64,000 nt of DNA from Sulfuritalea sp. (GTDB taxonomy: Bacteria; Pseudomonadota; Gammaproteobacteria; Burkholderiales; Rhodocyclaceae): positions 1 through 64,000 of the forward strand of contig JALHPU010000016.1 of NCBI GenBank assembly GCA_022842325.1, written 5' to 3'. Below are positions 1 to 64,000 of the stretch, piece after piece. Under the pieces are notes generated by a model. The model was not told the DNA's origin, did not search any database, and saw only the letters and a list, made by a program, of their open reading frames with translations. The position numbers and the translations under genes were made by a program. Positions within the stretch are counted from its first letter, which is position 1. The number at the start of each line of letters is the position of its first letter.

Positions 1-308
1 TCATGGCGCTGCAGGCGGCCATCGACGATCCGCGCCGCGCCGACAAGGCCGGGGCGATCCTGGCGCTGGTGGGGGTGGTCAACATTCCCATCATTTATTT
101 CTCGGTGAAGTGGTGGAACACCCTGCACCAGGGCTCCACCATCAATCTCAACAAGGCGCCCTCAATGGCGCAGACCATGCTTTGGGGCATGCTGCTGATG
201 GCCCTGGCGTTCTGGATGTATTCGATCGCCCTGGCGCTGATGCGGGTACGGGCCATCATCCTCGAGCGCGAACGACATACGGAATGGGTGAAGCATGCAG
301 TGGAATAG
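1..308 (+). CDS. ccmC: Haem exporter CcmC, C-terminal part (cut by window edge)
   Basis: This is the last ~100 residues of the CcmC inner-membrane protein, which in cytochrome c maturation system I loads haem onto CcmE. The frame is open to the left edge, so the gene begins outside the window; a Met at position 3 is probably internal. Visible are two hydrophobic segments, the CcmC-type periplasmic stretch with VKWWNTLHQG followed by MAQTMLWGMLLMAL, and a basic cytoplasmic tail. It overlaps ccmD by 14 bases and heads the ccm run that follows. Confidence is high from the conserved motif and the operon position. Confidence 0.93.
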   Translation, partial: MALQAAIDDPRRADKAGAILALVGVVNIPIIYFSVKWWNTLHQGSTINLNKAPSMAQTMLWGMLLMALAFWMYSIALALMRVRAIILERERHTEWVKHAVE

Positions 309-489
309 CGTCGGCGAGTTCTTTGCCATGGGCGGTTATGCCCTCTATGTCTGGGGCAGCTTCGGCGCCTGTGCGCTGCTGATGAGCGTGGAACCTTTTC
401 TCGCCAGGCGCCGTCTCAACGAGGTTCGCAACAGCCTTCTGCGCGAACGACTCGCCGACGAACTCGATCTGAAACAAAAAAGCCAATGA
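295..489 (+). CDS. ccmD: Haem exporter protein CcmD
   Basis: A 64-residue single-pass membrane protein between ccmC and ccmE, the standard CcmD position. It has an N-terminal segment [18 protein letters not shown], typical of the family, then a basic and acidic cytoplasmic tail starting PFLARRR. CcmD stabilises the CcmABC complex and is needed to release holo-CcmE. Its start overlaps the end of ccmC and its stop overlaps the ATG of ccmE by 4 bases (ATGA), so translation is probably coupled. The sequence is short and variable in the family, so the call rests on both context and the conserved N-terminus. Confidence 0.9.
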
Positions 490-920
490 AACCCAGACAA
501 AAACGCATCGCCCTGATTCTGGGCGGACTCGCTTCGCTCGCCCTGGCCGCGGTGTTGACGCTGAATGCCCTCGACAGCAACATCGCGCTCTACGTGACCC
601 CCACCGAGGTGGCCGCCGGCAAGGCGCCGCAAGGCAAGGCCTTCCGCATCGGCGGCCTGGTCAAGGAAGGCTCGATCAAGCGCCAGGACATGACCGTGCA
701 TTTCATCATCACGGACCTGGCCAAGGACATCCCGGTTGCCTACACCGGCATCCTGCCCGACCTGTTCCGCGACGGCAAAGGTGCGGTCGTGCAGGGCCGG
801 CTGGGTGGCGACGGGACGTTTGCCGCCACCGAGGTGCTGGCCAAGCACGACGAGAACTACATGCCCCCCGAAGCCCAGCACGCGCTTGACCAGGCGCAGA
901 AAGCCCAGAAAAAGCCATGA
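486..920 (+). CDS. ccmE: Cytochrome c maturation haem chaperone CcmE
   Basis: A 144-residue periplasmic haem chaperone anchored by one N-terminal membrane segment (residues ~9-28). The OB-fold body ends in the conserved block [12 protein letters not shown], where His121 is the covalent haem-binding histidine and the nearby Tyr an axial ligand by family knowledge. CcmE takes haem from CcmC and gives it to the CcmF/H/I lyase. The start overlaps ccmD by 4 bases and the end overlaps ccmF by 4. Length is slightly below the usual 150-160 residues because the C-terminal tail is short. Confidence 0.95.
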
Positions 921-2860
921 CTCCCGAACTCGGACACTTCGCGCTGATCCTCGCCTTTGTGGTCTCGATAGTGCAGGGGGTGCTGCCGCTGGTCGGCGCC
1001 CAGCGCGGGCAGCGGCACTGGATAGAACTGGCGCGGCCGGCAGCGCAAACGCAGTTCGTGCTGATCGCCATTGCATTCGCCTGTCTCGCGCAGAGCTTCC
1101 TCGCCAACGATTTTTCGGTGAGCTACGTCGCCAACCATTCCAACAGCCAGTTGCCGACCCTGTATCGCTTCTCGGCCGTCTGGGGTGGTCACGAAGGATC
1201 GCTGCTGCTTTGGGTGCTGATGCTGGCCGGCTGGGGTGCAGCGGTGTCGCTGGCCTCGCGCCAGTTGCCGGAAATCATGGTGGCGCGCGTGCTTGCGGTG
1301 CTGGGACTGGTCGGCATCGGCCTGCTGGCGTTCGTCTTGTTTACTTCAAACCCCTTCGAGCGCATGTTGCCGGCCGCCGCGGAAGGGCGCGACCTCAACC
1401 CGCTGCTGCAGGATCCGGGACTGGTGTTCCATCCGCCGATGCTCTACATGGGCTACGTCGGCTTCTCGGTGGCCTTCGCCTTTGCCGTCGCGGCGCTGAT
1501 CTCCGGCCGCCTCGATGCCGCCTGGGCGCGCTGGTCGCGGCCATGGACCACGGCGGCATGGGTGTTCCTTACGCTGGGCATCGCGCTCGGCAGCTGGTGG
1601 GCCTATTACGAGTTGGGCTGGGGCGGCTGGTGGTTCTGGGACCCGGTCGAGAATGCCTCCTTCCTGCCCTGGCTGGTCGGCACGGCATTGATCCATTCGC
1701 TGGCCGTGACCGAGAAGCGCGGCGCCTTCAAGAACTGGACCGTGCTGCTGGCGATCGCGGCATTTTCCCTGTCGCTGCTGGGTACCTTCCTGGTCCGTTC
1801 CGGCGTGCTGACCTCGGTGCATGCCTTCGCTTCCGATCCGAGTCGCGGCATTTTCATCCTGGCGCTGCTGGTCGTGGTGGTGGGCAGTTCGCTGACGCTG
1901 TTTGCCTGGCGCGCACCCAAGGTCAGTACCGGCGGCAACTTCGGCCTGGTCTCGCGCGAAACCATGCTGCTGATGAACAACGTGCTGCTGGTGGTGGCTG
2001 CCGGCAGCGTGTTGCTGGGTACGCTGTACCCGCTGCTGATCGATGCGCTCGGCATGGGCAAGCTGTCGGTCGGCCCGCCTTATTTCAACACGGTGTTCGT
2101 GCCGGTCATGGTGCCGCTGCTGCTGCTGATGGCAATCGGCCCCCTGGCGCACTGGAAGCATGCCGACCTCAAGGCAATTGCACGCCGCCTGCGGGTCAGC
2201 ATGGTGCTGGCAGTGATCGCCGGCATCGCGCTGCCGCTGCTGATGGGCGCATGGACGCCGCTGACTGCCATGAGCTGTTTGCTGGCGGTTTGGATCACCG
2301 CCAGCGGCGTGTTCCAGATTATCGACCGGGTGAAAGCCGGCAAACCCTCGGCCTCGTTCTGGGGCATGCACGTCGCGCACTTCGGCATCGCGGTGTTTGT
2401 CTTCGGCGTTGCCATGGTCGGTGGCTACCAGGAAGAGAAGGATGTGCGCATGGAGCCGGGTGATAGCGTGCAGGTGGGCGGCTACAGCTTCCGCTATCTC
2501 GGCGTCAAGAGCGCTCCCGGGCCCAACTACCGCGCCTCGGTCGGCACCGTGGAACTGTCGAAGGACGGCCGCGTGCTGAAAACCATGCATCCGGAAAAGC
2601 GCCAGTATTTCTCGTCGCAGATGCCGATGACCGAAGCCGCCATCGACGCCGGGTTCACCCGCGATGTGTATGTTTCGCTCGGCGAGCCGCTGGACAACCG
2701 CGGTGCGTGGAGCGTGCGCGTGTACTACAAGCCCTTCGTCGACTGGATCTGGGGCGGCTGCCTGTTGATGGGCCTGGGCGGTTTCATCGCCATGCTCGAT
2801 CGCCGTTACCGGCTGCGCGCCAAAGTCGGCGCGCAGATCCCGGCCGGGGTCGCAGCGTGA
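917..2860 (+). CDS. ccmF: Haem lyase subunit CcmF
   Basis: A 647-residue polytopic inner-membrane protein, the haem lyase core of maturation system I. It carries the tryptophan-rich haem-handling motif [19 protein letters not shown], preceded by [11 protein letters not shown], and about 14 or 15 hydrophobic segments, with conserved histidines in periplasmic loops. Length matches the family (~650). It follows ccmE with a 4-base overlap. In most operons a thioredoxin-like ccmG comes next; here only 37 bases separate ccmF from ccmH, so that gene is missing at this locus. Confidence 0.96.
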
Positions 2861-2897
2861 GGCCGGGCCTGGTTCTCGCCGCCGCGGATCTGTCGTC

Positions 2898-3362
2898 ATG
2901 AAGTTGGGTAGCCTGCTGGTCTGCTGCGCGCTGCTGTTCGGCGGCGCGGCCATGGCCAAGGAAGCCGCGCCGATGGCGGCCGATCTCGAGGTCGAAAAGC
3001 GCATGGTGGCGATCAGCGAAGAGTTGCGCTGCCTGGTCTGCCAGAACGAGTCGCTGTCCGGCTCGCATGCCGAACTGGCACAGGACCTGCGCCGCGAGAT
3101 CCGCACCATGATCGCCCAGGGCAAGACGGACAAGGAGATTCTGGACTTCATGGTTGCCCGCTACGGCGATTTCGTGCGCTACCGGCCGCCGATGAAGCCC
3201 ACCACCTGGCTGCTCTGGGGTGGCCCGTTCGTGTTGATGGCCGGCGGTATCGCCGCATTGATCGCCTTCCTGCGGCGCCGCGCGAAGGATAGCGCTGCCC
3301 CCGTACTTTCCGAAGAAGAACGCCGCCGCGCCGCGGCATTGCTGGACCAACCCAAGTCATGA
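2898..3362 (+). CDS. ccmH: Cytochrome c apoprotein thiol reductase CcmH (N-terminal type)
   Basis: A 154-residue protein with a signal peptide (cleavage near AMA-KEA), a helical periplasmic domain carrying the redox motif LRCLVCQNES (Cys45, Cys48), and a C-terminal membrane anchor around residues 110-128. This is the CcmH/CycL thiol-disulfide protein that keeps the CXXCH cysteines of apocytochromes reduced for haem ligation. The TPR part found in the long E. coli CcmH is a separate gene here, the following ccmI, which overlaps by 4 bases. With no ccmG next to it, its electron donor must be encoded elsewhere. Confidence 0.94.
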   Translation: MKLGSLLVCCALLFGGAAMAKEAAPMAADLEVEKRMVAISEELRCLVCQNESLSGSHAELAQDLRREIRTMIAQGKTDKEILDFMVARYGDFVRYRPPMKPTTWLLWGGPFVLMAGGIAALIAFLRRRAKDSAAPVLSEEERRRAAALLDQPKS

Positions 3363-4657
3363 CCTACTTTTATCTTGCCGCGGCGACGATCGTCGTCGTC
3401 GCTTTGGCACTGCTGTTGCGCCCGTGGTGGCGTTCCGCGCGCCGTGTCGTCAGCGCCGACTCCTTGCCGGCACTGAATGCCGCGATTCATCGCGACCGCC
3501 TTACCGAGCTCGAGCGCGACCACAGCAACGGCACGCTGTCCGCCGCCGACCTCGCCGAGGCGCGGGAGGAATTGCAGCGACAGTTGCTCGACGACACGGC
3601 GGCGACCGAAGTCCATGCGGCCGAAAGCGTCAGCCGCAGAAGCGGGATCGTGCTGGCCCTGGCGGTGCCCGTGATCGCAGTGGCGGTGTATGCGCTGCTG
3701 GGCAGTCCTGCGGCGATGCTGCCCGGTCCGGCCCAGGCGCAGCGCGCCACCGCCGACATGGAACAGCTCACCGTCAAGCTGGCGCAAAAGCTGGAACAGA
3801 ACCCCGACAATCCCGAGGGCTGGGCCATGCTGGCACGGTCCTACAAGTCGCTGGGACGCTGGGACGATGCCGAACGCGCCTTTACCCGCATCGGACCCGA
3901 GCTCAACAAGAATGCGGAACTGCTCGCCGAGCTGGCGGAAATGCTGGTGCAGAAGCACAACGGCTTCACCCCGCGTTCGCGCGAGCTGGTGCAGCAGGCG
4001 CTGCGCCTCGAACCGGGCAACATGCTGGCCCTGTTTCTCGGCGGCGGCGAGGCCTTTGACGGCGGACGCTATGCCGAGGCGGCTGCGCATTGGCAGCGCC
4101 TGTTGCCGCAACTCGAGCCGGGCAGCGAAGATGCGCGCATGGTCGAGACCAGCATCGCCCAGGCAAAGGAGCGCAGCGGTGGCGGCGGCAGTCGGCCGGC
4201 GATCGCCCGTGGCGATGTCCTGCCCGGCGCCGTGGTGCCCCAGGACGACGTGCACCGCGGTGTCGGCAAGGCGGCCGACAAGGGCGCGGAGCCGAAGGCA
4301 GCCGCGCCAGCTGGCAAATCGGTCAGCGGCCGGGTCGAACTCTCGGCCGCAGTCAAGGGCCAGGCCAAGCCCGATGACGTCGTCTTCATTTTCGCCCGTG
4401 CCGTCGATGGCCCGCGCATGCCGCTGGCGGCGCTGCGCGCGCGGGCGGCAGATCTGCCGATGGATTTTTCGCTCGATGACAGCCACGCGGTGATGCCGTC
4501 GAACACGCTTTCTTCGGCGCAGCAGGTGCGTATCGAGGTCCGCATCTCGAAAACCGGCCAGGCCGCGCCGGGCAAGGGCGACCTGACCGGCAAGAGCGCC
4601 GCGGTCAAGCCGGGTGCCAAGGGCGTAAGGGTCGTCATCGACCAGATCGACCCCTGA
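3359..4657 (+). CDS. ccmI: Cytochrome c maturation TPR protein CcmI
   Basis: A 432-residue protein with two N-terminal membrane segments (residues ~1-20 and ~95-115) flanking a cytoplasmic loop, then periplasmic TPR repeats (for example NPDNPEGWAMLARSYKSLGRWDDAERAF) and a C-terminal beta-rich domain beginning around residue 320 that includes KSVSGRVELS. CcmI binds apocytochrome c C-termini and presents them to CcmFH. It is the last gene of the ccm run, starting in the stop of ccmH, and is followed by a strong terminator. A copy of the dispersed GCCGT repeat lies inside the coding sequence near codons 28-36. Confidence 0.9.
   Translation: MTYFYLAAATIVVVALALLLRPWWRSARRVVSADSLPALNAAIHRDRLTELERDHSNGTLSAADLAEAREELQRQLLDDTAATEVHAAESVSRRSGIVLALAVPVIAVAVYALLGSPAAMLPGPAQAQRATADMEQLTVKLAQKLEQNPDNPEGWAMLARSYKSLGRWDDAERAFTRIGPELNKNAELLAELAEMLVQKHNGFTPRSRELVQQALRLEPGNMLALFLGGGEAFDGGRYAEAAAHWQRLLPQLEPGSEDARMVETSIAQAKERSGGGGSRPAIARGDVLPGAVVPQDDVHRGVGKAADKGAEPKAAAPAGKSVSGRVELSAAVKGQAKPDDVVFIFARAVDGPRMPLAALRARAADLPMDFSLDDSHAVMPSNTLSSAQQVRIEVRISKTGQAAPGKGDLTGKSAAVKPGAKGVRVVIDQIDP
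3441..3465 (+). repeat. Dispersed 25-bp repeat, copy 1 (inside ccmI)
   Basis: It reads GCCGTGTCGTCAGCGCCGAC followed by TCCTT and differs from the consensus GCCGTRCCGCCRGCGCCGAC only at two C-to-T positions. It is read as coding sequence in ccmI without breaking the frame. Confidence 0.6.
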
Positions 4658-4698
4658 CGCCGGCCCGCAGGCGGTAATCCCGCCTGATCAGTTTATTG

Positions 4699-4735
4699 AA
4701 TCGCCATAGGACAAAAGTTCTATGGCGATTTTTCT
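4699..4735 (+). terminator. Rho-independent terminator of the ccm operon
   Basis: Perfect 11-base arms AATCGCCATAG (4699-4709) and CTATGGCGATT (4720-4730) flank a 10-base loop and run into a T-rich tail. It lies 42 bases after the ccmI stop and before the nap promoter. Confidence 0.9.
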
Positions 4736-4751
4736 TTGAACGGCTTACCGG

Positions 4752-4792
4752 TTGATTCTGGTCAAGGTGAGGGCGCAATGCAGGCTTAGGAT
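4752..4792 (+). promoter_or_regulatory. FNR-type class II promoter of the nap operon
   Basis: TTGATTCTGGTCAA (4752-4765) matches the FNR/ANR site TTGAT-N4-ATCAA with one mismatch. A -10-like TAGGAT sits at 4787-4792, which would put the start near 4800, so the box is centred at about -41.5, the class II position. Induction on oxygen loss is inferred. About 90 bases of leader follow before napD. Confidence 0.75.
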
Positions 4793-4888
4793 GCTGCGTG
4801 TGCACAAGACCTTTATTTTGCAGTGGTTATTGAGGCACGGCGACCAAATCGGCAGCGCCTGCCAATGCCGAATCAGCGGAATCAGGCC

Positions 4889-5137
4889 ATGAATATTTCC
4901 AGCGCCATCATCCACGCCCGCCCCGGCGACGTGGCAATCGTCCAGGCCGGTCTGGCCACCCTGGAGGGCGTCGAGGTGCACGCCGTCTCCCCCGAAGGCA
5001 AGCTGATCGTCACCATCGAAACCGAGGACGACAGCAGCAATGTCGCGACTTACGAACGTATCGGCCAGCTCGACGGCGTGCTGTCGGCGGCCATGGTCTA
5101 TCACCAAACCGAATCTGAGCCATACAAGGAGATCTGA
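4889..5137 (+). CDS. napD: Nitrate reductase maturation chaperone NapD
   Basis: An 82-residue ferredoxin-fold chaperone that binds the Tat signal of NapA and holds it back until the molybdenum cofactor is inserted. The family pattern is visible: [11 protein letters not shown] at the N-terminus, [23 protein letters not shown] in the middle and [14 protein letters not shown] near the end. The ATG at 4889 is chosen because the homology starts there; an upstream in-frame start at 4823 would add 22 unrelated residues. It stops one base before napA and is the first gene after the FNR-type promoter. Confidence 0.92.
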
Positions 5138-5138
5138 A

Positions 5139-7688
5139 ATGAAATTGACGCGACGCGAATTCATCAAGACCAATGCCATCGCCGCTGCCGCCACCACGGC
5201 TGGCATGAGCATTCCCGGAGTGGCGTTCGCCGCGACACCGCAGAGTCAGGACGGCGTGCGCTGGGACAAGGGCGTCTGCCGCTATTGCGGCACCGGTTGT
5301 GGCGTGCTGGTCGGCGTCAAGGACGGTCGCGTGGTGGCCACCCAGGGCGACCCCGATGCGCCGGTCAACAAGGGCCTCAACTGCGTCAAGGGCTACTTCC
5401 TGTCGAAGATCATGTACGGCAAGGACCGGCTGACCAAGCCGCTGCTACGCATGAAGGACGGCAAGTTCGACAAGAACGGCGAATTCGCCCCGATCTCCTG
5501 GGATGCCGCCTTCGACATCATGGCCGAGAAGGTCAAGGCCACGCTGAAGAATCCCGACCAGGGCCAGCGCGGCGTTGCCATGTTCGGCTCCGGCCAATGG
5601 ACCGTATGGGAAGGCTATGCCGCCGCCAAGCTGATGAAGGCCGGCTTCCGTTCCAACAGCATCGACCCGAACGCGCGGCACTGCATGGCCTCGGCCGTGG
5701 TCGGCTTCATGCGCACCTTCGGCATCGACGAGCCGATGGGCTGCTACGACGACATGGAGCATGCCGATGCCTTCGTGCTGTGGGGCTCGAACATGGCCGA
5801 GATGCATCCGATCCTCTGGTCGCGCATCACCAACCGTCGCCTCACCGCGTCGCACGTCAAGATCCATGTGCTGTCGACCTTCACCCACCGTTCCTGCGAA
5901 CTGGCCGACAACGAACTGATCTTCAAGCCGCAGTCGGACCTGGCGATCCTCAATTACATCTGCAACTACATCATCCAGAACAACGCGGTGAACAAGGACT
6001 TCGTCGGCAAGCACGTCACCTTCGCCCAGGGCGTCACCGACATCGGCTACGGCCTGCGGCCGAACCACCCGCTGGAACAGGTCGCCGGCAACAACGGCTA
6101 CCCCGGCCCGGACGGCAAGCCCAAGGGCAACCCGATGGCGGCCAAGCCGATCGACTTCGACGCATTCGCCAAGTTCGTTTCCGAGTACACGCTGGACAAG
6201 GCGCACGAAATCTCCGGCGTGCCGAAAGACAAGCTGGAAGCGCTGGCCAAGGCCTATGCCGATCCGAAGACCAAGGTGATGTCCACCTGGACCATGGGTT
6301 TCAACCAGCACACGCGCGGCACCTGGGTCAATAATATGATCTACAACGTGCACCTGCTGACGGGCAAGATCTCCGAGCCGGGCAACAGCCCCTTCTCGCT
6401 GACCGGCCAGCCATCGGCCTGCGGCACGGCGCGCGAAGTCGGCACCTTCGCCCATCGCCTGCCGGCCGACATGGTGGTGACGAATCCGAAGCACCGCGAA
6501 CTCAGCGAGAAACTCTGGAAGCTGCCGGCCGGCGTGATTCCGGACTGGATCGGCTACCACGCCGTATTGCAAAGCCGCATGCTCAAGGACGGCAAGATCG
6601 GCTTCTACTGGACCTCGACCACCAACAACATGCAGGCCGGTCCCAACATCAACGGCGAAATCTATCCGGGCTGGCGCAATCCGAAAGCCTTTGTCGTCGT
6701 CTCCGATGTCTATCCGACGGTCTCGGCCATGGCGGCCGACCTGATCCTGCCCTGCGCGATGTGGATGGAGAAGGAAGGCATGTTCGGCAACGCCGAGCGG
6801 CGCGGCCAGATGTGGCGCCAGCAGGTCAAGGCGCCGGGTGACTGCAAGTCCGACCTCTGGCAGTACATGGAGTTTGCCAAGCGCTTCAAGGTCGAGGAAG
6901 TCTGGCCGAAGGAGATCCTCGACAAGAACCCGGAGTACAAAGGCAAGACGCTGTACGACGTGCTGTATGCCAACGGCCAGGTCAACAAGTTCGCCAAGGC
7001 CGAAACCGCGACGGTCAATGCCCACGCCTGGGCCGGCTACACCAACGACGAATCCGACGCCTTCGGCTACTACGTGCAGAAAGGCCTGTTCGAAGAGTAT
7101 GCGAGCTTCGGCCGCGGCCATGCCCACGATCTGGCGTCCTTCGATGTCTATCACAAGGCGCGCGGCCTGCGCTGGCCGGTGGTCGACGGCAAGGAAACCC
7201 TGTGGCGCTTCCGCGAAGGCTACGATCCCTATGTGAAGAAGGGCGAGAGCGTGCGCTTCTATGGTCACCCGGACGGCAAGGCGAAAATCTTTGCCCTGCC
7301 CTATCAGCCGGCGGCTGAAATGCCGGACAAGGACTATGACCTGTGGCTGTGCACCGGTCGCGTGCTGGAGCACTGGCACACCGGTTCGATGACGCGCCGC
7401 GCGCCGGAGCTGTACAAGGCCTTCCCGGATGCCGTGGTGTTCATGCACCCGAAGGATGCCGAGAAGCGCGGCCTCAAGCGCAACGACGTGGTCAAGGTGA
7501 GTACCCGTCGCGGCGAGATCCAGTTGCGCGTCGACACCAAGGGCCGCAACAAGCCGCCGGAAGGGCTGATCTTCATCCCATTCTTCGACGAGAGTCGCCT
7601 GGTCAACAAGCTCACGCTGGACGCCACCTGTCCGCTTTCGAAAGAGACGGACTTCAAGAAGTGTGCGGCCAAGGTGGTCAAGGCCTGA
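5139..7688 (+). CDS. napA: Periplasmic nitrate reductase catalytic subunit NapA
   Basis: An 849-residue molybdoenzyme that reduces nitrate to nitrite in the periplasm. It begins with a Tat signal (TRREFIK) ending near residue 31. Cys47, Cys50, Cys54 and Cys82 form the [4Fe-4S] motif CRYCGTGC...NCVKG, and Cys182 in [10 protein letters not shown] is the expected molybdenum ligand. The C-terminal MGD-binding domain includes [20 protein letters not shown], diagnostic of Nap/Nas enzymes. Length is close to the 830-850 usual for NapA. The start at 5139 gives the Tat signal; an earlier in-frame start overlaps napD and adds 33 residues without family character. Confidence 0.97.
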
Positions 7689-7703
7689 GGTCAATCCAGA
7701 GGC

Positions 7704-7740
7704 AATGGGGAGTCGCGGGCCTGATGCGCTGCTCCCCATT
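7704..7740 (+). other. Intercistronic hairpin between napA and napG
   Basis: Perfect 9-base arms AATGGGGAG (7704-7712) and CTCCCCATT (7732-7740) enclose a 19-base loop just before napG. There is no T-run, so an mRNA-stabilising or processing role is more likely than termination; the role is inferred. Confidence 0.55.
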
Positions 7741-7748
7741 CATGGATC

Positions 7749-8609
7749 ATGGACACCGAGAACAAACCCAGTGCCGCCGCGCGTCGCCAGTTCCTTGCCG
7801 ATACCGCGCGCATGGCCTGTGGCGTCGGCCTGCTCGGGCTCGGGGTCGGGCTCTATGCGCAACATGCCAAGGCTCTGCCGCCGGCCGCGATCCGGCCGCC
7901 CGGCGCCTTGCCGGAAAGCGATTTTTCCGCAGCCTGCATCCGCTGCGGGATGTGCGTGCGCGACTGTCCGTACAACATCCTGCACCTGGCCAAGCCCGAA
8001 GAGCCGATGTCCACCGGCACGCCCTACTTCGTCGCACGCCAGTTGCCTTGCGAGATGTGCGAGGACATCCCGTGCGTGAAAGCCTGCCCGACCGGCGCGC
8101 TGGATCACTCGCTGAAAGACATCAACAAGTCGAAGATGGGCCTGGCCGTGCTGGTCGACCACGAGACCTGCCTGAACTTCCTCGGCTTGCGCTGCGACAT
8201 CTGCTACCGCGTCTGTCCGGTGATCGACAAGGCGATTACGCTCGATCCGCAGACCAACGCCCGCACCGGCAAGCACACGCTGTTCATTCCGGTGGTGCAT
8301 TCCGATCACTGCACGGGCTGCGGCAAGTGCGAAAAGGCCTGTCCCACCGAGGTCGCCTCGATCAAGGTGTTTCCGCTCTACATGGCCAAGGGCCAGCTCA
8401 GTGCGCACTACCGGCTGGGCTGGGTGGAAAAGGAAAAAGCCGGCGGCAGCCTCGTCGCGCCGGAAGTCGAGCACAAGTACAACATGCCAGAGGGCATGCA
8501 GTATGAGCATGGCAAGGGGCTCTCGGGCAGTTCAGGCGCCGTACTGCCAGCGCCGACTCCTGGCGCACCCGGTGCCTTGCCCAAGGCTTTGCAGGGGAAC
8601 AAGCTGTGA
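7749..8609 (+). CDS. napG: Ferredoxin-type quinol dehydrogenase protein NapG
   Basis: A 286-residue periplasmic iron-sulfur protein with a Tat-like N-terminus (ARRQFLADTARM) and four [4Fe-4S] motifs, beginning CIRCGMCVRDCP, CEMCEDIPCVKACP, CDICYRVCP and CTGCGKCEKACP. With NapH it forms a quinol dehydrogenase that passes electrons to NapB and NapA. No napC is present in this operon, so NapGH is the likely electron entry. The extra C-terminal tail after about residue 255 is rich in Gly, Pro and Ala and includes a copy of the dispersed repeat (8538-8562), read as AVLPAPT. It overlaps napH by 4 bases. Confidence 0.95.
   Translation: MDTENKPSAAARRQFLADTARMACGVGLLGLGVGLYAQHAKALPPAAIRPPGALPESDFSAACIRCGMCVRDCPYNILHLAKPEEPMSTGTPYFVARQLPCEMCEDIPCVKACPTGALDHSLKDINKSKMGLAVLVDHETCLNFLGLRCDICYRVCPVIDKAITLDPQTNARTGKHTLFIPVVHSDHCTGCGKCEKACPTEVASIKVFPLYMAKGQLSAHYRLGWVEKEKAGGSLVAPEVEHKYNMPEGMQYEHGKGLSGSSGAVLPAPTPGAPGALPKALQGNKL
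8538..8562 (+). repeat. Dispersed 25-bp repeat, copy 2 (3' end of napG)
   Basis: It reads GCCGTACTGCCAGCGCCGAC then TCCTG, and is translated in frame as AVLPAPT within the non-conserved tail of NapG. See the finding on the dispersed repeat. Confidence 0.7.
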
Positions 8610-9538
8610 GCCCCATTCAGACAAATTCGGTGACAACTTCGCTGAAAACCTCACCCCCGCGTCCCGGCGCCGAAGCCATTGCCGCCAAGGGCTGGCTGGC
8701 CGCGCACAAATGGCTGATCCTGCGCCGCAGCAGCCAGATCGGCATCCTGCTGCTGTTCCTGGTCGGGCCGTGGTTCGGTCTCTGGATCGTCAAGGGCAAT
8801 CTGAATTTCAGTTACACGCTGAATTTCCTGCCACTGGCCGATCCCTACGTCATTCTGCAGTCGCTATTGGCAAGGCAGGCGCCGGAGAAGCTGGCGCTGA
8901 TCGGCGCGGTCATCGTGCTGCTGCTCTACCTGCTGGTCGGCGGCCGCAGCTACTGTTCCTGGGTCTGCCCGGTGAATCTGCTGACCGATTTCGCCTACTG
9001 GCTGCGCGTGCGTCTCGGCATCAAGGGCAGCGCCCACATCAGCCGGCCGACGCGCTACTGGATGCTCGGCATGACGCTGGTTGCGGCCGCGGTCACCGGC
9101 AGCATCGCCTGGGAAATGATCAACCCGGTGTCGATGCTGCATCGCGGCCTGCTGTTCGGCCTCGGCCTGGCCTGGGCGGTGCTGCTGGCGGTGTTCCTGT
9201 TCGACCTGTTCGTCATGCGCCACGGCTGGTGCGGTCACCTCTGCCCGGTGGGCGCCTTCTACAGCCTGATCGGCAAGCTGTCTGTGCTGCGGGTCAAGCT
9301 GCCGGCCCGCGCCGCCTGCAACGACTGCATGGACTGCTTCGCCGTCTGTCCGGAACCGCAGGTGATACGCCCGGCGTTGAAGGCCATCGGCGGCACGCCG
9401 CCGCTGATTCTGGAAGCCAACTGCACCAACTGCGGCCGCTGCATCGATGTCTGTTCGAAGGATGTGTTCGCCTTCGGCACCCGCTTCAATCCATTCGTCG
9501 TAACCGTAACCGGCGTGCCGCATGCGGCGCCGAAGTGA
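8606..9538 (+). CDS. napH: Membrane quinol dehydrogenase NapH
   Basis: A 310-residue inner-membrane protein with four hydrophobic segments and two cytoplasmic [4Fe-4S] motifs at the C-terminal end, CNDCMDCFAVCP and CTNCGRCIDVCS. The two conserved CXXXCP motifs CSWVCPVNLL and CGHLCPVGAF, on the cytoplasmic face by family knowledge, are present. NapH oxidises quinol and hands electrons to NapG. Translation starts at GTG (8606) inside the napG stop, a GTGA overlap. Confidence 0.95.
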   Translation: MSPIQTNSVTTSLKTSPPRPGAEAIAAKGWLAAHKWLILRRSSQIGILLLFLVGPWFGLWIVKGNLNFSYTLNFLPLADPYVILQSLLARQAPEKLALIGAVIVLLLYLLVGGRSYCSWVCPVNLLTDFAYWLRVRLGIKGSAHISRPTRYWMLGMTLVAAAVTGSIAWEMINPVSMLHRGLLFGLGLAWAVLLAVFLFDLFVMRHGWCGHLCPVGAFYSLIGKLSVLRVKLPARAACNDCMDCFAVCPEPQVIRPALKAIGGTPPLILEANCTNCGRCIDVCSKDVFAFGTRFNPFVVTVTGVPHAAPK

Positions 9539-9569
9539 TCAACCGTCAATCTTGTCTGGGGAGTCCATC

Positions 9570-10001
9570 ATGAAGAAAACCGTCACCATCCTTCTCGCAT
9601 CGCTGCTGACCGTCATCGTGGGTTGCGCCAGCTACGAGCCTCTGGTTTCGATGCGCGGCGCCGATGTCGCCGCACCCGACACGGCCCCCGCGGTCACCAC
9701 CTATGTCGGCAAGCGGCCGGGCACGCAATCTGTCGTGGCGCGCACCTTCAGCACGCAGCCACCGGTGATTCCTCATGCGGTGGATAATTTCGACGAGGTG
9801 ACGCTCACCGAGAACCAGTGCCTGGATTGCCACGGCCCGGCCAACTACGTGAAGAAGAATTCGCCCAAGCTGGGCGACAGCCATTTCGTCGCCGGAACCA
9901 CGGCCTTCGATGCGTCGCGCCATGTCTGCACCAGCTGCCATGTCGCCCAGGTCGATGCGCCGGCGCTGGTCGAGAACCGTTTCATCGGCAACCTCAAGTA
10001 A
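9570..10001 (+). CDS. napB: Dihaem cytochrome c subunit NapB
   Basis: A 143-residue electron-transfer subunit of periplasmic nitrate reductase with two haem motifs, CLDCH and CTSCH, in the usual NapB spacing and with the family block YVGKRPGTQ. The N-terminus is a signal peptide that ends TVIVGCAS, which looks like a lipobox, so this NapB may be lipid-anchored; most NapB proteins are soluble. The start at 9570 follows a GGGGAG ribosome site. Its end overlaps the convergent napF by 8 bases. Confidence 0.94.
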   Translation: MKKTVTILLASLLTVIVGCASYEPLVSMRGADVAAPDTAPAVTTYVGKRPGTQSVVARTFSTQPPVIPHAVDNFDEVTLTENQCLDCHGPANYVKKNSPKLGDSHFVAGTTAFDASRHVCTSCHVAQVDAPALVENRFIGNLK

Positions 10002-10467
10002 GGCTGATCGCAGCAACCGGGCAGGGCGCCACGCAGGCGCCGCACCCGGTGCATACAGCAGTATCGACCTCGGCCAGCGGCGGCCCGCCGAGGCGCGGGC
10101 TGAAACGGATGGCGGCGACCGGGCAGGGGTCGCCGCAGACCCGGCACTCGACGCCGCGCTTGGCCAGGCAGTTGTCCGCCACCTGCGCCTTGATGCTCCA
10201 GGGCACCGCCTGAACGTCGGCGCGCAGCAGGGCGCCATCCGTGCAGGCCGTGGCGCAGGCGCCGCAGAAGCTACATTCGCCGCGCTTGAAATCCACTTCC
10301 GGATAGCCGCGCACCACCACGATGATGTGTGTCGGGCAAACCGGCACGCAGGCAGCGCAGCGCGAACAGGCATCGACAAAAAGCTTCTCGTCCAGGGCCC
10401 AGGGCGGGCGTTGCGGTGTGGCGCGGGCCTTGAAATCGCCCCGCATGAATTGTCTGCGACTGACCAT
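9994..10467 (-). CDS. napF: Ferredoxin-type protein NapF
   Basis: A 157-residue iron-sulfur protein with four [4Fe-4S] motifs (CSRCAACVPVCP, CSFCGACATACT, CRVCGDPCP, CTGCGACVAPCP) and the N-terminus VSRRQFMRG. NapF is a cytoplasmic protein that helps mature NapA's iron-sulfur cluster in other bacteria. The ATG at 10467 is used because the family N-terminus starts there; an upstream in-frame extension to 10620 has no family character. Unusually it is encoded on the opposite strand, convergent with napB, rather than as part of the nap operon. Confidence 0.9.
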   Translation of the reverse strand: MVSRRQFMRGDFKARATPQRPPWALDEKLFVDACSRCAACVPVCPTHIIVVVRGYPEVDFKRGECSFCGACATACTDGALLRADVQAVPWSIKAQVADNCLAKRGVECRVCGDPCPVAAIRFSPRLGGPPLAEVDTAVCTGCGACVAPCPVAAISLT

Positions 10468-10581
10468 GGAAGTGTTTGTTTGAAAGCAGGGATCGATTTT
10501 GCCTGCGCGACGCCGCTCACGCCAGTTTGATTGCGGCTTTCCGGACCCACGGCAAGCACCGGGTGCGATGCTGAATATTCG

Positions 10582-10618
10582 TTGACGCATATATATCTGT
10601 CGGCGTATATTAGCACCC
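10582..10618 (+). promoter_or_regulatory. Promoter and AT-rich operator of the first arsR
   Basis: TTGACG (10582-10587) and TATATT (10606-10611) are spaced by 18 bases. The start site expected 7 bases later falls on or next to the ATG at 10619, so the mRNA may be leaderless. The stretch between the boxes is an imperfect AT-rich dyad (ATATATA facing TATATTA), a plausible ArsR-family operator. Confidence 0.65.
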
Positions 10619-10957
10619 ATGGATACTCAAGTCACCTTCGATGCCCTGGCCGACGCCACGCGCCGGCGCATTCTGGCCCTGCTGGTGAATCAGGGCGAGT
10701 TGTGCGTATGCGAACTCACCAGCGCGCTGGATGACACCCAGCCCAAGATTTCGCGCCACCTCGGCGTGCTCAAGGATGCTGGTATCGTGATTCCGCGCCG
10801 GGAGGGTACCTGGATGTTCTACCGGCTCGCGGAGTCGATGCCGGCATGGGTTGCAGCACTGCTGGCGACGCTCACCGCCGGCGCGGTGCCCGAGCTGAAG
10901 GCGGACGCCCGGCGCCTGAAGGCGATGGCCGACCGCCCCGAGCGTTGCGCCGCCTGA
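10619..10957 (+). CDS. arsR: ArsR-family metalloregulator, CXC type
   Basis: A 112-residue winged-helix repressor. The recognition helix region is TQPKISRHLGVLKDAGIV, and the metalloid-sensing motif ELCVCELT (Cys29 and Cys31) is in the place seen in E. coli-type ArsR, which binds As(III) or Sb(III) with a third ligand. It lies 10 bases upstream of a permease gene and directly behind its own promoter, as expected for an autoregulated resistance operon. The promoter spacing suggests a leaderless transcript. Arsenite is the most likely inducer, inferred from the motif and from the arsenic genes elsewhere in the window. Confidence 0.88.
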   Translation: MDTQVTFDALADATRRRILALLVNQGELCVCELTSALDDTQPKISRHLGVLKDAGIVIPRREGTWMFYRLAESMPAWVAALLATLTAGAVPELKADARRLKAMADRPERCAA

Positions 10958-10967
10958 AAGCCGGATC

Positions 10968-12011
10968 ATGAACACTTTGGCGGAAACTCCCCGACGCCCG
11001 GCCCCGTGGGGCTGGCTGGCACTCGGTGTGGCCGCCTGGATCGCGGCCTACGCCAGCCTCGTCCCGTTTGCCGATGCGCTGATCGCCGCCCTCGGGCTCA
11101 CGCGCCAGACGCATCTGGGCGAAGCCCTGCATTTCTTCTTCTACGACACGCCCAAGGTGCTGCTACTGCTCACCGGCATCGTCTTCCTGATGGGGGTGAT
11201 CCACACCTTTGTCTCGCCCGAACGCACGCGCGCCATGCTCTCGGGCAAGCGGCTCGGCGTCGGCAACGTAATGGCCGCCAGCCTCGGCATCGTTACGCCG
11301 TTTTGTTCCTGTTCGGCCGTGCCGCTGTTCATCGGCTTCCTGTCCGCCGGCGTGCCGCTCGGCGTTACCTTCTCCTTCCTGATTTCGGCGCCGATGGTCA
11401 ATGAAGTGGCGCTGGCACTGCTGTTCGGCCTGTTCGGCTGGAAGGTCGCGGCGCTGTATCTCGGCCTTGGCCTGACGGTCGCCATCGTCGCCGGACTGAT
11501 CATCGGCAAGCTCGGCATGGAGCGCCACCTGGAGGACTGGGTGCGCGCCATGCAGGCCACGCAGAGCGCCGACGCCACCAGCGCAGCCATAGCCTGGGCC
11601 GAGCGCATCGCCGCCGGTGTCGCGCACGTCAGGGACATCGTCGGCAAGGTCTGGCCCTGGATCCTGGCCGGCATCGCGCTCGGCGCCGGCATCCACGGTT
11701 ACGTGCCGGAAGATTTCATGGCTTCGATCATGGGCCGCGATGCGCCGTGGTGGTCGCTGCCCGCCGCCGTGCTGATCGGCGTGCCGATGTATACCAATGC
11801 CGCGGGCATCCTGCCGATCATCGAGGCGCTGATCGGCAAGGGCGCCGCGCTGGGCACTGTGCTCGCCTTCATGATGAGCGTGATCGCCCTCTCGCTGCCG
11901 GAAATGATCATCCTGCGCAAGGTGCTCAAGCCGCCGCTGATCGCCACCTTCGCCGGTGTCGTCGCGGCCGGCATTCTGGTCGTCGGCATCGTCTTCAACG
12001 CAGTTCTTTAA
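10968..12011 (+). CDS. ArsP-like permease (DUF318 family)
   Basis: A 347-residue membrane protein with about eight hydrophobic segments and the family motif TPFCSCSAVPLFIGF, whose paired cysteines are typical of the ArsP/DUF318 permeases. Characterised ArsP members export trivalent organoarsenicals; others in the family are uncharacterised. A second family motif, GVPMYTNAAGILPI, is present in the C-terminal half. It sits between arsR and a CXXC thioredoxin, so efflux of a metalloid is the natural reading, but the substrate cannot be told from sequence. Confidence 0.82.
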   Translation: MNTLAETPRRPAPWGWLALGVAAWIAAYASLVPFADALIAALGLTRQTHLGEALHFFFYDTPKVLLLLTGIVFLMGVIHTFVSPERTRAMLSGKRLGVGNVMAASLGIVTPFCSCSAVPLFIGFLSAGVPLGVTFSFLISAPMVNEVALALLFGLFGWKVAALYLGLGLTVAIVAGLIIGKLGMERHLEDWVRAMQATQSADATSAAIAWAERIAAGVAHVRDIVGKVWPWILAGIALGAGIHGYVPEDFMASIMGRDAPWWSLPAAVLIGVPMYTNAAGILPIIEALIGKGAALGTVLAFMMSVIALSLPEMIILRKVLKPPLIATFAGVVAAGILVVGIVFNAVL

Positions 12012-12021
12012 GGAGTTTCCG

Positions 12022-12138
12022 ATGGCTGAATCCGTGCTGCATCCTTCCATCGTGGCGATGGTTCCGCTCGCCGTTGCGCCAGCGCCGTGCGTCCCTTCGG
12101 GAACTTTCGTGGCCGCATTCTTTTGGAGCGCAGAATGA
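12022..12138 (+). CDS. Small ORF of 38 codons containing the dispersed repeat
   Basis: An ATG at 12022 has a good ribosome site (AAGGAG, six bases upstream) and opens 38 codons beginning MAESVLHPSIV and ending FFWSAE. The stop overlaps the ATG of the next gene (ATGA), so it could couple translation from the permease to the thioredoxin. A degenerate copy of the dispersed repeat (12070-12093) lies inside and is read as AVAPAPC. I recognise no family. It could be a real small protein, a leader peptide, or the remains of a permease-thioredoxin spacer. Confidence 0.4.
   Translation: MAESVLHPSIVAMVPLAVAPAPCVPSGTFVAAFFWSAE
12070..12093 (+). repeat. Dispersed repeat, degenerate copy 3
   Basis: It matches GCCGTTGCGCCAGCGCCG and then diverges (TGCGTCC instead of ACTCCTG). 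It lies between the permease and thioredoxin genes. Confidence 0.45.
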
Positions 12139-12365
12139 AGAACATCAAAGTCCTCGGCACCGGCTGCGCCAACTGCCAGAACACGCTGAAACTCATCGCT
12201 GAAGCCGCGCAGGCCAAAGGCATCGAAGTCGCTCTGGAGAAAGTCGAAGACCTGCAGCAGATCATGCGTTACGGGGTCATGAGCACGCCCGGCGTGGTGA
12301 TCGACGGCAAGGTAGTCCATGCCGGCGGCGTGCCGACGCGGGCCAAGGTCGAAAGCTGGTTGTGA
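12135..12365 (+). CDS. Small thioredoxin-like protein (CANC active site)
   Basis: A 76-residue glutaredoxin-sized thioredoxin-fold protein with the motif GTGCANCQNTLKL and the cis-proline segment MSTPGVVIDGK. This small family, often called redox-active disulfide protein 2, is commonly encoded next to ArsP/DUF318 permeases, as here. There is no signal peptide, so it acts in the cytoplasm. The start at 12135 follows GGAG. A second module of permease plus CXXC thioredoxin is at 23557-25248, and the two thioredoxins are clear paralogues (shared KxLGTGCAxCQ). Confidence 0.88.
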   Translation: MKNIKVLGTGCANCQNTLKLIAEAAQAKGIEVALEKVEDLQQIMRYGVMSTPGVVIDGKVVHAGGVPTRAKVESWL

Positions 12366-12512
12366 CAGCAGAGTGGTCCCGCTCGGACGCCTCCCGCCTG
12401 TCACAAATTCTCACCAATTGCGGCTGGACGTTCAGCTGGATCAGTCTAGCCTGATATTGTAGTTGGATAGAAACAGAGCTTGCTTCATTCATTTACCGGA
12501 AAGGAACCAATC

Positions 12513-12896
12513 ATGAAACTCACATACATTGCGCTGCTGGCAGTACTTGGCGCATCGCTTGCCGCGCCGGTCGCCGCACAGCCGGGTAGCGGTCAGGGCA
12601 TGGGGCCGGGTCAGGGAATGGGCCCAGGGGGCGGCGGCATGGGGCCGGGCGGCGGCATGGGCATGCGTTTCAAGTTCGACAAGGACAACACGCCGGGCTG
12701 GGCGCTGATGAGCGCCGAAGAACGCACGGCACATAGCCAGAAGATGCATGCCGCCAAGACCTACGACGAATGCAAGGCGTTGCAGACCGAACATCATCAG
12801 GCGATGGAAGCGCGCGCCAAGGAGAAGGGCGCAAAGTTGCCGGCGCCGGGCGCCAACGGCTGCGACCGCATGAAGGCACGCGGTTTCTTCAAGTAG
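12513..12896 (+). CDS. Secreted Gly/Met/Pro-rich protein of unknown function
   Basis: A 127-residue protein with a clear signal peptide (cleavage after PVAA) followed by a low-complexity stretch of GMGPG-type repeats (residues ~25-50). A conserved-looking helical part comes next, WALMSAEERTAHSQKMH, with two cysteines near the C-terminus (DECKAL and NGCDRM). Methionine- and histidine-rich periplasmic proteins often bind copper or other soft metals, and the neighbours are metal exporters, so metal binding is a reasonable guess only. The start at 12513 follows GGAAAGGAA. No family name is assigned. Confidence 0.7.
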   Translation: MKLTYIALLAVLGASLAAPVAAQPGSGQGMGPGQGMGPGGGGMGPGGGMGMRFKFDKDNTPGWALMSAEERTAHSQKMHAAKTYDECKALQTEHHQAMEARAKEKGAKLPAPGANGCDRMKARGFFK

Positions 12897-12972
12897 GGCG
12901 CGACCGAATCATGCCGCGTCGCCACCTTGGCCGCATCCTGGTCGCGTGTTTGCAGGCCGGGTCGCGGCCCGG

Positions 12973-13878
12973 ATGAGCCAACACTCGCATCATCATGGCC
13001 CGACTGCTTTCAGTCGGGCCTTTGCCATTGGTATCGCGCTGAACCTGGCCTTCGTCGTGGTGGAGGCCGTCTATGGCTGGCGGGTGGGGTCGCTGGCGCT
13101 GCTGGCCGACGCCGGCCACAATCTCTCGGACGTGGCCGGGCTGGTACTGGCCTGGGTAGCCGCGCTGGCCGCGGGCCGCCAGCCCGATGCGCGACATACC
13201 TACGGCTGGCAGCGTGCTTCGATCCTGGCCGCCTTCGCCAACGCCGTGCTGCTGCTGGTGGCGATGGGGTCGCTGTTGTGGGAAGCCGGACACCGCCTGC
13301 AATCTCCGGCACCGACCGACGGCGTCACGATCATGGCCATCGCCGCGATCGGTGTACTGGTCAATGGCGCGACGGCCGCGCTGTTCATGTCCGGCAGCAA
13401 ATCGGACATGAATATCCGCGGCGCCTTCCTGCACATGGCCGCCGATGCTCTCGTATCGCTCGGCGTGGTGGCGGCCGGCGCGCTGTATCTGTGGACCGGC
13501 TGGGCCTGGCTCGATCCCGTCACCAGCATGGCGATCGCGCTGGTGATCATCGCCGGCACCTGGGGTCTGTTCCGTCAGTCCCTGCACCTGCTGTTCGACG
13601 GCGTGCCGGAAAGTGTCGACCTTGCCGAGGTGGATGGCCTGCTGCGCGCCTTGCCCGGAGTCGAGGATGTGCATGACCTGCATGTCTGGGCCATGAGCAC
13701 TACCGATATTGCATTGACCGCACATCTGGTGATGCCCGGAGGACATCCGGGCGACGCCTTCCTCGAACAGATCGGCCATGAGTTGCACGACCGGTTTCAC
13801 ATCACGCATCCGACGATCCAGATCGAGTTCGATGGCATGGATCACGGCTGCGCCCCACCACTCAGAACTTATGAATAA
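12973..13878 (+). CDS. Cation diffusion facilitator (CzcD/ZitB type)
   Basis: A 301-residue CDF metal exporter with six membrane segments. The two metal-site motifs are visible: HNLSD in segment II (ADAGHNLSD) and HMAAD in segment V, giving the HxxxD arrangement typical of Zn/Co/Cd exporters. It begins with a His-rich tail (SQHSHHHGP) and ends in a cytoplasmic domain with VEDVHDLHVW. The start at 12973 puts the His-rich tail first, as in relatives; an in-frame start at 12946 adds nine residues. A perfect terminator-like hairpin lies within the first codons. Confidence 0.9.
   Translation: MSQHSHHHGPTAFSRAFAIGIALNLAFVVVEAVYGWRVGSLALLADAGHNLSDVAGLVLAWVAALAAGRQPDARHTYGWQRASILAAFANAVLLLVAMGSLLWEAGHRLQSPAPTDGVTIMAIAAIGVLVNGATAALFMSGSKSDMNIRGAFLHMAADALVSLGVVAAGALYLWTGWAWLDPVTSMAIALVIIAGTWGLFRQSLHLLFDGVPESVDLAEVDGLLRALPGVEDVHDLHVWAMSTTDIALTAHLVMPGGHPGDAFLEQIGHELHDRFHITHPTIQIEFDGMDHGCAPPLRTYE
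12997..13023 (+). terminator. Terminator-like hairpin inside the start of the CDF gene
   Basis: Ten-base perfect arms GGCCCGACTG (12997-13006) and CAGTCGGGCC (13011-13020) close a CTTT loop and are followed by TTTG. It falls in codons 9-16 of the CDF gene. It may end transcripts from the upstream gene or attenuate the exporter. Confidence 0.6.
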
Positions 13879-14019
13879 ATCTACTGCGCGTGCCGGATCG
13901 GGGATTAGGCGGTACTCGCTATCCTCACATATAACAACATATGTTCCGGTAGCTGCGTTCCGGCCGCACCCCGCTGCGGCCCGCTCGCAACGATTTCTTC
14001 AAAAGTTCGGTACTTCAAA

Positions 14020-15078
14020 ATGAACACACCCAATCCGCCCGTCCCCGTCAGTTTCCCGCTCATCGTCAAGGCCTTCGCTCCCGGCTGGCCCGCCGCCGTC
14101 ATGGGCACCGGCGCCTTCGCCCTGACCACGCTGCATTTCTCGCACCAGGTGCCGGCTCTGGCCGGACTGGCCTGGGCGCTGCACTGGTTCAACCTGGTCC
14201 TGTTCGCAGCGATCAGCGTGCCCTGGCTGTTGCGCTGGATCATGGCGTGGCCGGCGGTGGCAATGACCTTTAAGCATCCGGTGGCGGCCAATTTCTATCC
14301 GTCCTACGCCATTGCCCTGCTGGTGCTGGCCGGAGAATTGCGCGCCTTCGGCGGCCACGAGTCGCTGGCACTGGCTGCCTGGTGGATCGGGGTGGTCCTG
14401 TTGTTCGGCCTGACGCTGAGCGTGCTGATTGCCATCCTGCAGGGCGAACACGTCAATCTCGACCACATCACACCCGGCATCTTCATCCCGCCGGTCGGGC
14501 TGGTGATCATTCCGGTGGCCGGTGCGCCCCTGTTGGCCAGCCAGCCCGAGGCCTTGCGCGACCTGGCGCTGACCATCAATGCCATCGGCCTCGGCTCCGG
14601 CGTGATCATGTATCTGGCACTGCTGGCGCTGGCCTTCCATCGCTTCTACGTGCACAAGCGCCTGCCGCCGACCATGGCGCCGACCTTCTGGATCAATCTC
14701 GCGCCGGTGGGCGTGACCGTGATCAGCGTGCTGAATCTGGTGGCCGCGACGCCCTTTGCCGGCGACATGGCGCCCTATCTGATGGCGATGTTCCTGCTCT
14801 GGGGTTTCGGCGCCTTCTGGCTGCTACTGTCCATCCTGTTTACCTGGTCGGTGAGGAAGATCGCCCCCTTGCCCTTTTCCCTGGCCTGGTGGGCCTTCAC
14901 CTTTCCGCTGGGCGCCTTCACCCTCGGCAGCCAGCGCCTCGCCGAAGTCACCGGGCTCGATACGCCGCTGGCATTCGGCTGGCTGGCGTGGCTGCTCCTC
15001 GTCGGCATCTGGTCGCTGACGCTGGTCAAGACCATCGCCGGCGTCGCCAGCGGAAAACTGTTTCAACCCCATCCCTGA
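14020..15078 (+). CDS. SLAC1/TDT-family anion transporter
   Basis: A 352-residue protein with about ten hydrophobic segments. The N-terminal PGWPAAVMGTGAFAL and the repeated pattern of helices with small residues fit the TDT family (TehA, Mae1, SLAC1, Ssu1). Members move anions such as dicarboxylates, chloride, nitrate, sulfite or tellurite-related species; the substrate here is unknown. The gene stands alone, 141 bases after the CDF gene. The upstream spacer contains the small AT-rich palindrome ACATATGT near 13937, which may be an operator. Sulfite or nitrate would fit the metabolic surroundings, but this is only inference. Confidence 0.8.
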   Translation: MNTPNPPVPVSFPLIVKAFAPGWPAAVMGTGAFALTTLHFSHQVPALAGLAWALHWFNLVLFAAISVPWLLRWIMAWPAVAMTFKHPVAANFYPSYAIALLVLAGELRAFGGHESLALAAWWIGVVLLFGLTLSVLIAILQGEHVNLDHITPGIFIPPVGLVIIPVAGAPLLASQPEALRDLALTINAIGLGSGVIMYLALLALAFHRFYVHKRLPPTMAPTFWINLAPVGVTVISVLNLVAATPFAGDMAPYLMAMFLLWGFGAFWLLLSILFTWSVRKIAPLPFSLAWWAFTFPLGAFTLGSQRLAEVTGLDTPLAFGWLAWLLLVGIWSLTLVKTIAGVASGKLFQPHP

Positions 15079-15141
15079 GCTGGATGCCGGATCGAACCAG
15101 GGCGTGAAGCGATGACATGGCTGGCGACTCCGCGCTGTCGC

Positions 15142-15186
15142 TTGACTGGCCCGGGTATGCCCGCTAAGATAGTAACCAATTACTAT
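15142..15186 (+). promoter_or_regulatory. Promoter and palindromic TetR operator
   Basis: TTGACT (15142-15147) and TAAGAT (15165-15170) are 17 bases apart. The perfect palindrome ATAGTAACCAATTACTAT (15169-15186) overlaps the -10 box and start site, 18 bases before the TetR gene. Autorepression of the whole downstream operon is the natural reading. Confidence 0.85.
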
Positions 15187-15204
15187 CTATTGGACTGAGC
15201 CGGG

Positions 15205-15819
15205 ATGCACACCGAATCCAAACCGCGCAACCTGCCTGCGGATCAGCGTCGGGCCGTCACGGTCGAAGCCGTCATCGAACTGACCGCCGAGCAGAATCCC
15301 GGCGACATCACTACCGCCGCAATCGCGCAACGCATGAACCTCACGCAGGGTGCGCTGTTCCGCCACTTCCCAAGCAAGGATGCGATCTGGCAGGCGGTCA
15401 TGGAATGGGTCGCCGAGCGGCTGCTGCAGCGGGTGGATAAGGCCATGCAGGACGCGGCATCGCCGCTGCTGGCGCTGGAGGCGGTGTTCATGACGCACAT
15501 CGAGTTCGTCGTGGCGCACCCCGGCGTGCCGCGCCTGCTGTTCGGCGAGTTGCAGCGGGCCGAAGACACGCCCGCCAAGCGCATGGCGCGCACCCTGATC
15601 GGCGCCTACAGAAAACGCCTGAGCGGCCTGATAGATGCGGGGAAAGCCTGCGGCGAAGTGGCGCCGGAGGTCGACACCGCAGCGGCCGTGATTGCCTTCA
15701 TCGGCAGCATCCAGGGCCTGGTCATGCAATCGCTGCTGAGCGGCAAGGCCAGACAAATGCGCGCCGACGCGCCGGGCGCTTTCGCCATCTACCGGCGCGG
15801 CATCGGGAGCGTCGAATGA
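15205..15819 (+). CDS. TetR/AcrR-family repressor
   Basis: A 204-residue regulator with an N-terminal helix-turn-helix (TTAAIAQRMNLTQGALFRHFPSKDAIW, residues ~37-63) and a variable ligand-binding C-terminal domain. It starts an operon of membrane and redox genes (15205-21518) and lies behind a strong promoter overlapped by a perfect palindrome, which is almost certainly its own operator. The following gene starts inside its last codons (4-base overlap). The ligand is unknown; TetR repressors of this architecture usually sense the substrate of the exporter they control. Confidence 0.9.
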   Translation: MHTESKPRNLPADQRRAVTVEAVIELTAEQNPGDITTAAIAQRMNLTQGALFRHFPSKDAIWQAVMEWVAERLLQRVDKAMQDAASPLLALEAVFMTHIEFVVAHPGVPRLLFGELQRAEDTPAKRMARTLIGAYRKRLSGLIDAGKACGEVAPEVDTAAAVIAFIGSIQGLVMQSLLSGKARQMRADAPGAFAIYRRGIGSVE

Positions 15820-16223
15820 AGCCGAATCGCCTGCTGAAATGGCTGGCCATCGCCGCCATCGCCTTTGGCCTGCTCACCGTGATCAGCGGCGGCCGCGCCC
15901 TGTTCGGCGGCGAGGCGGCGCGTGCCGAGCTGGGCAACATCGTGCCCTTCGTACTCTGGTTCAACTTCATCGCCGGCTTTGTCTATGTCGCCGCCGGCGC
16001 CGCGCTGCTGCTGGCAAAGCCCGGCGCCGCCAAGCTGGCCTTGCTGCTGGCGGTGACGACCGTTGTGGTATTCCTCGCCTTCATCGCCCACGTCGTGTCC
16101 GGCGGCGCCTATGAAATGCGCACCGTCGGCGCCCTGGCTATCCGTTCCCTGTTCTGGATCGTGGTCGCCGCGTTTGCCCTGCGCACCGCGAAAATGCTGT
16201 CAGCCCGGAGTCACGCCTCATGA
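15816..16223 (+). CDS. Small four-helix membrane protein, unknown function
   Basis: A 135-residue protein with four predicted membrane segments (around residues 8-25, 45-67, 75-98 and 107-125) and little else. I do not recognise a named family. It overlaps the TetR gene and the HlyD-type adaptor gene by 4 bases each, so it is translated with them and probably works at the same membrane complex. It could modulate the ABC exporter or take part in the redox side of the operon. Confidence 0.7.
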   Translation: MKPNRLLKWLAIAAIAFGLLTVISGGRALFGGEAARAELGNIVPFVLWFNFIAGFVYVAAGAALLLAKPGAAKLALLLAVTTVVVFLAFIAHVVSGGAYEMRTVGALAIRSLFWIVVAAFALRTAKMLSARSHAS

Positions 16224-17398
16224 AATCCCTGTTCAGCCGACGCAATGCATTCATCCTCGCCGGCATCGCGCTGGTGGCCGGTTTTGTCTGGGTCATGGCG
16301 CGCAGCGGGCCGCTGGCTCCGGTGCGGGTCACCGAAGTGCAGGTGGCGCGCGCCGACCTTGCGCCGGCGCTGTTCGGCATCGGCGTGGTCGAAGCGCGGC
16401 GCAGCTACCTGGTCGGCCCGACTACCGCCGGCCGTGTGCGCCGGGTAGCGGTCGATGTCGGCGAAGCGGTGACGGCCGGGCAGCTGCTGGCCGAGATGGA
16501 CCCGGTCGACCTCGACCAGCGCCTCGCCGCCACCGGCGCCGCCGCGGCGCGGGCGAAGAACGCGATCGACAGCTCTGCGGCGCAGTTGGCCGACAGCGTC
16601 GCCCGCCGCGAAGTCGCCGCGGCCAATGCGCGCCGCTATGACGACCTCGGCAAGAAGGGATTCGTCAGCTCCAGCGTCACCGAAGGCAAGTCGCAGGAAC
16701 TGAAATCCGCATCCGCGCAAGTATCGGCCGCCGAAGCCGGCCTGGCCGGTGCGCGCCAGGACCTGGCGCGGCTCGATGCCGAACGCGGCGCCGCGCAACA
16801 ACAGCGCGCCAACCTGCGCCTGCTGGCGCCTGCCGACGGCGTGGTCACCGCGCGCGATGCCGAGCCCGGTTCCACCGTCGTCGCCGGCCAGGCCGTGCTG
16901 CGCCTGGTGGCGGCGGACAGCCTGTGGGTCAAGCTGCGCCTCGACCAGCAGCGCTCGGCGGGGCTGCAGCTCGGCCTGCCGGCCGAGATCGTCTTGCGTT
17001 CGCGGCCGGGTCAGGTGCTGGCCGGCAAGGTCGCACGCATCGAAATGCTGAGCGACAGCGTGACCGAGGAACGCATTGCGCAAGTGAGTTTCGACGCGCC
17101 GCCGAAGGACGTCTCGGTCGGCGAAATGAGCGAAATCACGCTGCGCCTGCCGGGCATCCGCCACGCCCTGGTGGTGCCCAGCGCCGCCCTGCGCCAGCGC
17201 GACGGCAAGACCGGGGTCTGGGTCCATGCCGGCGGCAAGCTGAGTTTCGTCACGGTCAGGCCGGGCACCAGCGGCGCCGACGGCAGGGTGCAGATACTCG
17301 ACGGGCTCAAGGAAGGCGATGCGGTGGTCGTCCATAGCGAACGCGAGATCAGCGAACAGAGCCGGATTCGCGTGGTATCCGCGCTGGCCGCTTCCTGA
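16220..17398 (+). CDS. Periplasmic adaptor (HlyD/DevB type) of an ABC exporter
   Basis: A 392-residue membrane-fusion protein: one N-terminal membrane anchor (residues ~8-27), split biotinyl-lipoyl domain (VRRVAVDVGEAVTAGQLLAEMDP and RLLAPADGVVTARDAEPGSTV), a coiled coil between them (residues ~95-185) and a beta-barrel plus C-terminal domain. It connects an inner-membrane transporter to an outer-membrane channel. The genes downstream encode an FtsX-like permease and an ATPase, so the set resembles DevBCA or MacAB. No outer-membrane factor gene is nearby. Confidence 0.88.
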   Translation: MKSLFSRRNAFILAGIALVAGFVWVMARSGPLAPVRVTEVQVARADLAPALFGIGVVEARRSYLVGPTTAGRVRRVAVDVGEAVTAGQLLAEMDPVDLDQRLAATGAAAARAKNAIDSSAAQLADSVARREVAAANARRYDDLGKKGFVSSSVTEGKSQELKSASAQVSAAEAGLAGARQDLARLDAERGAAQQQRANLRLLAPADGVVTARDAEPGSTVVAGQAVLRLVAADSLWVKLRLDQQRSAGLQLGLPAEIVLRSRPGQVLAGKVARIEMLSDSVTEERIAQVSFDAPPKDVSVGEMSEITLRLPGIRHALVVPSAALRQRDGKTGVWVHAGGKLSFVTVRPGTSGADGRVQILDGLKEGDAVVVHSEREISEQSRIRVVSALAAS

Positions 17399-17405
17399 GT
17401 TCGCC

Positions 17406-18599
17406 ATGATCAGCCTCGCCGGCCGCGACATCCTGCATTCCTGGGGCAAGTTCGTCCTCACCGGGATCGGCCTCGGCCTGCTGATCGGCGCCACGCTGAC
17501 CATGGCCGGCGTCTATCGCGGCATGGTCGATGACGCGCAGGTATTGCTGACCAACAGCGGCGCCGACATCTGGGTGGTGCAGAAGGACACGCAGGGGCCC
17601 TACGCCGAAGCCTCGAACATCAAGGACGACGTCTACCGCGGCGTGCTCGGCCTGCCCGGCGTGGTCCAGGCGGCCAATGTCACCTACCTGACCATGCAGG
17701 TGCAGCATGGCGCCCGCGAGAGTCGCGCCATGGTGGTCGGCTTCGAACCCGGGCAGCCGGGCGAGCCGCCTTATCTGGTGGCGGGGCGGCGCTTGTTGCG
17801 CGGCCACTTCGAGGCCATCGCCGACGTCAGGACCGGCTTCCAGCTCGGCGAGCGCATCCGTATCCGGCGCCACGATTACGAAGTGGTCGGCCTGACGCGG
17901 CGCATGGTCTCCTCCGGCGGCGATCCGATGGCCTTCATCCCGCTCAAGGACGCGCAGGAGGCGCAGTTCCTCAAGGACAACGACGCGATCATCGCCGACC
18001 GCGCGCGCACCGCGGCCAACCCGGCACTCAATCGCCCCGGCGTACCCGGCCTGCTCGACGCCGTGAATGCGGCGCAGACCGTCAATCACAGCGTCAATGC
18101 GGTGCTGGTGAAAGTCGGCGCCGGCGCTACGGCGGAAACTGTGGCGCAGGAGATCCGCCGCTGGAAACATCTGCAGGCCTATACCCGCGAGCAGATGGAA
18201 GAAATCCTGGTGGCCAAGCTGATCGCCACCTCGGCCAAGCAGATCGGCATGTTCCTCGCGATCCTGACCGTGGTCAGCGCCGCCATCGTCGCCTTCATCA
18301 TCTACACCATGACCCTGGGCAAGATCCGCGAAATCGCGGTGCTGAAATTGATCGGCACGCGCAACCGTACCATCGCCGGCATGATCCTGCAGCAGGCGCT
18401 CGGCCTCGGCCTGATCGGCTTCGTCGTCGGCAAGATTTCCGCCACGCTGTGGGCGCCGGCCTTCCCGAAATACGTGCTGCTGGAAAGCGGCGACGCCCTG
18501 CGCGCCTTCCTCATCGTCATGCTGGTGTGCACCCTGGCCAGCACGCTGGCGATCCGCGCCGCGCTGAAGGTCGATCCGGCGACGGCGATCGGCGGCTGA
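17406..18599 (+). CDS. FtsX-like ABC exporter permease (DevC type)
   Basis: A 397-residue permease with one N-terminal membrane segment, a large periplasmic domain (residues ~45-270) and three C-terminal segments in the FtsX/MacB pattern (KQIGMFLAILTVVSAAIVAFIIYTMTLGK and IREIAVLKLIGTRNRTI). This matches DevC-type permeases, which with a DevB adaptor and DevA ATPase export lipids, peptides or small molecules. The start at 17406 is selected because it gives the short cytoplasmic lead ISLAGRDILHSWGKF; a longer frame to 17319 overlaps the adaptor gene. An inverted copy of the dispersed repeat lies at 18109-18133. Confidence 0.87.
   Translation: MISLAGRDILHSWGKFVLTGIGLGLLIGATLTMAGVYRGMVDDAQVLLTNSGADIWVVQKDTQGPYAEASNIKDDVYRGVLGLPGVVQAANVTYLTMQVQHGARESRAMVVGFEPGQPGEPPYLVAGRRLLRGHFEAIADVRTGFQLGERIRIRRHDYEVVGLTRRMVSSGGDPMAFIPLKDAQEAQFLKDNDAIIADRARTAANPALNRPGVPGLLDAVNAAQTVNHSVNAVLVKVGAGATAETVAQEIRRWKHLQAYTREQMEEILVAKLIATSAKQIGMFLAILTVVSAAIVAFIIYTMTLGKIREIAVLKLIGTRNRTIAGMILQQALGLGLIGFVVGKISATLWAPAFPKYVLLESGDALRAFLIVMLVCTLASTLAIRAALKVDPATAIGG
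18109..18133 (-). repeat. Dispersed repeat, inverted copy 4 (inside ABC permease)
   Basis: On the minus strand it reads GCCGTAGCGCCGGCGCCGAC then TTTCA. In the host gene the plus strand is read as KVGAGAT. Confidence 0.55.
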
Positions 18600-18600
18600 G

Positions 18601-19317
18601 ATGGAACAGGGCATTCGCATCGAGGGCTTGAGCAAGCGCTACGGCGAGGGGGATACCGCCGTCGAGGCGCTGAAGGACGTGAACATGAGCATCGCGCCGG
18701 GCGAAGTGGTCGGCCTGGTCGGCCCCAGCGGCTCGGGCAAGACCACGCTGCTCAAGTGCCTCGGCGCGGTGATCGAACCGACGCGCGGGCGCATGACCCT
18801 GGGCGGCGAAGCGATCTACGACAGTGCCCAGGGCGGCTGGAAAACGCCCGACCTGCGCGCCTTGCGGCGCGACCGCATCGGCTTCATCTTCCAGGCGCCC
18901 TACCTGATTCCCTTCCTCGACGTCACCGACAACGTGGCCCTGCTGCTCATGCTGGCCGGTCGCGCCAACGCGGCGTCGCGGGCGCGTGCGCTGGAACTGC
19001 TGCAGGCGCTCGACGTCGCCCATCGCGCCAGGGCGCAGCCCAGCGAACTCTCGGGCGGCGAACAGCAGCGCGTGTCGATCGCGCGCGCCCTGGCCAACCA
19101 GCCGCCGGTGATCCTCGCCGACGAGCCCACGGCGCCGCTCGACAGCCAGCGCGCACTGGCGGTGATGCGCATCCTCAACCAGATGGCCAGCCAGTACCAG
19201 ACCGCGATCATCGTCGTCACCCACGACGAGAAGATCATCCCCACCTTCAAGCGCATTTATCATATTCGCGACGGCAGAACGGTCGAGGAGGCCGGCGAGG
19301 GAAGGGACATTTCGTGA
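18601..19317 (+). CDS. ABC exporter ATPase (DevA/LolD/MacB class)
   Basis: A 238-residue ATP-binding protein with Walker A GPSGSGKTT, signature LSGGEQQR and Walker B VILADEPTAPLDS. The last is slightly unusual, because LolD/MacB proteins normally read DEPTGNLD. It powers the permease encoded one base upstream (stop and start nearly touch). The length is normal for LolD/DevA ATPases. In family terms it belongs to the type VII or mechanotransmission ABC transporters. The substrate is unknown; the sulfur- and disulfide-handling genes that follow suggest a thiol or sulfane-sulfur compound, as inference only. Confidence 0.92.
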   Translation: MEQGIRIEGLSKRYGEGDTAVEALKDVNMSIAPGEVVGLVGPSGSGKTTLLKCLGAVIEPTRGRMTLGGEAIYDSAQGGWKTPDLRALRRDRIGFIFQAPYLIPFLDVTDNVALLLMLAGRANAASRARALELLQALDVAHRARAQPSELSGGEQQRVSIARALANQPPVILADEPTAPLDSQRALAVMRILNQMASQYQTAIIVVTHDEKIIPTFKRIYHIRDGRTVEEAGEGRDIS

Positions 19318-19327
19318 GAATCGCCGC

Positions 19328-20584
19328 ATGATCGCTGCGCTGCGCGCCGTCCTGCTCGCGCTCCTGCTGGCCGCCGTCGCGCACCCGGCCAGCGCCGATG
19401 AGCCGTGGCTGCGCAGCGGCGCCGACGGCCAGCCGGAAGTGCAGCTGTATTTCTTCTGGTCGCTGAGCTGCCCGCACTGCACGGCGGCCCATCCCTTCAT
19501 CGAGGCCATTCCGCAGGCGCGGCCCTGGGTCCGGCTGCAGGCGCTGGAACTCTCGCGCCACCCGGAGCATGTGCAGCAGTACGAGGCGATGGCGCGCGCC
19601 ATCGGCGAGCAGGCCGCCGCGGTGCCGGCGCTGATTTTCTGCGGCGAGATGCATGTCGGCTGGGATGGCGATGAAATCACCGGGGCGACCGTGCGCCGTC
19701 GCCTCGACGAATGCCGCGCGCGGGTGGCGGGTGGCACGGCCACCCGCGCGCAGCCGCCGGCCGCGACAAGGATCGATCTGCCGCTGGTCGGCGCGCTCGA
19801 CCCTGCCAGCCTCTCGCTGCCGGCGCTGACCCTGGTGCTGGCCGGGCTCGACGCCTTCAATCCCTGCGCCTTCTTCGTCCTGCTGTTCCTGCTCTCGATG
19901 ATGGCGCACCAGAAAAGCCGTGCGCGCATGCTGCTCATCGGCGGCGTCTTCGTCGCCATTTCCGGCCTGATGTATTTCGCCTTCATGGCGGCCTGGCTCA
20001 ATGTGTTCCAGCTCTTCGGCCATCTCGCCTGGGTGACGCTGGCCGCAGGCGCGCTGGCGGTATTCGTCGGCGCGGTGAACATCAAGGACTTCTTCGCCTT
20101 CGAGCAGGGGCTCACGCTGTCGATTCCCGAAGCGAAAAAGCCCGACATCTTCCGCCGCACGCGCGCCATCCTCGCCGCCGAAAACCTGCCGGCCATGCTC
20201 GCCGCCACGGTGGTCCTGGCGATCGCCGCCAACTTCTACGAATTGCTGTGCACGGCCGGCTTTCCGATGGTCTATACGCGTCTGCTGACGCTGGCCGATC
20301 TGTCGCCGGCCGCGCGCTATGGCTACCTCGCCGCCTACAACCTGATCTACGTCGTGCCGCTGGCGGCCATCGTCGCGGTCTTCGCCGGCAGTCTGGGCGC
20401 GCGCAAGCTCAGCGAGCGCGAAGGCCGCCTGCTCAAGCTGCTGTCCGGTGTCATGATGCTGGAACTTGGCGCGCTGCTGCTGCTGGCGCCCGAGCGCGTG
20501 AGCCAGACCGGCATCGCCTTCGGCCTGATGGCGGTCGCGGTGGGCATCACTTTCATTGCGTCGAAACTTTCCCGGGAAAACTGA
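19328..20584 (+). CDS. Thioredoxin-like/CcdA-like fusion membrane protein
   Basis: A 418-residue protein with a signal peptide, a periplasmic thioredoxin-fold domain (residues ~25-135) with the active site SCPHC (Cys48, Cys51), then a DsbD/CcdA-like transmembrane domain with the two membrane cysteines in DAFNPCAFF (Cys180) and ELLCTAGFP (Cys308). By analogy with DsbD and ScsB, the membrane cysteines would carry electrons across the membrane to the fused CPHC domain. A CPHC motif is DsbA-like, so the direction of flow is open. It follows the ABC ATPase by 10 bases and precedes a rhodanese by one base. Confidence 0.78.
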   Translation: MIAALRAVLLALLLAAVAHPASADEPWLRSGADGQPEVQLYFFWSLSCPHCTAAHPFIEAIPQARPWVRLQALELSRHPEHVQQYEAMARAIGEQAAAVPALIFCGEMHVGWDGDEITGATVRRRLDECRARVAGGTATRAQPPAATRIDLPLVGALDPASLSLPALTLVLAGLDAFNPCAFFVLLFLLSMMAHQKSRARMLLIGGVFVAISGLMYFAFMAAWLNVFQLFGHLAWVTLAAGALAVFVGAVNIKDFFAFEQGLTLSIPEAKKPDIFRRTRAILAAENLPAMLAATVVLAIAANFYELLCTAGFPMVYTRLLTLADLSPAARYGYLAAYNLIYVVPLAAIVAVFAGSLGARKLSEREGRLLKLLSGVMMLELGALLLLAPERVSQTGIAFGLMAVAVGITFIASKLSREN

Positions 20585-20585
20585 A

Positions 20586-21518
20586 ATGTCGAAATGGCTG
20601 AAGATCGCATTGCTGTGCATCGTGTCCGCTCTGGCCGGGATCGGCCACGCAGCTGACAAGCCCGATTTCCTGGTCGATGCCGACTGGCTGGCCGAGAGGC
20701 TCAAGGACCCGAAGCTGGTGGTGCTCGAAGTGCGCTACCACCCTCATCGCCACCACACCGTCGGCCACATTCCCGGCGCCGTGCAGGTGCAGCGCTTCGC
20801 TGACCTCGGCGCCAATGACGAAATGCCGATCATGCGCTTTCCTTCCCGCGCCGCCTTCCAGGCCACGTTGCGGCGCTGGGGCATCAACGACGATTCCACC
20901 GTGGTGGTCTATGACGATTCCTCGACCGCGCTGGCTTCGCGCGTGATGTTCCTGCTCGACCTGTATGGTTTCGACATGCAGCGCGTCAAGCTGCTCGACG
21001 GCGGCACCATCGGCTGGACCGGCTTCAACGAGCTGATCAAGGCGCCGACGGCAAAACGCGCGCCGGGCAAGGTGAGGCTGAAGGCCCCCGCTGCCAATGC
21101 CATGGTCGGCTGGGGCGATGTCTACCGCGACGTAGTGGCGGCACGCGATCCGCAGATCACGCTGCTCGATGCCCGTCCGGCCGACATGTACGACGGCAGC
21201 CGGATCCAGCACTCGGTGCAGGGCGGCCACATCCCCGGCGCCATCAACATCGTCAGCCTGCAGGGCGTCGACGGCCAGTCGCAGCAGTGGAAGTCCCTCG
21301 CCGAGCTGGCCGCGATCTACAAGGACGTGCCGCGCAGCGGCACCGTCATCGCCTACTGCCACGACGGCTTCCGCTCCACCCTGACCTGGCTGCAGCTGAA
21401 AGCACTCGGCTACCGGAACGTGCGCGTCTACAACGGCGGCTGGAGCGACTGGGACCGTACCCTGACCCTGCCGATCGTGAAGGGCGACAAGCCCTACGAC
21501 GCCGACTTCTCGCTCTAG
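20586..21518 (+). CDS. Periplasmic two-domain rhodanese (sulfurtransferase)
   Basis: A 310-residue thiosulfate/3-mercaptopyruvate-type sulfurtransferase with a signal peptide (cleavage after HAA) and two rhodanese domains. The C-terminal domain carries the active loop AYCHDGFRST with the catalytic cysteine. The N-terminal domain has EVRYHPHRHHTVGHIPGAV, rich in histidine. It moves sulfane sulfur between a donor and a thiophilic acceptor such as cyanide, a thiol or arsenite. It is the last gene of the TetR operon, one base after the thioredoxin-CcdA fusion. The start at 20586 gives the signal peptide. Confidence 0.9.
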   Translation: MSKWLKIALLCIVSALAGIGHAADKPDFLVDADWLAERLKDPKLVVLEVRYHPHRHHTVGHIPGAVQVQRFADLGANDEMPIMRFPSRAAFQATLRRWGINDDSTVVVYDDSSTALASRVMFLLDLYGFDMQRVKLLDGGTIGWTGFNELIKAPTAKRAPGKVRLKAPAANAMVGWGDVYRDVVAARDPQITLLDARPADMYDGSRIQHSVQGGHIPGAINIVSLQGVDGQSQQWKSLAELAAIYKDVPRSGTVIAYCHDGFRSTLTWLQLKALGYRNVRVYNGGWSDWDRTLTLPIVKGDKPYDADFSL

Positions 21519-21571
21519 GATTCGAGCGAAACATCATTCAGCCTTCGCCGGCAGCCAAAGCCGCGTCGCGC

Positions 21572-21620
21572 TTGACTGAAACGCGAAGCGGCGCCTAGAA
21601 TGTTTCCATCATTCTGGAAA
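21572..21620 (+). promoter_or_regulatory. Promoter and operator of the arsR-arsC-acr3 operon
   Basis: TTGACT (21572-21577) and TAGAAT (21596-21601) are 18 bases apart. The palindrome TTTCCATCATTCTGGAAA (21603-21620) begins two bases after the -10 box and covers the expected start site just before arsR, the place for ArsR repression. Confidence 0.85.
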
Positions 21621-21621
21621 T

Positions 21622-21981
21622 ATGAAAGCAACTCCGATGGATACCACCCAGGCCGTCGATAAGCTGGCCGCGCTGGCGCAGGAAACCCGCTTGCGGATCT
21701 TCCGGCTGCTGGTCGAGCAGGGGCCGCAGGGTTTGCATGCCGGCGCCATTTCGGAGGCGCTGGCGCTGCCGCCCGCCACCCTGTCTTTTCATGTCGCGCA
21801 TCTGGCCCGCAGCGGCCTGGTCACCTCGCGCCAGGAAGGCCGCTTCATCTTCTATGCAGCGGGCTTTGCGGCGATGGATGACCTGATTGCCTATCTCACC
21901 GACAACTGCTGCCAGGGTGGCCAATGCCTGCCGAAGACCGTGGCACGCGCTACCACCGCCCGCCGTCGCAAGCCGGCTTGA
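21622..21981 (+). CDS. arsR: ArsR-family arsenite-responsive repressor, C-terminal Cys type
   Basis: A 119-residue winged-helix repressor. The recognition region is LPPATLSFHVAHLARSGLV, and the C-terminal cluster NCCQGGQC (Cys96, Cys97, Cys102) matches the As(III) site of Acidithiobacillus-type ArsR, different from the CXC site of the first arsR in this window. It controls arsC-acr3 and following genes through the palindrome directly upstream. Two starts are possible, ATG 21622 and ATG 21637 (MDTTQAV); neither has a strong ribosome site. Having two ArsR types suggests two separately acquired arsenic modules. Confidence 0.9.
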   Translation: MKATPMDTTQAVDKLAALAQETRLRIFRLLVEQGPQGLHAGAISEALALPPATLSFHVAHLARSGLVTSRQEGRFIFYAAGFAAMDDLIAYLTDNCCQGGQCLPKTVARATTARRRKPA

Positions 21982-21990
21982 GGAGATTCC

Positions 21991-22476
21991 ATGGCTTTCA
22001 ATGTTCTGGTGTTATGCACCGGCAATTCCGCCCGATCGATTCTGGGTGAAATGCTGTTCAATCACCTCGGCCGAGGCCGCATCAAGGCGTATTCGGCCGG
22101 CAGCAAGCCGGGCGGCGTGGTCAATCCCGTAGCGATCGAGACGCTGCAGAAGCACGGTGTCCCCTGCGACGGCGCGCGCAGCAAATCCTGGGACGAGTTT
22201 GCCGTCTCCTCAGCACCGACAATTGACTTCATCTTCACCGTCTGTGGCAACGCGGCGGCAGAAACCTGCCCGGTCTGGCCCGGCCATCCGGCCACCGCCC
22301 ACTGGGGCATACCCGATCCCGCCCATGTCGAGCCGATGGAAGCAAGGCGCGAGGCCTTCGAGCAGGCCTACCAGTCGCTGAAACAACGCATCGAGGCTTT
22401 CCTCGCCCTGCCGCTCGAAACCATGACGCCGCAAGAGTCGGCGCTGGCGGCACGGCGAATTCACTTTGGGGAATAG
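21991..22476 (+). CDS. arsC: Arsenate reductase, thioredoxin-coupled LMW-PTP type
   Basis: A 161-residue cytoplasmic enzyme reducing arsenate to arsenite. It has the phosphatase loop LCTGNSARS with catalytic Cys9, and the pair Cys85 and Cys93 in VCGNAAAETCP, the relay cysteines of thioredoxin-dependent ArsC. Length is longer than the usual ~135-140 residues because of a tail after about residue 140. The last codons (22432-22456) are an inverted copy of the dispersed repeat, so the tail may come from repeat insertion. It lies between arsR and the arsenite exporter. Confidence 0.94.
   Translation: MAFNVLVLCTGNSARSILGEMLFNHLGRGRIKAYSAGSKPGGVVNPVAIETLQKHGVPCDGARSKSWDEFAVSSAPTIDFIFTVCGNAAAETCPVWPGHPATAHWGIPDPAHVEPMEARREAFEQAYQSLKQRIEAFLALPLETMTPQESALAARRIHFGE
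22432..22456 (-). repeat. Dispersed repeat, inverted copy 5 (3' end of arsC)
   Basis: On the minus strand it is an exact consensus copy, GCCGTGCCGCCAGCGCCGAC then TCTTG. It forms the codons for the ESALAAR part of the ArsC tail, 20 bases before the stop. Confidence 0.7.
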
Positions 22477-22479
22477 TCC

Positions 22480-23550
22480 ATGTCGGCACAATGCGAAGTC
22501 ACCGCCAAGCTCGCCGCCAATGCGCCGATGAGCCTGTTCGAGCGCTACCTGACGGTCTGGGTGTTTCTCTGCATCGTGGTTGGCATTGCGCTCGGCCAGT
22601 GGTTGCCGGCACCGTTCCAGATGCTGGGCAAGCTCGAAGTGGCGCGGGTCAACCTGCCGGTCGGCCTGCTGATCTGGGTCATGATCATCCCGATGCTGGT
22701 CAAGGTGGATTTCGGCGCGCTGCACGAAGTCCGCAACCATGTCAAAGGCATCGGCGTGACGCTGTTCGTGAACTGGCTGGTGAAGCCCTTCTCGATGGCC
22801 TTCCTGGCCTGGCTGTTCATCCGCAACGTCTTCGCACCCTGGCTGCCGGCCGACCAGCTCGACAGCTACATCGCCGGCCTGATCCTGCTCGCCGCCGCGC
22901 CCTGCACGGCCATGGTCTTCGTCTGGAGCCGGCTGACCAATGGCGATCCGCTGTTCACCCTGTCGCAGGTGGCCTTGAACGACAGCATCATGATCGTCGC
23001 CTTCGCCCCTCTGGTGGCCTTCCTGCTCGGCATCTCGGCCATCACCGTGCCCTGGGACACTCTGTTCACCTCGGTGGTGCTCTACATCGTGATCCCGGTG
23101 ATCCTCGCCCAGCTCTGGCGCAAGTCGCTGCTCAGGAAAGGACAAGCGCACTTTGACAAAACCATGGAACAGATCGGCCCCTGGTCGATCAGCGCGCTGC
23201 TGGCCACGCTGGTGCTGCTGTTCGCCTTCCAGGGCAAGGCCATCATCGACCAGCCGCTGATCATCGCGCTCTTGGCGGTGCCGATCCTGATCCAGGTCTT
23301 CTTCAATTCGGCACTGGCTTACTGGCTCAATCGCGCGGTCGGCGAGAAGCACAACGTCGCCTGCCCCTCGGCCCTGATCGGCGCTTCGAACTTCTTCGAA
23401 CTCGCCGTCGCTGCCGCGATCAGCCTGTTCGGCTTCGAATCCGGCGCCGCGCTGGCGACCGTGGTCGGGGTGCTGATCGAAGTGCCGGTGATGCTGCTGG
23501 TGGTCAAGGTGGTCAATTCCAGCAAGGGCTGGTACGAAGCGAAGGCATAG
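22480..23550 (+). CDS. acr3: Arsenite efflux permease Acr3
   Basis: A 356-residue permease with ten membrane segments. Family marks include MSLFERYLTVWVFLCIVVGIALG at the start, the segment-4 block AAAPCTAMVFVWSRLTNGDPLFTL with the essential cysteine, and the C-terminal ALIGASNFFELAVAAAISLFG. It expels arsenite in exchange for protons. It follows arsC by three bases and so completes the arsenate detoxification pair; it also protects a cell that makes arsenate in the periplasm with the arx enzymes encoded 18 kb away. Confidence 0.96.
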   Translation: MSAQCEVTAKLAANAPMSLFERYLTVWVFLCIVVGIALGQWLPAPFQMLGKLEVARVNLPVGLLIWVMIIPMLVKVDFGALHEVRNHVKGIGVTLFVNWLVKPFSMAFLAWLFIRNVFAPWLPADQLDSYIAGLILLAAAPCTAMVFVWSRLTNGDPLFTLSQVALNDSIMIVAFAPLVAFLLGISAITVPWDTLFTSVVLYIVIPVILAQLWRKSLLRKGQAHFDKTMEQIGPWSISALLATLVLLFAFQGKAIIDQPLIIALLAVPILIQVFFNSALAYWLNRAVGEKHNVACPSALIGASNFFELAVAAAISLFGFESGAALATVVGVLIEVPVMLLVVKVVNSSKGWYEAKA

Positions 23551-23556
23551 GCTGCC

Positions 23557-24996
23557 GTGAACCTCGTCATCGCCGCCCTGCAAAGCGGGCTCGCCAGCCT
23601 CGCCTCCTATCTCGCGGCGCATGTGCTGCTGTGCCTGGTGCCGGCCTTCTTCATCGCCGGCGCGCTCTCGGCGCTGGTGCCGCAGCAGTCGATCATCCGC
23701 TTCCTCGGCCCGGGCGCGTCGAAGTGGGTCTCCTATCCGGCGGCGGCCGGTGCCGGCAGCCTGCTCGCGGTGTGTTCCTGCACCGTGCAGCCGCTGTTCG
23801 CCGGCATCTACTCCAAGGGCGCGGGGCTGGGGCCGGCGGTGACCTTCCTGTTCTTCGCGCCGGCGGCCAACATCCTCGCACTGTCCTACACCGGCGTCGC
23901 GCTTGGCGCCGATTTCGCGATTGCGCGCGTGGTGCTGGCGCTGTGCTTCGGCATCGGTATCGGCCTCTTGATGGCGCTGCTGTTCCATCGCGACGACACC
24001 GCGCGCACCGATGCGATAGCCGCGTTTGCTCCCGGCGCGGGCATTTCGCGCCAGACATTGCTGTTCCTCGCCGTGCTGGTTGCACTGTTGATCGCCGGCA
24101 CACTGAAAGTCGACTGGCTCGCCGCACCGCTGTTCAGCACCGTGCTGCCCTGGGAGGGCGCGGCGGCAGCGCAGGGCTTGCTCGACCGGCTGGTGCCGGT
24201 GAATGAAATCAAGGGCGAGGAAGGCCTCAGCCTGCAGGGCCTGAGCCTGATCGGCCTCTTGCTCGCGATGGGCGCCGCGGCCTGGCGTGGGCTGGGCAAG
24301 GTCGATGCCGGCTTCAATCGCCTGACCTGGCTGGCGCTGGGCCTCACCGTCGCCACGCTGGCCTTCGCCGCGCTCGGCGTGCGGGCCAACGCGGCCGGCC
24401 TCGCGCTGACCGTCAGCGGGCGCACGCTGGCCGTGATCGTGCTGTGCCTCACCATCATCCCGCTGGCGCGGCGCTTCGAGGCCTGGGACATGCAGCAGTG
24501 GCTGTGGGAAACCTGGCGCTTCATCATGCTGATCTTTCCGCTGCTGGTGGTCGGCGTGTTCCTGGTCGGTGTGGTGCGCAGCTTCATCCAGCCCGAGTGG
24601 ATCCAGTTCATCGCCGGCAGCAACACGCTGCTGGCAAATTTCGCCGGCGTGGTGTTCGGCGTCTTCATGTACTTCCCGACCCTGGTCGAAGTGCCGATCG
24701 CGAAAATGTTTCTGTCGCTGGGCATGCATCCGGGGCCGCTGATCGCCTACCTGATGGCCGATCCGGAACTCTCGCTGCAGAGCATCCTGATCACCACCGC
24801 CATCATCGGCAAGCTCAAGGCCTGGACTTACGTCGGCCTCGTCGCGCTGTTCTCGACCGCCGCCGGGTTGAGCTACGGCGCGTGGATCGACGGCACGCCC
24901 TTGGCCGTCCTCACACTGATCATCGGCGGCTTCATCGCTACGCTGATGGTGTTGGTACATTTCATCGAACGCAGCCGGCGCCTGCCGGTGCACTGA
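23557..24996 (+). CDS. ArsP/DUF318-type permease (long form)
   Basis: A 479-residue membrane protein with about ten to twelve hydrophobic segments. The N-terminal half has SLLAVCSCTVQPLFAGIYSKGAG, the CSC motif of the DUF318 permeases, and the C-terminal half has NFAGVVFGVFMYFPTLVEVPIAK. It starts at GTG 23557, six bases after acr3. Homologues in arsenic operons are usually annotated only as permeases; efflux of an arsenic species is likely from context. A small thioredoxin follows, repeating the permease-thioredoxin pairing at 10968-12365, although the two permeases differ in length and belong to different subgroups. Confidence 0.83.
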   Translation: MNLVIAALQSGLASLASYLAAHVLLCLVPAFFIAGALSALVPQQSIIRFLGPGASKWVSYPAAAGAGSLLAVCSCTVQPLFAGIYSKGAGLGPAVTFLFFAPAANILALSYTGVALGADFAIARVVLALCFGIGIGLLMALLFHRDDTARTDAIAAFAPGAGISRQTLLFLAVLVALLIAGTLKVDWLAAPLFSTVLPWEGAAAAQGLLDRLVPVNEIKGEEGLSLQGLSLIGLLLAMGAAAWRGLGKVDAGFNRLTWLALGLTVATLAFAALGVRANAAGLALTVSGRTLAVIVLCLTIIPLARRFEAWDMQQWLWETWRFIMLIFPLLVVGVFLVGVVRSFIQPEWIQFIAGSNTLLANFAGVVFGVFMYFPTLVEVPIAKMFLSLGMHPGPLIAYLMADPELSLQSILITTAIIGKLKAWTYVGLVALFSTAAGLSYGAWIDGTPLAVLTLIIGGFIATLMVLVHFIERSRRLPVH

Positions 24997-25011
24997 TTCA
25001 AAGGAGACATC

Positions 25012-25248
25012 ATGCAGATCAAGATACTCGGCACCGGCTGCGCCAAGTGCCAGCGGCTGGAGCAGCTCACACGCGAAGTCGTCGCCGAACTCGACGTCGA
25101 TGCGACGTTCGACCATGTGCGCGACATGCAGGCGATCATGGCCTACCCGGTCATGACCACGCCGGCGCTGGTGATCGACGAGGAAGTCATGGTCTTCGGC
25201 CGCATGCCGAGCAAGGACGAGATCGCCGGCTGGATCAGGCAGGCGTGA
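25012..25248 (+). CDS. Small thioredoxin-like protein (CAKC active site)
   Basis: A 78-residue cytoplasmic thioredoxin-fold protein with the motif GTGCAKCQRLEQL and the cis-proline segment MTTPALVIDEE. It is a paralogue of the protein encoded at 12135. It lies 15 bases behind the DUF318 permease with ribosome site AAAGGAG. A role as thiol partner of the permease or of ArsC is plausible from recurrent neighbourhood; none is shown by the sequence. The last bases of the gene are followed by a dispersed repeat copy. Confidence 0.88.
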   Translation: MQIKILGTGCAKCQRLEQLTREVVAELDVDATFDHVRDMQAIMAYPVMTTPALVIDEEVMVFGRMPSKDEIAGWIRQA

Positions 25249-25259
25249 TCGCCGTAGCC

Positions 25260-25284
25260 GCCGTACCATCAGCGCCGACTTTCA
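25260..25284 (+). repeat. Dispersed repeat, copy 6 (after the thioredoxin gene)
   Basis: It reads GCCGTACCATCAGCGCCGAC then TTTCA, in the spacer 12 bases after the thioredoxin stop. Confidence 0.65.
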
Positions 25285-25320
25285 TCAGGAGTCAATCATG
25301 AGCGACACCCAGCAATTCTA
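25285..25320 (+). repeat. Duplicated gene start of the OsmC gene (aborted copy)
   Basis: The ribosome site and first codons of the OsmC gene occur twice, 99 bases apart. The upstream copy, AGGAG then ATGAGCGACACCCAGCA (25297-25313), ends in a TAG after seven codons (MSDTQQF). The downstream copy at 25396 is the real start. This is a local duplication that left a leader-like mini-ORF. Confidence 0.75.
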
Positions 25321-25337
25321 GTTGCGGCCGCTGCGCT

Positions 25338-25360
25338 TAACGCCGATAGATCCGGCGTTA
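25338..25360 (+). other. Hairpin between the duplicated starts
   Basis: Perfect 8-base arms TAACGCCG (25338-25345) and CGGCGTTA (25353-25360) with a 7-base loop, no T-run. It lies between the aborted mini-ORF and the OsmC gene and could act with the mini-ORF in translational control. Confidence 0.5.
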
Positions 25361-25395
25361 GCCTTCACTGAAACTGCGTCTTAAAGGAGAAATTA

Positions 25396-25845
25396 ATGAG
25401 CGACACCCAGCAGTTTTCTTTCACCCTCGAACAGCAGGAAGATTTCGCCTTCCTGATCCGTTTCGACCAGGACATCCCGCCGCTGCTGGCCGACGAACCG
25501 GCGCCGCTGGGCAAGGGTGCCGGGCCCAACCCCTCGCGGCTGCTCGCCGCCGGCATCGCCAACTGCCTTTCGGCCAGCCTGCTGTTCGCGCTGCGCAAGT
25601 TCAAGAACAATCCCGGCCCGATCACCACGGTGGTCACCGCGCACATGGAACGCAACGAGCAAAAGCGCCTGCGCGTCGGCAGCGTCGATGTGATGATCCA
25701 GGTCGATTCGCCGGCCGATACCCTGGAACATCTCGATCGCGTGCTCGATCAGTTCGAGGATTTCTGCGTCGTCACGCAAAGCGTCAGGAGCGGCTTCCCG
25801 GTCAATGTCACGGTGCGTGACGGCGCCGGCAAGGTGCTGAATTAG
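25396..25845 (+). CDS. OsmC-family protein
   Basis: A 149-residue OsmC/Ohr-fold protein. The typical motif around the first cysteine is present, GPNPSRLLAAGIANCLSASLLFAL, and the second cysteine lies in the segment FEDFCVVTQSVRSGFPVNV, which matches the VTxSVxxGxxV pattern of the family. Members reduce organic hydroperoxides or act on other thiol substrates. It closes the arsenic operon, so a thiol-redox role against arsenic-linked oxidative damage is plausible. The true start is 25396, with AAAGGAGAAATTA upstream; an identical aborted start lies 99 bases earlier. Confidence 0.85.
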   Translation: MSDTQQFSFTLEQQEDFAFLIRFDQDIPPLLADEPAPLGKGAGPNPSRLLAAGIANCLSASLLFALRKFKNNPGPITTVVTAHMERNEQKRLRVGSVDVMIQVDSPADTLEHLDRVLDQFEDFCVVTQSVRSGFPVNVTVRDGAGKVLN

Positions 25846-25873
25846 GCCGGCGCCGAGTTTTGCCGATGCGCGC

Positions 25874-26866
25874 CTAGCGCGGCAGTACGAGCGTCGCCGT
25901 CAGGCCGCCGCCGGCGCGGTTCTCCAGCACCAGCCTGCCGCCGTGCAGCAGCGCCGCGTCGCGCGCGATGGTGAGCCCGAGTCCGACGCCGCCCGTCTCG
26001 CGGCTGCGCGAGGCTTCGAGCCGCACATAGGGTTCGACCACGCGCGCCAGATCGGCCTCGGCGATGCCGGGGCCTTGATCCTCGACGCTCAGGTGCAATT
26101 CCGTGGCGCTATCCTCGATCACGATCTGCGCCGAGTGACCGTACTTCACCGCATTGTCGATCAGGTTGCCGAGCGCGCGCTTGAGTGTGGACAGCCGGCC
26201 GACATAGGGCGCGGCGACGCTGCCGGTCAGCGTCACCGGATGCCCGAGCGCCTGTGCGTCGGCCACCAGGCTTTGCAACAGCGCCTCCATGTCGATCGAC
26301 TGGAGCGCCTCGTTTTCGCGCAGGCCGCGCAGGTAATCCAGCGTCGATTCGACCATGGCCTGCATGTCGTCGATGTCGGCGTTGATCTGCGCGCGCAGCG
26401 CTTCGTCGTCGACCAGTTCGGCGCGCAGCCGCATGCGGGTCAGCGGAGTGCGCAGGTCGTGCGAAACGGCGGCGAGCGCCCGGCCGCGCTCGGCGATCAG
26501 CCGGCGCAACCTGTCCTGCATGCGGTTGAAGGCTTCCGCCGCGCGCCGCGTTTCGGTCGGCCCGGTTTCGGGCAGCGGCGGCGATTCGAGGTCGCTGCCG
26601 AAGGCGTCGGCCGCTTCGGCCAGGCGCTGCAGGGGGCGCGTCACCAGGCGCACCGCCACCAGCGACACGGCGATCACCGCCGCCAGTGTGATCAGCAGGT
26701 GGCTGGCGAAGCGGCTCGGCAGGTCGGGCAACTGACCGTGGCTTTGCGCCATGATCAAGGCCCGCTCGCCCATGTGCAGCCACATGCTGGCGAACTGGGC
26801 CGCGAGCAGGCCGACGACGAGGATCAGCGTCAGGCGGCCAAACAGGGAGGCTGGTATCAGTCGCAC
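25874..26866 (-). CDS. EnvZ-type sensor histidine kinase
   Basis: A 330-residue inner-membrane sensor with two membrane segments (residues ~9-30 and ~54-76) around a very short periplasmic loop, a HAMP domain, the H-box VSHDLRTPLTRMRL (His136) and an HATPase domain with N-box NLIDNAVKYG and G-box ETGGVGLGLTIARD. The short periplasmic loop means the signal is probably sensed in the membrane or through a partner. It starts at GTG 26866, overlapping the regulator gene by 10 bases. A longer frame upstream belongs to the regulator on another frame. Confidence 0.9.
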   Translation of the reverse strand: MRLIPASLFGRLTLILVVGLLAAQFASMWLHMGERALIMAQSHGQLPDLPSRFASHLLITLAAVIAVSLVAVRLVTRPLQRLAEAADAFGSDLESPPLPETGPTETRRAAEAFNRMQDRLRRLIAERGRALAAVSHDLRTPLTRMRLRAELVDDEALRAQINADIDDMQAMVESTLDYLRGLRENEALQSIDMEALLQSLVADAQALGHPVTLTGSVAAPYVGRLSTLKRALGNLIDNAVKYGHSAQIVIEDSATELHLSVEDQGPGIAEADLARVVEPYVRLEASRSRETGGVGLGLTIARDAALLHGGRLVLENRAGGGLTATLVLPR

Positions 26867-27588
26867 GATGCGCGCCCTTCGACGCTGGCCGCCAGCACAT
26901 AGCCTTCGCCGCGCACGGTCTGGATCAGTTGCGGTTCGCGGCCTTCGTCGCGCAGGCGCTGACGCAGGCGGCTGACCTGCACGTCGATGGCGCGGTCGTA
27001 GGGCTCTGCCTCGCGGCCATGGATCAGCTCCACCAGCTGGTCGCGGTTGAGCACGCGGTTGGGATGTTCGAGCAGGATGCGCAGCAGCCGGTATTCGCCA
27101 CCCGACAGCGGCACCACCACGCCGTCGGGCGCCGTCAACGCGCGCGTCGCGGTGTCCAGGCGCCAGCCGGCGAAGGCCAGGCAGCGCTGCGACTCGGGTC
27201 GCAGGTTGGGCGGCAGGGCGCGGGTGCGGCGCAGGATGGTCTTGATGCGGGCCAGCAGTTCGCGCGGGCTGAAGGGCTTGACCAGATAGTCGTCCGCGCC
27301 CATCTCGATGCCGACGATGCGGTCGGCTTCCTCGCCGCGCGCGGTGAGCATCAGCACGGGCATCGCGGAGCGCGCGCGCAGATCCCGGCACAGTGTCAGG
27401 CCGTCGGTGTCGGGCAGCATCAGGTCGAGCACCACGAGGTCGATCGCGTGCCGCTCCAGGCCTTGCCACATCTCGCGCCCGTCCTTTGCGGCAAAGGCCT
27501 CAAAGCCGTTCTTCGCCAGGTAATCGACCAGCAGGCGGCGGATTTCCGGGTCGTCGTCGACGATGAGAATGCGGTCCTTGTTGTCCAT
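26857..27588 (-). CDS. OmpR-family response regulator
   Basis: A 243-residue regulator with a receiver domain (Asp55 in LVVLDLMLPD, Lys in YLVKPFSPREL) and a C-terminal winged helix (IDVQVSRLRQRLRDEG and QTVRGEGYVL). It is coupled to the kinase by an overlap. Two copies of GTAAC-N5-GTAAC, at 27632 upstream of the Spy-like gene and at 29331 upstream of the DUF4395 gene, resemble OmpR/CpxR tandem sites and are good candidates for its targets. The start at 27588 follows the family N-terminus MDNKDRILIVDDD. Confidence 0.92.
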   Translation of the reverse strand: MDNKDRILIVDDDPEIRRLLVDYLAKNGFEAFAAKDGREMWQGLERHAIDLVVLDLMLPDTDGLTLCRDLRARSAMPVLMLTARGEEADRIVGIEMGADDYLVKPFSPRELLARIKTILRRTRALPPNLRPESQRCLAFAGWRLDTATRALTAPDGVVVPLSGGEYRLLRILLEHPNRVLNRDQLVELIHGREAEPYDRAIDVQVSRLRQRLRDEGREPQLIQTVRGEGYVLAASVEGRASCD

Positions 27589-27631
27589 GGCGGTCTTATA
27601 GCGTGTCCGAAAACACTTGGGTGCCGGCAAT

Positions 27632-27646
27632 GTAACGCACTGTAAC
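27632..27646. promoter_or_regulatory. Tandem GTAAC operator upstream of the Spy-like gene
   Basis: GTAACGCACTGTAAC has two GTAAC half sites separated by five bases, the layout of CpxR/OmpR boxes. It lies in the 221-base divergent spacer between the response regulator and the Spy-like gene and could serve both. Confidence 0.6.
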
Positions 27647-27809
27647 GGTCCATGGGTCCGCAATGCAGCGATGCAAAACGGCGCCCCACGGCAAAGGCTT
27701 GCTTACATTCCGGGCGTCAAATGGCATCCATGGGCGAACGCAGCAGCGGACGCTCCATCGAGGGGCCGGAAACCTCCGGCCTCGATGTCACTCGCTACGG
27801 GAGATCAAC

Positions 27810-28331
27810 ATGAGCACGCTGAAAACCAAGTTTCGCAACGGTGCAATCGCCGTTGCCATCGCCGCCGGCCTCGCCACCGCCTTCGTCGCAGTGGCCCATC
27901 CCGGCTTCGGCTATGGCCCCGGTTCCGGCTACGGCCCCGGCATGATGGGCCGCGGCGGTCCCGGCATGATGATGGGCGGTGGTCCCGGGATGATGATGGG
28001 CTGGGGTCATGGCCGCATGTTCGCCAGCAACGCTACCGACATCGCCAGGTTCCAGCAGGAGCAGCTCGGCGAGCTCAAGTCCCAGTTGGGCATCACGGCC
28101 GAACAGCAGCCGGCGTGGGACGCCTTCGCCGCCAGGGCCGCAGACCAGGCCAAAACCATGCAGGCCTTGCGCAACGACACCAGCACCACGACGATGCCGG
28201 AGCGCATGCAGCAGCGCCAGAAAGCCATGGCAACGATGAGCGAATCCTTCACCAAGCTCTACGAGGTATTGACGCCGAAGCAGCGCGAACTGTTCGACCA
28301 GTCCCACGGCCCGATGTATCGCCGCGGCTGA
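27810..28331 (+). CDS. Spy/CpxP-like periplasmic protein (LTxxQ family)
   Basis: A 173-residue exported protein. After a signal peptide (cleavage near VAVA-HPG) comes a Gly/Met/Tyr-rich stretch with PGMMMGGG-type repeats, then an all-helical domain with the two family motifs LGITAEQQPAWDAF and LTPKQRELFDQ. Spy and CpxP are envelope-stress chaperones controlled by CpxR or BaeR, and this gene faces an OmpR-type two-component system across a spacer holding a CpxR-like box. The Met-rich part may bind copper. The start at 27810 follows GGGAGATCAAC. Confidence 0.85.
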   Translation: MSTLKTKFRNGAIAVAIAAGLATAFVAVAHPGFGYGPGSGYGPGMMGRGGPGMMMGGGPGMMMGWGHGRMFASNATDIARFQQEQLGELKSQLGITAEQQPAWDAFAARAADQAKTMQALRNDTSTTTMPERMQQRQKAMATMSESFTKLYEVLTPKQRELFDQSHGPMYRRG

Positions 28332-28374
28332 GCGGTCACGGGTCGCGCCGCGTTACGCAGGCGCTTTGCTGACC

Positions 28375-28407
28375 AAACGCCACGCCGTAAGGGTGGCGTT
28401 TGCTTTT
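28375..28407 (+). terminator. Terminator after the Spy-like gene
   Basis: AAACGCCAC (28375-28383) pairs with GTGGCGTTT (28393-28401) around a 9-base loop, followed by GCTTTT. A dispersed repeat copy begins immediately after it. Confidence 0.85.
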
Positions 28408-28432
28408 GCCGTGGCGCCAGCGCCGACTCTTG
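28408..28432 (+). repeat. Dispersed repeat, copy 7 (directly after a terminator)
   Basis: It reads GCCGTGGCGCCAGCGCCGAC then TCTTG and sits in the spacer immediately after the terminator tail. Confidence 0.7.
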
Positions 28433-28517
28433 TCTGTGTAACTTTGGTCACATCCTTGCCGGGTCGAGGCAACTACGATGGCTCCGCTTTATCCACCACC
28501 CATTCGGAGCCATACCC

Positions 28518-28958
28518 ATGAACCTGTTTGCCAGGAAGTCCATCCGCCTGCTCGCCGGCGGTCTCGTCGCCATTTCCCTGTCCGCCGCCAGTTTCGCCGC
28601 CGACAAGACCTTGTATGAGCGCCTCGGCGGCAAGGCCGCCCTGCAAGCCGTGGTCGGCGAATTGTGGAACAACGTCGCCGCCGATGCGCGCATCAATGGC
28701 CGCTTCAAATACACCAAGCCGGAAGCCTTCGGCGGACAACTGGTCGACTTTCTATGCCAGGCCAGCGGCGGCCCCTGCCAGTACCAGGGCAAGGACATGA
28801 AGACCGCCCACACCGGCATGAAGCTCACCGATGCCGAGTTCAATGCCCTGGCCGAAGACACCACCAAGGCGCTCGACAAGTTCAAGGTGCCGGCCAAGGA
28901 ACAAAGCGAAGTGATCGGCCTGCTCGCCAGCCTCAAGGGCGACGTCGTCGGCCGCTGA
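28518..28958 (+). CDS. Exported group I truncated haemoglobin
   Basis: A 146-residue protein with a signal peptide (cleavage after SFAA) followed by a group I truncated globin domain: TLYERLGGKAALQAVV at the start, FGGQLVDFLCQASGGPCQYQGKDMKTAH with the proximal histidine (THx in the family: MKTAHTGMKLTD). Most truncated globins are cytoplasmic, but an exported form would work in the periplasm beside nitrate reduction, perhaps handling NO or O2. Function is inferred. It overlaps the next gene by one base. Confidence 0.88.
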   Translation: MNLFARKSIRLLAGGLVAISLSAASFAADKTLYERLGGKAALQAVVGELWNNVAADARINGRFKYTKPEAFGGQLVDFLCQASGGPCQYQGKDMKTAHTGMKLTDAEFNALAEDTTKALDKFKVPAKEQSEVIGLLASLKGDVVGR

Positions 28959-29275
28959 TGCCATTAATGACTGGATCGCGCCGACTGGCCTGGTTCCTCG
29001 TCCTCGCGCTGTCGGCTTGCGCAGGGCTGCCAGCCCCGGAAACGGTGACGACGGAATACGTCTGCGCCAATGGCGCGGGCTTTCGGCTCGAGACCGCGGG
29101 AGACGTAACCGCCATCGAAATCTCCGGCATGCGGTTTCGTTTGCGGGAGCAGCCCGGTATCGGCGGCGAGACGGATTACGTCTGCGACATGCTTACGCTA
29201 ACGCGCAACAGGGACGCGGTGCGCGTTGAAATGGACGGCAGGCCGTATCTGGACCAATGCCGATCGACGCGCTGA
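28958..29275 (+). CDS. Putative lipoprotein, MliC-like
   Basis: A 105-residue protein with a lipoprotein signal (LVLALSACAGLP, lipobox Cys at residue ~20) and a small beta domain with YVCANGAGFRLE and a second cysteine pair later (YVCDML, LDQCRS). The pattern resembles MliC, the membrane-bound inhibitor of C-type lysozyme, but the match is loose. The ATG overlaps the stop of the truncated globin gene (TGATG), so the two are co-translated. A second ATG at 28967 is possible. Function beyond being an outer-membrane or inner-membrane lipoprotein is not shown. Confidence 0.6.
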   Translation: MPLMTGSRRLAWFLVLALSACAGLPAPETVTTEYVCANGAGFRLETAGDVTAIEISGMRFRLREQPGIGGETDYVCDMLTLTRNRDAVRVEMDGRPYLDQCRSTR

Positions 29276-29330
29276 TCGAATAATCGAAGTGCATGGGTGA
29301 CGCGCCCGCATTTCCTCGGAGCTTCGCTTT

Positions 29331-29345
29331 GTAACGCAGCGTAAC
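29331..29345. promoter_or_regulatory. Tandem GTAAC operator upstream of the DUF4395 gene
   Basis: GTAACGCAGCGTAAC repeats the GTAAC-N5-GTAAC layout found at 27632, here 105 bases before the DUF4395 start. The shared pattern suggests a common OmpR-type regulator. Confidence 0.6.
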
Positions 29346-29449
29346 AAGACCTGTTCGCGCAACCGGGCGATGCAAATCTGTCGTCTCGGGCAGTGCATGG
29401 TTTGCATGCCTGGTGTCAAATCGCACTACGTACTATTGAGGGAAATGAC

Positions 29450-30184
29450 ATGAGCAGGATTTTCGGTTTCGGCGAGACGGTGCCCGGCTACGACGTTCCG
29501 GTACTCAACGAGCGCGAGGTGCGGGCCGCCGCCGGCATCCTGCTGGTGTTTGCCATGATCACCTTCGCCAACGCGTGGTTCATGGGCAATTTTCGCCCGA
29601 CCAAGATTTTCGTGATCGCCTTCCTGATCGACTTCACGATCCGCATCTTCATCAACCCGAAGTATTCGCCGAGCATGATCGTCGGGCGCTTCGCGGTCAG
29701 GAATCAGGCGCCGGAATGGACCGGTGCGCCGCAGAAGCGCTTTGCCTGGGCGATCGGCTGGGGGCTGGCGGTGACCATGCTCTGGCTGATCGTGATCCAG
29801 AACGTGATCGGGCCGATCAACATGCTGGTCTGCGCCACCTGCCTGACGCTGATGTTCTTCGAAAGCGCGTTCGGAATCTGCATCGGCTGCAAGATCTACA
29901 ACGCCCTCCCAAACCGTCAGGCGCAACACTGCGCCGGCGGCGCCTGCGAAGTGTTCACGTCCCACCCCAGTCAAAGAGTCGGCGCCGGCGGCACGGCGAT
30001 CGTGGTGCTGTTCCTCGCGCTGGTAGGCATCGTCGCCCAGCGCGGCTTCCCCGCTGCGGATGCGAACGCGGCTGCCGCTCCGGCGGCCGCGGCTGTCAAC
30101 GGCGACGACCGCTGCACGCCGCCGGCCTTCGCTGTGGCCATGGGCCACGCCGAGAAATGGAAGCTGCACAACAACTGCAAGTGA
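29450..30184 (+). CDS. DUF4395-family membrane protein
   Basis: A 244-residue membrane protein beginning MSRIFGFGETVPGYDVPVLNER, with at least four membrane segments in the DUF4395 core and a CXXC-type pair in ESAFGICIGCKIYNAL. After residue ~175 the DUF4395 core ends and a further hydrophobic segment (TAIVVLFLALVGIVAQ) and an Ala-rich tail with DDRCTPPAFAVAMGHAEKW follow. The function of the family is unknown; the cysteines suggest redox or metal contact. An inverted dispersed repeat (29973-29997) marks the junction between core and tail. The start at 29450 follows GAGGGAAATGAC. Confidence 0.75.
   Translation: MSRIFGFGETVPGYDVPVLNEREVRAAAGILLVFAMITFANAWFMGNFRPTKIFVIAFLIDFTIRIFINPKYSPSMIVGRFAVRNQAPEWTGAPQKRFAWAIGWGLAVTMLWLIVIQNVIGPINMLVCATCLTLMFFESAFGICIGCKIYNALPNRQAQHCAGGACEVFTSHPSQRVGAGGTAIVVLFLALVGIVAQRGFPAADANAAAAPAAAAVNGDDRCTPPAFAVAMGHAEKWKLHNNCK
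29973..29997 (-). repeat. Dispersed repeat, inverted copy 8 (inside the DUF4395 gene)
   Basis: On the minus strand it reads GCCGTGCCGCCGGCGCCGAC then TCTTT. It lies at the junction between the DUF4395 core and a non-family tail. Confidence 0.65.
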
Positions 30185-30207
30185 CGCAGCGCTGATCCGT
30201 CCGGCGC

Positions 30208-30232
30208 GCCGTGCCGCCAACGCCGACTATTC
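30208..30232 (+). repeat. Dispersed repeat, copy 9 (after the DUF4395 gene)
   Basis: It reads GCCGTGCCGCCAACGCCGAC then TATTC in the spacer 23 bases after the DUF4395 stop. Confidence 0.6.
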
Positions 30233-30255
30233 CTACTTGGCTGAGCCCGGCTCGA

Positions 30256-30278
30256 GGATCGCGGCACGGCCGCGATCC
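30256..30278 (+). terminator. Strong hairpin before the higBA operon
   Basis: Ten-base perfect arms GGATCGCGGC (30256-30265) and GCCGCGATCC (30269-30278) with a 3-base loop. The next bases are AAAATATAG, so it lacks a T-run on this strand; it may still pause or end transcription from the DUF4395 gene. Confidence 0.5.
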
Positions 30279-30283
30279 AAAAT

Positions 30284-30315
30284 ATAGCAATTTGCTATTT
30301 ATAGCAATGTGCTAT
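30284..30315. promoter_or_regulatory. Twin palindromic operators of the higBA operon
   Basis: Two 15-base near-identical palindromes, ATAGCAATTTGCTAT (30284-30298) and ATAGCAATGTGCTAT (30301-30315), lie 17 bases apart, just before the toxin start. This is the expected binding site for HigA or a HigBA complex; the operon promoter probably overlaps it. Confidence 0.8.
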
Positions 30316-30326
30316 ATCCTGATCGG

Positions 30327-30611
30327 GTGAAGCTGATATCGAATCGAAGCTTGGGCGAGTTCGCGCTGCGCCATGCCGACGCCGCGGCACCCTTGCAGGA
30401 TTTCCGCAGGCTGATCGAACGTGGCGAGTATCGCAACTTCGCGGCCTTGCGCGCGACGTTCGCGAGTGTGGACAAGGTGGGCGGGCGATATGTGTTCAAC
30501 ATCGGCGGCAACAAGTATCGGCTGGTTGCCGCCATCGCCTATTCGGTGCAGGTGCTGTGGGTCAAGGCGGTGCTGACGCACGCCGAGTACGACAAGGAGG
30601 ACTGGAAATGA
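30327..30611 (+). CDS. higB: HigB-type mRNA interferase toxin
   Basis: A 94-residue RelE-superfamily toxin of the HigB type, with FRRLIERGEYRNFAALRATFASVD and the C-terminal block GNKYRLVAAIAYSVQVLWVKAVLTHAEYDKEDW characteristic of the family. It cuts mRNA at the ribosome. GTG 30327 is chosen as start because the upstream GTG at 30309 lies within the operator palindrome; the family N-terminus MKLISN also fits. It overlaps the antitoxin gene by 4 bases, with the toxin first, the usual higBA order. Confidence 0.9.
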   Translation: MKLISNRSLGEFALRHADAAAPLQDFRRLIERGEYRNFAALRATFASVDKVGGRYVFNIGGNKYRLVAAIAYSVQVLWVKAVLTHAEYDKEDWK

Positions 30612-31018
30612 ATGTGAACGATATTTCCGCCCATTGGGTGGCCTTGCACGAGCAGCTCGGTCTGGGCGCGCCGGTCGCCAGCAAGGCGCAGTACGAACGC
30701 TTGCTGGCCTGCGTCGATGCCCTGATGGATGACTACGACGATCGCCCCGGCAATCCGCTCGGCGGCCTGCTGCTGTTGCTGGCCGAGCGCATTCGCGAAT
30801 ACGAGGAGCGGACGCGGCCGTGGCCGGAGACGTCGACGCCGGCTTCGCTGCTGGCCTTCCTGATGGAGCAGCACGGCCTGCGCCAGTCCGACCTGCCCGA
30901 GATCGGTCCGCAAAGCGTGGTGTCTGCCGTGCTTTCGGGCAAGCGCGAACTCAACCTGCGCCAGGTCAAGCTGCTCGCGGCGCGCTTTCGTGTGCCGATG
31001 GAGGCGCTGGCGGGGTGA
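30608..31018 (+). CDS. higA: HigA-type antitoxin with XRE helix-turn-helix
   Basis: A 136-residue antitoxin. The C-terminal half carries an XRE-type helix-turn-helix, LLAFLMEQHGLRQSDLPEIGPQSVVSAVLSGKRELNLRQVKLLAARF, typical of HigA. The N-terminal half should wrap the toxin. It starts at ATG 30608 in the toxin's last codons. It would bind the twin palindromes upstream of the operon. The downstream gene is convergent, 13 bases away. Confidence 0.9.
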   Translation: MNVNDISAHWVALHEQLGLGAPVASKAQYERLLACVDALMDDYDDRPGNPLGGLLLLLAERIREYEERTRPWPETSTPASLLAFLMEQHGLRQSDLPEIGPQSVVSAVLSGKRELNLRQVKLLAARFRVPMEALAG

Positions 31019-31031
31019 GCGAGGCGTCGGC

Positions 31032-31370
31032 TCAGCCGCGCGGCAGGGAATCGATCTTCGCCGTGACTTCGCCGCTGGCGTAGATGTTCAGGTACTTGAG
31101 GCAGATCACGCGCAGGCAGGAGGACAGGTTCTTGTCGTTGGCGACCATGCAGCTGTCGAGCACCTGCTCGATCAGGCGCGGCACGGGGAGGCCGCAGTCC
31201 TGGGCCATGGCGTCGATCACGTTCCAGAAGGCGCGTTCGAGGGTGACCGTGGTGCTGTGACCGTGCAGGCGAAAGCCGCGCTTTTCGGGAATGAACTCGC
31301 TGATCTGCGCCGTGGTGCAGGCGTTGAACATGTGATCGAGTATTCCCTGCGATTCCTGATAGATGGTCAT
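31032..31370 (-). CDS. Ribbon-helix-helix domain protein
   Basis: A 112-residue protein with the pattern RGFRLHGHSTTVTLERAFWNVIDAMAQDCGLPVPRLIEQV of the RHH_4 family, small cytoplasmic proteins thought to bind DNA or a partner. The start at 31370 is used because the N-terminal extension to 31415 lacks family character. It is divergent from the sulfur cluster that starts at 31523, so a regulatory role there is possible. Function is otherwise unknown. Confidence 0.75.
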   Translation of the reverse strand: MTIYQESQGILDHMFNACTTAQISEFIPEKRGFRLHGHSTTVTLERAFWNVIDAMAQDCGLPVPRLIEQVLDSCMVANDKNLSSCLRVICLKYLNIYASGEVTAKIDSLPRG

Positions 31371-31398
31371 TGCGTTTTCCGGCCGCGTGGCGTCACGC

Positions 31399-31414
31399 TG
31401 GCAAAATGTTGGCA
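31399..31414 (+). promoter_or_regulatory. Possible sigma-54 promoter of the sulfur cluster
   Basis: TGGCAAAATGTTGGCA keeps the invariant GG and GC at the right spacing for a -24/-12 element but departs from the consensus at -12 (TGGC instead of TTGC). It is 109 bases before the first gene of the sulfur cluster. The match is weaker than the two arx promoters. Confidence 0.4.
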
Positions 31415-31522
31415 ATAAATACTACCTCAGTGCGGCGGACTGCCGCAGAATCATTCCCACAACAAGGCGTCGGCGGCGAATCATTGACCCGCAAGCCGGA
31501 CGCACAAAGGAGGAAGACCTGC

Positions 31523-32020
31523 ATGGAGTTTTTTCGCAAGACTCTGGACCCGATCATTGCGCTGTCGGCGATCGCGGTGCTCGACATATTCATGTTCCTG
31601 CTGATGGGCGCGTGGACCGTGGGTGGCGGCGAGACCATGATGACCGGGCTGATGGCCCAGGCCGTGCTCGGTGACGAGCTCGATCGCATTCCTTTCTGGA
31701 GCGTGGTGTTTCCGCCGCACGCCGACTACTGGAAGATCTACATCAGCCTCGGCATGCTGTTCGGCGCCTTCGTCGGCGCGGTGGCGAGCAAGGAGTTCTA
31801 CTGGCGCGTGCCGCGCCATCTGTCCGAGTGGGTGCTGATCACCATCGGCGGCCTGCTGATGGGTTTCGGCATCCGTCTGGCCTACATCTGCAACGTCTCG
31901 ACCTTCTTCGGCCTGATGCCGGAGATGAACCTGGGGGGCTATCTGGCCATGTCCGGCATCATCGCCGGCGCCTGGGTCGGTTCGCTGATCTACAAGAAAC
32001 TTCTGGAGGGAGACGTATGA
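31523..32020 (+). CDS. YeeE/YedE-family membrane protein, first half
   Basis: A 165-residue membrane protein with about four segments. It looks like a half-size YeeE/YedE (Sulf_transp) unit: GGLLMGFGIRLAYICNVSTFFGLMPEMNLGGYL takes the place of the G-x-R-x-x-x-GC motif, with one cysteine kept. Members such as TsuA import thiosulfate and others are tied to sulfur carriers. The next gene supplies the second half, overlapping by 4 bases. Start at 31523 follows GGAGGAAGACCTGC. It begins a cluster of sulfur-handling genes. Confidence 0.78.
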   Translation: MEFFRKTLDPIIALSAIAVLDIFMFLLMGAWTVGGGETMMTGLMAQAVLGDELDRIPFWSVVFPPHADYWKIYISLGMLFGAFVGAVASKEFYWRVPRHLSEWVLITIGGLLMGFGIRLAYICNVSTFFGLMPEMNLGGYLAMSGIIAGAWVGSLIYKKLLEGDV

Positions 32021-32667
32021 CGCCCGTCGTCGAATGCCTGGTCGCATTCCTGTTCGGCTCGGTCGCGGGCCTGCTGATGCAGCGCTCGCGCTTTTGCAAC
32101 ACCGCCGCGCTGCGCGACGCGATCATGTTCAAGACCTACCGCAACACCAAGGCCATGCTGGTGGCGATGATGATCCTGACCGTCGGCTTCACCGGCTTCA
32201 TGAGCGTCGGCGCGGGCCATCCGCTGCAGTTCGACGTCGGCCTCAACACCTTCGCCGGGCTGTTCCTGTTCGGCATCGGCATGGTGCTGGCCGGGGCCTG
32301 CACGGTTTCGACCTGGGTCAAGGCGGGCGAGGGCAACATCGGCGCGCTGTGGGCGCTGATTTTCACTTTCGTCGGCATGTTCCTCTTCTCGCTGGTGTGG
32401 TCGGCGAGCTGGTGGCCGCCCGCGCCACAGACCATGACCGGGCAGGTCAATCTGCCGGCGCTGCAGCTTGGCTTCGCCAATGCGCAGACGCTGCAGGACA
32501 AGTTCGGCGTGCCGGCCATCGTGTTCGGCCTGGCGCAGACCGCGTTCCTCGCCTTGCTCTATCGCGGCATCCTGCGCCGGGAAGCCGCCCAGCATGCCGA
32601 GCACGAAAAGCACCAGAAGGAACACCAGAAGAAAAAGGCGGCCCGGGCGGCCGCTGTCGAAGCCTGA
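32017..32667 (+). CDS. YeeE/YedE-family membrane protein, second half
   Basis: A 216-residue membrane protein with the YeeE/YedE signatures LMQRSRFCNTAALRDAI (residues ~19-35) and GMVLAGACTVSTWVKAGEG, each with a conserved cysteine that in TsuA lines the thiosulfate path. There are about five membrane segments and a charged tail rich in His, Glu and Lys (HAEHEKHQKEHQKKK). With the preceding half it should build one transporter of the TsuA/PmpAB kind. It is followed 15 bases later by a TusA-like carrier, the usual partner of such transporters. Confidence 0.85.
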   Translation: MTPVVECLVAFLFGSVAGLLMQRSRFCNTAALRDAIMFKTYRNTKAMLVAMMILTVGFTGFMSVGAGHPLQFDVGLNTFAGLFLFGIGMVLAGACTVSTWVKAGEGNIGALWALIFTFVGMFLFSLVWSASWWPPAPQTMTGQVNLPALQLGFANAQTLQDKFGVPAIVFGLAQTAFLALLYRGILRREAAQHAEHEKHQKEHQKKKAARAAAVEA

Positions 32668-32682
32668 CCAAGGGAGAAAAGC

Positions 32683-32988
32683 ATGGGACTGTTCGGAACG
32701 AAGAAGAAGGTCGAGGAAGTCGTTGCCGGCGGCGAAGCGACGCTTGCGGACGGCACGAGGATCGGCATCGCCCGCCGCGTCGATTGCCTGGGCGTTTCCT
32801 GTCCGCGACCGCAGCTGATGACCAAGAAGGCGGTCAATGAGGTTGCGGTCGGCGACATCATCGAGGTGCTGGCCGACAACCCCTCCTCGGTCGAGGCGCT
32901 GCCGCCCTTGTGCGACGAGCTGGATGCCACGCATCTGGAAACGGTCAAGGGGTCCAATTGCTGGCATATCTACATCCGCAAGGACTGA
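32683..32988 (+). CDS. TusA-like sulfur carrier
   Basis: A 101-residue TusA/SirA/YedF-family protein with the sulfur-binding motif DCLGVSCPRPQLMTKKAV, in which the CPxP cysteine carries a persulfide. An N-terminal extension of about 30 residues rich in Gly and Lys precedes the TusA fold; classical TusA proteins begin directly with the DxxGxxCP strand. It accepts sulfur imported by the YeeE/YedE pair or from a rhodanese and passes it on. The position between the transporter and the DsrE-like genes is typical of sulfur-trafficking clusters. Confidence 0.9.
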   Translation: MGLFGTKKKVEEVVAGGEATLADGTRIGIARRVDCLGVSCPRPQLMTKKAVNEVAVGDIIEVLADNPSSVEALPPLCDELDATHLETVKGSNCWHIYIRKD

Positions 32989-32992
32989 GGCC

Positions 32993-33202
32993 ATGTGGCA
33001 ACGACTGCTCCTGCGTTTTCTGGTCGCGCTCTCGGCGCTTGCCAGCATCGGCGGCTTTCTCTGGATGACCTTCGCACCGCCGCCGGGCATGAAGGCGACC
33101 AGGGACGGCGTGCCCTATTTCACGCCGCCCGTGGTGCATCCGGTCACCGGCCAGCCGGTGCCGGTGGAAACCCTGGTGCAGCATTACAAGGGAGGCAAGT
33201 GA
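32993..33202 (+). CDS. Small single-pass membrane protein of the sulfur cluster
   Basis: A 69-residue protein with one N-terminal membrane segment (LLLRFLVALSALASIGGFLWMTF) followed by a short Pro-rich periplasmic tail (FTPPVVHPVTGQPVPVETL). I recognise no family. It starts four bases after the TusA-like gene and its stop overlaps the next ATG (TGATG). It and the two genes that follow are small membrane-anchored or exported proteins and may be accessory subunits of the transporter. Confidence 0.65.
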   Translation: MWQRLLLRFLVALSALASIGGFLWMTFAPPPGMKATRDGVPYFTPPVVHPVTGQPVPVETLVQHYKGGK

Positions 33203-33294
33203 TGGTGTTCGACCTGCAAACCATTGCCCACGGCCTGCTGTTCTGCCTGGCTTTCGGCATGATGTACCTGGCATTTTTCAGCGATTCGCTGTGA
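33202..33294 (+). CDS. Micro membrane protein of 30 residues
   Basis: Thirty codons from ATG 33202, overlapping the previous stop, encode a short polar lead and one hydrophobic helix (AHGLLFCLAFGMMYLAFFS). A ribosome site GGGAGG lies eight bases upstream. The coupled start, the good ribosome site and the clean membrane helix support a real gene, although it is too short for a family call. Such micro-proteins often stabilise membrane complexes. Confidence 0.55.
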   Translation: MVFDLQTIAHGLLFCLAFGMMYLAFFSDSL

Positions 33295-33307
33295 ACGGAG
33301 AAGGCGT

Positions 33308-33583
33308 ATGTTGAATCGCACCGGTGTGATCTTCTGTTCCGTCAGCCTGGTCGTCACCGCCGTGGTCTGTGCCGCCGGTTTCTCGCTGGCGGCACTGCCG
33401 CGCGACACCGTCGCCGCGGCAAAGCAGCCGGCGCCGCCGGAAACCCTGCCCGAACTCGACCTGCCCGGCTTCGGCAAGGTGACGGTGATCGATCTGATGG
33501 GCTATTACATCGACAACCCGCCGGCGCCGGTCGGCGCCGCCGGCACGGCGCCCGCCGCGACGAAACGTTTCGGCGGTTGCTGA
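33308..33583 (+). CDS. Small anchored periplasmic protein of the sulfur cluster
   Basis: A 91-residue protein with one N-terminal membrane segment (VIFCSVSLVVTAVVCAAGFSLAAL) and a periplasmic tail that is Pro-rich and ends in a terminal cysteine (KRFGGC). No family is recognised. A C-terminal Gly-Gly-Cys end is reminiscent of carriers that hold sulfur on a mobile terminal cysteine, but that is speculation. It is followed directly by a rhodanese-like gene. A degenerate inverted repeat copy lies at 33529-33550. Confidence 0.6.
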   Translation: MLNRTGVIFCSVSLVVTAVVCAAGFSLAALPRDTVAAAKQPAPPETLPELDLPGFGKVTVIDLMGYYIDNPPAPVGAAGTAPAATKRFGGC

Positions 33584-33585
33584 GC

Positions 33586-34230
33586 ATGCGTGCCGCCTTG
33601 CTCGTCCTGGCCTTGCTCGCCGCACCGGCATGGGCGGCAAGCGACTTTGCCTACACGCAGAAAGTCGGCGCCGGCGCGACGGTGATCGACAGCCGGCCGC
33701 TGGCCGATTGCAAGCGCGCCAGCCTGCCCGGCGCACGTTGCCTGCCGGCCGAGGAGCTTCTCGATCCGCAGCGGCGCCTGCCGAGCGAGCGCGACATCCT
33801 CTGGCTGCTCGGCACCGCAGGTCTGGCCGGCAGCGAAGCCGCGCTGGTGATCGGCCAGGATGCAACGGCGCGCGATTTTGTCGCCGGCCTGCTCTACCTC
33901 GCCGGGCAGAAATCGGTGCGCGTCCTCAGCGGGCCTTTGCCGCGTCTGAATGGCCGTGCCGCCGGCGGCCGGGAGCGCGGCATGGTGCGCAGCGCGGTGT
34001 GGACGGCGCCGATGCGTGATGACTTGTGGGTGCTGGGCGCCGACATCCTGCGCGACAAGCCGACACTCGTCGCTGCCGACCGGCCCGTGCCGGCGGCGGC
34101 CAATGCGGTGGTGGTCGCGGATGATGCGTATCAAGCGATTGCACGCTTCACCCGCTTGCGCGCGGGCGAGGGGCTTGCCGTCCGCGTTCATCCCGGAAGC
34201 CTGGCCCTGGCGGCAGGGGGCGCGCGCTAA
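33586..34230 (+). CDS. Periplasmic rhodanese-like protein without catalytic cysteine
   Basis: A 214-residue exported protein (signal peptide, cleavage after AWA-ASD) with the rhodanese-like fold marks VIDSRPLADCKRASLPGARCLPAEEL and ALVIGQDATARDFVAGLLYLAGQKSVRVLSG. The position of the active-site cysteine loop is occupied by IGQDATARD, so it should not transfer sulfur itself. It could bind a sulfur compound or another protein. ATG 33586 is preferred to TTG 33577. An inverted dispersed repeat lies just after the signal sequence. Its stop overlaps the start of the next gene by one base. Confidence 0.65.
   Translation: MRAALLVLALLAAPAWAASDFAYTQKVGAGATVIDSRPLADCKRASLPGARCLPAEELLDPQRRLPSERDILWLLGTAGLAGSEAALVIGQDATARDFVAGLLYLAGQKSVRVLSGPLPRLNGRAAGGRERGMVRSAVWTAPMRDDLWVLGADILRDKPTLVAADRPVPAAANAVVVADDAYQAIARFTRLRAGEGLAVRVHPGSLALAAGGAR
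33661..33685 (-). repeat. Dispersed repeat, inverted copy 10 (inside the rhodanese-like gene)
   Basis: On the minus strand, CACCGTCGCGCCGGCGCCGAC-like sequence ends in TTT; it keeps the core GCCGGCGCCGACTTT but the outer part departs from the consensus. The host reads it as KVGAGAT, as at 18109. It may be partly coincidence of coding. Confidence 0.4.
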
Positions 34231-34520
34231 TGGATATCCTGTTTCATGTCGGCACGGCGGCGGGCGGGCGACTGCTGTATCCGCTGCTGCTCGCCGCCGC
34301 TCGTGCGAATTGTCGCGTCGGCGCCTTCTTCACCCATGAAGGCGTGCTCGGTCTGCGCGACACCGACCTCGCGGCGGCGCTGGCACAGGTCGAGCGCGCC
34401 GTGGTCTGCGAGGAATCCTGGCACCGCTTTCTGCCGGAACTGGCCTGTCCCGTCGAGGCCGGCAGCCAGACCACCAACAGCGCCCTGATGGGCGAGGCGC
34501 GCAAGGTGGTGAGCCTGTGA
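34230..34520 (+). CDS. DsrE-like protein 1
   Basis: A 96-residue cytoplasmic protein of the DsrE/F/H fold: ILFHVGTAAGGRLLYPLLLAAARANCRVGAFFTHEGVLGL fits the Rossmann-like start with a small-molecule loop. In DsrEFH and TusBCD these subunits form a heterohexamer that carries persulfide sulfur. The conserved cysteine of DsrE is in the second half of the family fold; here candidates are Cys29 (ARANC), one in VVCEESW and one in ELACPVEA. It is first of three such genes in a row, with a 4-base overlap to the second. Confidence 0.72.
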   Translation: MDILFHVGTAAGGRLLYPLLLAAARANCRVGAFFTHEGVLGLRDTDLAAALAQVERAVVCEESWHRFLPELACPVEAGSQTTNSALMGEARKVVSL

Positions 34521-34795
34521 GCGATAAAAAACTCCTGGTGCTGGCGCGGCACGACCATGCCGAGGCGATGCGCGTGGCCGCCGGCCTGACCATCTTCGGC
34601 CATCAGGTCGGCCTGGTGTTCATGACCGGGCCGGTGGCCGACACGCCGGAAAACGCCGCCAATGCCGAACTGCTGGAACTGACCGGCATAGCGCCGCAAA
34701 CCACCATCGCCGAAATGGCCGACGACTTGCCGCTGCTCGACGCCGCGGCCCTGGCCCAAGCGATGACCAGCGCCGACATCGTGCTTTCGCTGTGA
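34517..34795 (+). CDS. DsrE/DsrF-like protein 2
   Basis: A 92-residue protein with the DsrE-family pattern KKLLVLARHDHAEAMRVAAGLTIFGHQVGLVFMTGP and a C-terminal strand ending ADIVLSL. No cysteine is present in it, so by comparison with TusBCD it would be a structural subunit like TusC. It starts at GTG 34517 inside the end of the previous gene. The C-terminal end repeats the pattern of the next gene (AADLVVST), supporting a three-subunit set. Confidence 0.7.
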   Translation: MSDKKLLVLARHDHAEAMRVAAGLTIFGHQVGLVFMTGPVADTPENAANAELLELTGIAPQTTIAEMADDLPLLDAAALAQAMTSADIVLSL

Positions 34796-34802
34796 GAACA
34801 TC

Positions 34803-34988
34803 ATGCACATCCTGCAACTGAATACCGGTCTGTTTCCCGACGCCCAGACCGTGATCGCCGCGCTGCGGCAGGCAACACCGGCGCATCGCGTCGATGTCGT
34901 CGATATCCGGCGTCCGGACCTGCAGCAAAGCGACTGGGACGGTGTCATTGCCGCCATCCTGGCCGCCGATCTGGTTGTCAGCACCTAG
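34803..34988 (+). CDS. DsrH/TusB-like small subunit
   Basis: A 61-residue protein beginning MHILQLNTGLFPDAQTVIAAL and ending DGVIAAILAADLVVST. Length and position suggest the DsrH/TusB-like member of a three-subunit sulfur relay, but it is shorter than the usual ~95 residues, so it may be a reduced form. No cysteine is present. It lies 7 bases after the second DsrE-like gene and 46 bases before the rhodanese. Confidence 0.5.
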   Translation: MHILQLNTGLFPDAQTVIAALRQATPAHRVDVVDIRRPDLQQSDWDGVIAAILAADLVVST

Positions 34989-35034
34989 CAGTAACACCCC
35001 GCAGCACCCACAAAACCTGATGGAGGAGAGACTC

Positions 35035-35964
35035 ATGAACAATATATTGATGAATCGCGGGCGGTCGTTCTGGCTGGCCCTGAGCTTGTTGTTCGGTTTC
35101 ATCGGCACTGCCTTCGCCGCCGATCCGCTGGTCGATGCTGCGTGGGCCAAGGCCAATGCCGGCAAGCCGGGGATCGTTTTCATTGACTTCCAGCCTCCTG
35201 CCGACTTCATGCGCGGCCACATTGCCGGGTCGGTCAATAGCAACTATGGCAAGGACGGCTGGCGCGAAGAGAGCGCCAACAAGGTGCCGGACATGCTGCC
35301 GGCCAAGCTCGACGTTCTCGCCGAGATGATCGGCAAGCTCGGCATCGACAATTCCACCCATGTGGTTCTGGTGCCCCCGGGCATGTCGTCGACCGATATG
35401 GGTATCGGTACCCGGGTGTATTGGACTTTCAAGGTACTCGGACATGACAATGTGTCGCTGCTGGACGGTGGCATGGCGGGATATGCCAAGGACAAGGCCA
35501 ACCCGTTGCAAAACGGCGCCGCCAAGACGGAGCCAAAAACCTTCAAGATCAGTCTGCGCAAGGAAATGATAGCGACCGCCGACGACATCAAGAAAGCCAG
35601 GGCCGCCGGCGTACCGCTGATCGACAATCGTCCGGAAGACCAGTTTGTCGGCATCAACCGGCATCCCAAGGCAACCGCGAGCGGCACGCTCGAGGGCGCA
35701 AAAAATCTTCCCAACGGCTGGATGACGGTCAATGGCATGGGCGAGTTCCGCAAGAAGGTGCAGCTCGAACAGCTGTACAAGCTGGCCGGCGTACCGACCA
35801 GCGGCGAGCAGATCAATTTCTGCAATACCGGACACTGGGCATCCGTCGGCTGGTTCGTTTCCAGCGAGTTGATGGGCAACAAGAAGGTCAAGCTCTATGA
35901 CGGTTCCATGGTCGAATGGACCATCATCAAGGCCGGCGCGGTAGAGCAGAAGGTCAAGATCTAA
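35035..35964 (+). CDS. Periplasmic two-domain rhodanese 2
   Basis: A 309-residue exported sulfurtransferase with a signal peptide (cleavage after AFAA) and two rhodanese domains. The active loop NFCNTGHWAS in the C-terminal domain holds the catalytic cysteine; CNTGHWA(S/A) loops are typical of a periplasmic group often found near sulfur-oxidation or molybdoenzyme genes. The N-terminal domain has no cysteine and instead reads LVPPGMSSTDMG. It differs in its loop from the rhodanese at 20586. The ribosome site is GGAGGAG at 35023. Confidence 0.9.
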   Translation: MNNILMNRGRSFWLALSLLFGFIGTAFAADPLVDAAWAKANAGKPGIVFIDFQPPADFMRGHIAGSVNSNYGKDGWREESANKVPDMLPAKLDVLAEMIGKLGIDNSTHVVLVPPGMSSTDMGIGTRVYWTFKVLGHDNVSLLDGGMAGYAKDKANPLQNGAAKTEPKTFKISLRKEMIATADDIKKARAAGVPLIDNRPEDQFVGINRHPKATASGTLEGAKNLPNGWMTVNGMGEFRKKVQLEQLYKLAGVPTSGEQINFCNTGHWASVGWFVSSELMGNKKVKLYDGSMVEWTIIKAGAVEQKVKI

Positions 35965-35967
35965 TCG

Positions 35968-36582
35968 GTGCGCATCCGCCTGCTACTCGTCGCCCTGGCG
36001 GCAGCGTGTTGCTGCGCTGCCGCCCAGGCCGCGGGAGAACACGAACGGCGGCTGGCGGCCGAAGTCACCGTGATGGCGGGTGACGTGCGCCGCCTGATGG
36101 CCGCAGAAGGCGGACCGCTGGAACGCGAGGGGCTGGTCAAGCGCCTGAACGGGGCGCTGTCTTCGCTGCCGATGTTGCTGCGCCGGGCCAACGGCGATCC
36201 ACTCCCGGTGGTTGCGATGCGTGCCTCGAGCGCGCGCGGTGACTGGCGCGGGCTTGCCGCCGCGCTGGCGACGCTGAAACGGCAGTATCCCTTCGATGCG
36301 CGGGCTCTGTTGCCCGTCTCGCCTACCCCCGAAATGCTGGCGCTTGGCGCGTCGATTCACCGCTCGACTTGTGCCGGCTGCCACGATGCCGCCGGCGCAG
36401 ACAGCCTGCTGCCGGCGAAGAATCTCACTGTCCAGTTGAAGAGCATGCCGCGTGAGGAATTCGCCGCCCGCCTGCTGCTCGGGGTGCGCGGCGATCGAAC
36501 GACCGGCTTGCGCAATCCTTTCAGCGATGCCGAGCTTGCCGCGCTGATTGCGCTTTATTCAATGGCGGCAGGCACACGCTGA
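35968..36582 (+). CDS. Monohaem cytochrome c, periplasmic
   Basis: A 204-residue exported cytochrome with a signal peptide (cleavage after AQAA), a helical N-terminal part without haem (residues ~25-115), and a C-terminal class I-like domain with the single motif STCAGCHDAAG and the late methionine segment ALYSMAAG as possible distal ligand. It starts at GTG 35968, three bases after the rhodanese, so the two are likely one transcript; it could carry electrons from periplasmic sulfur oxidation. The gene is convergent with arxR, with a dispersed repeat between them. Confidence 0.82.
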   Translation: MRIRLLLVALAAACCCAAAQAAGEHERRLAAEVTVMAGDVRRLMAAEGGPLEREGLVKRLNGALSSLPMLLRRANGDPLPVVAMRASSARGDWRGLAAALATLKRQYPFDARALLPVSPTPEMLALGASIHRSTCAGCHDAAGADSLLPAKNLTVQLKSMPREEFAARLLLGVRGDRTTGLRNPFSDAELAALIALYSMAAGTR

Positions 36583-36607
36583 CCCGTGCCGCCGGCGCCG
36601 ACTCCTG
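36583..36607 (+). repeat. Dispersed repeat, copy 11 (between convergent genes)
   Basis: It reads CCCGTGCCGCCGGCGCCGAC then TCCTG and fills nearly the whole 28-base spacer between the cytochrome gene and arxR. Confidence 0.65.
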
Positions 36608-36610
36608 CGC

Positions 36611-39407
<2,797 letters not shown>

Positions 39408-39411
<4 letters not shown>

Positions 39412-40313
39412 TTCCGGCTTCTCGCCAGGATGCGCGCCATGGCGGCGATGTCCTCGAACAACAGATCGCTGCCCGGGGTGAAGCCATCGAGGTTGAGGGT
39501 CTTAAGCAGGCGGGAGCCCTGCGTGTCGCGGGTCATCGAGAGCAGCACGTTCTGCATTTTGCGAAAGCTGTCGTTGCCAATGCCGGCCCGGGCGACGAAA
39601 GGCGGATAACCCAGTTCCGGCGAGCGGCTGACGATGCGTGTGGCGGCGGTGAGGTCGGGGTGTACCAGGCTCAAGGTATCCCAGACATAGCCATCGACGG
39701 AGCCGCCCTGGGCCAGGCCGACGCCGACCGCTTCGATCACCTTGCGATGGCCCCAGGTGAAGAAACTGCGCGAGAAAAAAGTGGCAGGATCTTCCCCGGC
39801 ACGCAGCAACTGGTATTGGGGATAGAGGTAGCCCGAGTTGGAGTCCGGGTCGGAGTAGGCAAATATCCGTCCGCGCAGATCTTGCAGCGAGCTCGTGCTG
39901 GTGTCGCTCGCCGGCACGATGAAGTAGGCCTGGTAGAGCGGATTGCCGTGGTAAAGCGGCACCGCCAGCAGCCGCATCTCCCGCTTGAAGCGCACATACG
40001 GAAATCCGCACAGCCAGGCGAAGTCGATCTTGCCGCTACGGATCAGTTCGACGATCTCCCGATAGCTGCCGCGCTGGACAAACTGGATCGGTACGCCCAT
40101 CCGGTCTGCCAGATAGATACGCAACAGCTTCAGGAAATCGAGCTGGTCGTCGAGAAATACCGGGGTCAGGCCGATGCGGATTTCGCTCGCGGGCGCGGCG
40201 TGCGACTCCGTGCCGCGCAGCAGAGGCAATGCAGCAGTGCAAGACAAGAGTTGCAGGATCTGGCGACGGCGCATGGCTGGACGGGCTGGAGATTCTCCGG
40301 GGCGATGGTTCAT
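39408..40313 (-). CDS. arxX: PhnD-like periplasmic binding protein, ArxX-like
   Basis: A ~301-residue exported protein of the phosphate/phosphonate (PhnD) binding family: IRIGLTPVFLDDQLDFLKLLRIYLADRMGVPIQFV at the start of the mature part and DFAWLCGFPYV in the middle. An N-terminal RRRQILQLL signal could be Tat- or Sec-type. Such proteins serve as sensing subunits for adjacent kinases, as with ArxX or AioX-type systems. No ABC permease or ATPase is nearby, which supports sensing rather than uptake. Starts at 40313 or 40274 are both possible. Confidence 0.83.
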
Positions 40314-40353
40314 TGTCGAACGGTATGCGTCGCCAGGCAAGCTCGGCAAACCT

Positions 40354-40369
40354 GTTACCGACAGGTAAC
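40354..40369. promoter_or_regulatory. Palindromic activator site, ArxR candidate (UAS1)
   Basis: GTTACC-GACA-GGTAAC is a perfect 6-4-6 palindrome about 100 bases upstream of the arxB' sigma-54 promoter, a normal enhancer distance. A related site lies at 41656. Confidence 0.65.
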
Positions 40370-40455
40370 GATCGCCGTCGCCGCAAATCGAGGCACACCA
40401 ATGCGATCCCGGCTTTGGTTAGTAACAACGCGGGTAGCCAGCTTTTCTCCGCTGC

Positions 40456-40471
40456 TGGCGCGCTTGTTGCA
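40456..40471 (+). promoter_or_regulatory. Sigma-54 promoter of arxB'
   Basis: TGGCGCGCTTGTTGCA matches the -24/-12 consensus TGGCAC-N5-TTGCA at all but one position. It is 187 bases before the arxB' start. Confidence 0.75.
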
Positions 40472-40657
40472 TTACTCCGGCCTGCGGTGTGAATTGCACT
40501 CCCGAGCGCGCCGCGACGATCGTTCTCTACGAGGGGAATGTTGGCCCGCCTCCGGCGACCCCCTGCTTGGGGCGGGCAGTTTTTTGCGGGCAGGCCAGCG
40601 CCGGGCGATTGCCGCGGAGGAATAGAGCGAGCGGAGGGTAAGGAGATACACGTCGTT

Positions 40658-41854
40658 ATGAGTCCGAGCAAGGCTCCTTTGGAGCTCAAGTACCTGCCGC
40701 TGCGCAGCAATCATCCGCTCGGCCTGCAGGAAGACGCCTGCATGCCGCTGCGCGCGCCGCGCTATGCGACCTGTCGGGCCTGCGAAGACATCTGCCCGGT
40801 GCAGGCGCTGCACGTCGAAGAGACCGTGATTCAGCTGCAGGACCAGTGCGTGCGCTGCGGTCGTTGCGCTGCAGCATGCCCGATGGGCGCCCTCGGCCAG
40901 CCCGGTTTTTCGGTTCCCGAGGTGTCGCGCAAGGAGACCCGGCCGCTGAGCGTCGACTGCTGGAAGGTTCCCGCAAAACTTACCCCCGACGAATCGCTGC
41001 GCGTACCTTGCCTGGGCGGCCTCAGTCCAGGGCGGATCCTTGAACTGGTAGCGGCGGCAGGGCCGCGCGCCGTCGAACTGCTCGATCGCGGCTGGTGCGC
41101 TACCTGCGGTGCCGGTGGTGCCGGGGAGCATCCCGCGGCCGTTAACCTGGCACTCGCGCGGACCCTGCTCGAAGCCGCCGGATCGGGCGCGGATCGCCTG
41201 CCGCGACTGCGTATACTGCACCTGCCCGCCGATCTGATGCCGGCAGAGATTCCGCCACCGGTCAGCGAAAACAAAATGTCGCGACGCAGCTTTTTCAGCG
41301 CGCTGACCGCCAAGGCCACCGTCGCGGTAGATCAGTTGCGGCCGCTGCCCGAGGCGGAAACCCGGCGTCGGCGCGGCTTCGAGCGGGAACCGGTGCCATC
41401 GCGGGAAAGGCAGCGCGTGCTGTTCGCCATGGAACGGATTGCCCAGTCCGCCTGGCTGGCACCGCCGCCCGGCCTGTTTCAGCGCGTCGAAGTTTCGGCG
41501 GACTGCAGCAACCACCAACTCTGCGCCAGCATCTGTCCCACCGGGGCGCTGGCGGTGTTCGAGCAGGGCAGTCGCAGCGAACTGATGTTCGATACCCAGT
41601 TGTGCATCGGCTGCAGCGAATGCCGTGCGATCTGCCCGTCCGGCGCCTTGAGCCTATTACCAAACGGTTACGCCGCAAGTGGCGAAACGTTACCGGATCG
41701 CCCCATTCGCCTGACCTCGTTCGGCGAAAGGAGCTGCCCGGAATGCGGCCAGAGCTACACCGACAGCAACGACGCAGACCTTTGCCCACAGTGCGAAAAG
41801 CGCCGCAACCTGGCGAGTTCGGCCTTTCAATCCCTGTTCGGATCGCGCGGCTAA
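40658..41854 (+). CDS. arxB': Multi-cluster ferredoxin-like protein ArxB'
   Basis: A 398-residue iron-sulfur protein without an obvious signal peptide at the chosen start. Two pairs of [4Fe-4S] motifs are present: CRACEDICP with CVRCGRCAAACP in the N-terminal third, CSNHQLCASICP with CIGCSECRAICP in the C-terminal third, plus a zinc-ribbon-like end (CPECGQ, CPQC). A twin-arginine-like MSRRSFFSAL appears mid-protein. It precedes arxA and has its own sigma-54 promoter. Its exact role is unknown; a ferredoxin at this place is characteristic of arx clusters. Its start has a rather distant AGGAG. Confidence 0.8.
   Translation: MSPSKAPLELKYLPLRSNHPLGLQEDACMPLRAPRYATCRACEDICPVQALHVEETVIQLQDQCVRCGRCAAACPMGALGQPGFSVPEVSRKETRPLSVDCWKVPAKLTPDESLRVPCLGGLSPGRILELVAAAGPRAVELLDRGWCATCGAGGAGEHPAAVNLALARTLLEAAGSGADRLPRLRILHLPADLMPAEIPPPVSENKMSRRSFFSALTAKATVAVDQLRPLPEAETRRRRGFEREPVPSRERQRVLFAMERIAQSAWLAPPPGLFQRVEVSADCSNHQLCASICPTGALAVFEQGSRSELMFDTQLCIGCSECRAICPSGALSLLPNGYAASGETLPDRPIRLTSFGERSCPECGQSYTDSNDADLCPQCEKRRNLASSAFQSLFGSRG
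41656..41671. promoter_or_regulatory. Palindrome-like activator site inside arxB' (UAS2)
   Basis: ATTACC-AAAC-GGTTAC is close to the palindrome at 40354 and lies about 200 bases before the sigma-54 promoter of arxA, inside the arxB' coding sequence. A further half site, CGTTACC, follows at 41688. Both are candidate ArxR enhancers. Confidence 0.55.
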
Positions 41855-41862
41855 AACCATCC

Positions 41863-41878
41863 TGGCACGAGGGTTGCA
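41863..41878 (+). promoter_or_regulatory. Sigma-54 promoter of arxABC
   Basis: TGGCACGAGGGTTGCA is a perfect -24/-12 element (TGGCACG-N4-TTGCA). It lies in the 89-base spacer between arxB' and arxA, so arxA has its own regulated promoter. Confidence 0.9.
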
Positions 41879-41943
41879 GAGGAGACCCTGCTTTTGTGCT
41901 TCGGATCAGCCGGGGCATTCGACAATAACGAGGAGGATGTGGA

Positions 41944-44442
41944 ATGAATATCCTGAAATCAAAGGTATCCCGGCGCCGCTTCCTGCAGGCCACCGGAACG
42001 GCAGGTGCGGCGGGTGCGGTAGGTCTGGGCGCAAGCCAGCTGGACGGCTTCTCCACCCTGTCCAAGGCGCATGCGGCGGCCGAGCCGTCGTCGTCGGCCA
42101 CAGTGGTCACCAAGAGCATCTGCGCCCAGTGCCCCGCGCGCTGCGGCATCGACGTCTACACCACCAACGGCAAGGTGCATGCGATCTACGGCAGCAACGA
42201 TCACCCGATCGCCAACGGCAAGCTCTGCCCGAAGGGCCACCTCGGCACCTACATGCTGTATGACGCAGACCGCTTCAAGGGTCCGATGAAGCGCACCAAC
42301 CCGCAGAAGGGTCGCGACCAGGATCCGAAGTTCGCCCCGATCTCCTGGGACGAGGCCTACAAGATCGTCGCCGACCGCCTGAATGCCTTGCGCGACAAGG
42401 GCGAATCCCACCGCTTCGGCTTGTTCTTCGGCCGCGGCTGGGGCGCTTCCGACGTCGGCGTGAACATCGTTCCGATGGGCGAACTCTACGGCTCGCCCAA
42501 TGTGCCGATCGGTCACTCCTCGATCTGCTCCGACGGTTCGGTGCTGGCCAAGCAATGCACCGACGGCAACGCCTCGTACAGTTCCTACGACTACGCCCAC
42601 GCCAATGCGCTGTTCATGTTCGGCGCAAACTACCTCGAAGCGTTCCGTCCCTACAACAACAACATGCAGCAGTGGGGCTACATGCGCGGCGTCAAGACGC
42701 CGAAGACGCATGTCATCGCCGTCGACATCCACATGAACCAGACGCTGTCCGCTTCGGACCGCGCCATGATCATCAAGCCGGGCACCGACGGCGCGCTGGC
42801 GCTGGCCGTGGCCCACGTGATCCTGACCGAAGGCCTGTGGGAAAAATCCTTCGTCGGCGATTTCAAGGACGGCGTAAACAAGTTCAAGGCCGGCGAAAAA
42901 CTCGACGAAAAGGACTTCAATGAAAAGTGGGTCAAGGGCCTGATCCAGTGGTGGAACACCGAGCTCAAGGACCGCTCGCCGAAGTGGGCGGAAAGCATTA
43001 CCACCCTCTCTGCAGAGTCGATCACCGCCGCGGCGCGTGAATTCGGTTCGACCCGTCCCGCCATCGCGCTGTTCGAGCGCGGTGCCCACAACCATTCCAA
43101 CGGCGTGCTGAACGGCATGGCGATTCACTCCCTGAACGCCCTGGTTGGCTCGCTGTTCGCCGAGGGCGGTCTGGCCTATCAGATGGGCCCCGCCTACGGT
43201 CCGTCACCCGCCGACCCCAAGGATTTCAAGGACGACTACGCCAACAACGGACCGTGGAAGAAGGCCAAGCGCATCGACCTCAAGGGCGACGAGTCCGGCT
43301 ATCTGCTGGCCAAGAACATGATCCAGGAAGTGGGCAAGAACCACCTTTCCGGTGCCGCCGGCTACAAGCTCGACACCGCGCTGTTCTACATGACCAATCC
43401 GGTGTTCTCCACCGCCAACGCGGCCAAGGAATGGGAGGAGGCGGTGAAGAGCATGTTCGTCATCGACACCTCGCCCTTCCCCAGCGAGATCGCGATGATG
43501 GCCGACCTGATCCTGCCCGACAATACCTACCTCGAGCGCTTCCAGGACGCGCCGACCTACCCCTTCCAGGGCTGGCCGCTGGCGCAGTTGCGCGTTCCCG
43601 CCGTCAAGCCGGTGTATGACACCAAGACCTTCGCCGACGTGCTGATCCAGATCGGCAGCCGCATCAAGGGGCCGACGGGCGAGTACTACAAGAAACTGGT
43701 GAGCGCCGAAAACATCGTGCGCCACATGGCCAAGGGCTTCGAAGCCAATCCGGGCGACAACGGCGTCAAGGACTTCGATTCCTGGGCCAAGAAGGGCGTC
43801 TGGTACAAGAAGCCCTATCACTGGCGCCAGGTGCGCGGCGAGTTCTTCGAGTGGGACGGCAAGGGCTGGAACAAGCCGATGAAGGCCGACGAGGTCAAGG
43901 CCAAGCTGCTGAAGACCGACTCCGGCAAGTTCGAGTTCGTCTCCTCCTACATGGAACACAAGAAGGACTGGATCCTCAAGACCACCGGGCGTTCGCCGGA
44001 GAAGTACAACATGCCCCACTATGAGGAGCCGAAGTACACCGGCGGCGGCGACCTGCACTTCATCACGCCGAAGACCGCGATGCATGCCGAAGGCCGTACG
44101 GCGAATACTCCGCACGCGATTGCGCTGTTCCAGCCGACTGTCGGCGGCAAGACGCAGGCGGTGGCCGAGGTGCATCCGAGCGTGGCTGCGGCCAAGGGCT
44201 TCAAGAACGGCGACCGCATCAAGATCAAGTCGTCCGCCGGCGAAATCTTCGCGATTGCCCGCGTCACCGAACTCACCCGACCCGATACGGTCGTGCTGCC
44301 CTTCGAGCACGGGCACTGGGCCTGGGGTCGCTGGGCCAAAGGCCGCGGTTCCAATCCCGATGAGATTCTGGTTCAGCAATCCGATCGCATTTCCGGCATG
44401 CAGAACTTCTACACCGGAAAAGTCACGGTCGAGCGCGCCTGA
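41944..44442 (+). CDS. arxA: Anaerobic arsenite oxidase catalytic subunit ArxA
   Basis: An 832-residue Tat-exported (SRRRFLQATG) molybdopterin enzyme. Cys60, Cys63, Cys67 and Cys95 hold the [4Fe-4S] cluster; Cys195 in HSSICSDGS is the expected molybdenum ligand. The decisive mark is LFFGRGWGASD (residues ~160-170): an XGRGWG motif is described for ArxA, whereas respiratory arsenate reductase ArrA has RGRY there. It oxidises arsenite to arsenate and passes electrons through ArxB and ArxC to quinone, typically with nitrate as acceptor. Related PsrA, PhsA and TtrA enzymes were considered and fit less well. Confidence 0.9.
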   Translation: MNILKSKVSRRRFLQATGTAGAAGAVGLGASQLDGFSTLSKAHAAAEPSSSATVVTKSICAQCPARCGIDVYTTNGKVHAIYGSNDHPIANGKLCPKGHLGTYMLYDADRFKGPMKRTNPQKGRDQDPKFAPISWDEAYKIVADRLNALRDKGESHRFGLFFGRGWGASDVGVNIVPMGELYGSPNVPIGHSSICSDGSVLAKQCTDGNASYSSYDYAHANALFMFGANYLEAFRPYNNNMQQWGYMRGVKTPKTHVIAVDIHMNQTLSASDRAMIIKPGTDGALALAVAHVILTEGLWEKSFVGDFKDGVNKFKAGEKLDEKDFNEKWVKGLIQWWNTELKDRSPKWAESITTLSAESITAAAREFGSTRPAIALFERGAHNHSNGVLNGMAIHSLNALVGSLFAEGGLAYQMGPAYGPSPADPKDFKDDYANNGPWKKAKRIDLKGDESGYLLAKNMIQEVGKNHLSGAAGYKLDTALFYMTNPVFSTANAAKEWEEAVKSMFVIDTSPFPSEIAMMADLILPDNTYLERFQDAPTYPFQGWPLAQLRVPAVKPVYDTKTFADVLIQIGSRIKGPTGEYYKKLVSAENIVRHMAKGFEANPGDNGVKDFDSWAKKGVWYKKPYHWRQVRGEFFEWDGKGWNKPMKADEVKAKLLKTDSGKFEFVSSYMEHKKDWILKTTGRSPEKYNMPHYEEPKYTGGGDLHFITPKTAMHAEGRTANTPHAIALFQPTVGGKTQAVAEVHPSVAAAKGFKNGDRIKIKSSAGEIFAIARVTELTRPDTVVLPFEHGHWAWGRWAKGRGSNPDEILVQQSDRISGMQNFYTGKVTVERA

Positions 44443-44472
44443 CGCGCCCCTAACGAACGAGGAGAATGAGAA

Positions 44473-45216
44473 ATGGCTAAATGGGGAATGGTTATCGACC
44501 TGGACAAGTGCACCGGGTGCCAGGCATGCAGCACCGCCTGCCAGATGGAAAACAACCGCCTGCCCGGCGAGAACTACCAGGACGTCCTGTATTACACCGA
44601 AGGCAAGCAGCCGACTCCCGTGCTGAAGTGGTTCCCGCGGCCCTGCATGCAGTGCGAGGAGCCCTCGTGCATGCATGTCTGCCCGACCAAGGCGACCTAC
44701 AAGACCGAGGATGGCGTGGTGCTGATCGACTGGAACAAGTGCATCGGCTGCAAGTACTGCATGATCGCCTGCCCGTACGGCGTGCGCTTCTACACCGACT
44801 CGAAGCCGCTGATCGAGCCGAACCTGAAGGAGGTATTCAAGGGCGAGGGCGACCTCTCCTGGAACCCGCCCTACAAGGGGCCGCAGCAGGACAACACCAA
44901 GGGCATCGGCATCCAGCCGCACGGCGTGGTCTCGAAGTGCACCTTCTGCTACCACAAGATCAGCAAGGCGCCCAAGGGCATCGCCGACTTGTCCAACGAC
45001 GATGCGGCCAATCGCGAATACGTCCCGGCCTGCGTGCGCACCTGCGCGCCAACGGCACGTTTCTTCGGCGATCTGGACAACCCGAAATCCAATGTCAGCC
45101 GGATGATTTCCGACAAGAACGGCTCGCGCCTGCTGGAGCATACCGGCAACAAGCCCCAGGTCTATTACTTGAGCGGCGGCGTGGTTCCCGGTTTCAGCCG
45201 TCCCAAGCAATCCTGA
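44473..45216 (+). CDS. arxB: Arsenite oxidase iron-sulfur subunit ArxB
   Basis: A 247-residue four-cluster ferredoxin subunit of the DMSO-reductase family: CTGCQACSTACQ, CMQCEEPSCMHVCP, CIGCKYCMIACP and the split motif CTFCYHK...CVRTCAPT. It carries electrons from ArxA to the membrane subunit ArxC. No signal peptide is present, which is normal because it is exported with ArxA as a complex. It lies 30 bases after arxA with ribosome site GAGGAGAATGAG, and 23 bases before arxC. Confidence 0.93.
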   Translation: MAKWGMVIDLDKCTGCQACSTACQMENNRLPGENYQDVLYYTEGKQPTPVLKWFPRPCMQCEEPSCMHVCPTKATYKTEDGVVLIDWNKCIGCKYCMIACPYGVRFYTDSKPLIEPNLKEVFKGEGDLSWNPPYKGPQQDNTKGIGIQPHGVVSKCTFCYHKISKAPKGIADLSNDDAANREYVPACVRTCAPTARFFGDLDNPKSNVSRMISDKNGSRLLEHTGNKPQVYYLSGGVVPGFSRPKQS

Positions 45217-45239
45217 CCTGACGCAAAGGAGATATAGAC

Positions 45240-46403
45240 ATGAGTATCAATTCTCAAGCCATGGAAAGCCCGTTGAGCGTATCGCGCATATCCAATCTGC
45301 GGCTCGTCGTCGGAGTCGTCGGCCTGGTGCTCGGCATGGTCGCCGCAATGGCGCTGCTCAGCGGCGGTCACGCCACGTTCAACACCAGCAGCACGCTGGT
45401 GTGGGGTCTGCCGGTATCGAGCTACGTGTTCTTCGTTCTGACCTCGACCGGCCTCACCTTCGTCGCCTCGCTGGCGATGGTGTTCGGCATGAAGGACTTC
45501 TATCCGATCGCGAAACGCTGCGTCTGGGGAGCCCTGATCACGCTGATCATCGGCTTCATTTCGCTGGGGCTGGAAATCGGCAATCCGCTGCGCATGCTTT
45601 GGGCGATCCCGACCAACATGGCGGTGACTTCGCCGCTGTGGTGGATGGGACTGTTCTACCTCGCCTACATGGTGCTGCTGATCGGCAAGTTCCTGCTGAT
45701 CAACAAGGGTGACTGGGACAGTTCGCAAAGCCGCATGATCGGTGTCGCCTCGCTGATCGCCGTGATCATCGCCCACGCCACGCTGGGTTCGGTGTTCGGC
45801 ATGATGGGCATGCGTCCGTTCTGGTATGGCCCGATGGTGCCGGTGTACTTCCTGATCACGGCCTTCCTCTCCGGCCTGGCCTTCATCATGCTCTTCATCA
45901 ATCTGGACTACGGCGTGGATCAGGCCAACATGTCGGACGGAGCGCGCAAGGCGATGAGCCAGCATGTGCCGACCATCTTCGCCATCGTGCTCGGCCTGGT
46001 GATCGTGTTCACCATCGCCAAGACGGCGACCGGACTGTGGACCAACATGACGGAAGTCAAGGTCCCGACCGTCCATCAGGTCTCCTCGCTGCTGTTCAAC
46101 TTCGAGCTGTGGATCGGCATGGTGCTGCCCTTCTTCCTGATGCTGAGCGCCAAGCGCAGCGATGCCATGGTGCAGGTCATCGCCGGCGGCCTGGTCATCG
46201 TCGCCCTGTTCATCGGTCGCTATGAGTATGTGGTCGGCGGCCAGCTGGTGCCCCTGTTCAAGGGCTCCTGGGAGCAGGACCTGATTGCCTACACACCCTC
46301 GATGACTGAAATCGGCATCGTGGTGCTGGCGGTTTCCATCGGCATCCTGCTGTACGCCTTCGGCGACAAGAAGCTGAGCCTGTCGGCCACGCCGAACCAG
46401 TAA
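45240..46403 (+). CDS. arxC: NrfD-family membrane subunit ArxC
   Basis: A 387-residue protein with ten membrane segments in the NrfD/PsrC pattern, including LPVSSYVFFVLTSTGLTF and HATLGSVFGMMGMRPFWYGPMVPVYFL. NrfD-type subunits exchange electrons with the quinone pool without haem. Here it would reduce quinone with electrons from arsenite. It begins 23 bases after arxB with AAAGGAGATATAGAC and is followed by a hairpin terminator before arxD. Confidence 0.93.
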   Translation: MSINSQAMESPLSVSRISNLRLVVGVVGLVLGMVAAMALLSGGHATFNTSSTLVWGLPVSSYVFFVLTSTGLTFVASLAMVFGMKDFYPIAKRCVWGALITLIIGFISLGLEIGNPLRMLWAIPTNMAVTSPLWWMGLFYLAYMVLLIGKFLLINKGDWDSSQSRMIGVASLIAVIIAHATLGSVFGMMGMRPFWYGPMVPVYFLITAFLSGLAFIMLFINLDYGVDQANMSDGARKAMSQHVPTIFAIVLGLVIVFTIAKTATGLWTNMTEVKVPTVHQVSSLLFNFELWIGMVLPFFLMLSAKRSDAMVQVIAGGLVIVALFIGRYEYVVGGQLVPLFKGSWEQDLIAYTPSMTEIGIVVLAVSIGILLYAFGDKKLSLSATPNQ

Positions 46404-46434
46404 GTCACGTTTGCTGCCTGGAGAGACAGCGTGT

Positions 46435-46461
46435 CGGCGGGGCCTGGCCCCGCCGATTTTT
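46435..46461 (+). terminator. Terminator between arxC and arxD
   Basis: CGGCGGGGCC (46435-46444) pairs with GGCCCCGCCG (46446-46455) and is followed by ATTTTTC, an efficient terminator shape. It would reduce arxD expression relative to arxABC. Confidence 0.8.
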
Positions 46462-46478
46462 CTCATAAGAGGATCACA

Positions 46479-47348
46479 ATGACCGACATGAGCGATTCCC
46501 TGATGCCAACGCTGTTGCATGAGCGCGCCGATTTCTACCTGATGCTGGCGCAGGCCTTTCTGGCGCCGATGGAGCCGGTGCATTACGCGGCCATGACCGA
46601 CATGCTGGCCGACGATCTGGCCGAGATCGACGCTTCCCTGGAATACGGCATCGGGGCCCAGATCGATGCGCTGCGCGCAGCCATGTCCAGGCTGTCGTCG
46701 CATGAGGAATTGCTTGTGGAATACAGCCAGATGTTCCTGCAGCCGCCGCGCGAGGCAGTGCTGAATGTCTGCTTCCCGCTGGATGGCGCCATGATGGGCG
46801 GCACGGTCACGGAGATCGAGGACTTCTACCGCCATTACGGCGTCGAGCGCGGCGATCATTTCAAGGATCTGCCGGACCATGTCTCGGTGCAGCTGGAATT
46901 CATCTCTTATCTTTACGGCCGGGCGGCCGCAGGCATCGGCGAAGGTGAGCCGGACGGCGAGGCAGAGAAGGCCGCCGGGCATTTCCTGCACCAGTTCGTC
47001 AGTCGCTGGCTTCCCCATCTCGAACTCGGCATCGAAAAGGCCGGGCGCAAGCTCACGCTCAAAGCCAATCCCTGGCTGCCGCTGGTGCGGGTTCTTTCGC
47101 TCGCCACGGCGCGCGACGCCGCAGCCAATCCGGACTGGGTCAAGCCGCAGAAGCGCGTCGATGCGGCAATGGAGAAGGCGCGCCAGGACTACGCCAGCAA
47201 GGGAATCACGGCCGAGGCCATGGCCGAGATCGAGCGCAAGTTGCGCGAAAAGGGGCTCAGTACCGATCATCTGCAAGTGGCTCCGGCTCAGCGCAATGCA
47301 GCTTTGGGCCTGAGCGCCAAGCAGCCACCCGATACGCGGCGCAAGTAG
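46479..47348 (+). CDS. arxD: TorD/DmsD-family chaperone ArxD
   Basis: A 289-residue cytoplasmic all-helical chaperone. The TorD-family marks are ERADFYLMLAQAFLAP at the start, SSHEELLVEYSQMFLQPPRE, DFYRHYGVERGDHFKDLPDHVSVQLEFISYLYGRAA, and LPHLELGIEKAG. It should bind the Tat signal of ArxA during cofactor insertion. The tail after residue ~215 (charged, with KARQDYASKGITAEAMAEIERKL) is longer than usual. The start at 46479 is preferred over 46431, since the latter would overlap the terminator hairpin. Confidence 0.88.
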   Translation: MTDMSDSLMPTLLHERADFYLMLAQAFLAPMEPVHYAAMTDMLADDLAEIDASLEYGIGAQIDALRAAMSRLSSHEELLVEYSQMFLQPPREAVLNVCFPLDGAMMGGTVTEIEDFYRHYGVERGDHFKDLPDHVSVQLEFISYLYGRAAAGIGEGEPDGEAEKAAGHFLHQFVSRWLPHLELGIEKAGRKLTLKANPWLPLVRVLSLATARDAAANPDWVKPQKRVDAAMEKARQDYASKGITAEAMAEIERKLREKGLSTDHLQVAPAQRNAALGLSAKQPPDTRRK

Positions 47349-47373
47349 CAAGCCGGCGGGACACGGCGTCGGG

Positions 47374-47919
47374 ATGTGGCCGGGAAGACGGTTCATGTTT
47401 ATGTGCCTGCTGATCTGCCTGACGCCGCGATCCGGTCTGGCCGACATCGATCCGGCGGAGTACGAGCTGAAGACGTCGGTGCGTTCGGAAGAGCAACGCA
47501 AGCAACTGCAAGCCGAGTTCGCGCGCGAGCAGCAGCAGGAAGCGGAAAGGCAGCGGCAGGAAGACGAGCGCGAAGCACGCCGCCAGGCGGCTGCAAAGGC
47601 CGCCTGGGAGACGCTGCCCTATCCGCTGCGACTGACGCGGACGCGCTGCACGGCATGCCACGCTGCGGACAATTACGCGAATCAAAGGCACAACCGCATC
47701 GGCTGGGAACTGGTGATCCTGCGCATGCAGCATTTCAACGAGGCGCAACTGGGTGCCGGGGAGCGCGGCATGATCGCCGCTCACCTGGCGGAGGCCTATC
47801 CTGCAACCGGAAGCGCTGCCCTGATCGAGGCGCTGCAGCAGCTTGTCGTGGCCCTGGTGCCGTTCTGGTTCTGGCTGGTCTGGAAGATTCTGCGGTCGCG
47901 CCATGGCAGCCGGGCGTGA
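47374..47919 (+). CDS. Membrane-anchored monohaem cytochrome c with coiled coil
   Basis: A 181-residue protein with a short N-terminal signal (MFMCLLICLTP), a highly charged helical segment rich in Glu, Gln and Arg (residues ~35-75, likely coiled coil), one haem motif RTRCTACHAADNY, and a C-terminal membrane helix (LVVALVPFWFWLVWKIL). It lies 25 bases after arxD. A small cytochrome next to arx could accept electrons from ArxB or serve another oxidase, but no homologue is recognised by name. Confidence 0.75.
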   Translation: MWPGRRFMFMCLLICLTPRSGLADIDPAEYELKTSVRSEEQRKQLQAEFAREQQQEAERQRQEDEREARRQAAAKAAWETLPYPLRLTRTRCTACHAADNYANQRHNRIGWELVILRMQHFNEAQLGAGERGMIAAHLAEAYPATGSAALIEALQQLVVALVPFWFWLVWKILRSRHGSRA

Positions 47920-47953
47920 GAATATAGTGCGGGATGGAGAAAGGAATGCAGCG

Positions 47954-48400
47954 ATGAGCACCCCGATCATGGACGGCAGCCGTGTGACCTTGCACTGCCG
48001 CGTCTTCGACGCGGCGGGCGCGCTGCTCGACGATGGCAGCAAGCCGCTGGTCTTCGTTTGCGGCCGGCAACAACTGATCGCCGGTGTCGAAGCCAGGCTG
48101 AAGGGCAGGGAGCCTGGCTATCGCGGACAAATCGAACTGACCCCCGAGGACGCCTACGGTCCCCATCGTCCGGAACTGGTGTTCGAAGCGGTGCGCGAGA
48201 ACCTGCCGCCCGAGCTCGACCTGCAGCCCGGCATGCAACTGAGTCCCGGCGGCAGCGAAGGAAGATTCAAGCTGAATGTGGTCGCCCTGACCGAGCGTGG
48301 CGCCATGCTCGACGGCAACCATCCCCTTGCCGGCAAGCACCTGATTTTCGATGTCGAGGTGATCGCGGTCGAGCCGGCAGCAGGAGCGGCGAATGCCTAG
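47954..48400 (+). CDS. FKBP-type peptidyl-prolyl isomerase, SlyD-like
   Basis: A 148-residue cytoplasmic isomerase of the SlyD/FkpB group: SRVTLHCRVFDAAGALLDDG at the start, LIAGVEARLKGREPGYRGQIELTPEDAYGPH around the binding site, and the IF-domain with NLPPELDLQPGMQL followed by LDGNHPLAGKHLIFDVEV. It lacks the His-rich metal tail of E. coli SlyD. SlyD-type proteins help metalloenzyme maturation, so its place after arx may be meaningful. The stop is inside the next gene. Confidence 0.9.
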   Translation: MSTPIMDGSRVTLHCRVFDAAGALLDDGSKPLVFVCGRQQLIAGVEARLKGREPGYRGQIELTPEDAYGPHRPELVFEAVRENLPPELDLQPGMQLSPGGSEGRFKLNVVALTERGAMLDGNHPLAGKHLIFDVEVIAVEPAAGAANA

Positions 48401-48644
48401 GCGCGTGCTGGCGATGGCGCTGCTGCTTGTCGGCGCACCGGCGGTCGCCGCCGAGACTGCGCCGACGCCGGTGGTGCGGCCGGCGAAGGAAACGCAGCCG
48501 GAGCCGAAATCGACTGCCGCATCGGAGCGAAAGGCCGCGCAACGCAAGGCCGGCGAGGCGCCGAAGAACTCCCGCGGTACATCGAAGCCGCCTCTGCCCC
48601 TGCTCGATGACAGGACTCTCGGGCTGGGCTGCGCTCAGGGCTGA
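48393..48644 (+). CDS. Small exported Ala/Pro/Lys-rich protein
   Basis: An 83-residue protein with a signal peptide (MALLLVGAPAVAAE) and a low-complexity tail rich in Lys, Pro and Ala (KETQPEPKSTAASERKAAQRKAGEAPK). The ATG overlaps the end of the FKBP gene by 8 bases. The last residues (LGLGCAQG) end just before a dispersed repeat copy. No family is recognised; it may be a short periplasmic linker or a non-functional end. Confidence 0.5.
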   Translation: MPRRVLAMALLLVGAPAVAAETAPTPVVRPAKETQPEPKSTAASERKAAQRKAGEAPKNSRGTSKPPLPLLDDRTLGLGCAQG

Positions 48645-48660
48645 ACCTTCCGGTTCGGCC

Positions 48661-48685
48661 GCCGTGCTGCCGGCGCCGACTCCTG
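48661..48685 (+). repeat. Dispersed repeat, copy 12 (after the small exported gene)
   Basis: It reads GCCGTGCTGCCGGCGCCGAC then TCCTG, 17 bases after the stop of the preceding gene. Confidence 0.7.
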
Positions 48686-48713
48686 CAAAGCACCGGCATG
48701 GCCGATACCTGAC

Positions 48714-48743
48714 TTGACAGTAGGGCTCCACGAGGGCTAAATC
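48714..48743 (+). promoter_or_regulatory. Promoter of the UbiE-like methyltransferase gene
   Basis: TTGACA (48714-48719) and TAAATC (48738-48743) are 18 bases apart (or CTAAAT with 17), about 50 bases before the start codon. A GCAGGAGAAATC ribosome site follows. Confidence 0.6.
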
Positions 48744-48793
48744 CCAGCGTCCAACCAATAAGAATCACCCCCCCACCGCAGGAGAAATCAAGC

Positions 48794-49555
48794 ATGGCAC
48801 CACCCCCGCTCGCCTCGCGCGAGGCAGTACGCGAAGAACGCTTCAACGATGTCTGGACCAATGAACTCAACGACGCGTTTGCCGACATCGCGCGCTATTA
48901 CGACCGTGCCAACGAAATTGCGGCGCTCGGTCTCTGGAGCACTTTCCTCAAGCGCTTCATGCAGACCGTGGACATCAAGCCGCAGCAGAAGGTGCTCGAC
49001 GTCTGCGCCGGCACCAACGCCATCGGCGTCGCATTACTCAAGCGCGAACCGACGCTGGACGTGCATGCCATGGACCGCAGCGCCGAGATGCAGACTGTGG
49101 GCGCGCAGAACGCCGCCGCCCTGGGCTTCCAGATCAAGAGCACGATCGGCGACGTGCATGTGCTGCCGTTTCCGGACAACCATTTCGACGTCGTCACGCT
49201 GCAGTTCGCCTCGCGCCACCTGCGCGTGCGCGACGTGTTCACCGAGATTCTGCGCGTGCTCAAGCCCGGCGGCCACTTCCATCATTCCGACATGCTGCGT
49301 CCGCGCAACGTGATCGTGAAGAACCTGTATTTCACCTATCTCAAGGCCTGCCTGAATTTCACCAGCCTGATCGTCGGCAGCAGTCCTGCGGCGACCAAGT
49401 TCAAGCAGTATTTCATCGATGCGCTGGACCTGTTCTATACCGCCGAGGAACTGTCGATCGTGCTGCGCGAGCTGGGCTACGTCGAGGTCAGCGTGGACAC
49501 GGTATTCCACGGCATGATCGGTTTCCATCGTGCGGTCAAGCCCGCAAAGGCCTGA
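48794..49555 (+). CDS. UbiE/MenG-like SAM-dependent methyltransferase
   Basis: A 253-residue class I methyltransferase. Motif I is KVLDVCAGTNAIGVALL, followed by GDVHVLPFPDNHFDVVTLQFASRHL and LKPGGHFHHSDM. The arrangement resembles UbiE/MenG and menaquinone-8 methyltransferases (MenK/MqnK), which modify the quinone ring. Other possible substrates cannot be ruled out. Between the arx and EET loci, a low-potential methylated menaquinone would be useful, but this is inference. It has its own promoter. Confidence 0.78.
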   Translation: MAPPPLASREAVREERFNDVWTNELNDAFADIARYYDRANEIAALGLWSTFLKRFMQTVDIKPQQKVLDVCAGTNAIGVALLKREPTLDVHAMDRSAEMQTVGAQNAAALGFQIKSTIGDVHVLPFPDNHFDVVTLQFASRHLRVRDVFTEILRVLKPGGHFHHSDMLRPRNVIVKNLYFTYLKACLNFTSLIVGSSPAATKFKQYFIDALDLFYTAEELSIVLRELGYVEVSVDTVFHGMIGFHRAVKPAKA

Positions 49556-49597
49556 AGCCGACGTTTTTTGTCCTGGATGGTATTCTTTCCACCTGCA

Positions 49598-49611
49598 TTG
49601 ATGTTAATCAA
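49598..49611. promoter_or_regulatory. FNR-type box before the first EET cytochrome
   Basis: TTGATGTTAATCAA is a perfect TTGAT-N4-ATCAA palindrome, 69 bases before the ATG at 49681. It suggests induction without oxygen. Confidence 0.8.
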
Positions 49612-49680
49612 GCGCGGGAATCGTTTTTGCAGCAAGCTCCGCGCCCAGAAGTTCTCCCAAACATTTACCGGAGCGTTCTC

Positions 49681-50025
49681 ATGAAAACCAAGACCACCCT
49701 GTTGCTTACCGGAACACTGTTCTTCGCCTTGGCTGGCCTGGCCCCCGTCCATGCCGCCGTTGATGCCGACGCCGCTCAAAAACTGGCGAAGAAGAACGAC
49801 TGCTTCAAGTGTCATGCCATCGACAAGACCAAGAAGGGTCCTTCCTACAAGAAGATATCCGCCAAGTTCAAGGAAAAGAAACTCGGTGAGAAGGATGCCA
49901 TCAAGCAAATGACCATGGGCTACAAGGTCAAGCTCGAGGACGGCACCGAGGAAGAGCACAAGATCATCGAAACCAAGGATCCGAAAGAGTTGAGCAACCT
50001 TGCCCAATGGATCCTGTCGCACTGA
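49681..50025 (+). CDS. Small class I cytochrome c (MtoD-like), copy 1
   Basis: A 114-residue periplasmic cytochrome with a signal peptide (cleavage after VHA), one motif NDCFKCHAIDKTKKGPSYKKIS and a C-terminal helix SNLAQWILSH. It is Lys-rich. It resembles small monohaem cytochromes such as MtoD that shuttle electrons across the periplasm in iron-oxidising bacteria. A paralogue lies at 52295, after the CbcL-like gene, and the two share KNDCFKCHAIDKTKK-type sequences. The gene follows an FNR-type box and ends at a terminator. Confidence 0.88.
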   Translation: MKTKTTLLLTGTLFFALAGLAPVHAAVDADAAQKLAKKNDCFKCHAIDKTKKGPSYKKISAKFKEKKLGEKDAIKQMTMGYKVKLEDGTEEEHKIIETKDPKELSNLAQWILSH

Positions 50026-50036
50026 TCTGACACCAC

Positions 50037-50072
50037 CCGCCGGGGCCTGTTCATCAGGCCCCGGCGGCGTTT
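50037..50072 (+). terminator. Terminator after cytochrome copy 1
   Basis: Perfect 13-base arms CCGCCGGGGCCTG (50037-50049) and CAGGCCCCGGCGG (50055-50067) with a 5-base loop, followed by CGTTTT. Confidence 0.88.
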
Positions 50073-50135
50073 TCCGGTGCAGTCGTTTGCGGGTGAGCCG
50101 GATAGAAGAATAACGAGTAGCGGGGAATGTGAATC

Positions 50136-52187
50136 ATGTGTATCAGTCAGTTTGCGGCGTGGATGGCGGCAGCAACGGTCTATGTGGCCGTAACTCTGGG
50201 CAGCGGCCCGGTGCTCGCAGCTCCCGCCAGGGAAGCGGCTCCTGCCGCAGCCGCGGTCAAGCTCGACAACGCCACCTGCCAGACTTGCCACGACGGCAAG
50301 AAGGGCAAGCTGGAAATGCTCGGCAGCAATGGCGAGAAGCGCCCGGTGCAGCCCGTCGTCCCGGACAAATACACCACGAGCGTGCACGCGAAGATGGATT
50401 GCGTCGCGTGTCACCTCGAAATCACCGACAACGTCTCGCCCCACCAGATCGCCAAGGGCGTCAAGAAGGCCGAATGCGCGCAGTGCCACCTTGACCTGTG
50501 GGATGAAACCAAAAAGCTCGGCAAGACCGCCGAGAAGCCGCGGCTCGGCATCGTCGCCGACAACGTCGCCGCGTACAAGAAATCCTTCCACGCCAAGCCG
50601 GACAAGGACGATCCGACCAAGCAGATGGCGATCTGCAGCGATTGCCACAACGTGCATACCTTCGATGTGCCTCCGCGCGGCACTCAGGAGCGCAAGGAAT
50701 GGCACCTCACCGTGCCCAATGTCTGCGGTGACAAGTGCCATACCGATCATCTGGAAGAATGGAGCGAATCCATCCACGGCAAGGAGGCAATCGACAAGAA
50801 GAACCTGAAGACGGCCGTCTGTTCCGATTGCCACACCACCCACGACATCATCGGCAGTTCATCCGACAAGGCCAAGCTGGCGATCACCGCCAGTTGCGGC
50901 GACTGCCACCAGGATGCCGAGAAGTCCTACAAGGCCTCCTACCACGGCCAGGTCAACACCCTGGGTTACGCCTATACCGCCAAGTGCTTCGACTGCCATG
51001 GCAGCCACGGCATCGAGCCGTCGAAGGACCCCAAGTCGAAGATGCACGAGAAGAACCGGCTCAAGACCTGCCAGAAGTGTCACAGCGGCAAGGAGGGTAA
51101 GCCGCCTCTGGCTACCCCCGGTTTCCTCAGTTTCAGCCCGCACGGCACCAGCGACAACTTCGCCAAGTATCCCGAAATCTGGATCACGACCAAGTTCATG
51201 GTGGCCCTGCTGATTGGCGTGTTCATCTTCTTCTGGGCGCATTCCATACTCTGGTGGTATCGCGAGTACATGGATCGCAAGCAGGGCGTGCACCATTGGC
51301 ATATCCGTACCGGCGACATTCCTGCTGAACAGCTGCCCTTCGACGACCGTCGGGACGACCTGGCCAAGAAGCATGTGCGGCGCTTCGGACCGATGTGGCG
51401 ATTGGCGCACCTGGCCTTCGCCCTCAGCGTGATGACCCTGGTGCTGACCGGCATGGCGGCGTTCTACCCCGAGACCGGCTGGGCCAAGAGCGTCATGGCT
51501 GGCTTGGGCGGCCCGAGAACCGCCGGGCTGATCCACCGCATCGCCGCCTTCACCATGCTCGGCATCTTCTTCATTCACCTTATCGCGGTGTCGATCAACA
51601 TCCTGCGCAAGTGGAAGGACTTCAAGATCTTCGGCCCGGATTCCTTCGTGCCGAACTGGAAGGACATGTACGACATGATCGGCATGTTCAAGTGGTTCGT
51701 CGGCAAGGGTCCGCGCCCGGCCATCGAGCGCTGGTCCTACTGGGAGAAGTTCGATTACTGGGCGGTGTTCTGGGGTATGGCGATCATCGGCGGCAGCGGC
51801 ATGATGCTGGCGTTCCCGCATATCGTCGCCAATTACCTGCCGGGTTGGGTGTTCAACGTGGCGATGGTGGTGCACGGCGAGGAAGCTTTCCTGGCGGCAG
51901 TGTTCCTGTTCACGGTGCATTTCTTCAACAACCACTTCCGCCCCGACAAGCTGCCACCGCCGGACGTTGTGATGTTTACCGGCACGCAGTCGCTGGACGA
52001 GTTCAAGCACGAGCATGCCGCGCAGTACCAGCGCCTGGTCGAAACCGGTCAGTTGGAGAAGTATCTGGTGGATGCGCCGTCAAAGCCTTTCACGCTGGCT
52101 TCGAAGATACTCGGCCTGACACTGATCGCCTTCGGCCTGGCCTTGCTGGTGATGATCGCCATCGGCTTCTTCGGCGGCGGACACTGA
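50136..52187 (+). CDS. CbcL-like multihaem cytochrome c / cytochrome b fusion
   Basis: A 683-residue fusion. After a signal peptide comes a periplasmic domain (residues ~40-325) with nine haem-binding sites: eight CXXCH motifs (for example CQTCH, CVACH, CAQCH, CFDCH, CQKCH) and one CGDKCH of CX3CH form. A cytochrome b561-like domain with about five membrane helices and conserved histidines follows (ILWWYREYMD, HLAFALSVMTLVLTGMAAF, LIHRIAAFTMLGIFFIHL). The layout matches Geobacter CbcL, a menaquinol dehydrogenase feeding extracellular electron transfer. Here it would replace CymA-type NapC/NirT proteins. Confidence 0.85.
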   Translation: MCISQFAAWMAAATVYVAVTLGSGPVLAAPAREAAPAAAAVKLDNATCQTCHDGKKGKLEMLGSNGEKRPVQPVVPDKYTTSVHAKMDCVACHLEITDNVSPHQIAKGVKKAECAQCHLDLWDETKKLGKTAEKPRLGIVADNVAAYKKSFHAKPDKDDPTKQMAICSDCHNVHTFDVPPRGTQERKEWHLTVPNVCGDKCHTDHLEEWSESIHGKEAIDKKNLKTAVCSDCHTTHDIIGSSSDKAKLAITASCGDCHQDAEKSYKASYHGQVNTLGYAYTAKCFDCHGSHGIEPSKDPKSKMHEKNRLKTCQKCHSGKEGKPPLATPGFLSFSPHGTSDNFAKYPEIWITTKFMVALLIGVFIFFWAHSILWWYREYMDRKQGVHHWHIRTGDIPAEQLPFDDRRDDLAKKHVRRFGPMWRLAHLAFALSVMTLVLTGMAAFYPETGWAKSVMAGLGGPRTAGLIHRIAAFTMLGIFFIHLIAVSINILRKWKDFKIFGPDSFVPNWKDMYDMIGMFKWFVGKGPRPAIERWSYWEKFDYWAVFWGMAIIGGSGMMLAFPHIVANYLPGWVFNVAMVVHGEEAFLAAVFLFTVHFFNNHFRPDKLPPPDVVMFTGTQSLDEFKHEHAAQYQRLVETGQLEKYLVDAPSKPFTLASKILGLTLIAFGLALLVMIAIGFFGGGH

Positions 52188-52294
52188 TGGGGTTCCCGCT
52201 TCGGGGCAGGTGCCCTGAAGCGGGTGGCAGCGCGGTGCTGCGGTGGTTGGGGTGGCCGCGGTGGCTGCGACTTTCGATGGTGAGGCGCAAAGCC

Positions 52295-52636
52295 ATGAAC
52301 AAGATCGGAGCCCAGCTTTTTGCCGGTATGTTTCTTCTGCTTGGTGCTGCCGGCCCGTCACTGGCGCAGGTTGACGCCGATGCCGCTCTGGCGCTGGCGA
52401 AGCGCAATGACTGCTTCAAGTGCCACGCCATCGACAAGACCAAGAAGGCGCCTGCCTACAAGCGGATTGCGGCGCGACTGAGATCGAAGCCGGATGCAGT
52501 CGAGACCATCATCGAGCACATCACCGCGGGGTCCATGGTCGAACTGGAGGACGGCACGGATGCGCAGCACCGTATCGTAGACACCAAAGATCCGGCCGAA
52601 CTTGGCAATCTGGCGCGCTGGATCCTGTCGCTCTGA
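52295..52636 (+). CDS. Small class I cytochrome c (MtoD-like), copy 2
   Basis: A 113-residue exported cytochrome with a signal peptide (cleavage near SLA-QVD), motif RNDCFKCHAIDKTKKAPAYKRI, the acidic segment VELEDGTDAQHRIVDTKDPAEL and end LARWILSL. It is clearly a paralogue of the protein at 49681. It lies about 100 bases behind the CbcL-like gene, which suggests they form one unit: quinol oxidation by the fusion protein, then transfer by this soluble carrier to the outer-membrane conduit. The start at 52295 is chosen because the signal peptide begins there. Confidence 0.88.
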   Translation: MNKIGAQLFAGMFLLLGAAGPSLAQVDADAALALAKRNDCFKCHAIDKTKKAPAYKRIAARLRSKPDAVETIIEHITAGSMVELEDGTDAQHRIVDTKDPAELGNLARWILSL

Positions 52637-52684
52637 ATGCCGCAATACGGCGTCGTCGGATTTTCGAGGGACGCGGCGCGCGGC

Positions 52685-53380
52685 TTATTTCCGGATCAGT
52701 TGATAGCCGGTGCGATGCACCGTCTGTATCGGCGAGCGGCCATCGGCGAGCCTGCCCAGCTTTTTCCTGAGATTGCTGATATGCATGTCCAGGCTGCGGT
52801 CATAACTGGTCAACTCGCGGCCCAGCAGTTTTAACGCCAGCTCGGCCTTTCCCAACGCGCGGCCGGAGTGCTGGAACAGGATATGGAGCAGATCGAATTC
52901 GGTGCTGGTCAGCGGCAGCGGCTTGCCGCGCCACGTCGCGCTGCGATCTGAAACTGAAAGAGTGAGGCTGGTGATTTCGTCGCGCCGCATTCTCTCCGCG
53001 GCGACTGCATGGCGGGTGCGGCGCAGGATGGAATTGAGGCGGGCTACCAGTTCGCGCAGGTTGCACGACTTGGACAGGTAATCGTCGGCACCGAGTTCGA
53101 GGCCGACAATGCGCTCGATGTCGTCAACCGCGGCGGCCAGCATTACCACCGGCAGTTCTCCGTACTGTCGAATTCGCCGCAGCACCTCGATCCCGGTGAT
53201 TCCGGGCAGTGTGTCGTCGAAAATGACGAGATCGTAATCGCCCTCCATCGCCAGCAACAGACCGGCCTCGCCATCATGACAAAGGTCGAGTGCGAAGCCT
53301 TGCGCCTCGAGGTAATCGGACAAGACCCGGCATAGCACCGGGTCGTCATCCACCAGCAGAAGTTTTGGCGTTTGCTTCAT
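52685..53380 (-). CDS. Orphan OmpR-family response regulator
   Basis: A 231-residue regulator with receiver domain (Asp55 in LVIFDDTLPG) and winged-helix DNA-binding domain (SLDMHISNLRKKLGRLADG, IQTVHRTGYQLI). The usual YLxKPF around the conserved lysine reads YLSKSCNLREL, lacking the cis-proline that follows the lysine in active receivers, so its phosphorylation switch may be unusual. There is no kinase gene beside it. It lies between cytochrome copy 2 and mtoA on the opposite strand and probably controls the mto genes through the divergent 525-base spacer. Confidence 0.9.
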   Translation of the reverse strand: MKQTPKLLLVDDDPVLCRVLSDYLEAQGFALDLCHDGEAGLLLAMEGDYDLVIFDDTLPGITGIEVLRRIRQYGELPVVMLAAAVDDIERIVGLELGADDYLSKSCNLRELVARLNSILRRTRHAVAAERMRRDEITSLTLSVSDRSATWRGKPLPLTSTEFDLLHILFQHSGRALGKAELALKLLGRELTSYDRSLDMHISNLRKKLGRLADGRSPIQTVHRTGYQLIRK

Positions 53381-53905
53381 TCAGTAATTCACGCGAACGA
53401 AAAAATCGTGAGGAAATCCGACTGCCCACGGCATCGGAGTGGAGTCGAGTTAACGAGGCCCGCCGCCAGCGATGTTGCGTGCCAACAACTTTCAAAAATT
53501 TACAAGTATTCCTGGTCGGAGAAGCTGAGTATTTGACTCAAGTTAAGGCGCGAAACCTCACGCCATGCGCTGAATTTCGCCTACCGGCCACCGCTGAAAC
53601 AAATTATTACATACCTAACAATCGATTAGGCCTTAGTGGCCAACAGGATGTGCCAATCGAAATCACTATTGATTGAGACATCAGGGCCCGCCCAATTAAC
53701 CATAATTGATTCATTGGTATTTCAATTCTTGGTTCAAAGTAAATATTTGTAAAATTTGCTTTAGATCATATAAATCGAGGGGGGTTCACCGGCGTCAACT
53801 TGCGGGGGATACTCGCCCCTCGATGGAGGTTCTTGTGTGGCACGGTGAGGCAGCTTGCCCCTGTGACAACAGCTCCGACGGCATTGGTTTAAAGGAGAAT
53901 TCCAG
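53381..53905. promoter_or_regulatory. AT-rich control region upstream of mtoA
   Basis: A 525-base spacer with no supported gene. The part 53440-53780 is markedly more AT-rich than the rest of the window. It holds a promoter-like pair TTGTAA (53747-53752) and TATAAA (53769-53774), a partial FNR-like site TTGACTCAAGTTAA (53533-53546) and a stem-loop at 53774-53824. The regulator gene on the other strand starts at its left end. Confidence 0.6.
53774..53824 (+). other. Stem-loop in the mtoA leader
   Basis: Nine-base perfect arms ATCGAGGGG (53774-53782) and CCCCTCGAT (53816-53824) enclose a 33-base loop. It lies at or just after the expected transcription start and ~80 bases before mtoA, so a role in leader control or mRNA stability is possible. 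Confidence 0.5.
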
Positions 53906-54916
53906 ATGCAATTCGCTCGACACGTACTCGCTTTTTGTGCCGTCATCGGCACTCTGGCGGTCGCAACACCACTGCTGGCGGCTACCGATGCGCCTAAGCC
54001 GGCAAAGGCCAACCTCGCCAGCGACCCAAATGCCAAGGACCTGATCCTCAAGGGCGATGCGAAATGTACCGGCTGTCACGACGAGGCCGACGAGCCGACC
54101 GGCGCCGCCACCATGCTCGAACTGAACCCCGGAGTCCTTGCGATTGGCAAGACCAAACACGGCACCAAGGCGGACAGCCGCACGCCGACCTGCACCGATT
54201 GCCACGGCGAAAGCGAAAAGCATCGCGCACACAAGGGCAGCGACAAGCCGCCGAAGGTGGACCTGAGCTTCCGCAAGGACACCAAGGCCGACGCTTCAAC
54301 ACGCAATGATGCCTGCCTGAATTGTCACAAGGGCGGCGAGCGTACCGGCTGGAAGAGCGGCGCGCACGCTCTGCAGGATGTCGCCTGCACCTCCTGTCAC
54401 GATGTCCACAACCGGACTGACAAGGTACGCGTCAAGGCGGTGCAGACCGAAGTCTGTTTCACCTGTCACAAGGAGCAGCGTACGCAGACCAACAAGCCCT
54501 CGCACCATCCGCTCGCGGAAGGAAAGATGTTCTGCTCCTCGTGCCACAACGTGCACGGCAACAATCCCAAGCATCTGGTCAAGCGCAGCACCAACGAAAC
54601 CTGTTATGGCTGCCACATGGAGAAGCGCGGCCCCTTCGTGCATAACCATCAGCCCGTGGCCGAAGATTGCGGCATTTGCCATCAACCGCACGGCACCACC
54701 AATCCGGCCATGCTCAAGACCCGGGTCCCCTTCCTCTGCCAGGACTGCCATTCGCATGACAGTCACCCGGGACAGACTGCCGTCCTGCCGACGGCTGCCA
54801 CCAACTCCACTTCGCTGCTCGGAAGTGTCGGCCGTGGCTGCCTCAACTGCCACACCAATATTCACGGCGGCAACAGCACGGTCAACTCGGCCACGGCTGG
54901 TCGTTTCCGCCGCTGA
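53906..54916 (+). CDS. mtoA: Decahaem periplasmic cytochrome MtoA/MtrA
   Basis: A 336-residue DmsE/MtrA-family cytochrome with a signal peptide (cleavage near LLA-ATD) and ten CXXCH motifs in sequence: CTGCH, CTDCH, CLNCH, CTSCH, CFTCH, CSSCH, CYGCH, CGICH, CQDCH, CLNCH. Such proteins lie inside the MtoB/MtrB barrel and carry electrons across the outer membrane. Length and haem count fit MtoA, PioA and MtrA. Its barrel partner follows 20 bases later. The ribosome site AAAGGAG is 11 bases before the start. Direction (Fe(II) oxidation or metal reduction) is not shown. Confidence 0.93.
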   Translation: MQFARHVLAFCAVIGTLAVATPLLAATDAPKPAKANLASDPNAKDLILKGDAKCTGCHDEADEPTGAATMLELNPGVLAIGKTKHGTKADSRTPTCTDCHGESEKHRAHKGSDKPPKVDLSFRKDTKADASTRNDACLNCHKGGERTGWKSGAHALQDVACTSCHDVHNRTDKVRVKAVQTEVCFTCHKEQRTQTNKPSHHPLAEGKMFCSSCHNVHGNNPKHLVKRSTNETCYGCHMEKRGPFVHNHQPVAEDCGICHQPHGTTNPAMLKTRVPFLCQDCHSHDSHPGQTAVLPTAATNSTSLLGSVGRGCLNCHTNIHGGNSTVNSATAGRFRR

Positions 54917-54936
54917 TCGGGAAGGGGAGAAAAATC

Positions 54937-57099
54937 ATGAAAAAGATGAGCAAAGTATTCAAGCTGAACCTTCTTTCGGCTGCCTTGATTCCGGCCTTCG
55001 GCTCGGCGTTTGCGGCGGATGATGACGTCGCCCAGTTCATCAAGCCGGACAGTACGGTTTCCGTCGGCGTCGGCAACTGGTCGGGTGACCGCCATCAGGC
55101 GGGCATTCTCGATGGCATGCGCAAGAGCGGTTCCCACCTTGGGCTCGATGTGGACGTGGTCAAGCGTGATGACGCGACGGGCACCTGGTTCATGCTGAAG
55201 GGGCAGAACCTTGGCCTCGATACCCGCGAGCTACGTCTCGACTTGCAGCGTCAGGGTGACGTGGGCGGCTATCTGGAGTACAGCAAGATCCCCTACGACA
55301 ATCCTTTCACCTTCAATACGCCATTGCAGGGAATCGGGACGCAGAATCTGGTCGTCGGCACGACTCAGGGCGGTGCGTTTGCCATGCGCGAAGTCAAGAT
55401 CGGACTCGAGCGTGAGCGCTGGAGCCTTGGCGTATTCAAGAAGCTGACGACCGATGTCGATTTCAAATTCGACTTCAAGAACGAAGACAAGAAGGGCACT
55501 CGACAGGCAGGCGGCGGTAGCGCCGGCCTGTTCTCGGTGGAACCCTTCGACAGCACGATTCGCCAGTTCGAGGCCGTTCTGCGTTATACCGGCAAGGAAC
55601 TGCAGCTCTCCGGCGGCTACAACGCCAGCTGGTATGACAATAATATTTCGCTGGTCATGCAGCGCTTGAACGGCATCACCGGAGGCACCAACGCCAGCTT
55701 CAATGCCGTCACGCCGATTTCGGTGGCGCTGAGCAACCAGGCGCACCAGGTCTTCCTCGACGGCGACTACGCCTTCAACCCGACCACGCACGGGACGTTC
55801 AAGCTCGCGTACGGGCGCGCCACCCAGAACGAGCGCTTGCCGACGTTCGATCTTGCGGCACCGAACAATCGCTACTGGAATGCGCCGGACCGTCTGAACG
55901 GCCGGATCGACACCACGCTGGTGCAACTTGGCCTGACAGCGCAACCGATGCCCAAGCTGTCGCTGACCGCCAGCCTGCGCTACAACGATGTCAAGGACAA
56001 AACCCCGGTGGCGCCCTTCGTCGGCACCAACCCGGCCGGCGCTGCGACTGTGTACAACACTCCGCATTCCTACACCACCACGGTGGGCAAGCTGGAGGCT
56101 TCTTATCGCCTGCCGGAGAATTTCAAGCTCACCGGCGGAGTCGATTACTCGACGCAGGACCGTTCGTATCCAATGATCGGCACTCTGTATGTACCGTTCA
56201 GGTCCGAGGTAAACGAAACCACCTACCGGGTGGCTTTGCGCCGCTCCCTGGCCGACGAGCTCAACGGCACGATCTCATTCCTCCACAGCGACAGGGATGG
56301 CTCGGCCTATCGGCCCGCGAACGGCACGCTTCCGTTCTCCAACCAGATCAACCCCCTTCATATCGCAGACCGGACACGTAACAAGTTGCGGTTCGCGCTG
56401 GACTGGGCTCCGCTCAGCCAGCTCGACGTGCAATTCCGCATGGACGAGTCGCGCGACAAGTATCCCGACGAGGGGCGCCCCTACGGTTTGAAGGATGGCC
56501 GCGCGACCCTGTTTGCGGTCGACGCCAGCTATGCGCTGTCGGATGACTGGAAGCTCTCCGCGTGGTATTCCAACGACGTGACCAAGGCGCGGGAAGTCAG
56601 CGCGCGCGCTCCCAATGGCGGCGCTTTGGATGCCGTCAAGGAATCACGTATCAAGGATGTCGGCGATTCCTTGGGCGTCAATCTGCGTGGCATGGTCAGT
56701 GCCAAGCTGCAATTGGGTTTGGGCCTTGACTGGTACCAGACGCTTAGCAGTTATCCGCAGAGCCAAGCCCTGGTAGGAGCTGCCGTGGCTTACCCGGCCG
56801 GTAGTGCGGGTCCGCTGCCCGATGTCAATACCAACATGATCCGCATCAAGTTTGATGGCAAGTATGAGCTCGACAAGGTATCAAGCCTCGGCGTCGATTT
56901 CATCCATGAGCGCTGGCGCAGCAACGATTGGACCTGGAATTACGCCAACGGCTCGCCGTTTACGTACTTCTCGGGTGGCATAACCTGTACCGGATGCTCG
57001 GCAACTCCAGTGGGTGTTGTCGATGGCACGACAGTGACCCGCAAGAGCACTCAGGTCGCCAATTTCATCGGCATACGTTACAACTACAAGTTCCAGTAA
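54937..57099 (+). CDS. mtoB: Outer-membrane beta-barrel MtoB/MtrB/PioB
   Basis: A 720-residue outer-membrane porin of the decahaem-associated MtrB/PioB family. After the signal peptide (cleavage after AFAA) the body alternates amphipathic strands such as DTRELRLDLQRQGDVGGYLEYSKIP and ends in aromatic YNYKFQ, typical of outer-membrane barrels. It sheathes MtoA. The CXXC motif near the mature N-terminus of Shewanella MtrB is absent here; the only cysteine pair, TCTGCSA, is in a late loop near residue 685. No outer-surface cytochrome (MtrC/OmcA) is present next to it. Confidence 0.9.
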   Translation: MKKMSKVFKLNLLSAALIPAFGSAFAADDDVAQFIKPDSTVSVGVGNWSGDRHQAGILDGMRKSGSHLGLDVDVVKRDDATGTWFMLKGQNLGLDTRELRLDLQRQGDVGGYLEYSKIPYDNPFTFNTPLQGIGTQNLVVGTTQGGAFAMREVKIGLERERWSLGVFKKLTTDVDFKFDFKNEDKKGTRQAGGGSAGLFSVEPFDSTIRQFEAVLRYTGKELQLSGGYNASWYDNNISLVMQRLNGITGGTNASFNAVTPISVALSNQAHQVFLDGDYAFNPTTHGTFKLAYGRATQNERLPTFDLAAPNNRYWNAPDRLNGRIDTTLVQLGLTAQPMPKLSLTASLRYNDVKDKTPVAPFVGTNPAGAATVYNTPHSYTTTVGKLEASYRLPENFKLTGGVDYSTQDRSYPMIGTLYVPFRSEVNETTYRVALRRSLADELNGTISFLHSDRDGSAYRPANGTLPFSNQINPLHIADRTRNKLRFALDWAPLSQLDVQFRMDESRDKYPDEGRPYGLKDGRATLFAVDASYALSDDWKLSAWYSNDVTKAREVSARAPNGGALDAVKESRIKDVGDSLGVNLRGMVSAKLQLGLGLDWYQTLSSYPQSQALVGAAVAYPAGSAGPLPDVNTNMIRIKFDGKYELDKVSSLGVDFIHERWRSNDWTWNYANGSPFTYFSGGITCTGCSATPVGVVDGTTVTRKSTQVANFIGIRYNYKFQ

Positions 57100-57139
57100 T
57101 CCGGAGCCGGATTACCGGGCTGGCCCGGGCAGAATAAGA

Positions 57140-57173
57140 AGCGGAACCTGAGCAATCAGGTTCCGCTTTTTTT
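57140..57173 (+). terminator. Terminator of the mtoAB operon
   Basis: Perfect 12-base arms AGCGGAACCTGA (57140-57151) and TCAGGTTCCGCT (57156-57167) with a GCAA loop, followed by at least six Ts. Confidence 0.92.
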
Positions 57174-57191
57174 CGCCTGTTGTTTCTGTTC

Positions 57192-57216
57192 GGCGTTGCG
57201 CCAGCGCCGACTCCCG
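57192..57216 (+). repeat. Dispersed repeat, copy 13 (after the mtoB terminator)
   Basis: It reads GGCGTTGCGCCAGCGCCGAC then TCCCG, in the spacer between the mtoB terminator and the convergent DUF3460 gene. Confidence 0.65.
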
Positions 57217-57268
57217 TAGATTCCCTGAGTTCTGCGTGTCGGCTCAGGCCGTGCGCTGCGTACCCGCT

Positions 57269-57457
57269 TCAGTTCGCGTCGTAGTAATAGGCCTTGCTCG
57301 GCACTGCCGCGGCCTCGGTATCCTTCATGGTCTCCAGCGAACGCGGCGGTTTGTCCCACCAGAGTGCGCGGCCCTTCTGTTGTTCCAGTTTTTCCTCGGG
57401 GTGCTTTTCCATCCATTCGCGCATGAACTTGGTGTGCTCGGATTCGTAGAGTGCCAT
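57269..57457 (-). CDS. DUF3460-family small protein
   Basis: A 62-residue cytoplasmic protein starting MALYESEHTKFMREWMEKHPE and containing QQKGRALWWDKPP, the signature of DUF3460, a small family widespread in betaproteobacteria and of unknown function. It is read after spoT on the same strand with 26 bases between. The short spacing suggests it is the last gene of the gmk-rpoZ-spoT transcript. Confidence 0.88.
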   Translation of the reverse strand: MALYESEHTKFMREWMEKHPEEKLEQQKGRALWWDKPPRSLETMKDTEAAAVPSKAYYYDAN

Positions 57458-57483
57458 GGGGCTTCCTTTTCAGTGTGGGTGGT

Positions 57484-59739
57484 TCAGTGTTTGGTGTCGA
57501 CGTAGCGCGTGATGCGCACCACTTCGGGTATGCGCCGCACCGCGCGCAGGATGCGGGCCAGATGGACGCGGTCGGTGACCTGCAGGGTGAAGAACAGGGT
57601 GGTGGCCTCGCCGCTGTCATCGTCCATGCTGATATTGACGATGTTCGAATCGGCCTCGGCGATGCCGGCGGCGACCCGCGCCAGCACGCCGCGCACGTTC
57701 TTGGCGATGACGCGGATGCTGGCGTCGAACATGCCGGTGATGCCGGGCTCCCACTCGACATCGACCCAGTTGCCGCGTTCGCTGCGCAGTTTGGCAATCG
57801 CCGGACAGTCGTGGGTGTGCACCACCAGCCCGCGACCCTTGCGGATCAGACCGACGATCGGGTCGCCGGGAATCGGCCGGCAGCAGTTGCCGAGTACGAC
57901 GGCGACGCCTTCCGGGCCGTGGATCAGGATGGCGTGCTGCGCCCGACCCTCGGTGGCGACACCGGCGGGCGCGGCGGCCTCGACGCCTTCGGCGAGGCGC
58001 CGCGCGACGATGGCCGGCAGGCGTTTGCCAAGACCGATTTCGGCCAGTACGGCCTTCTGCGAGCGGGCACCCGAGGCGCGCTTGAAGCGGTCCCAGGCCT
58101 GCGCCGGCAGCTTGGCCAAGGCCAGGCCGAGGTCGCGCAGGGCGTGCGACAGCAGGCGTTCGCCGAGCGCGGCGGATTCTTCATGCTGCTTGGTATTGAG
58201 AAAGTGGCGGATCTTGGAGCGCGCCCGTGCGCTCTTGACGTAGCCGAGCCAGGCCGGATTGGGCGCGGCGTTGGGTGCGGTTATGATTTCGACGCGATCG
58301 CCGTTGCGCAGTTCGGTGCGCAGCGGCATGGTCTCGAAATTGATGCGGCAGGCGACGCAGCGGTCACCGATGTCGGTGTGCACCGCGTAGGCCAGATCGA
58401 CCGGTGTCGATCCGCGCGGCAGGGCGAAAATCTTGCCCCTGGGGCTGAACACATAGACCTCGCTGGGAAACAGGTCGACCTTGACGTGTTCGAGAAACTC
58501 CGAAGAATCGCCGCTGGTCGATTGCAGTTCGACCAGGGACTGCAGCCACTTGGAGGTCTTCTTCTGCAGCTGATCGATCGAACTTTCGTCCTTGTACAGC
58601 CAGTGTGAGGCGACGCCGGATTCGGCGACATGGTGCATGTCGGCATTGCGGATCTGGATCTCGACCGGCGTGCCGAAGGGGCCGATCAGCGTGGTGTGCA
58701 GCGACTGGTAGCCGTTGGCCTTGGGGATCGCGATGTAGTCCTTGAACTTGCCCGGCACCGGCTGGTACAGGGCGTGCAGCGCGCCGAGCGCCAGGTAGCA
58801 GGTGGCCCGATCCTTGACGATGATGCGGAAGCCGTAGATGTCCAGCACCTGCGAAAAGCTCAGGTGCTTTTCGCGCATCTTGCGGTAGATGCCGTAGAGA
58901 TGCTTTTCCCGGCCCATGACTTCGGCATCGATGCCGGCCGCCGGCAGCGCCTGACGAATGGCGTCGAGGATCTTGCTGACCACCTCGCGCCGGTTGCCGC
59001 GTGCGCCCTTGACGGCTTTCGACAGCACGCGATAGCGCAGGGGGTGGGCGTGGCGGAAAGCCAGTTCCTGCAATTCGCGGTAGAGCGCGTTGAGGCCCAG
59101 CCGGTTGGCGATCGGGGCGTAGATGTCGAGCGTCTCGCGCGCGATCCGGCGCCGCTTTTCGGACCGCATCACGTCCAGCGTCTTCATGTTGTGCAGGCGG
59201 TCGGCCAGTTTGATCAGGATCACGCGCACGTCGCGCGCCATGGCCAGCAGCATCTTGCGGAAGTTCTCGGCCTGGGCTTCCTCGAAACTCTGGTGCTCGA
59301 TGCGGTCCAGTTTGGAAACGCCGTCGACCAGTTCGGCGGTGACCTGGCCGAAGCGCTCGGCGATCTGCTCCTTGGTGATCGCCGTGTCTTCCATCACGTC
59401 ATGCAGCAGCGCCGCACTCAATGCGTGCGGGTCGAGATGCCAGCCGGCGAGGGCTTCCGCCACCGCCAGCGGATGCGAAATGTAGGGCGCGCCGCTGAGG
59501 CGCATCTGGCCGCGATGCGCGGCGTCGGCGAAGACATAGGCGGCACCGACGCGGGCGATGTCCTCGGGCTTGAGATAGGTCGCGAGTCGCGCGTTGAAGC
59601 GTTCCAGGTCCTCGGCCAGATCGACCGGCGGATGCATGTCCGCCGAAATCAGCGGCGGCTCGTCGATCGCCCCCGGCACCTGGCCGGGGTCAAGGGAGGC
59701 AGCAGGGGGTGGCTGCTGTGGCATGAGCGCCGCCGTCAC
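57484..59739 (-). CDS. spoT: Bifunctional (p)ppGpp synthetase/hydrolase SpoT
   Basis: A 751-residue Rel/SpoT-family enzyme: HD hydrolase domain (ISHPLAVAEAL, ALLHDVMEDT), synthetase domain (YGFRIIVKDRATCYLALGALH), TGS domain (VYVFSPRGKIFALPRGSTPVDLAYAVHTDIG), zinc-finger/CC region and a C-terminal ACT domain (ITGMFDASIRVIAKNVRGVLARVAAGIAEADSNI). It adjusts the stringent-response alarmone. It follows rpoZ with 23 bases between, in the gmk-rpoZ-spoT order common in betaproteobacteria and gammaproteobacteria. Confidence 0.97.
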   Translation of the reverse strand: MTAALMPQQPPPAASLDPGQVPGAIDEPPLISADMHPPVDLAEDLERFNARLATYLKPEDIARVGAAYVFADAAHRGQMRLSGAPYISHPLAVAEALAGWHLDPHALSAALLHDVMEDTAITKEQIAERFGQVTAELVDGVSKLDRIEHQSFEEAQAENFRKMLLAMARDVRVILIKLADRLHNMKTLDVMRSEKRRRIARETLDIYAPIANRLGLNALYRELQELAFRHAHPLRYRVLSKAVKGARGNRREVVSKILDAIRQALPAAGIDAEVMGREKHLYGIYRKMREKHLSFSQVLDIYGFRIIVKDRATCYLALGALHALYQPVPGKFKDYIAIPKANGYQSLHTTLIGPFGTPVEIQIRNADMHHVAESGVASHWLYKDESSIDQLQKKTSKWLQSLVELQSTSGDSSEFLEHVKVDLFPSEVYVFSPRGKIFALPRGSTPVDLAYAVHTDIGDRCVACRINFETMPLRTELRNGDRVEIITAPNAAPNPAWLGYVKSARARSKIRHFLNTKQHEESAALGERLLSHALRDLGLALAKLPAQAWDRFKRASGARSQKAVLAEIGLGKRLPAIVARRLAEGVEAAAPAGVATEGRAQHAILIHGPEGVAVVLGNCCRPIPGDPIVGLIRKGRGLVVHTHDCPAIAKLRSERGNWVDVEWEPGITGMFDASIRVIAKNVRGVLARVAAGIAEADSNIVNISMDDDSGEATTLFFTLQVTDRVHLARILRAVRRIPEVVRITRYVDTKH

Positions 59740-59762
59740 GTTTCACCCCGTGCGCATGATGC

Positions 59763-59969
59763 CTAGGACTGGCTGCGGTTGAGGATTTCGACGCCGACTT
59801 TGCCGGCGGCGATTTCGCGCAGGGCAACCACAGTCGGTTTGTCGCGACCGGGCTCGACCTGCGGCGTGCTGCCCAGGGTCAGCTGGCGGGCACGGTAGGT
59901 TGCCGCGAGGGTGAGCTGGAAGCGGTTGGGAATGAGCTTGATGCAATCATCGATGGTGACACGTGCCAT
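59763..59969 (-). CDS. rpoZ: RNA polymerase omega subunit
   Basis: A 68-residue omega subunit, [30 protein letters not shown], with the central [13 protein letters not shown]. It supports assembly of RNA polymerase and, with ppGpp, the stringent response. It lies between gmk (5 bases) and spoT (23 bases), the usual operon order. Length is near the family minimum. Confidence 0.96.
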
Positions 59970-59974
59970 GGGGT

Positions 59975-60592
59975 TCAGTCCTGATCAAGAAAACGGAATA
60001 CGTCGGGATGGCGGGCGCGCTGACGCGGGAAACGCAGACGCGAAGCACACACGGCGGCCTTGAGCTCGCCGAGCGCCACATCCAAGTCATTGTTGATTAT
60101 AACAAAATCGAACTCGCCTACGTGACGCATTTCACCCAGGGCGGCGGCCACCCGCCGCGCTATGACATCTTCACTATCGGCGCCGCGCCGGCGCAGCCGG
60201 TTTTCCAGTTCGGCGATCGATGGCGGCAGGATGAATATGCCGACGGCCTCGGGAAACTGCCGGCGCATCTGCTGCGCGCCCTGCCAGTCGATCTCCAGCA
60301 CCATGTCGCAGCCTTCCTGCATGCGCTGGTCGAGCCAGACGCGGGACGTGCCGTAGAAATTGCCATGGACCTCCGCCCATTCGGCGAATTCGCCGCGCTC
60401 GCGCATGGCCAGGAAGCGCTGCACGTCGATGAAATGGTACTCGCGACCGTCTACTTCGCCGGTGCGCGGGGCGCGGGTGGTGAAGGAAATCGAGTGCTGC
60501 ACGTTCGCCACGTCGGTCAGCAGGCGGCCGACCAGGGTGGTCTTGCCGGCGCCGGAAGGCGCCGCGACGATGAACAGGGTACCTGAGAGCAT
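59975..60592 (-). CDS. gmk: Guanylate kinase
   Basis: A 205-residue enzyme that phosphorylates GMP to GDP. The P-loop [13 protein letters not shown]-binding [16 protein letters not shown] and core [16 protein letters not shown] are present. The start is taken at ATG 60592 with TTTGGA five bases upstream; ATG 60598, two codons earlier, is also possible. A long upstream in-frame extension has no family character. The spacer to the divergent copper gene carries an FNR-like box that could overlap the gmk promoter. Confidence 0.96.
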
Positions 60593-60604
60593 AGTCATCC
60601 AAAC

Positions 60605-60646
60605 TTGAGTTTGATCAATCCCGCACATACAGCGGCGTACTAGTAT
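60605..60646 (+). promoter_or_regulatory. FNR-like class II promoter of the copper cluster
   Basis: TTGAGTTTGATCAA (60605-60618) matches the FNR box with one mismatch, and TAGTAT (60641-60646) fits a -10 box. A start near 60653 puts the box at -41.5, the class II position. The first ATG is at 60656, so the transcript would be almost leaderless. Confidence 0.6.
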
Positions 60647-60655
60647 ACGCGGCAC

Positions 60656-61048
60656 ATGTTCCGATCCGCACACTTCCGACCGCATCGCCGCTCTCCAGTC
60701 TGGCTGCTCGCCATCGGGCTTTTTGCCATGGCGATGCATGCCTTTGGCAGCGCCGGCCTGATGCCGCGATCGGTGGCCAGCGGCGGATTCCTGGCGGAGA
60801 TCTGCACCAGCAAGGGTGTCAGCAAGCTGGATCCGGCGCTGCAATCGGGCAAGACTTCGCTCCCCGACAGCGGCCATCAGGATTGCTGCACGCTATGCGT
60901 CGCCAGTGGTGAACCCCTGCCGGTCAACGCCGCGCTCGGCGTACCGCCAGCGCCGACTTTCGGCATGGTATTTTTTACCAGCGCTGCCCCCTTCTCCCCT
61001 GCATTTGCGCGGCTGTCGCATCCGCCGCGCGGTCCTCCCCTGGCCTGA
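60656..61048 (+). CDS. DUF2946-family protein 1 (copper cluster)
   Basis: A 130-residue protein with a signal-anchor N-terminus (VWLLAIGLFAMAMHAFG) and the cysteine motif HQDCCTLCVASGE, as in DUF2946 proteins found next to PCu(A)C chaperones and TonB copper receptors. They may bind copper. The ORF runs from ATG 60656; the mRNA may begin only a few bases upstream. A copy of the dispersed repeat lies inside near the C-terminus and is read as GVPPAPT. It is followed by a Crp-type regulator and another DUF2946 gene. Confidence 0.75.
   Translation: MFRSAHFRPHRRSPVWLLAIGLFAMAMHAFGSAGLMPRSVASGGFLAEICTSKGVSKLDPALQSGKTSLPDSGHQDCCTLCVASGEPLPVNAALGVPPAPTFGMVFFTSAAPFSPAFARLSHPPRGPPLA
60938..60962 (+). 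repeat. Dispersed repeat, copy 14 (inside the first DUF2946 gene)
   Basis: It reads GGCGTACCGCCAGCGCCGAC then TTTCG, and is translated in frame as GVPPAPT. Confidence 0.65.
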
Positions 61049-61132
61049 TCCCCGGTATTCCGCCGCAGCAGCGGCGGACCAGGTCGTGCCCGCATCAAGC
61101 GGGCGCATCGAGGACCCACGAGGAGCAGGATC

Positions 61133-61735
61133 ATGCATGCAATCATGGCAGCACCGGCATCGGTGAAAGCGATGCCGACCCGAAAATTACTCAGGATACC
61201 GATCGGCGGGCGCATCTACGCCGCAGGCGCGGAAGGCATCGCGTGGCGCGTGAAAAGAGGCGCCGTGCGCCTCGACCGCATCACCCCCGAAGGCCACAGT
61301 TTTGCCGGCCTGGCTTTGCGCGGCGATGTCATCGGCGCCGAAACCCTGCTTTCCGGGCACTATAGTTTCGAGGCATCCGCCATCGACGACTGCGAACTGA
61401 CGCCCTGGCTGACTGCCGACAAGGCGCTCTCCGGCAAGAGCCTGCTGCAGACGCTGGCCGCTGCCGAGCGGCGCGCCGCCGACGCGCTGGCGTTGCGTGC
61501 CGGCGAGGCCTTCGAGCGCGTGCGCCAGTTGTGCCTGTTGCTGGCGCGTGATCGCGACGACGGCCGCAAGGAAATCACCATCCCCGGTCTGCGCGACATG
61601 GCGGCGATTACCGATCTCACGGAAGCTACCGTGTCGCGCGCCATGAGCCATCTGCGGCGCACGGGTATGCTATTGCGCCAGGATCGTCGTCACGGCCTGA
61701 TGCTGGTCGACACCGAAGCGGCATTCGCCGCCTAG
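61133..61735 (+). CDS. Crp/Fnr-family regulator
   Basis: A 200-residue regulator with an N-terminal cyclic-nucleotide-binding-like beta domain (RVKRGAVRLDRITPEGHSFAGLALRGDVIGAETLLSG) and a C-terminal Crp-type helix-turn-helix (LRDMAAITDLTEATVSRAMSHLRRTGML). No N-terminal cysteine cluster is present, so it is not an oxygen-sensing FNR; a CRP-, DNR- or NtcA-like role remains open. The start 61133 follows GAGGAGCAGGATC. It lies in a copper cluster, which suggests it controls copper uptake or denitrification-linked genes. Confidence 0.85.
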   Translation: MHAIMAAPASVKAMPTRKLLRIPIGGRIYAAGAEGIAWRVKRGAVRLDRITPEGHSFAGLALRGDVIGAETLLSGHYSFEASAIDDCELTPWLTADKALSGKSLLQTLAAAERRAADALALRAGEAFERVRQLCLLLARDRDDGRKEITIPGLRDMAAITDLTEATVSRAMSHLRRTGMLLRQDRRHGLMLVDTEAAFAA

Positions 61736-61775
61736 CCCAAGTATGCCCAGCCCACATTATTCCCAAGGAGATCGC

Positions 61776-62237
61776 ATGAAACGCATCGCACTAGCCGCAC
61801 TGATTTTCGCCGCCTTTCCCATCATGGCCCAGGTTACCGTCAAGGATCCCTGGGTGCGCGCCACCGTGTCGCAACAAAAAGCCACCGGGGCCTTCATGCA
61901 GATCACCTCGGCCCAGGACGCGCGCCTGGTCGAAGTCAAGGCGCCGGTCGCCGGCGTGATCGAGATCCATGAAATGAAAATGGAAAAGGATGTCATGAAA
62001 ATGCGCGCCATGCCGGGCGGACTTGACCTGCCCGCAGGCAAGGGCGTCGAGCTCAAGCCGGGCGGCTACCACGTCATGCTGATGGATCTGAAGCAGCAGA
62101 TGAAGGAAGGCGATACCGTGCCGATGACGCTCGTCATCGAAGGCAAGGACAAGAAGCGAACGACGATCGAAGTCAAGGCGCCGGTCAAGCCGCTGGCCAC
62201 CGCGCCGAGCAAGATGGAATCCGAACACAAGCATTGA
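61776..62237 (+). CDS. PCu(A)C copper chaperone
   Basis: A 153-residue periplasmic protein with a signal peptide (cleavage after IMA) and the copper-binding pattern of the PCu(A)C family: HEMKMEKDVMKMR followed by GGYHVMLMDLK, giving His and Met ligands. A His end (SEHKH) is added. It delivers Cu(I) to enzymes such as cytochrome c oxidase or nitrous oxide reductase. The start at 61776 follows AAGGAG. It lies between two DUF2946 proteins and before a TonB receptor, which supports copper acquisition. Confidence 0.9.
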   Translation: MKRIALAALIFAAFPIMAQVTVKDPWVRATVSQQKATGAFMQITSAQDARLVEVKAPVAGVIEIHEMKMEKDVMKMRAMPGGLDLPAGKGVELKPGGYHVMLMDLKQQMKEGDTVPMTLVIEGKDKKRTTIEVKAPVKPLATAPSKMESEHKH

Positions 62238-62256
62238 TTCCCCGGCAATTGCGCAG

Positions 62257-62643
62257 ATGAGGCTCGCCACACGCCCCGGCCGTGTCACCGCCTGGATCGC
62301 GATTTTCGCGATCCTGCTGGCGGCGCTCGCGCCATCCGTGGCGCGCGCCTGGCTGTCGCCGCAGCAGGCGATGCCGTGGACCGATATCTGTTCGGTTGCC
62401 GGATTGCAAAGCGCACCGGATGTCGCGCCGCTGTCCGGTTCCGGCCAGCACGACGCCGGGCTTTTCAAGCATTGCCCCTTCTGCCTGAGTCACGCCGGAC
62501 AGGTCGCGCTGCCGACGGCACCATCAAAATGGCTACCGGCGACGGATGCCCGCGCCGAAAATGTTCCGCCCTCTGCCGCAACACCCTCTTCCCGCTTCGT
62601 TCGCGCCGCAGCCCAACCGCGCGCGCCGCCTGCCATCTCCTGA
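62257..62643 (+). CDS. DUF2946-family protein 2 (copper cluster)
   Basis: A 128-residue protein with a signal-anchor N-terminus (VTAWIAIFAILLAALAPSVARAW) and the motif KHCPFCLSHAGQV, the usual DUF2946 CXXC block. It follows the copper chaperone by 19 bases. As with protein 1, copper binding is suggested by the family's position next to copper chaperones and receptors; no function has been proved. Confidence 0.78.
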   Translation: MRLATRPGRVTAWIAIFAILLAALAPSVARAWLSPQQAMPWTDICSVAGLQSAPDVAPLSGSGQHDAGLFKHCPFCLSHAGQVALPTAPSKWLPATDARAENVPPSAATPSSRFVRAAAQPRAPPAIS

Positions 62644-62718
62644 TCGTCAAGCCGCAGTCTGACCCCATGCATTGCGTGTGCACGGGTTCCGCTTATACGT
62701 CATCATCAGGAGATTCAG

Positions 62719-64000
62719 ATGGATTCCGTTTCATCGTTCATGCTTCACGCGCGTTGCCGACAGTCGGCGTTGCGGCTTGCCGCCGCGCTTTGTCACGGCG
62801 CACTGGGTTGTGCAACACTCTTCGCGGGCCCTGCCTTCGCCGACGAGAAAGTACTTGGCACCATGGTCGTCACCGGGCGGGCCCCGGAGCCGAATGGCCG
62901 CCTTGATCTTGACTCGGTAATCGGCAGCGGCAGTCGCCTCGGGCTTACGTCGCGCGAGACGCCGGCGACCGTGTATCAAGTGGATCGCGAAACCATCGAG
63001 GCGCGCGGGGCGCGAGATACCCAGGAGATTTTGCGCAGCGTCCCCGGCGTTACCGCCGCGGCGCCGCCCGGAGGGCCGGGATTCATCTCCTTTCGCGGCT
63101 TTACAAGTTCTCAGCTGACGCAACTGTTCAACGGCATCACGGTTCAGTACGACGCCATAGCGGCACGGCCCGTCGATAGCTGGATTTACGAACGCGTGGA
63201 AGTCATTGGCGGGCCGTCTACCTACTTGTTCGGCGCCGGTGCCGTCGGTGGCTCGGTCAATTACGTGACCAAGCTGGCGGATCGCGGCGATTATTACGAC
63301 ATCCAGTTGCGTGGAGGGTCTTACGACACGGCGCAGCTGTCACTCGGAATGAACCGCCAACTTTCCGGGGAAGGTTCGAAGGGGCACTTTCTCCGCCTTG
63401 ACTTCAATAATCGCAGCAGCAACGGCTGGGTCGATGGCAATTCCTCAAGATCGTATCAGCTGGCGGCGTCCCTGCTGTCGGATCTCGGCAGCCAGCTGAC
63501 GCACACGCTCGCGGTGGAGCATCAGAACGAACATGTGACGCGCCCTTACTGGGGTACGCCGCTGCTCAACCCCGTATCGGGCGACGGACGCATTCTCGAT
63601 GGCACGCGCTTCAAGAACTACAACACGGCCGACGGTCTGTACGAGCAGCGCGTCACCTGGGCGAGGTCGATTCTCGACTATCGCTTGTCGGCGGCGACCC
63701 AGATAAAGAACACCTTCTACATGTACGACGCGCTGCGCGACTACCGCAACGTCGAGACCTACAAGTTCAATGCGGCCAATACGCTGGTGAATCGGACCGC
63801 GGCCTACCTGCAGCGCCATGATCAGGAGCTGGTGGGTGATCGCATCGAGGCCACCCACAAGGGGGTCCTCGGCACCCTGAAAAGCGATTGGGCATTCGGC
63901 CTGGATTACAGCGTGAACTCCCAAACGCGCTACCCGCGCAGCGTGACGGGCCCGGTCGCGGGGCTCGTCACCGGGGTGAACCCGTTCAGCTTCACGCCCG
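62719..64000 (+). CDS. TonB-dependent outer-membrane receptor (cut by window edge)
   Basis: An open frame from ATG 62719 to the window end, at least 427 residues of a TonB-dependent receptor. The signal peptide ends near PAFA-DEK and is followed by a TonB box-like VLGTMVVTG and plug motifs (GARDTQEILRSVPGV, PSTYLFGAGAVGGSVNYVTK), then barrel strands. Receptors beside PCu(A)C and DUF2946 genes are usually copper receptors of the OprC/NosA type; the ligand is inferred. The ribosome site CAGGAGATTCAG is in place. The C-terminal barrel lies beyond the window. Confidence 0.88.
   Translation, partial: MDSVSSFMLHARCRQSALRLAAALCHGALGCATLFAGPAFADEKVLGTMVVTGRAPEPNGRLDLDSVIGSGSRLGLTSRETPATVYQVDRETIEARGARDTQEILRSVPGVTAAAPPGGPGFISFRGFTSSQLTQLFNGITVQYDAIAARPVDSWIYERVEVIGGPSTYLFGAGAVGGSVNYVTKLADRGDYYDIQLRGGSYDTAQLSLGMNRQLSGEGSKGHFLRLDFNNRSSNGWVDGNSSRSYQLAASLLSDLGSQLTHTLAVEHQNEHVTRPYWGTPLLNPVSGDGRILDGTRFKNYNTADGLYEQRVTWARSILDYRLSAATQIKNTFYMYDALRDYRNVETYKFNAANTLVNRTAAYLQRHDQELVGDRIEATHKGVLGTLKSDWAFGLDYSVNSQTRYPRSVTGPVAGLVTGVNPFSFTP

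Follow-up and report, generated by a model that had tools for sequence, protein, structure and literature searches.

A probable MtoABCD-type electron conduit with a nonahaem MtoC in a Sulfuritalea genome

Introduction

Loci that combine the outer-membrane conduit MtoAB with MtoC and MtoD have been published for Dechloromonas aromatica RCB and Gallionella ES-2 (PMC6295460, PMC5566968). MtoC is related to MtrH and to CbcL from Geobacter sulfurreducens, which is described as having nine c-haem sites, six membrane helices, and a HydC/FdnI-like domain, and is about 35% identical to the MtoCs (PMC6295460). According to PMC12307469, Geobacter uses menaquinone. The Mto system of Sideroxydans lithotrophicus ES-1 has a different inner-membrane part, the tetrahaem cytochrome ImoA (CymA type), and PMC13390432 states that this organism has ubiquinone and lacks menaquinone genes. 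For the MtoC/CbcL proteins, the key question is the direction of electron flow and which quinone is involved.

Here we describe a locus from Sulfuritalea sp. within a window of 64,000 nucleotides (the whole stretch of DNA that we analysed). The genome is 99.94% complete and 4.89 Mb in size. We propose, with a probability of roughly 0.58, that this locus encodes an electron conduit of the MtoABCD type, like those already published. The original prediction contrasted the pairing of MtoAB and a CbcL-like protein with the CymA-type partner of MtoAB bacteria such as Sideroxydans. The pairing is already known as the published mtoABCD arrangement, and a search of gene neighbourhoods found an MtoA-like match in at least 24 of 80 MtoC loci. 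(Such partner counts are lower bounds because many of the contigs are incomplete.)

Results and Discussion

Layout of the locus

The genes are, in order, a monohaem cytochrome (cyt1), a fusion of a nonahaem cytochrome c to a b561/FdnI-like membrane domain (mtoC), a second monohaem cytochrome (cyt2), a response regulator on the minus strand, mtoA, and mtoB. All of the parts in the original prediction are present where it placed them. It did not include the OmpR-type regulator (52685-53380, minus strand; PF00072 and PF00486), which is divergent from mtoA and separates it from cyt2. Because this gene intervenes, the set is probably transcribed as two separate units, cyt1-mtoC-cyt2 and mtoAB. The original prediction also lacked a stem-loop (57139-57168; 13-bp stem, 4-base loop) in the gap between mtoB and a convergent relA/spoT gene; this is a possible terminator and is consistent with where that prediction ended the gene set.

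MtoA (53906-54916, plus strand) is a decahaem cytochrome c of the DmsE/MtrA family: it has 10 CxxCH motifs and scores 252 bits against TIGR03508 (cut-off 192). MtoB (54937-57099, plus strand), which adjoins it, is an MtrB/PioB-type outer-membrane porin (PF11854, E = 6.9e-140; TIGR03509, 346 bits, cut-off 240). Among solved structures, MtoA and MtoB match chains A (E = 5.1e-56) and B (E = 8.5e-31) of 6r2q, which we take to be the MtrCAB structure, even though the molecule name in the structure listing differs. The two monohaem class I cytochromes, cyt1 (49681-50025, plus strand, 114 amino acids; PF00034) and cyt2 (52295-52636, plus strand, 113 amino acids), are both of the MtoD type, as they match the solved structure of MtoD (4XXL) with E = 1.7e-26 and 3.6e-23, respectively.

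The same order (UbiE, cyt1, MtoC, regulator, MtoA, MtoB, RelA) is found in L090, an independent metagenome-assembled genome from the Rhodocyclales. There, only 119 bp separate mtoC from the regulator. This leaves no space for cyt2 and shows that the system does not always include a second shuttle. Dechloromonas hankyongensis follows the order of the published loci, MtoD-MtoA-MtoB-MtoC, and its MtoA is 73% identical to ours. At the level of sequence, then, the parts, the families that they belong to, the synteny with an independent genome, and the FNR box described below are plain.

Like the published mtoABCD loci, this locus encodes a decahaem MtoA, a porin MtoB, a nonahaem MtoC with a b-type membrane domain, and MtoD. 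It differs from them in having two MtoD-like genes that flank mtoC, a regulator between mtoC and mtoAB, and a perfect FNR box.

The c/b fusion is MtoC

MtoC (50136-52187, plus strand) is a protein of 683 amino acids. It contains eight CxxCH motifs and one CX3CH motif at residue 197. At that site, 12 of the 14 rows of our alignment have CxxCH, and one other protein (from G082) also has the extra residue; because most of the aligned rows carry CxxCH at this position, we agree with the original prediction that there are nine c-haem sites. The signal peptide is followed by six predicted hydrophobic segments. A structural model of the membrane domain (pLDDT 79.7) is most similar, among solved structures, to FdnI (1kqf_C; Z = 14.1 over 202 residues, 3.0 A) and then to HyaC (6g94_A; Z = 9.8). 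Sequence searches of MtoC against solved structures gave weak matches, and Foldseek gave nothing below E = 0.001, with 1kqf_C at the top (2.4e-3). Six histidines (H369, H425, H467, H580, H595, and H600) are invariant across a 32-row alignment.

Members of the CbcL/MtrH/MtoC family have an N-terminal part that contains 3-23 c-haem motifs, a C-terminal half that usually forms six membrane helices, and a cytochrome b domain that resembles HydC/FdnI and keeps conserved histidines. With its nine sites, six segments, FdnI-like fold, and conserved histidines, the fusion has all of these features, as it does those described for CbcL, and the structure prediction supports the earlier proposal that it is of this kind. 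Judging from its sequence and predicted fold, it is MtoC, a homologue of CbcL and MtrH. It is 55-57% identical to the available Dechloromonas and Gallionella proteins, and in a tree of our MtoC loci (built without Geobacter CbcL) it lies among MtoAB-linked and other MtoCs.

We also considered, and rejected, a formate- or thiosulfate-linked cytochrome b. The fold is FdnI-like, yet the score against TIGR01583 is 29 bits (cut-off 116), and neither a formate nor a thiosulfate subunit adjoins MtoC in the window.

MtoC probably uses ubiquinone

By analogy to CbcL, the fusion had been proposed to be a low-potential menaquinol oxidase. The gene content of the genome argues against this. PF02621 (MqnA/D) has no matches in this genome, which was the only one searched for it. 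Nothing in the genome scores above the cut-off for MenD (49.7 bits at best, cut-off 244), and a MenA-like protein is below its cut-off as well (75 vs. 102 bits). Using the RquA protein from locus L082 as the query, the best match in the genome has 29.8 bits over 126 residues. (The RquA and MenD searches covered 50 of the 80 loci.) The UbiE-like protein just upstream of the locus (48794-49555), which might be a low-potential quinone enzyme, scores 108 bits against MpqE (cut-off 335) and was not recovered by the search with the RquA protein. Since we found no credible gene for MqnA/D, MenD, or RquA, MtoC probably works with ubiquinone. The presence of an orphan MenA-like prenyltransferase does count against the absence of menaquinone. 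Still, going by its genes, this organism seems to have ubiquinone alone, unlike Geobacter and, according to PMC13390432, like S. lithotrophicus ES-1, which also shares MtoA, MtoB, and an MtoD-type shuttle. Where ES-1 has ImoA, our locus has MtoC. The original prediction that the fusion stands in place of CymA holds at the MtoAB locus but not genome-wide, as a further decahaem cluster, on another contig, includes a tetrahaem cytochrome of the NapC/CymA type.

Probable regulation by FNR

The expected FNR-type box upstream of the gene set is present: the sequence TTGATGTTAATCAA (49598-49611) fits the pattern TTGAT-N4-ATCAA perfectly and begins 83 bp 5' of the start codon of cyt1. The perfect pattern occurs at 12 places in the genome, including this one, and the reversed pattern at none. 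Other perfect sites lie between hemN and fnr, before ccoN, and before a coxB. The genome encodes an Fnr protein (NF008365, 252.6 bits, cut-off 228), and L090 has an FNR box at the equivalent position with one change. We found no sigma-70-type promoter pair at the box. Upstream of 75 MtoC units (those from 82 loci that are on the plus strand with at least 150 bp of upstream sequence), there were 5 perfect sites and 7 with one mismatch, as compared to 0/0 and 0/2 in controls; with two mismatches there were 25, as compared to 3 and 9, but related loci are not independent in these counts. (The MtoC of L069 was missed by our sequence pattern and was left out of both this count and the tree.) We infer that the mtoC unit would be expressed when oxygen is scarce.

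MtoD-MtoC and its possible partners in other bacteria

In four close relatives of our MtoC and one distant one, genes of the ArrA/ArrB type (arsenate reductase) lie directly 5' of mtoD-mtoC, although the Arr models were scored against the molybdenum and Fe-S proteins of L055 only. No MtoAB is in view at these five loci. In the MtoC tree, the MtoAB-linked and Arr-linked arrangements are intermixed. Also, rquA, the gene for rhodoquinone synthesis, is downstream of mtoC in 8 of the 80 loci. Together, these observations make MtoD-MtoC look like a quinone module that can change its partners. We tentatively suggest, with somewhat less than even confidence, that it is self-contained and often controlled by FNR; that it has been swapped between MtoAB and an ArrAB-type reductase within the Sterolibacteriaceae and their kin; that it is co-encoded with rquA in comamonads; and that the partner and the quinone, rather than MtoC, set the direction. 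In Shewanella, CymA serves Arr; as part of this tentative suggestion, the Arr-linked MtoD-MtoC would do the same job.

We considered whether rquA could predict the direction of electron flow. RquA was above its cut-off in 8 of 10 loci with MtrC, 5 of 15 with MtoAB but not MtrC, and 1 of 5 Arr-linked loci (Fisher exact test, p = 0.041; our window is among the 15, and the L069 genome, at 166 vs. 175 bits, is counted as a no). Once shared ancestry is allowed for, there are just four independent pairs (p = 0.5-1), so we dropped rquA as evidence on direction.

The locus adds a genome with seemingly ubiquinone alone, and its near relatives place the module behind an arsenate-reductase-type enzyme, which makes the inner-membrane part look interchangeable. 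The cultured bacterium Sulfuritalea hydrogenivorans sk43H has arrAB, and its arsenate respiration has been demonstrated (PMC6397845). Should mtoD-mtoC lie behind arrAB there, the direction of an MtoC could be tested by deleting one gene.

Direction of electron flow

Judging from genomic context, we think that the net flow is most likely inward. MtoB would hold MtoA, the decahaem cytochrome, so that it spans the outer membrane, the MtoD-like cytochromes would cross the periplasm, and MtoC would exchange electrons with the quinone pool via its FdnI-like cytochrome b domain. Electrons from an extracellular donor such as Fe(II) would then pass from MtoAB to the MtoD-like shuttle, to MtoC, and on to ubiquinone. 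The sink would be nitrate, via NapA in the same window (1552 bits, cut-off 904), or traces of oxygen (ccoN, behind its FNR box), with carbon from RuBisCO (458 bits in this genome). In the relatives that carry an ArrA-type enzyme, electrons would pass from quinol to the acceptor, which counts against inward flow.

It is also conceivable, though we consider it unlikely, that, under anoxia, MtoC oxidises ubiquinol and MtoAB delivers the electrons to acceptors outside the cell, such as Fe(III) minerals or humics. The FNR boxes here and at other MtoC units suit anaerobic outward respiration equally well, the ArrA-linked relatives point the same way, and MtrH, the homologue from R. ferrireducens, is located in the cluster of an Fe(III) reducer (PMC6295460). 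However, we found no gene for a low-potential quinone, and a search of the locus found no MtrC-like protein adjoining mtoAB. Judged by redox potentials, ubiquinol is a poor electron donor to mineral Fe(III).

It seems less likely still that MtoD-MtoC is a two-way hub whose direction depends on whether MtoAB, Arr, or another partner is present, with both uptake and release in this strain. Partners appear to be exchanged among close relatives, PMC6295460 reports no feature that tells the oxidase forms from the reductase forms, and PMC13390432 has a similar speculation about ImoA, but gene neighbourhoods do not prove coupling.

Finally, the mtoC unit might belong with an arx-like arsenite oxidase cluster, whose end lies 2.3 kb 5' of cyt1, and carry electrons from arsenite, but this is very improbable: we rejected the upstream molybdoenzyme as the partner of MtoC because it resembles ArxA and comes with an NrfD-type membrane subunit of its own, the cluster also has its own binding protein and kinase, and in L090 the arx molybdenum and Fe-S genes are on the opposite strand, about 6 kb from cyt1.

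The mto locus and its MtoC protein

The genome that contains the window (4.89 Mb, 99.94% complete, 5.15% contamination) carries on contig C16, in order: an FNR box (49598-49611), the small cytochrome gene cyt1 (49681-50025), mtoC (50136-52187), a second small cytochrome gene cyt2 (52295-52636), a response regulator on the minus strand, mtoA (53906-54916), mtoB (54937-57099), a stem-loop, and relA/spoT on the minus strand (named by eye). The identity of the conduit parts is near certain. In profile searches, MtoA (TIGR03508) and MtoB (TIGR03509) exceed NCBI's cut-offs, and cyt1 and cyt2 each match the solved structure of the monohaem shuttle MtoD (4XXL), as expected from the porin-cytochrome pair and two small cytochromes of the original prediction. 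The haem of MtoD is reported to be bis-His ligated (PMC4412085). Both cyt1 and cyt2 retain a histidine at the aligned position of MtoD's EEEH stretch, and this residue is a candidate second haem ligand.

MtoC has eight CxxCH motifs and CGDKCH at residue 197; the extra residue is also found in the proteins from genome G082 and Dechloromonas hankyongensis. The Cys and His of all nine sites are invariant across 14 and across 32 aligned rows, window included. A hydropathy scan predicts six membrane segments after a signal peptide. In an AlphaFold model (pLDDT 79.7, pTM 0.70), the best structural match of the membrane domain is FdnI, from formate dehydrogenase N (Z 14.1, 202 residues), and the next is HyaC (Z 9.8). 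So the predicted fusion of nine c-haem sites to a cytochrome b-like domain holds up, and an FdnI-like membrane domain has been published for CbcL as well (PMC6295460). The closest relative (91%) is from a Sulfuritalea MAG (L059), which makes it probable that the organism belongs near the Sterolibacteriaceae/Rhodocyclales. Across an even sample of the class, 21 of 274 genomes have a match to MtoC at E 1e-40 or better, some covering one half only.

Pairing with MtoAB and the question of CymA

The pairing of MtoAB with MtoC is already described. MtoC is reported as a CbcL homologue, D. aromatica RCB and G. capsiferriformans both have its gene grouped with mtoA, mtoB, and mtoD, and mtrH/mtoC also clusters with mtrAB/mtoAB in 7 species (PMC6295460); strain ES-2 has a nonahaem MtoC where ES-1 has a tetrahaem CymA (PMC5566968). 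When we scanned flanks of up to 10 kb around 80 MtoC loci, 24 had an MtoA-like match, and 21 of those also matched MtoB.

"Instead of CymA" is correct for this locus but not for the organism, which appears to encode both kinds of inner-membrane partner, because a second decahaem cluster on contig C7 (8000-26000) includes a NapC/NirT (CymA) type tetrahaem cytochrome (TIGR02161, 283 bits, below the cut-off of 311). Besides a regulator gene and a kinase gene, both identified by eye, this cluster comprises a monohaem, the tetrahaem, a decahaem (TIGR03508, 176 bits; cut-off 192), and, in the porin's usual place, a 718-aa protein that is not MtrB when scored with TIGR03509. A perfect FNR box sits within its kinase gene. 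Contig C36 encodes a further decahaem-MtrB pair (TIGR03508, 239 bits; TIGR03509, 347 bits; both above cut-off). On C5 (86000-104000), a 24-haem protein of 1016 aa lies next to separate 8-haem, 7-haem, and cytochrome-b-like genes.

Quinone pool, direction, and regulation

The Geobacter-style link to menaquinol is not borne out. In a genome search we found no MqnA/D, the best matches to MenD were far below cut-off, and one UbiA-family protein is MenA-like with a score under cut-off; contamination could add genes but not take them away. RquA had no credible match in this genome either. Menaquinone made via MenD is not the general partner of MtoC proteins, because MenD was above cut-off in just 3 of 50 MtoC-bearing genomes (L063, L064, and D. 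hankyongensis, L104). RquA was above cut-off in 24 of the 50. The absence of alternatives supports ubiquinone as the likely pool for MtoC. An orphan MenA-like prenyltransferase lies on contig C33 (4371-5219 of locus L142), though MenD and MqnA/D seem absent, and a UbiE/MenG-like methyltransferase, below the cut-offs of the families scored, precedes cyt1 (48794-49555) and is also found in L060 and L090 (an independent Rhodocyclales MAG).

Our best reading is that the Mto path would run inward, with electrons passing to ubiquinone, and would be made when oxygen is scarce; we infer the direction. The electron sink could be nitrate (NapA) or low oxygen (ccoN), and RuBisCO is present. The stretch 5040-9538 encodes NapA (1552 bits) and, after it, 4Fe-4S proteins that by eye resemble NapG/NapH. 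An arx-type cluster (37954-47348) has, on the minus strand, a histidine kinase and a phosphonate-type binding protein (ArxX-like), along with a ferredoxin-type protein (possibly ArxB2), an ArxA-like Mo-enzyme with GRGWG, and Fe-S, NrfD, and TorD genes.

The predicted FNR box is a perfect site, and L090 keeps it at equal distance from cyt1, with one change. We did not find a sigma-70 pair at the window's box. The genome has 12 perfect sites, including one between hemN and fnr, one ahead of ccoN, and one ahead of a coxB; some others fall within called ORFs. Upstream of 75 MtoC units there were 5 perfect and 7 one-mismatch boxes, versus 0/0 and 0/2 for two control patterns with identical letter composition.

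Possible exchange of partners with Arr-type genes

In four loci (L055, L056, L057, and L088), cytD (an MtoD-like gene) and mtoC are immediately preceded by genes for a Mo-protein of 851-963 aa that carries the motif RGRY, for an Fe-S protein, and for a protein resembling TorD. (R/K)GRY is reported to mark ArrA and XGRGWG to mark ArxA (PMC6549141); the window's own Mo-enzyme carries GRGWG. The L055 Mo-protein matches solved ArrA at E 3.5e-256, but we describe it and the L055 Fe-S protein only as ArrA/ArrB-like because they score 969 and 219 bits on the ArrA and ArrB models, whose NCBI cut-offs are 1600 and 450. L058 begins within the Fe-S gene (95% identical to that of L055 across its 182 residues) and retains the window's relA flank, with mtoAB missing from it. 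MtoAB was not found within 10 kb on either side in L055, L056, or L057, nor in the flanks of L058 and L088, which have about 2 kb of downstream DNA. Among the Arr-linked loci, only L088 has an FNR box (perfect); L055-L058 have none in the 300 bp upstream. We found no paper in the open-licence PMC literature that links arsenate respiratory reductase to CbcL.

In our careful tree of 31 MtoC rows, the window's clade (eight rows, support 100/100) mixes MtoAB-linked (window, L090), Arr-linked (L055-L058), and NapC-linked (L060) members; L056 and L060 come from a single MAG. L059, the window's nearest relative, is truncated by the end of its contig, and L088 branches far from this clade. The mixing depends on one fork (support 90/95), which places L057 with L090, the window, and L059. 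Forcing the four Arr-linked rows together cost 19.8 log units (p-AU 0.037, indicative only because the choice of this group followed inspection of an initial tree). Four changes between Arr and Mto are required across 23 labelled rows.

Other genes near mtoC

The gene for rhodoquinone synthesis, rquA, is downstream of mtoC in 8 of the 80 loci; a single comamonad-type clade accounts for seven of these. It is directly 3' of mtoC in L082 (NF038261, 310 bits; cut-off 175), L084 and L101 likewise have an RquA-family gene as the next one, and one lies 3-7 kb downstream in L070, L072, L073, L076, and L113. We found no open-licence PMC paper that joins rhodoquinone, rquA, and extracellular electron transfer. 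Between mtoC and rquA, four of these loci (L070, L072, L073, and L076) have an Fe-S gene that by eye resembles that of succinate/fumarate dehydrogenase. A separate cytochrome b is close to mtoC in L055, L087, L115, and L120, and in all of these except L115 it is accompanied by a nonahaem cytochrome, resembling a split MtoC. Another possible partner is a dihaem protein of one family that precedes mtoC units in L067, L083, L085, L091, L102, and L112; the L067 protein matches the ethylbenzene-dehydrogenase domain PF09459.
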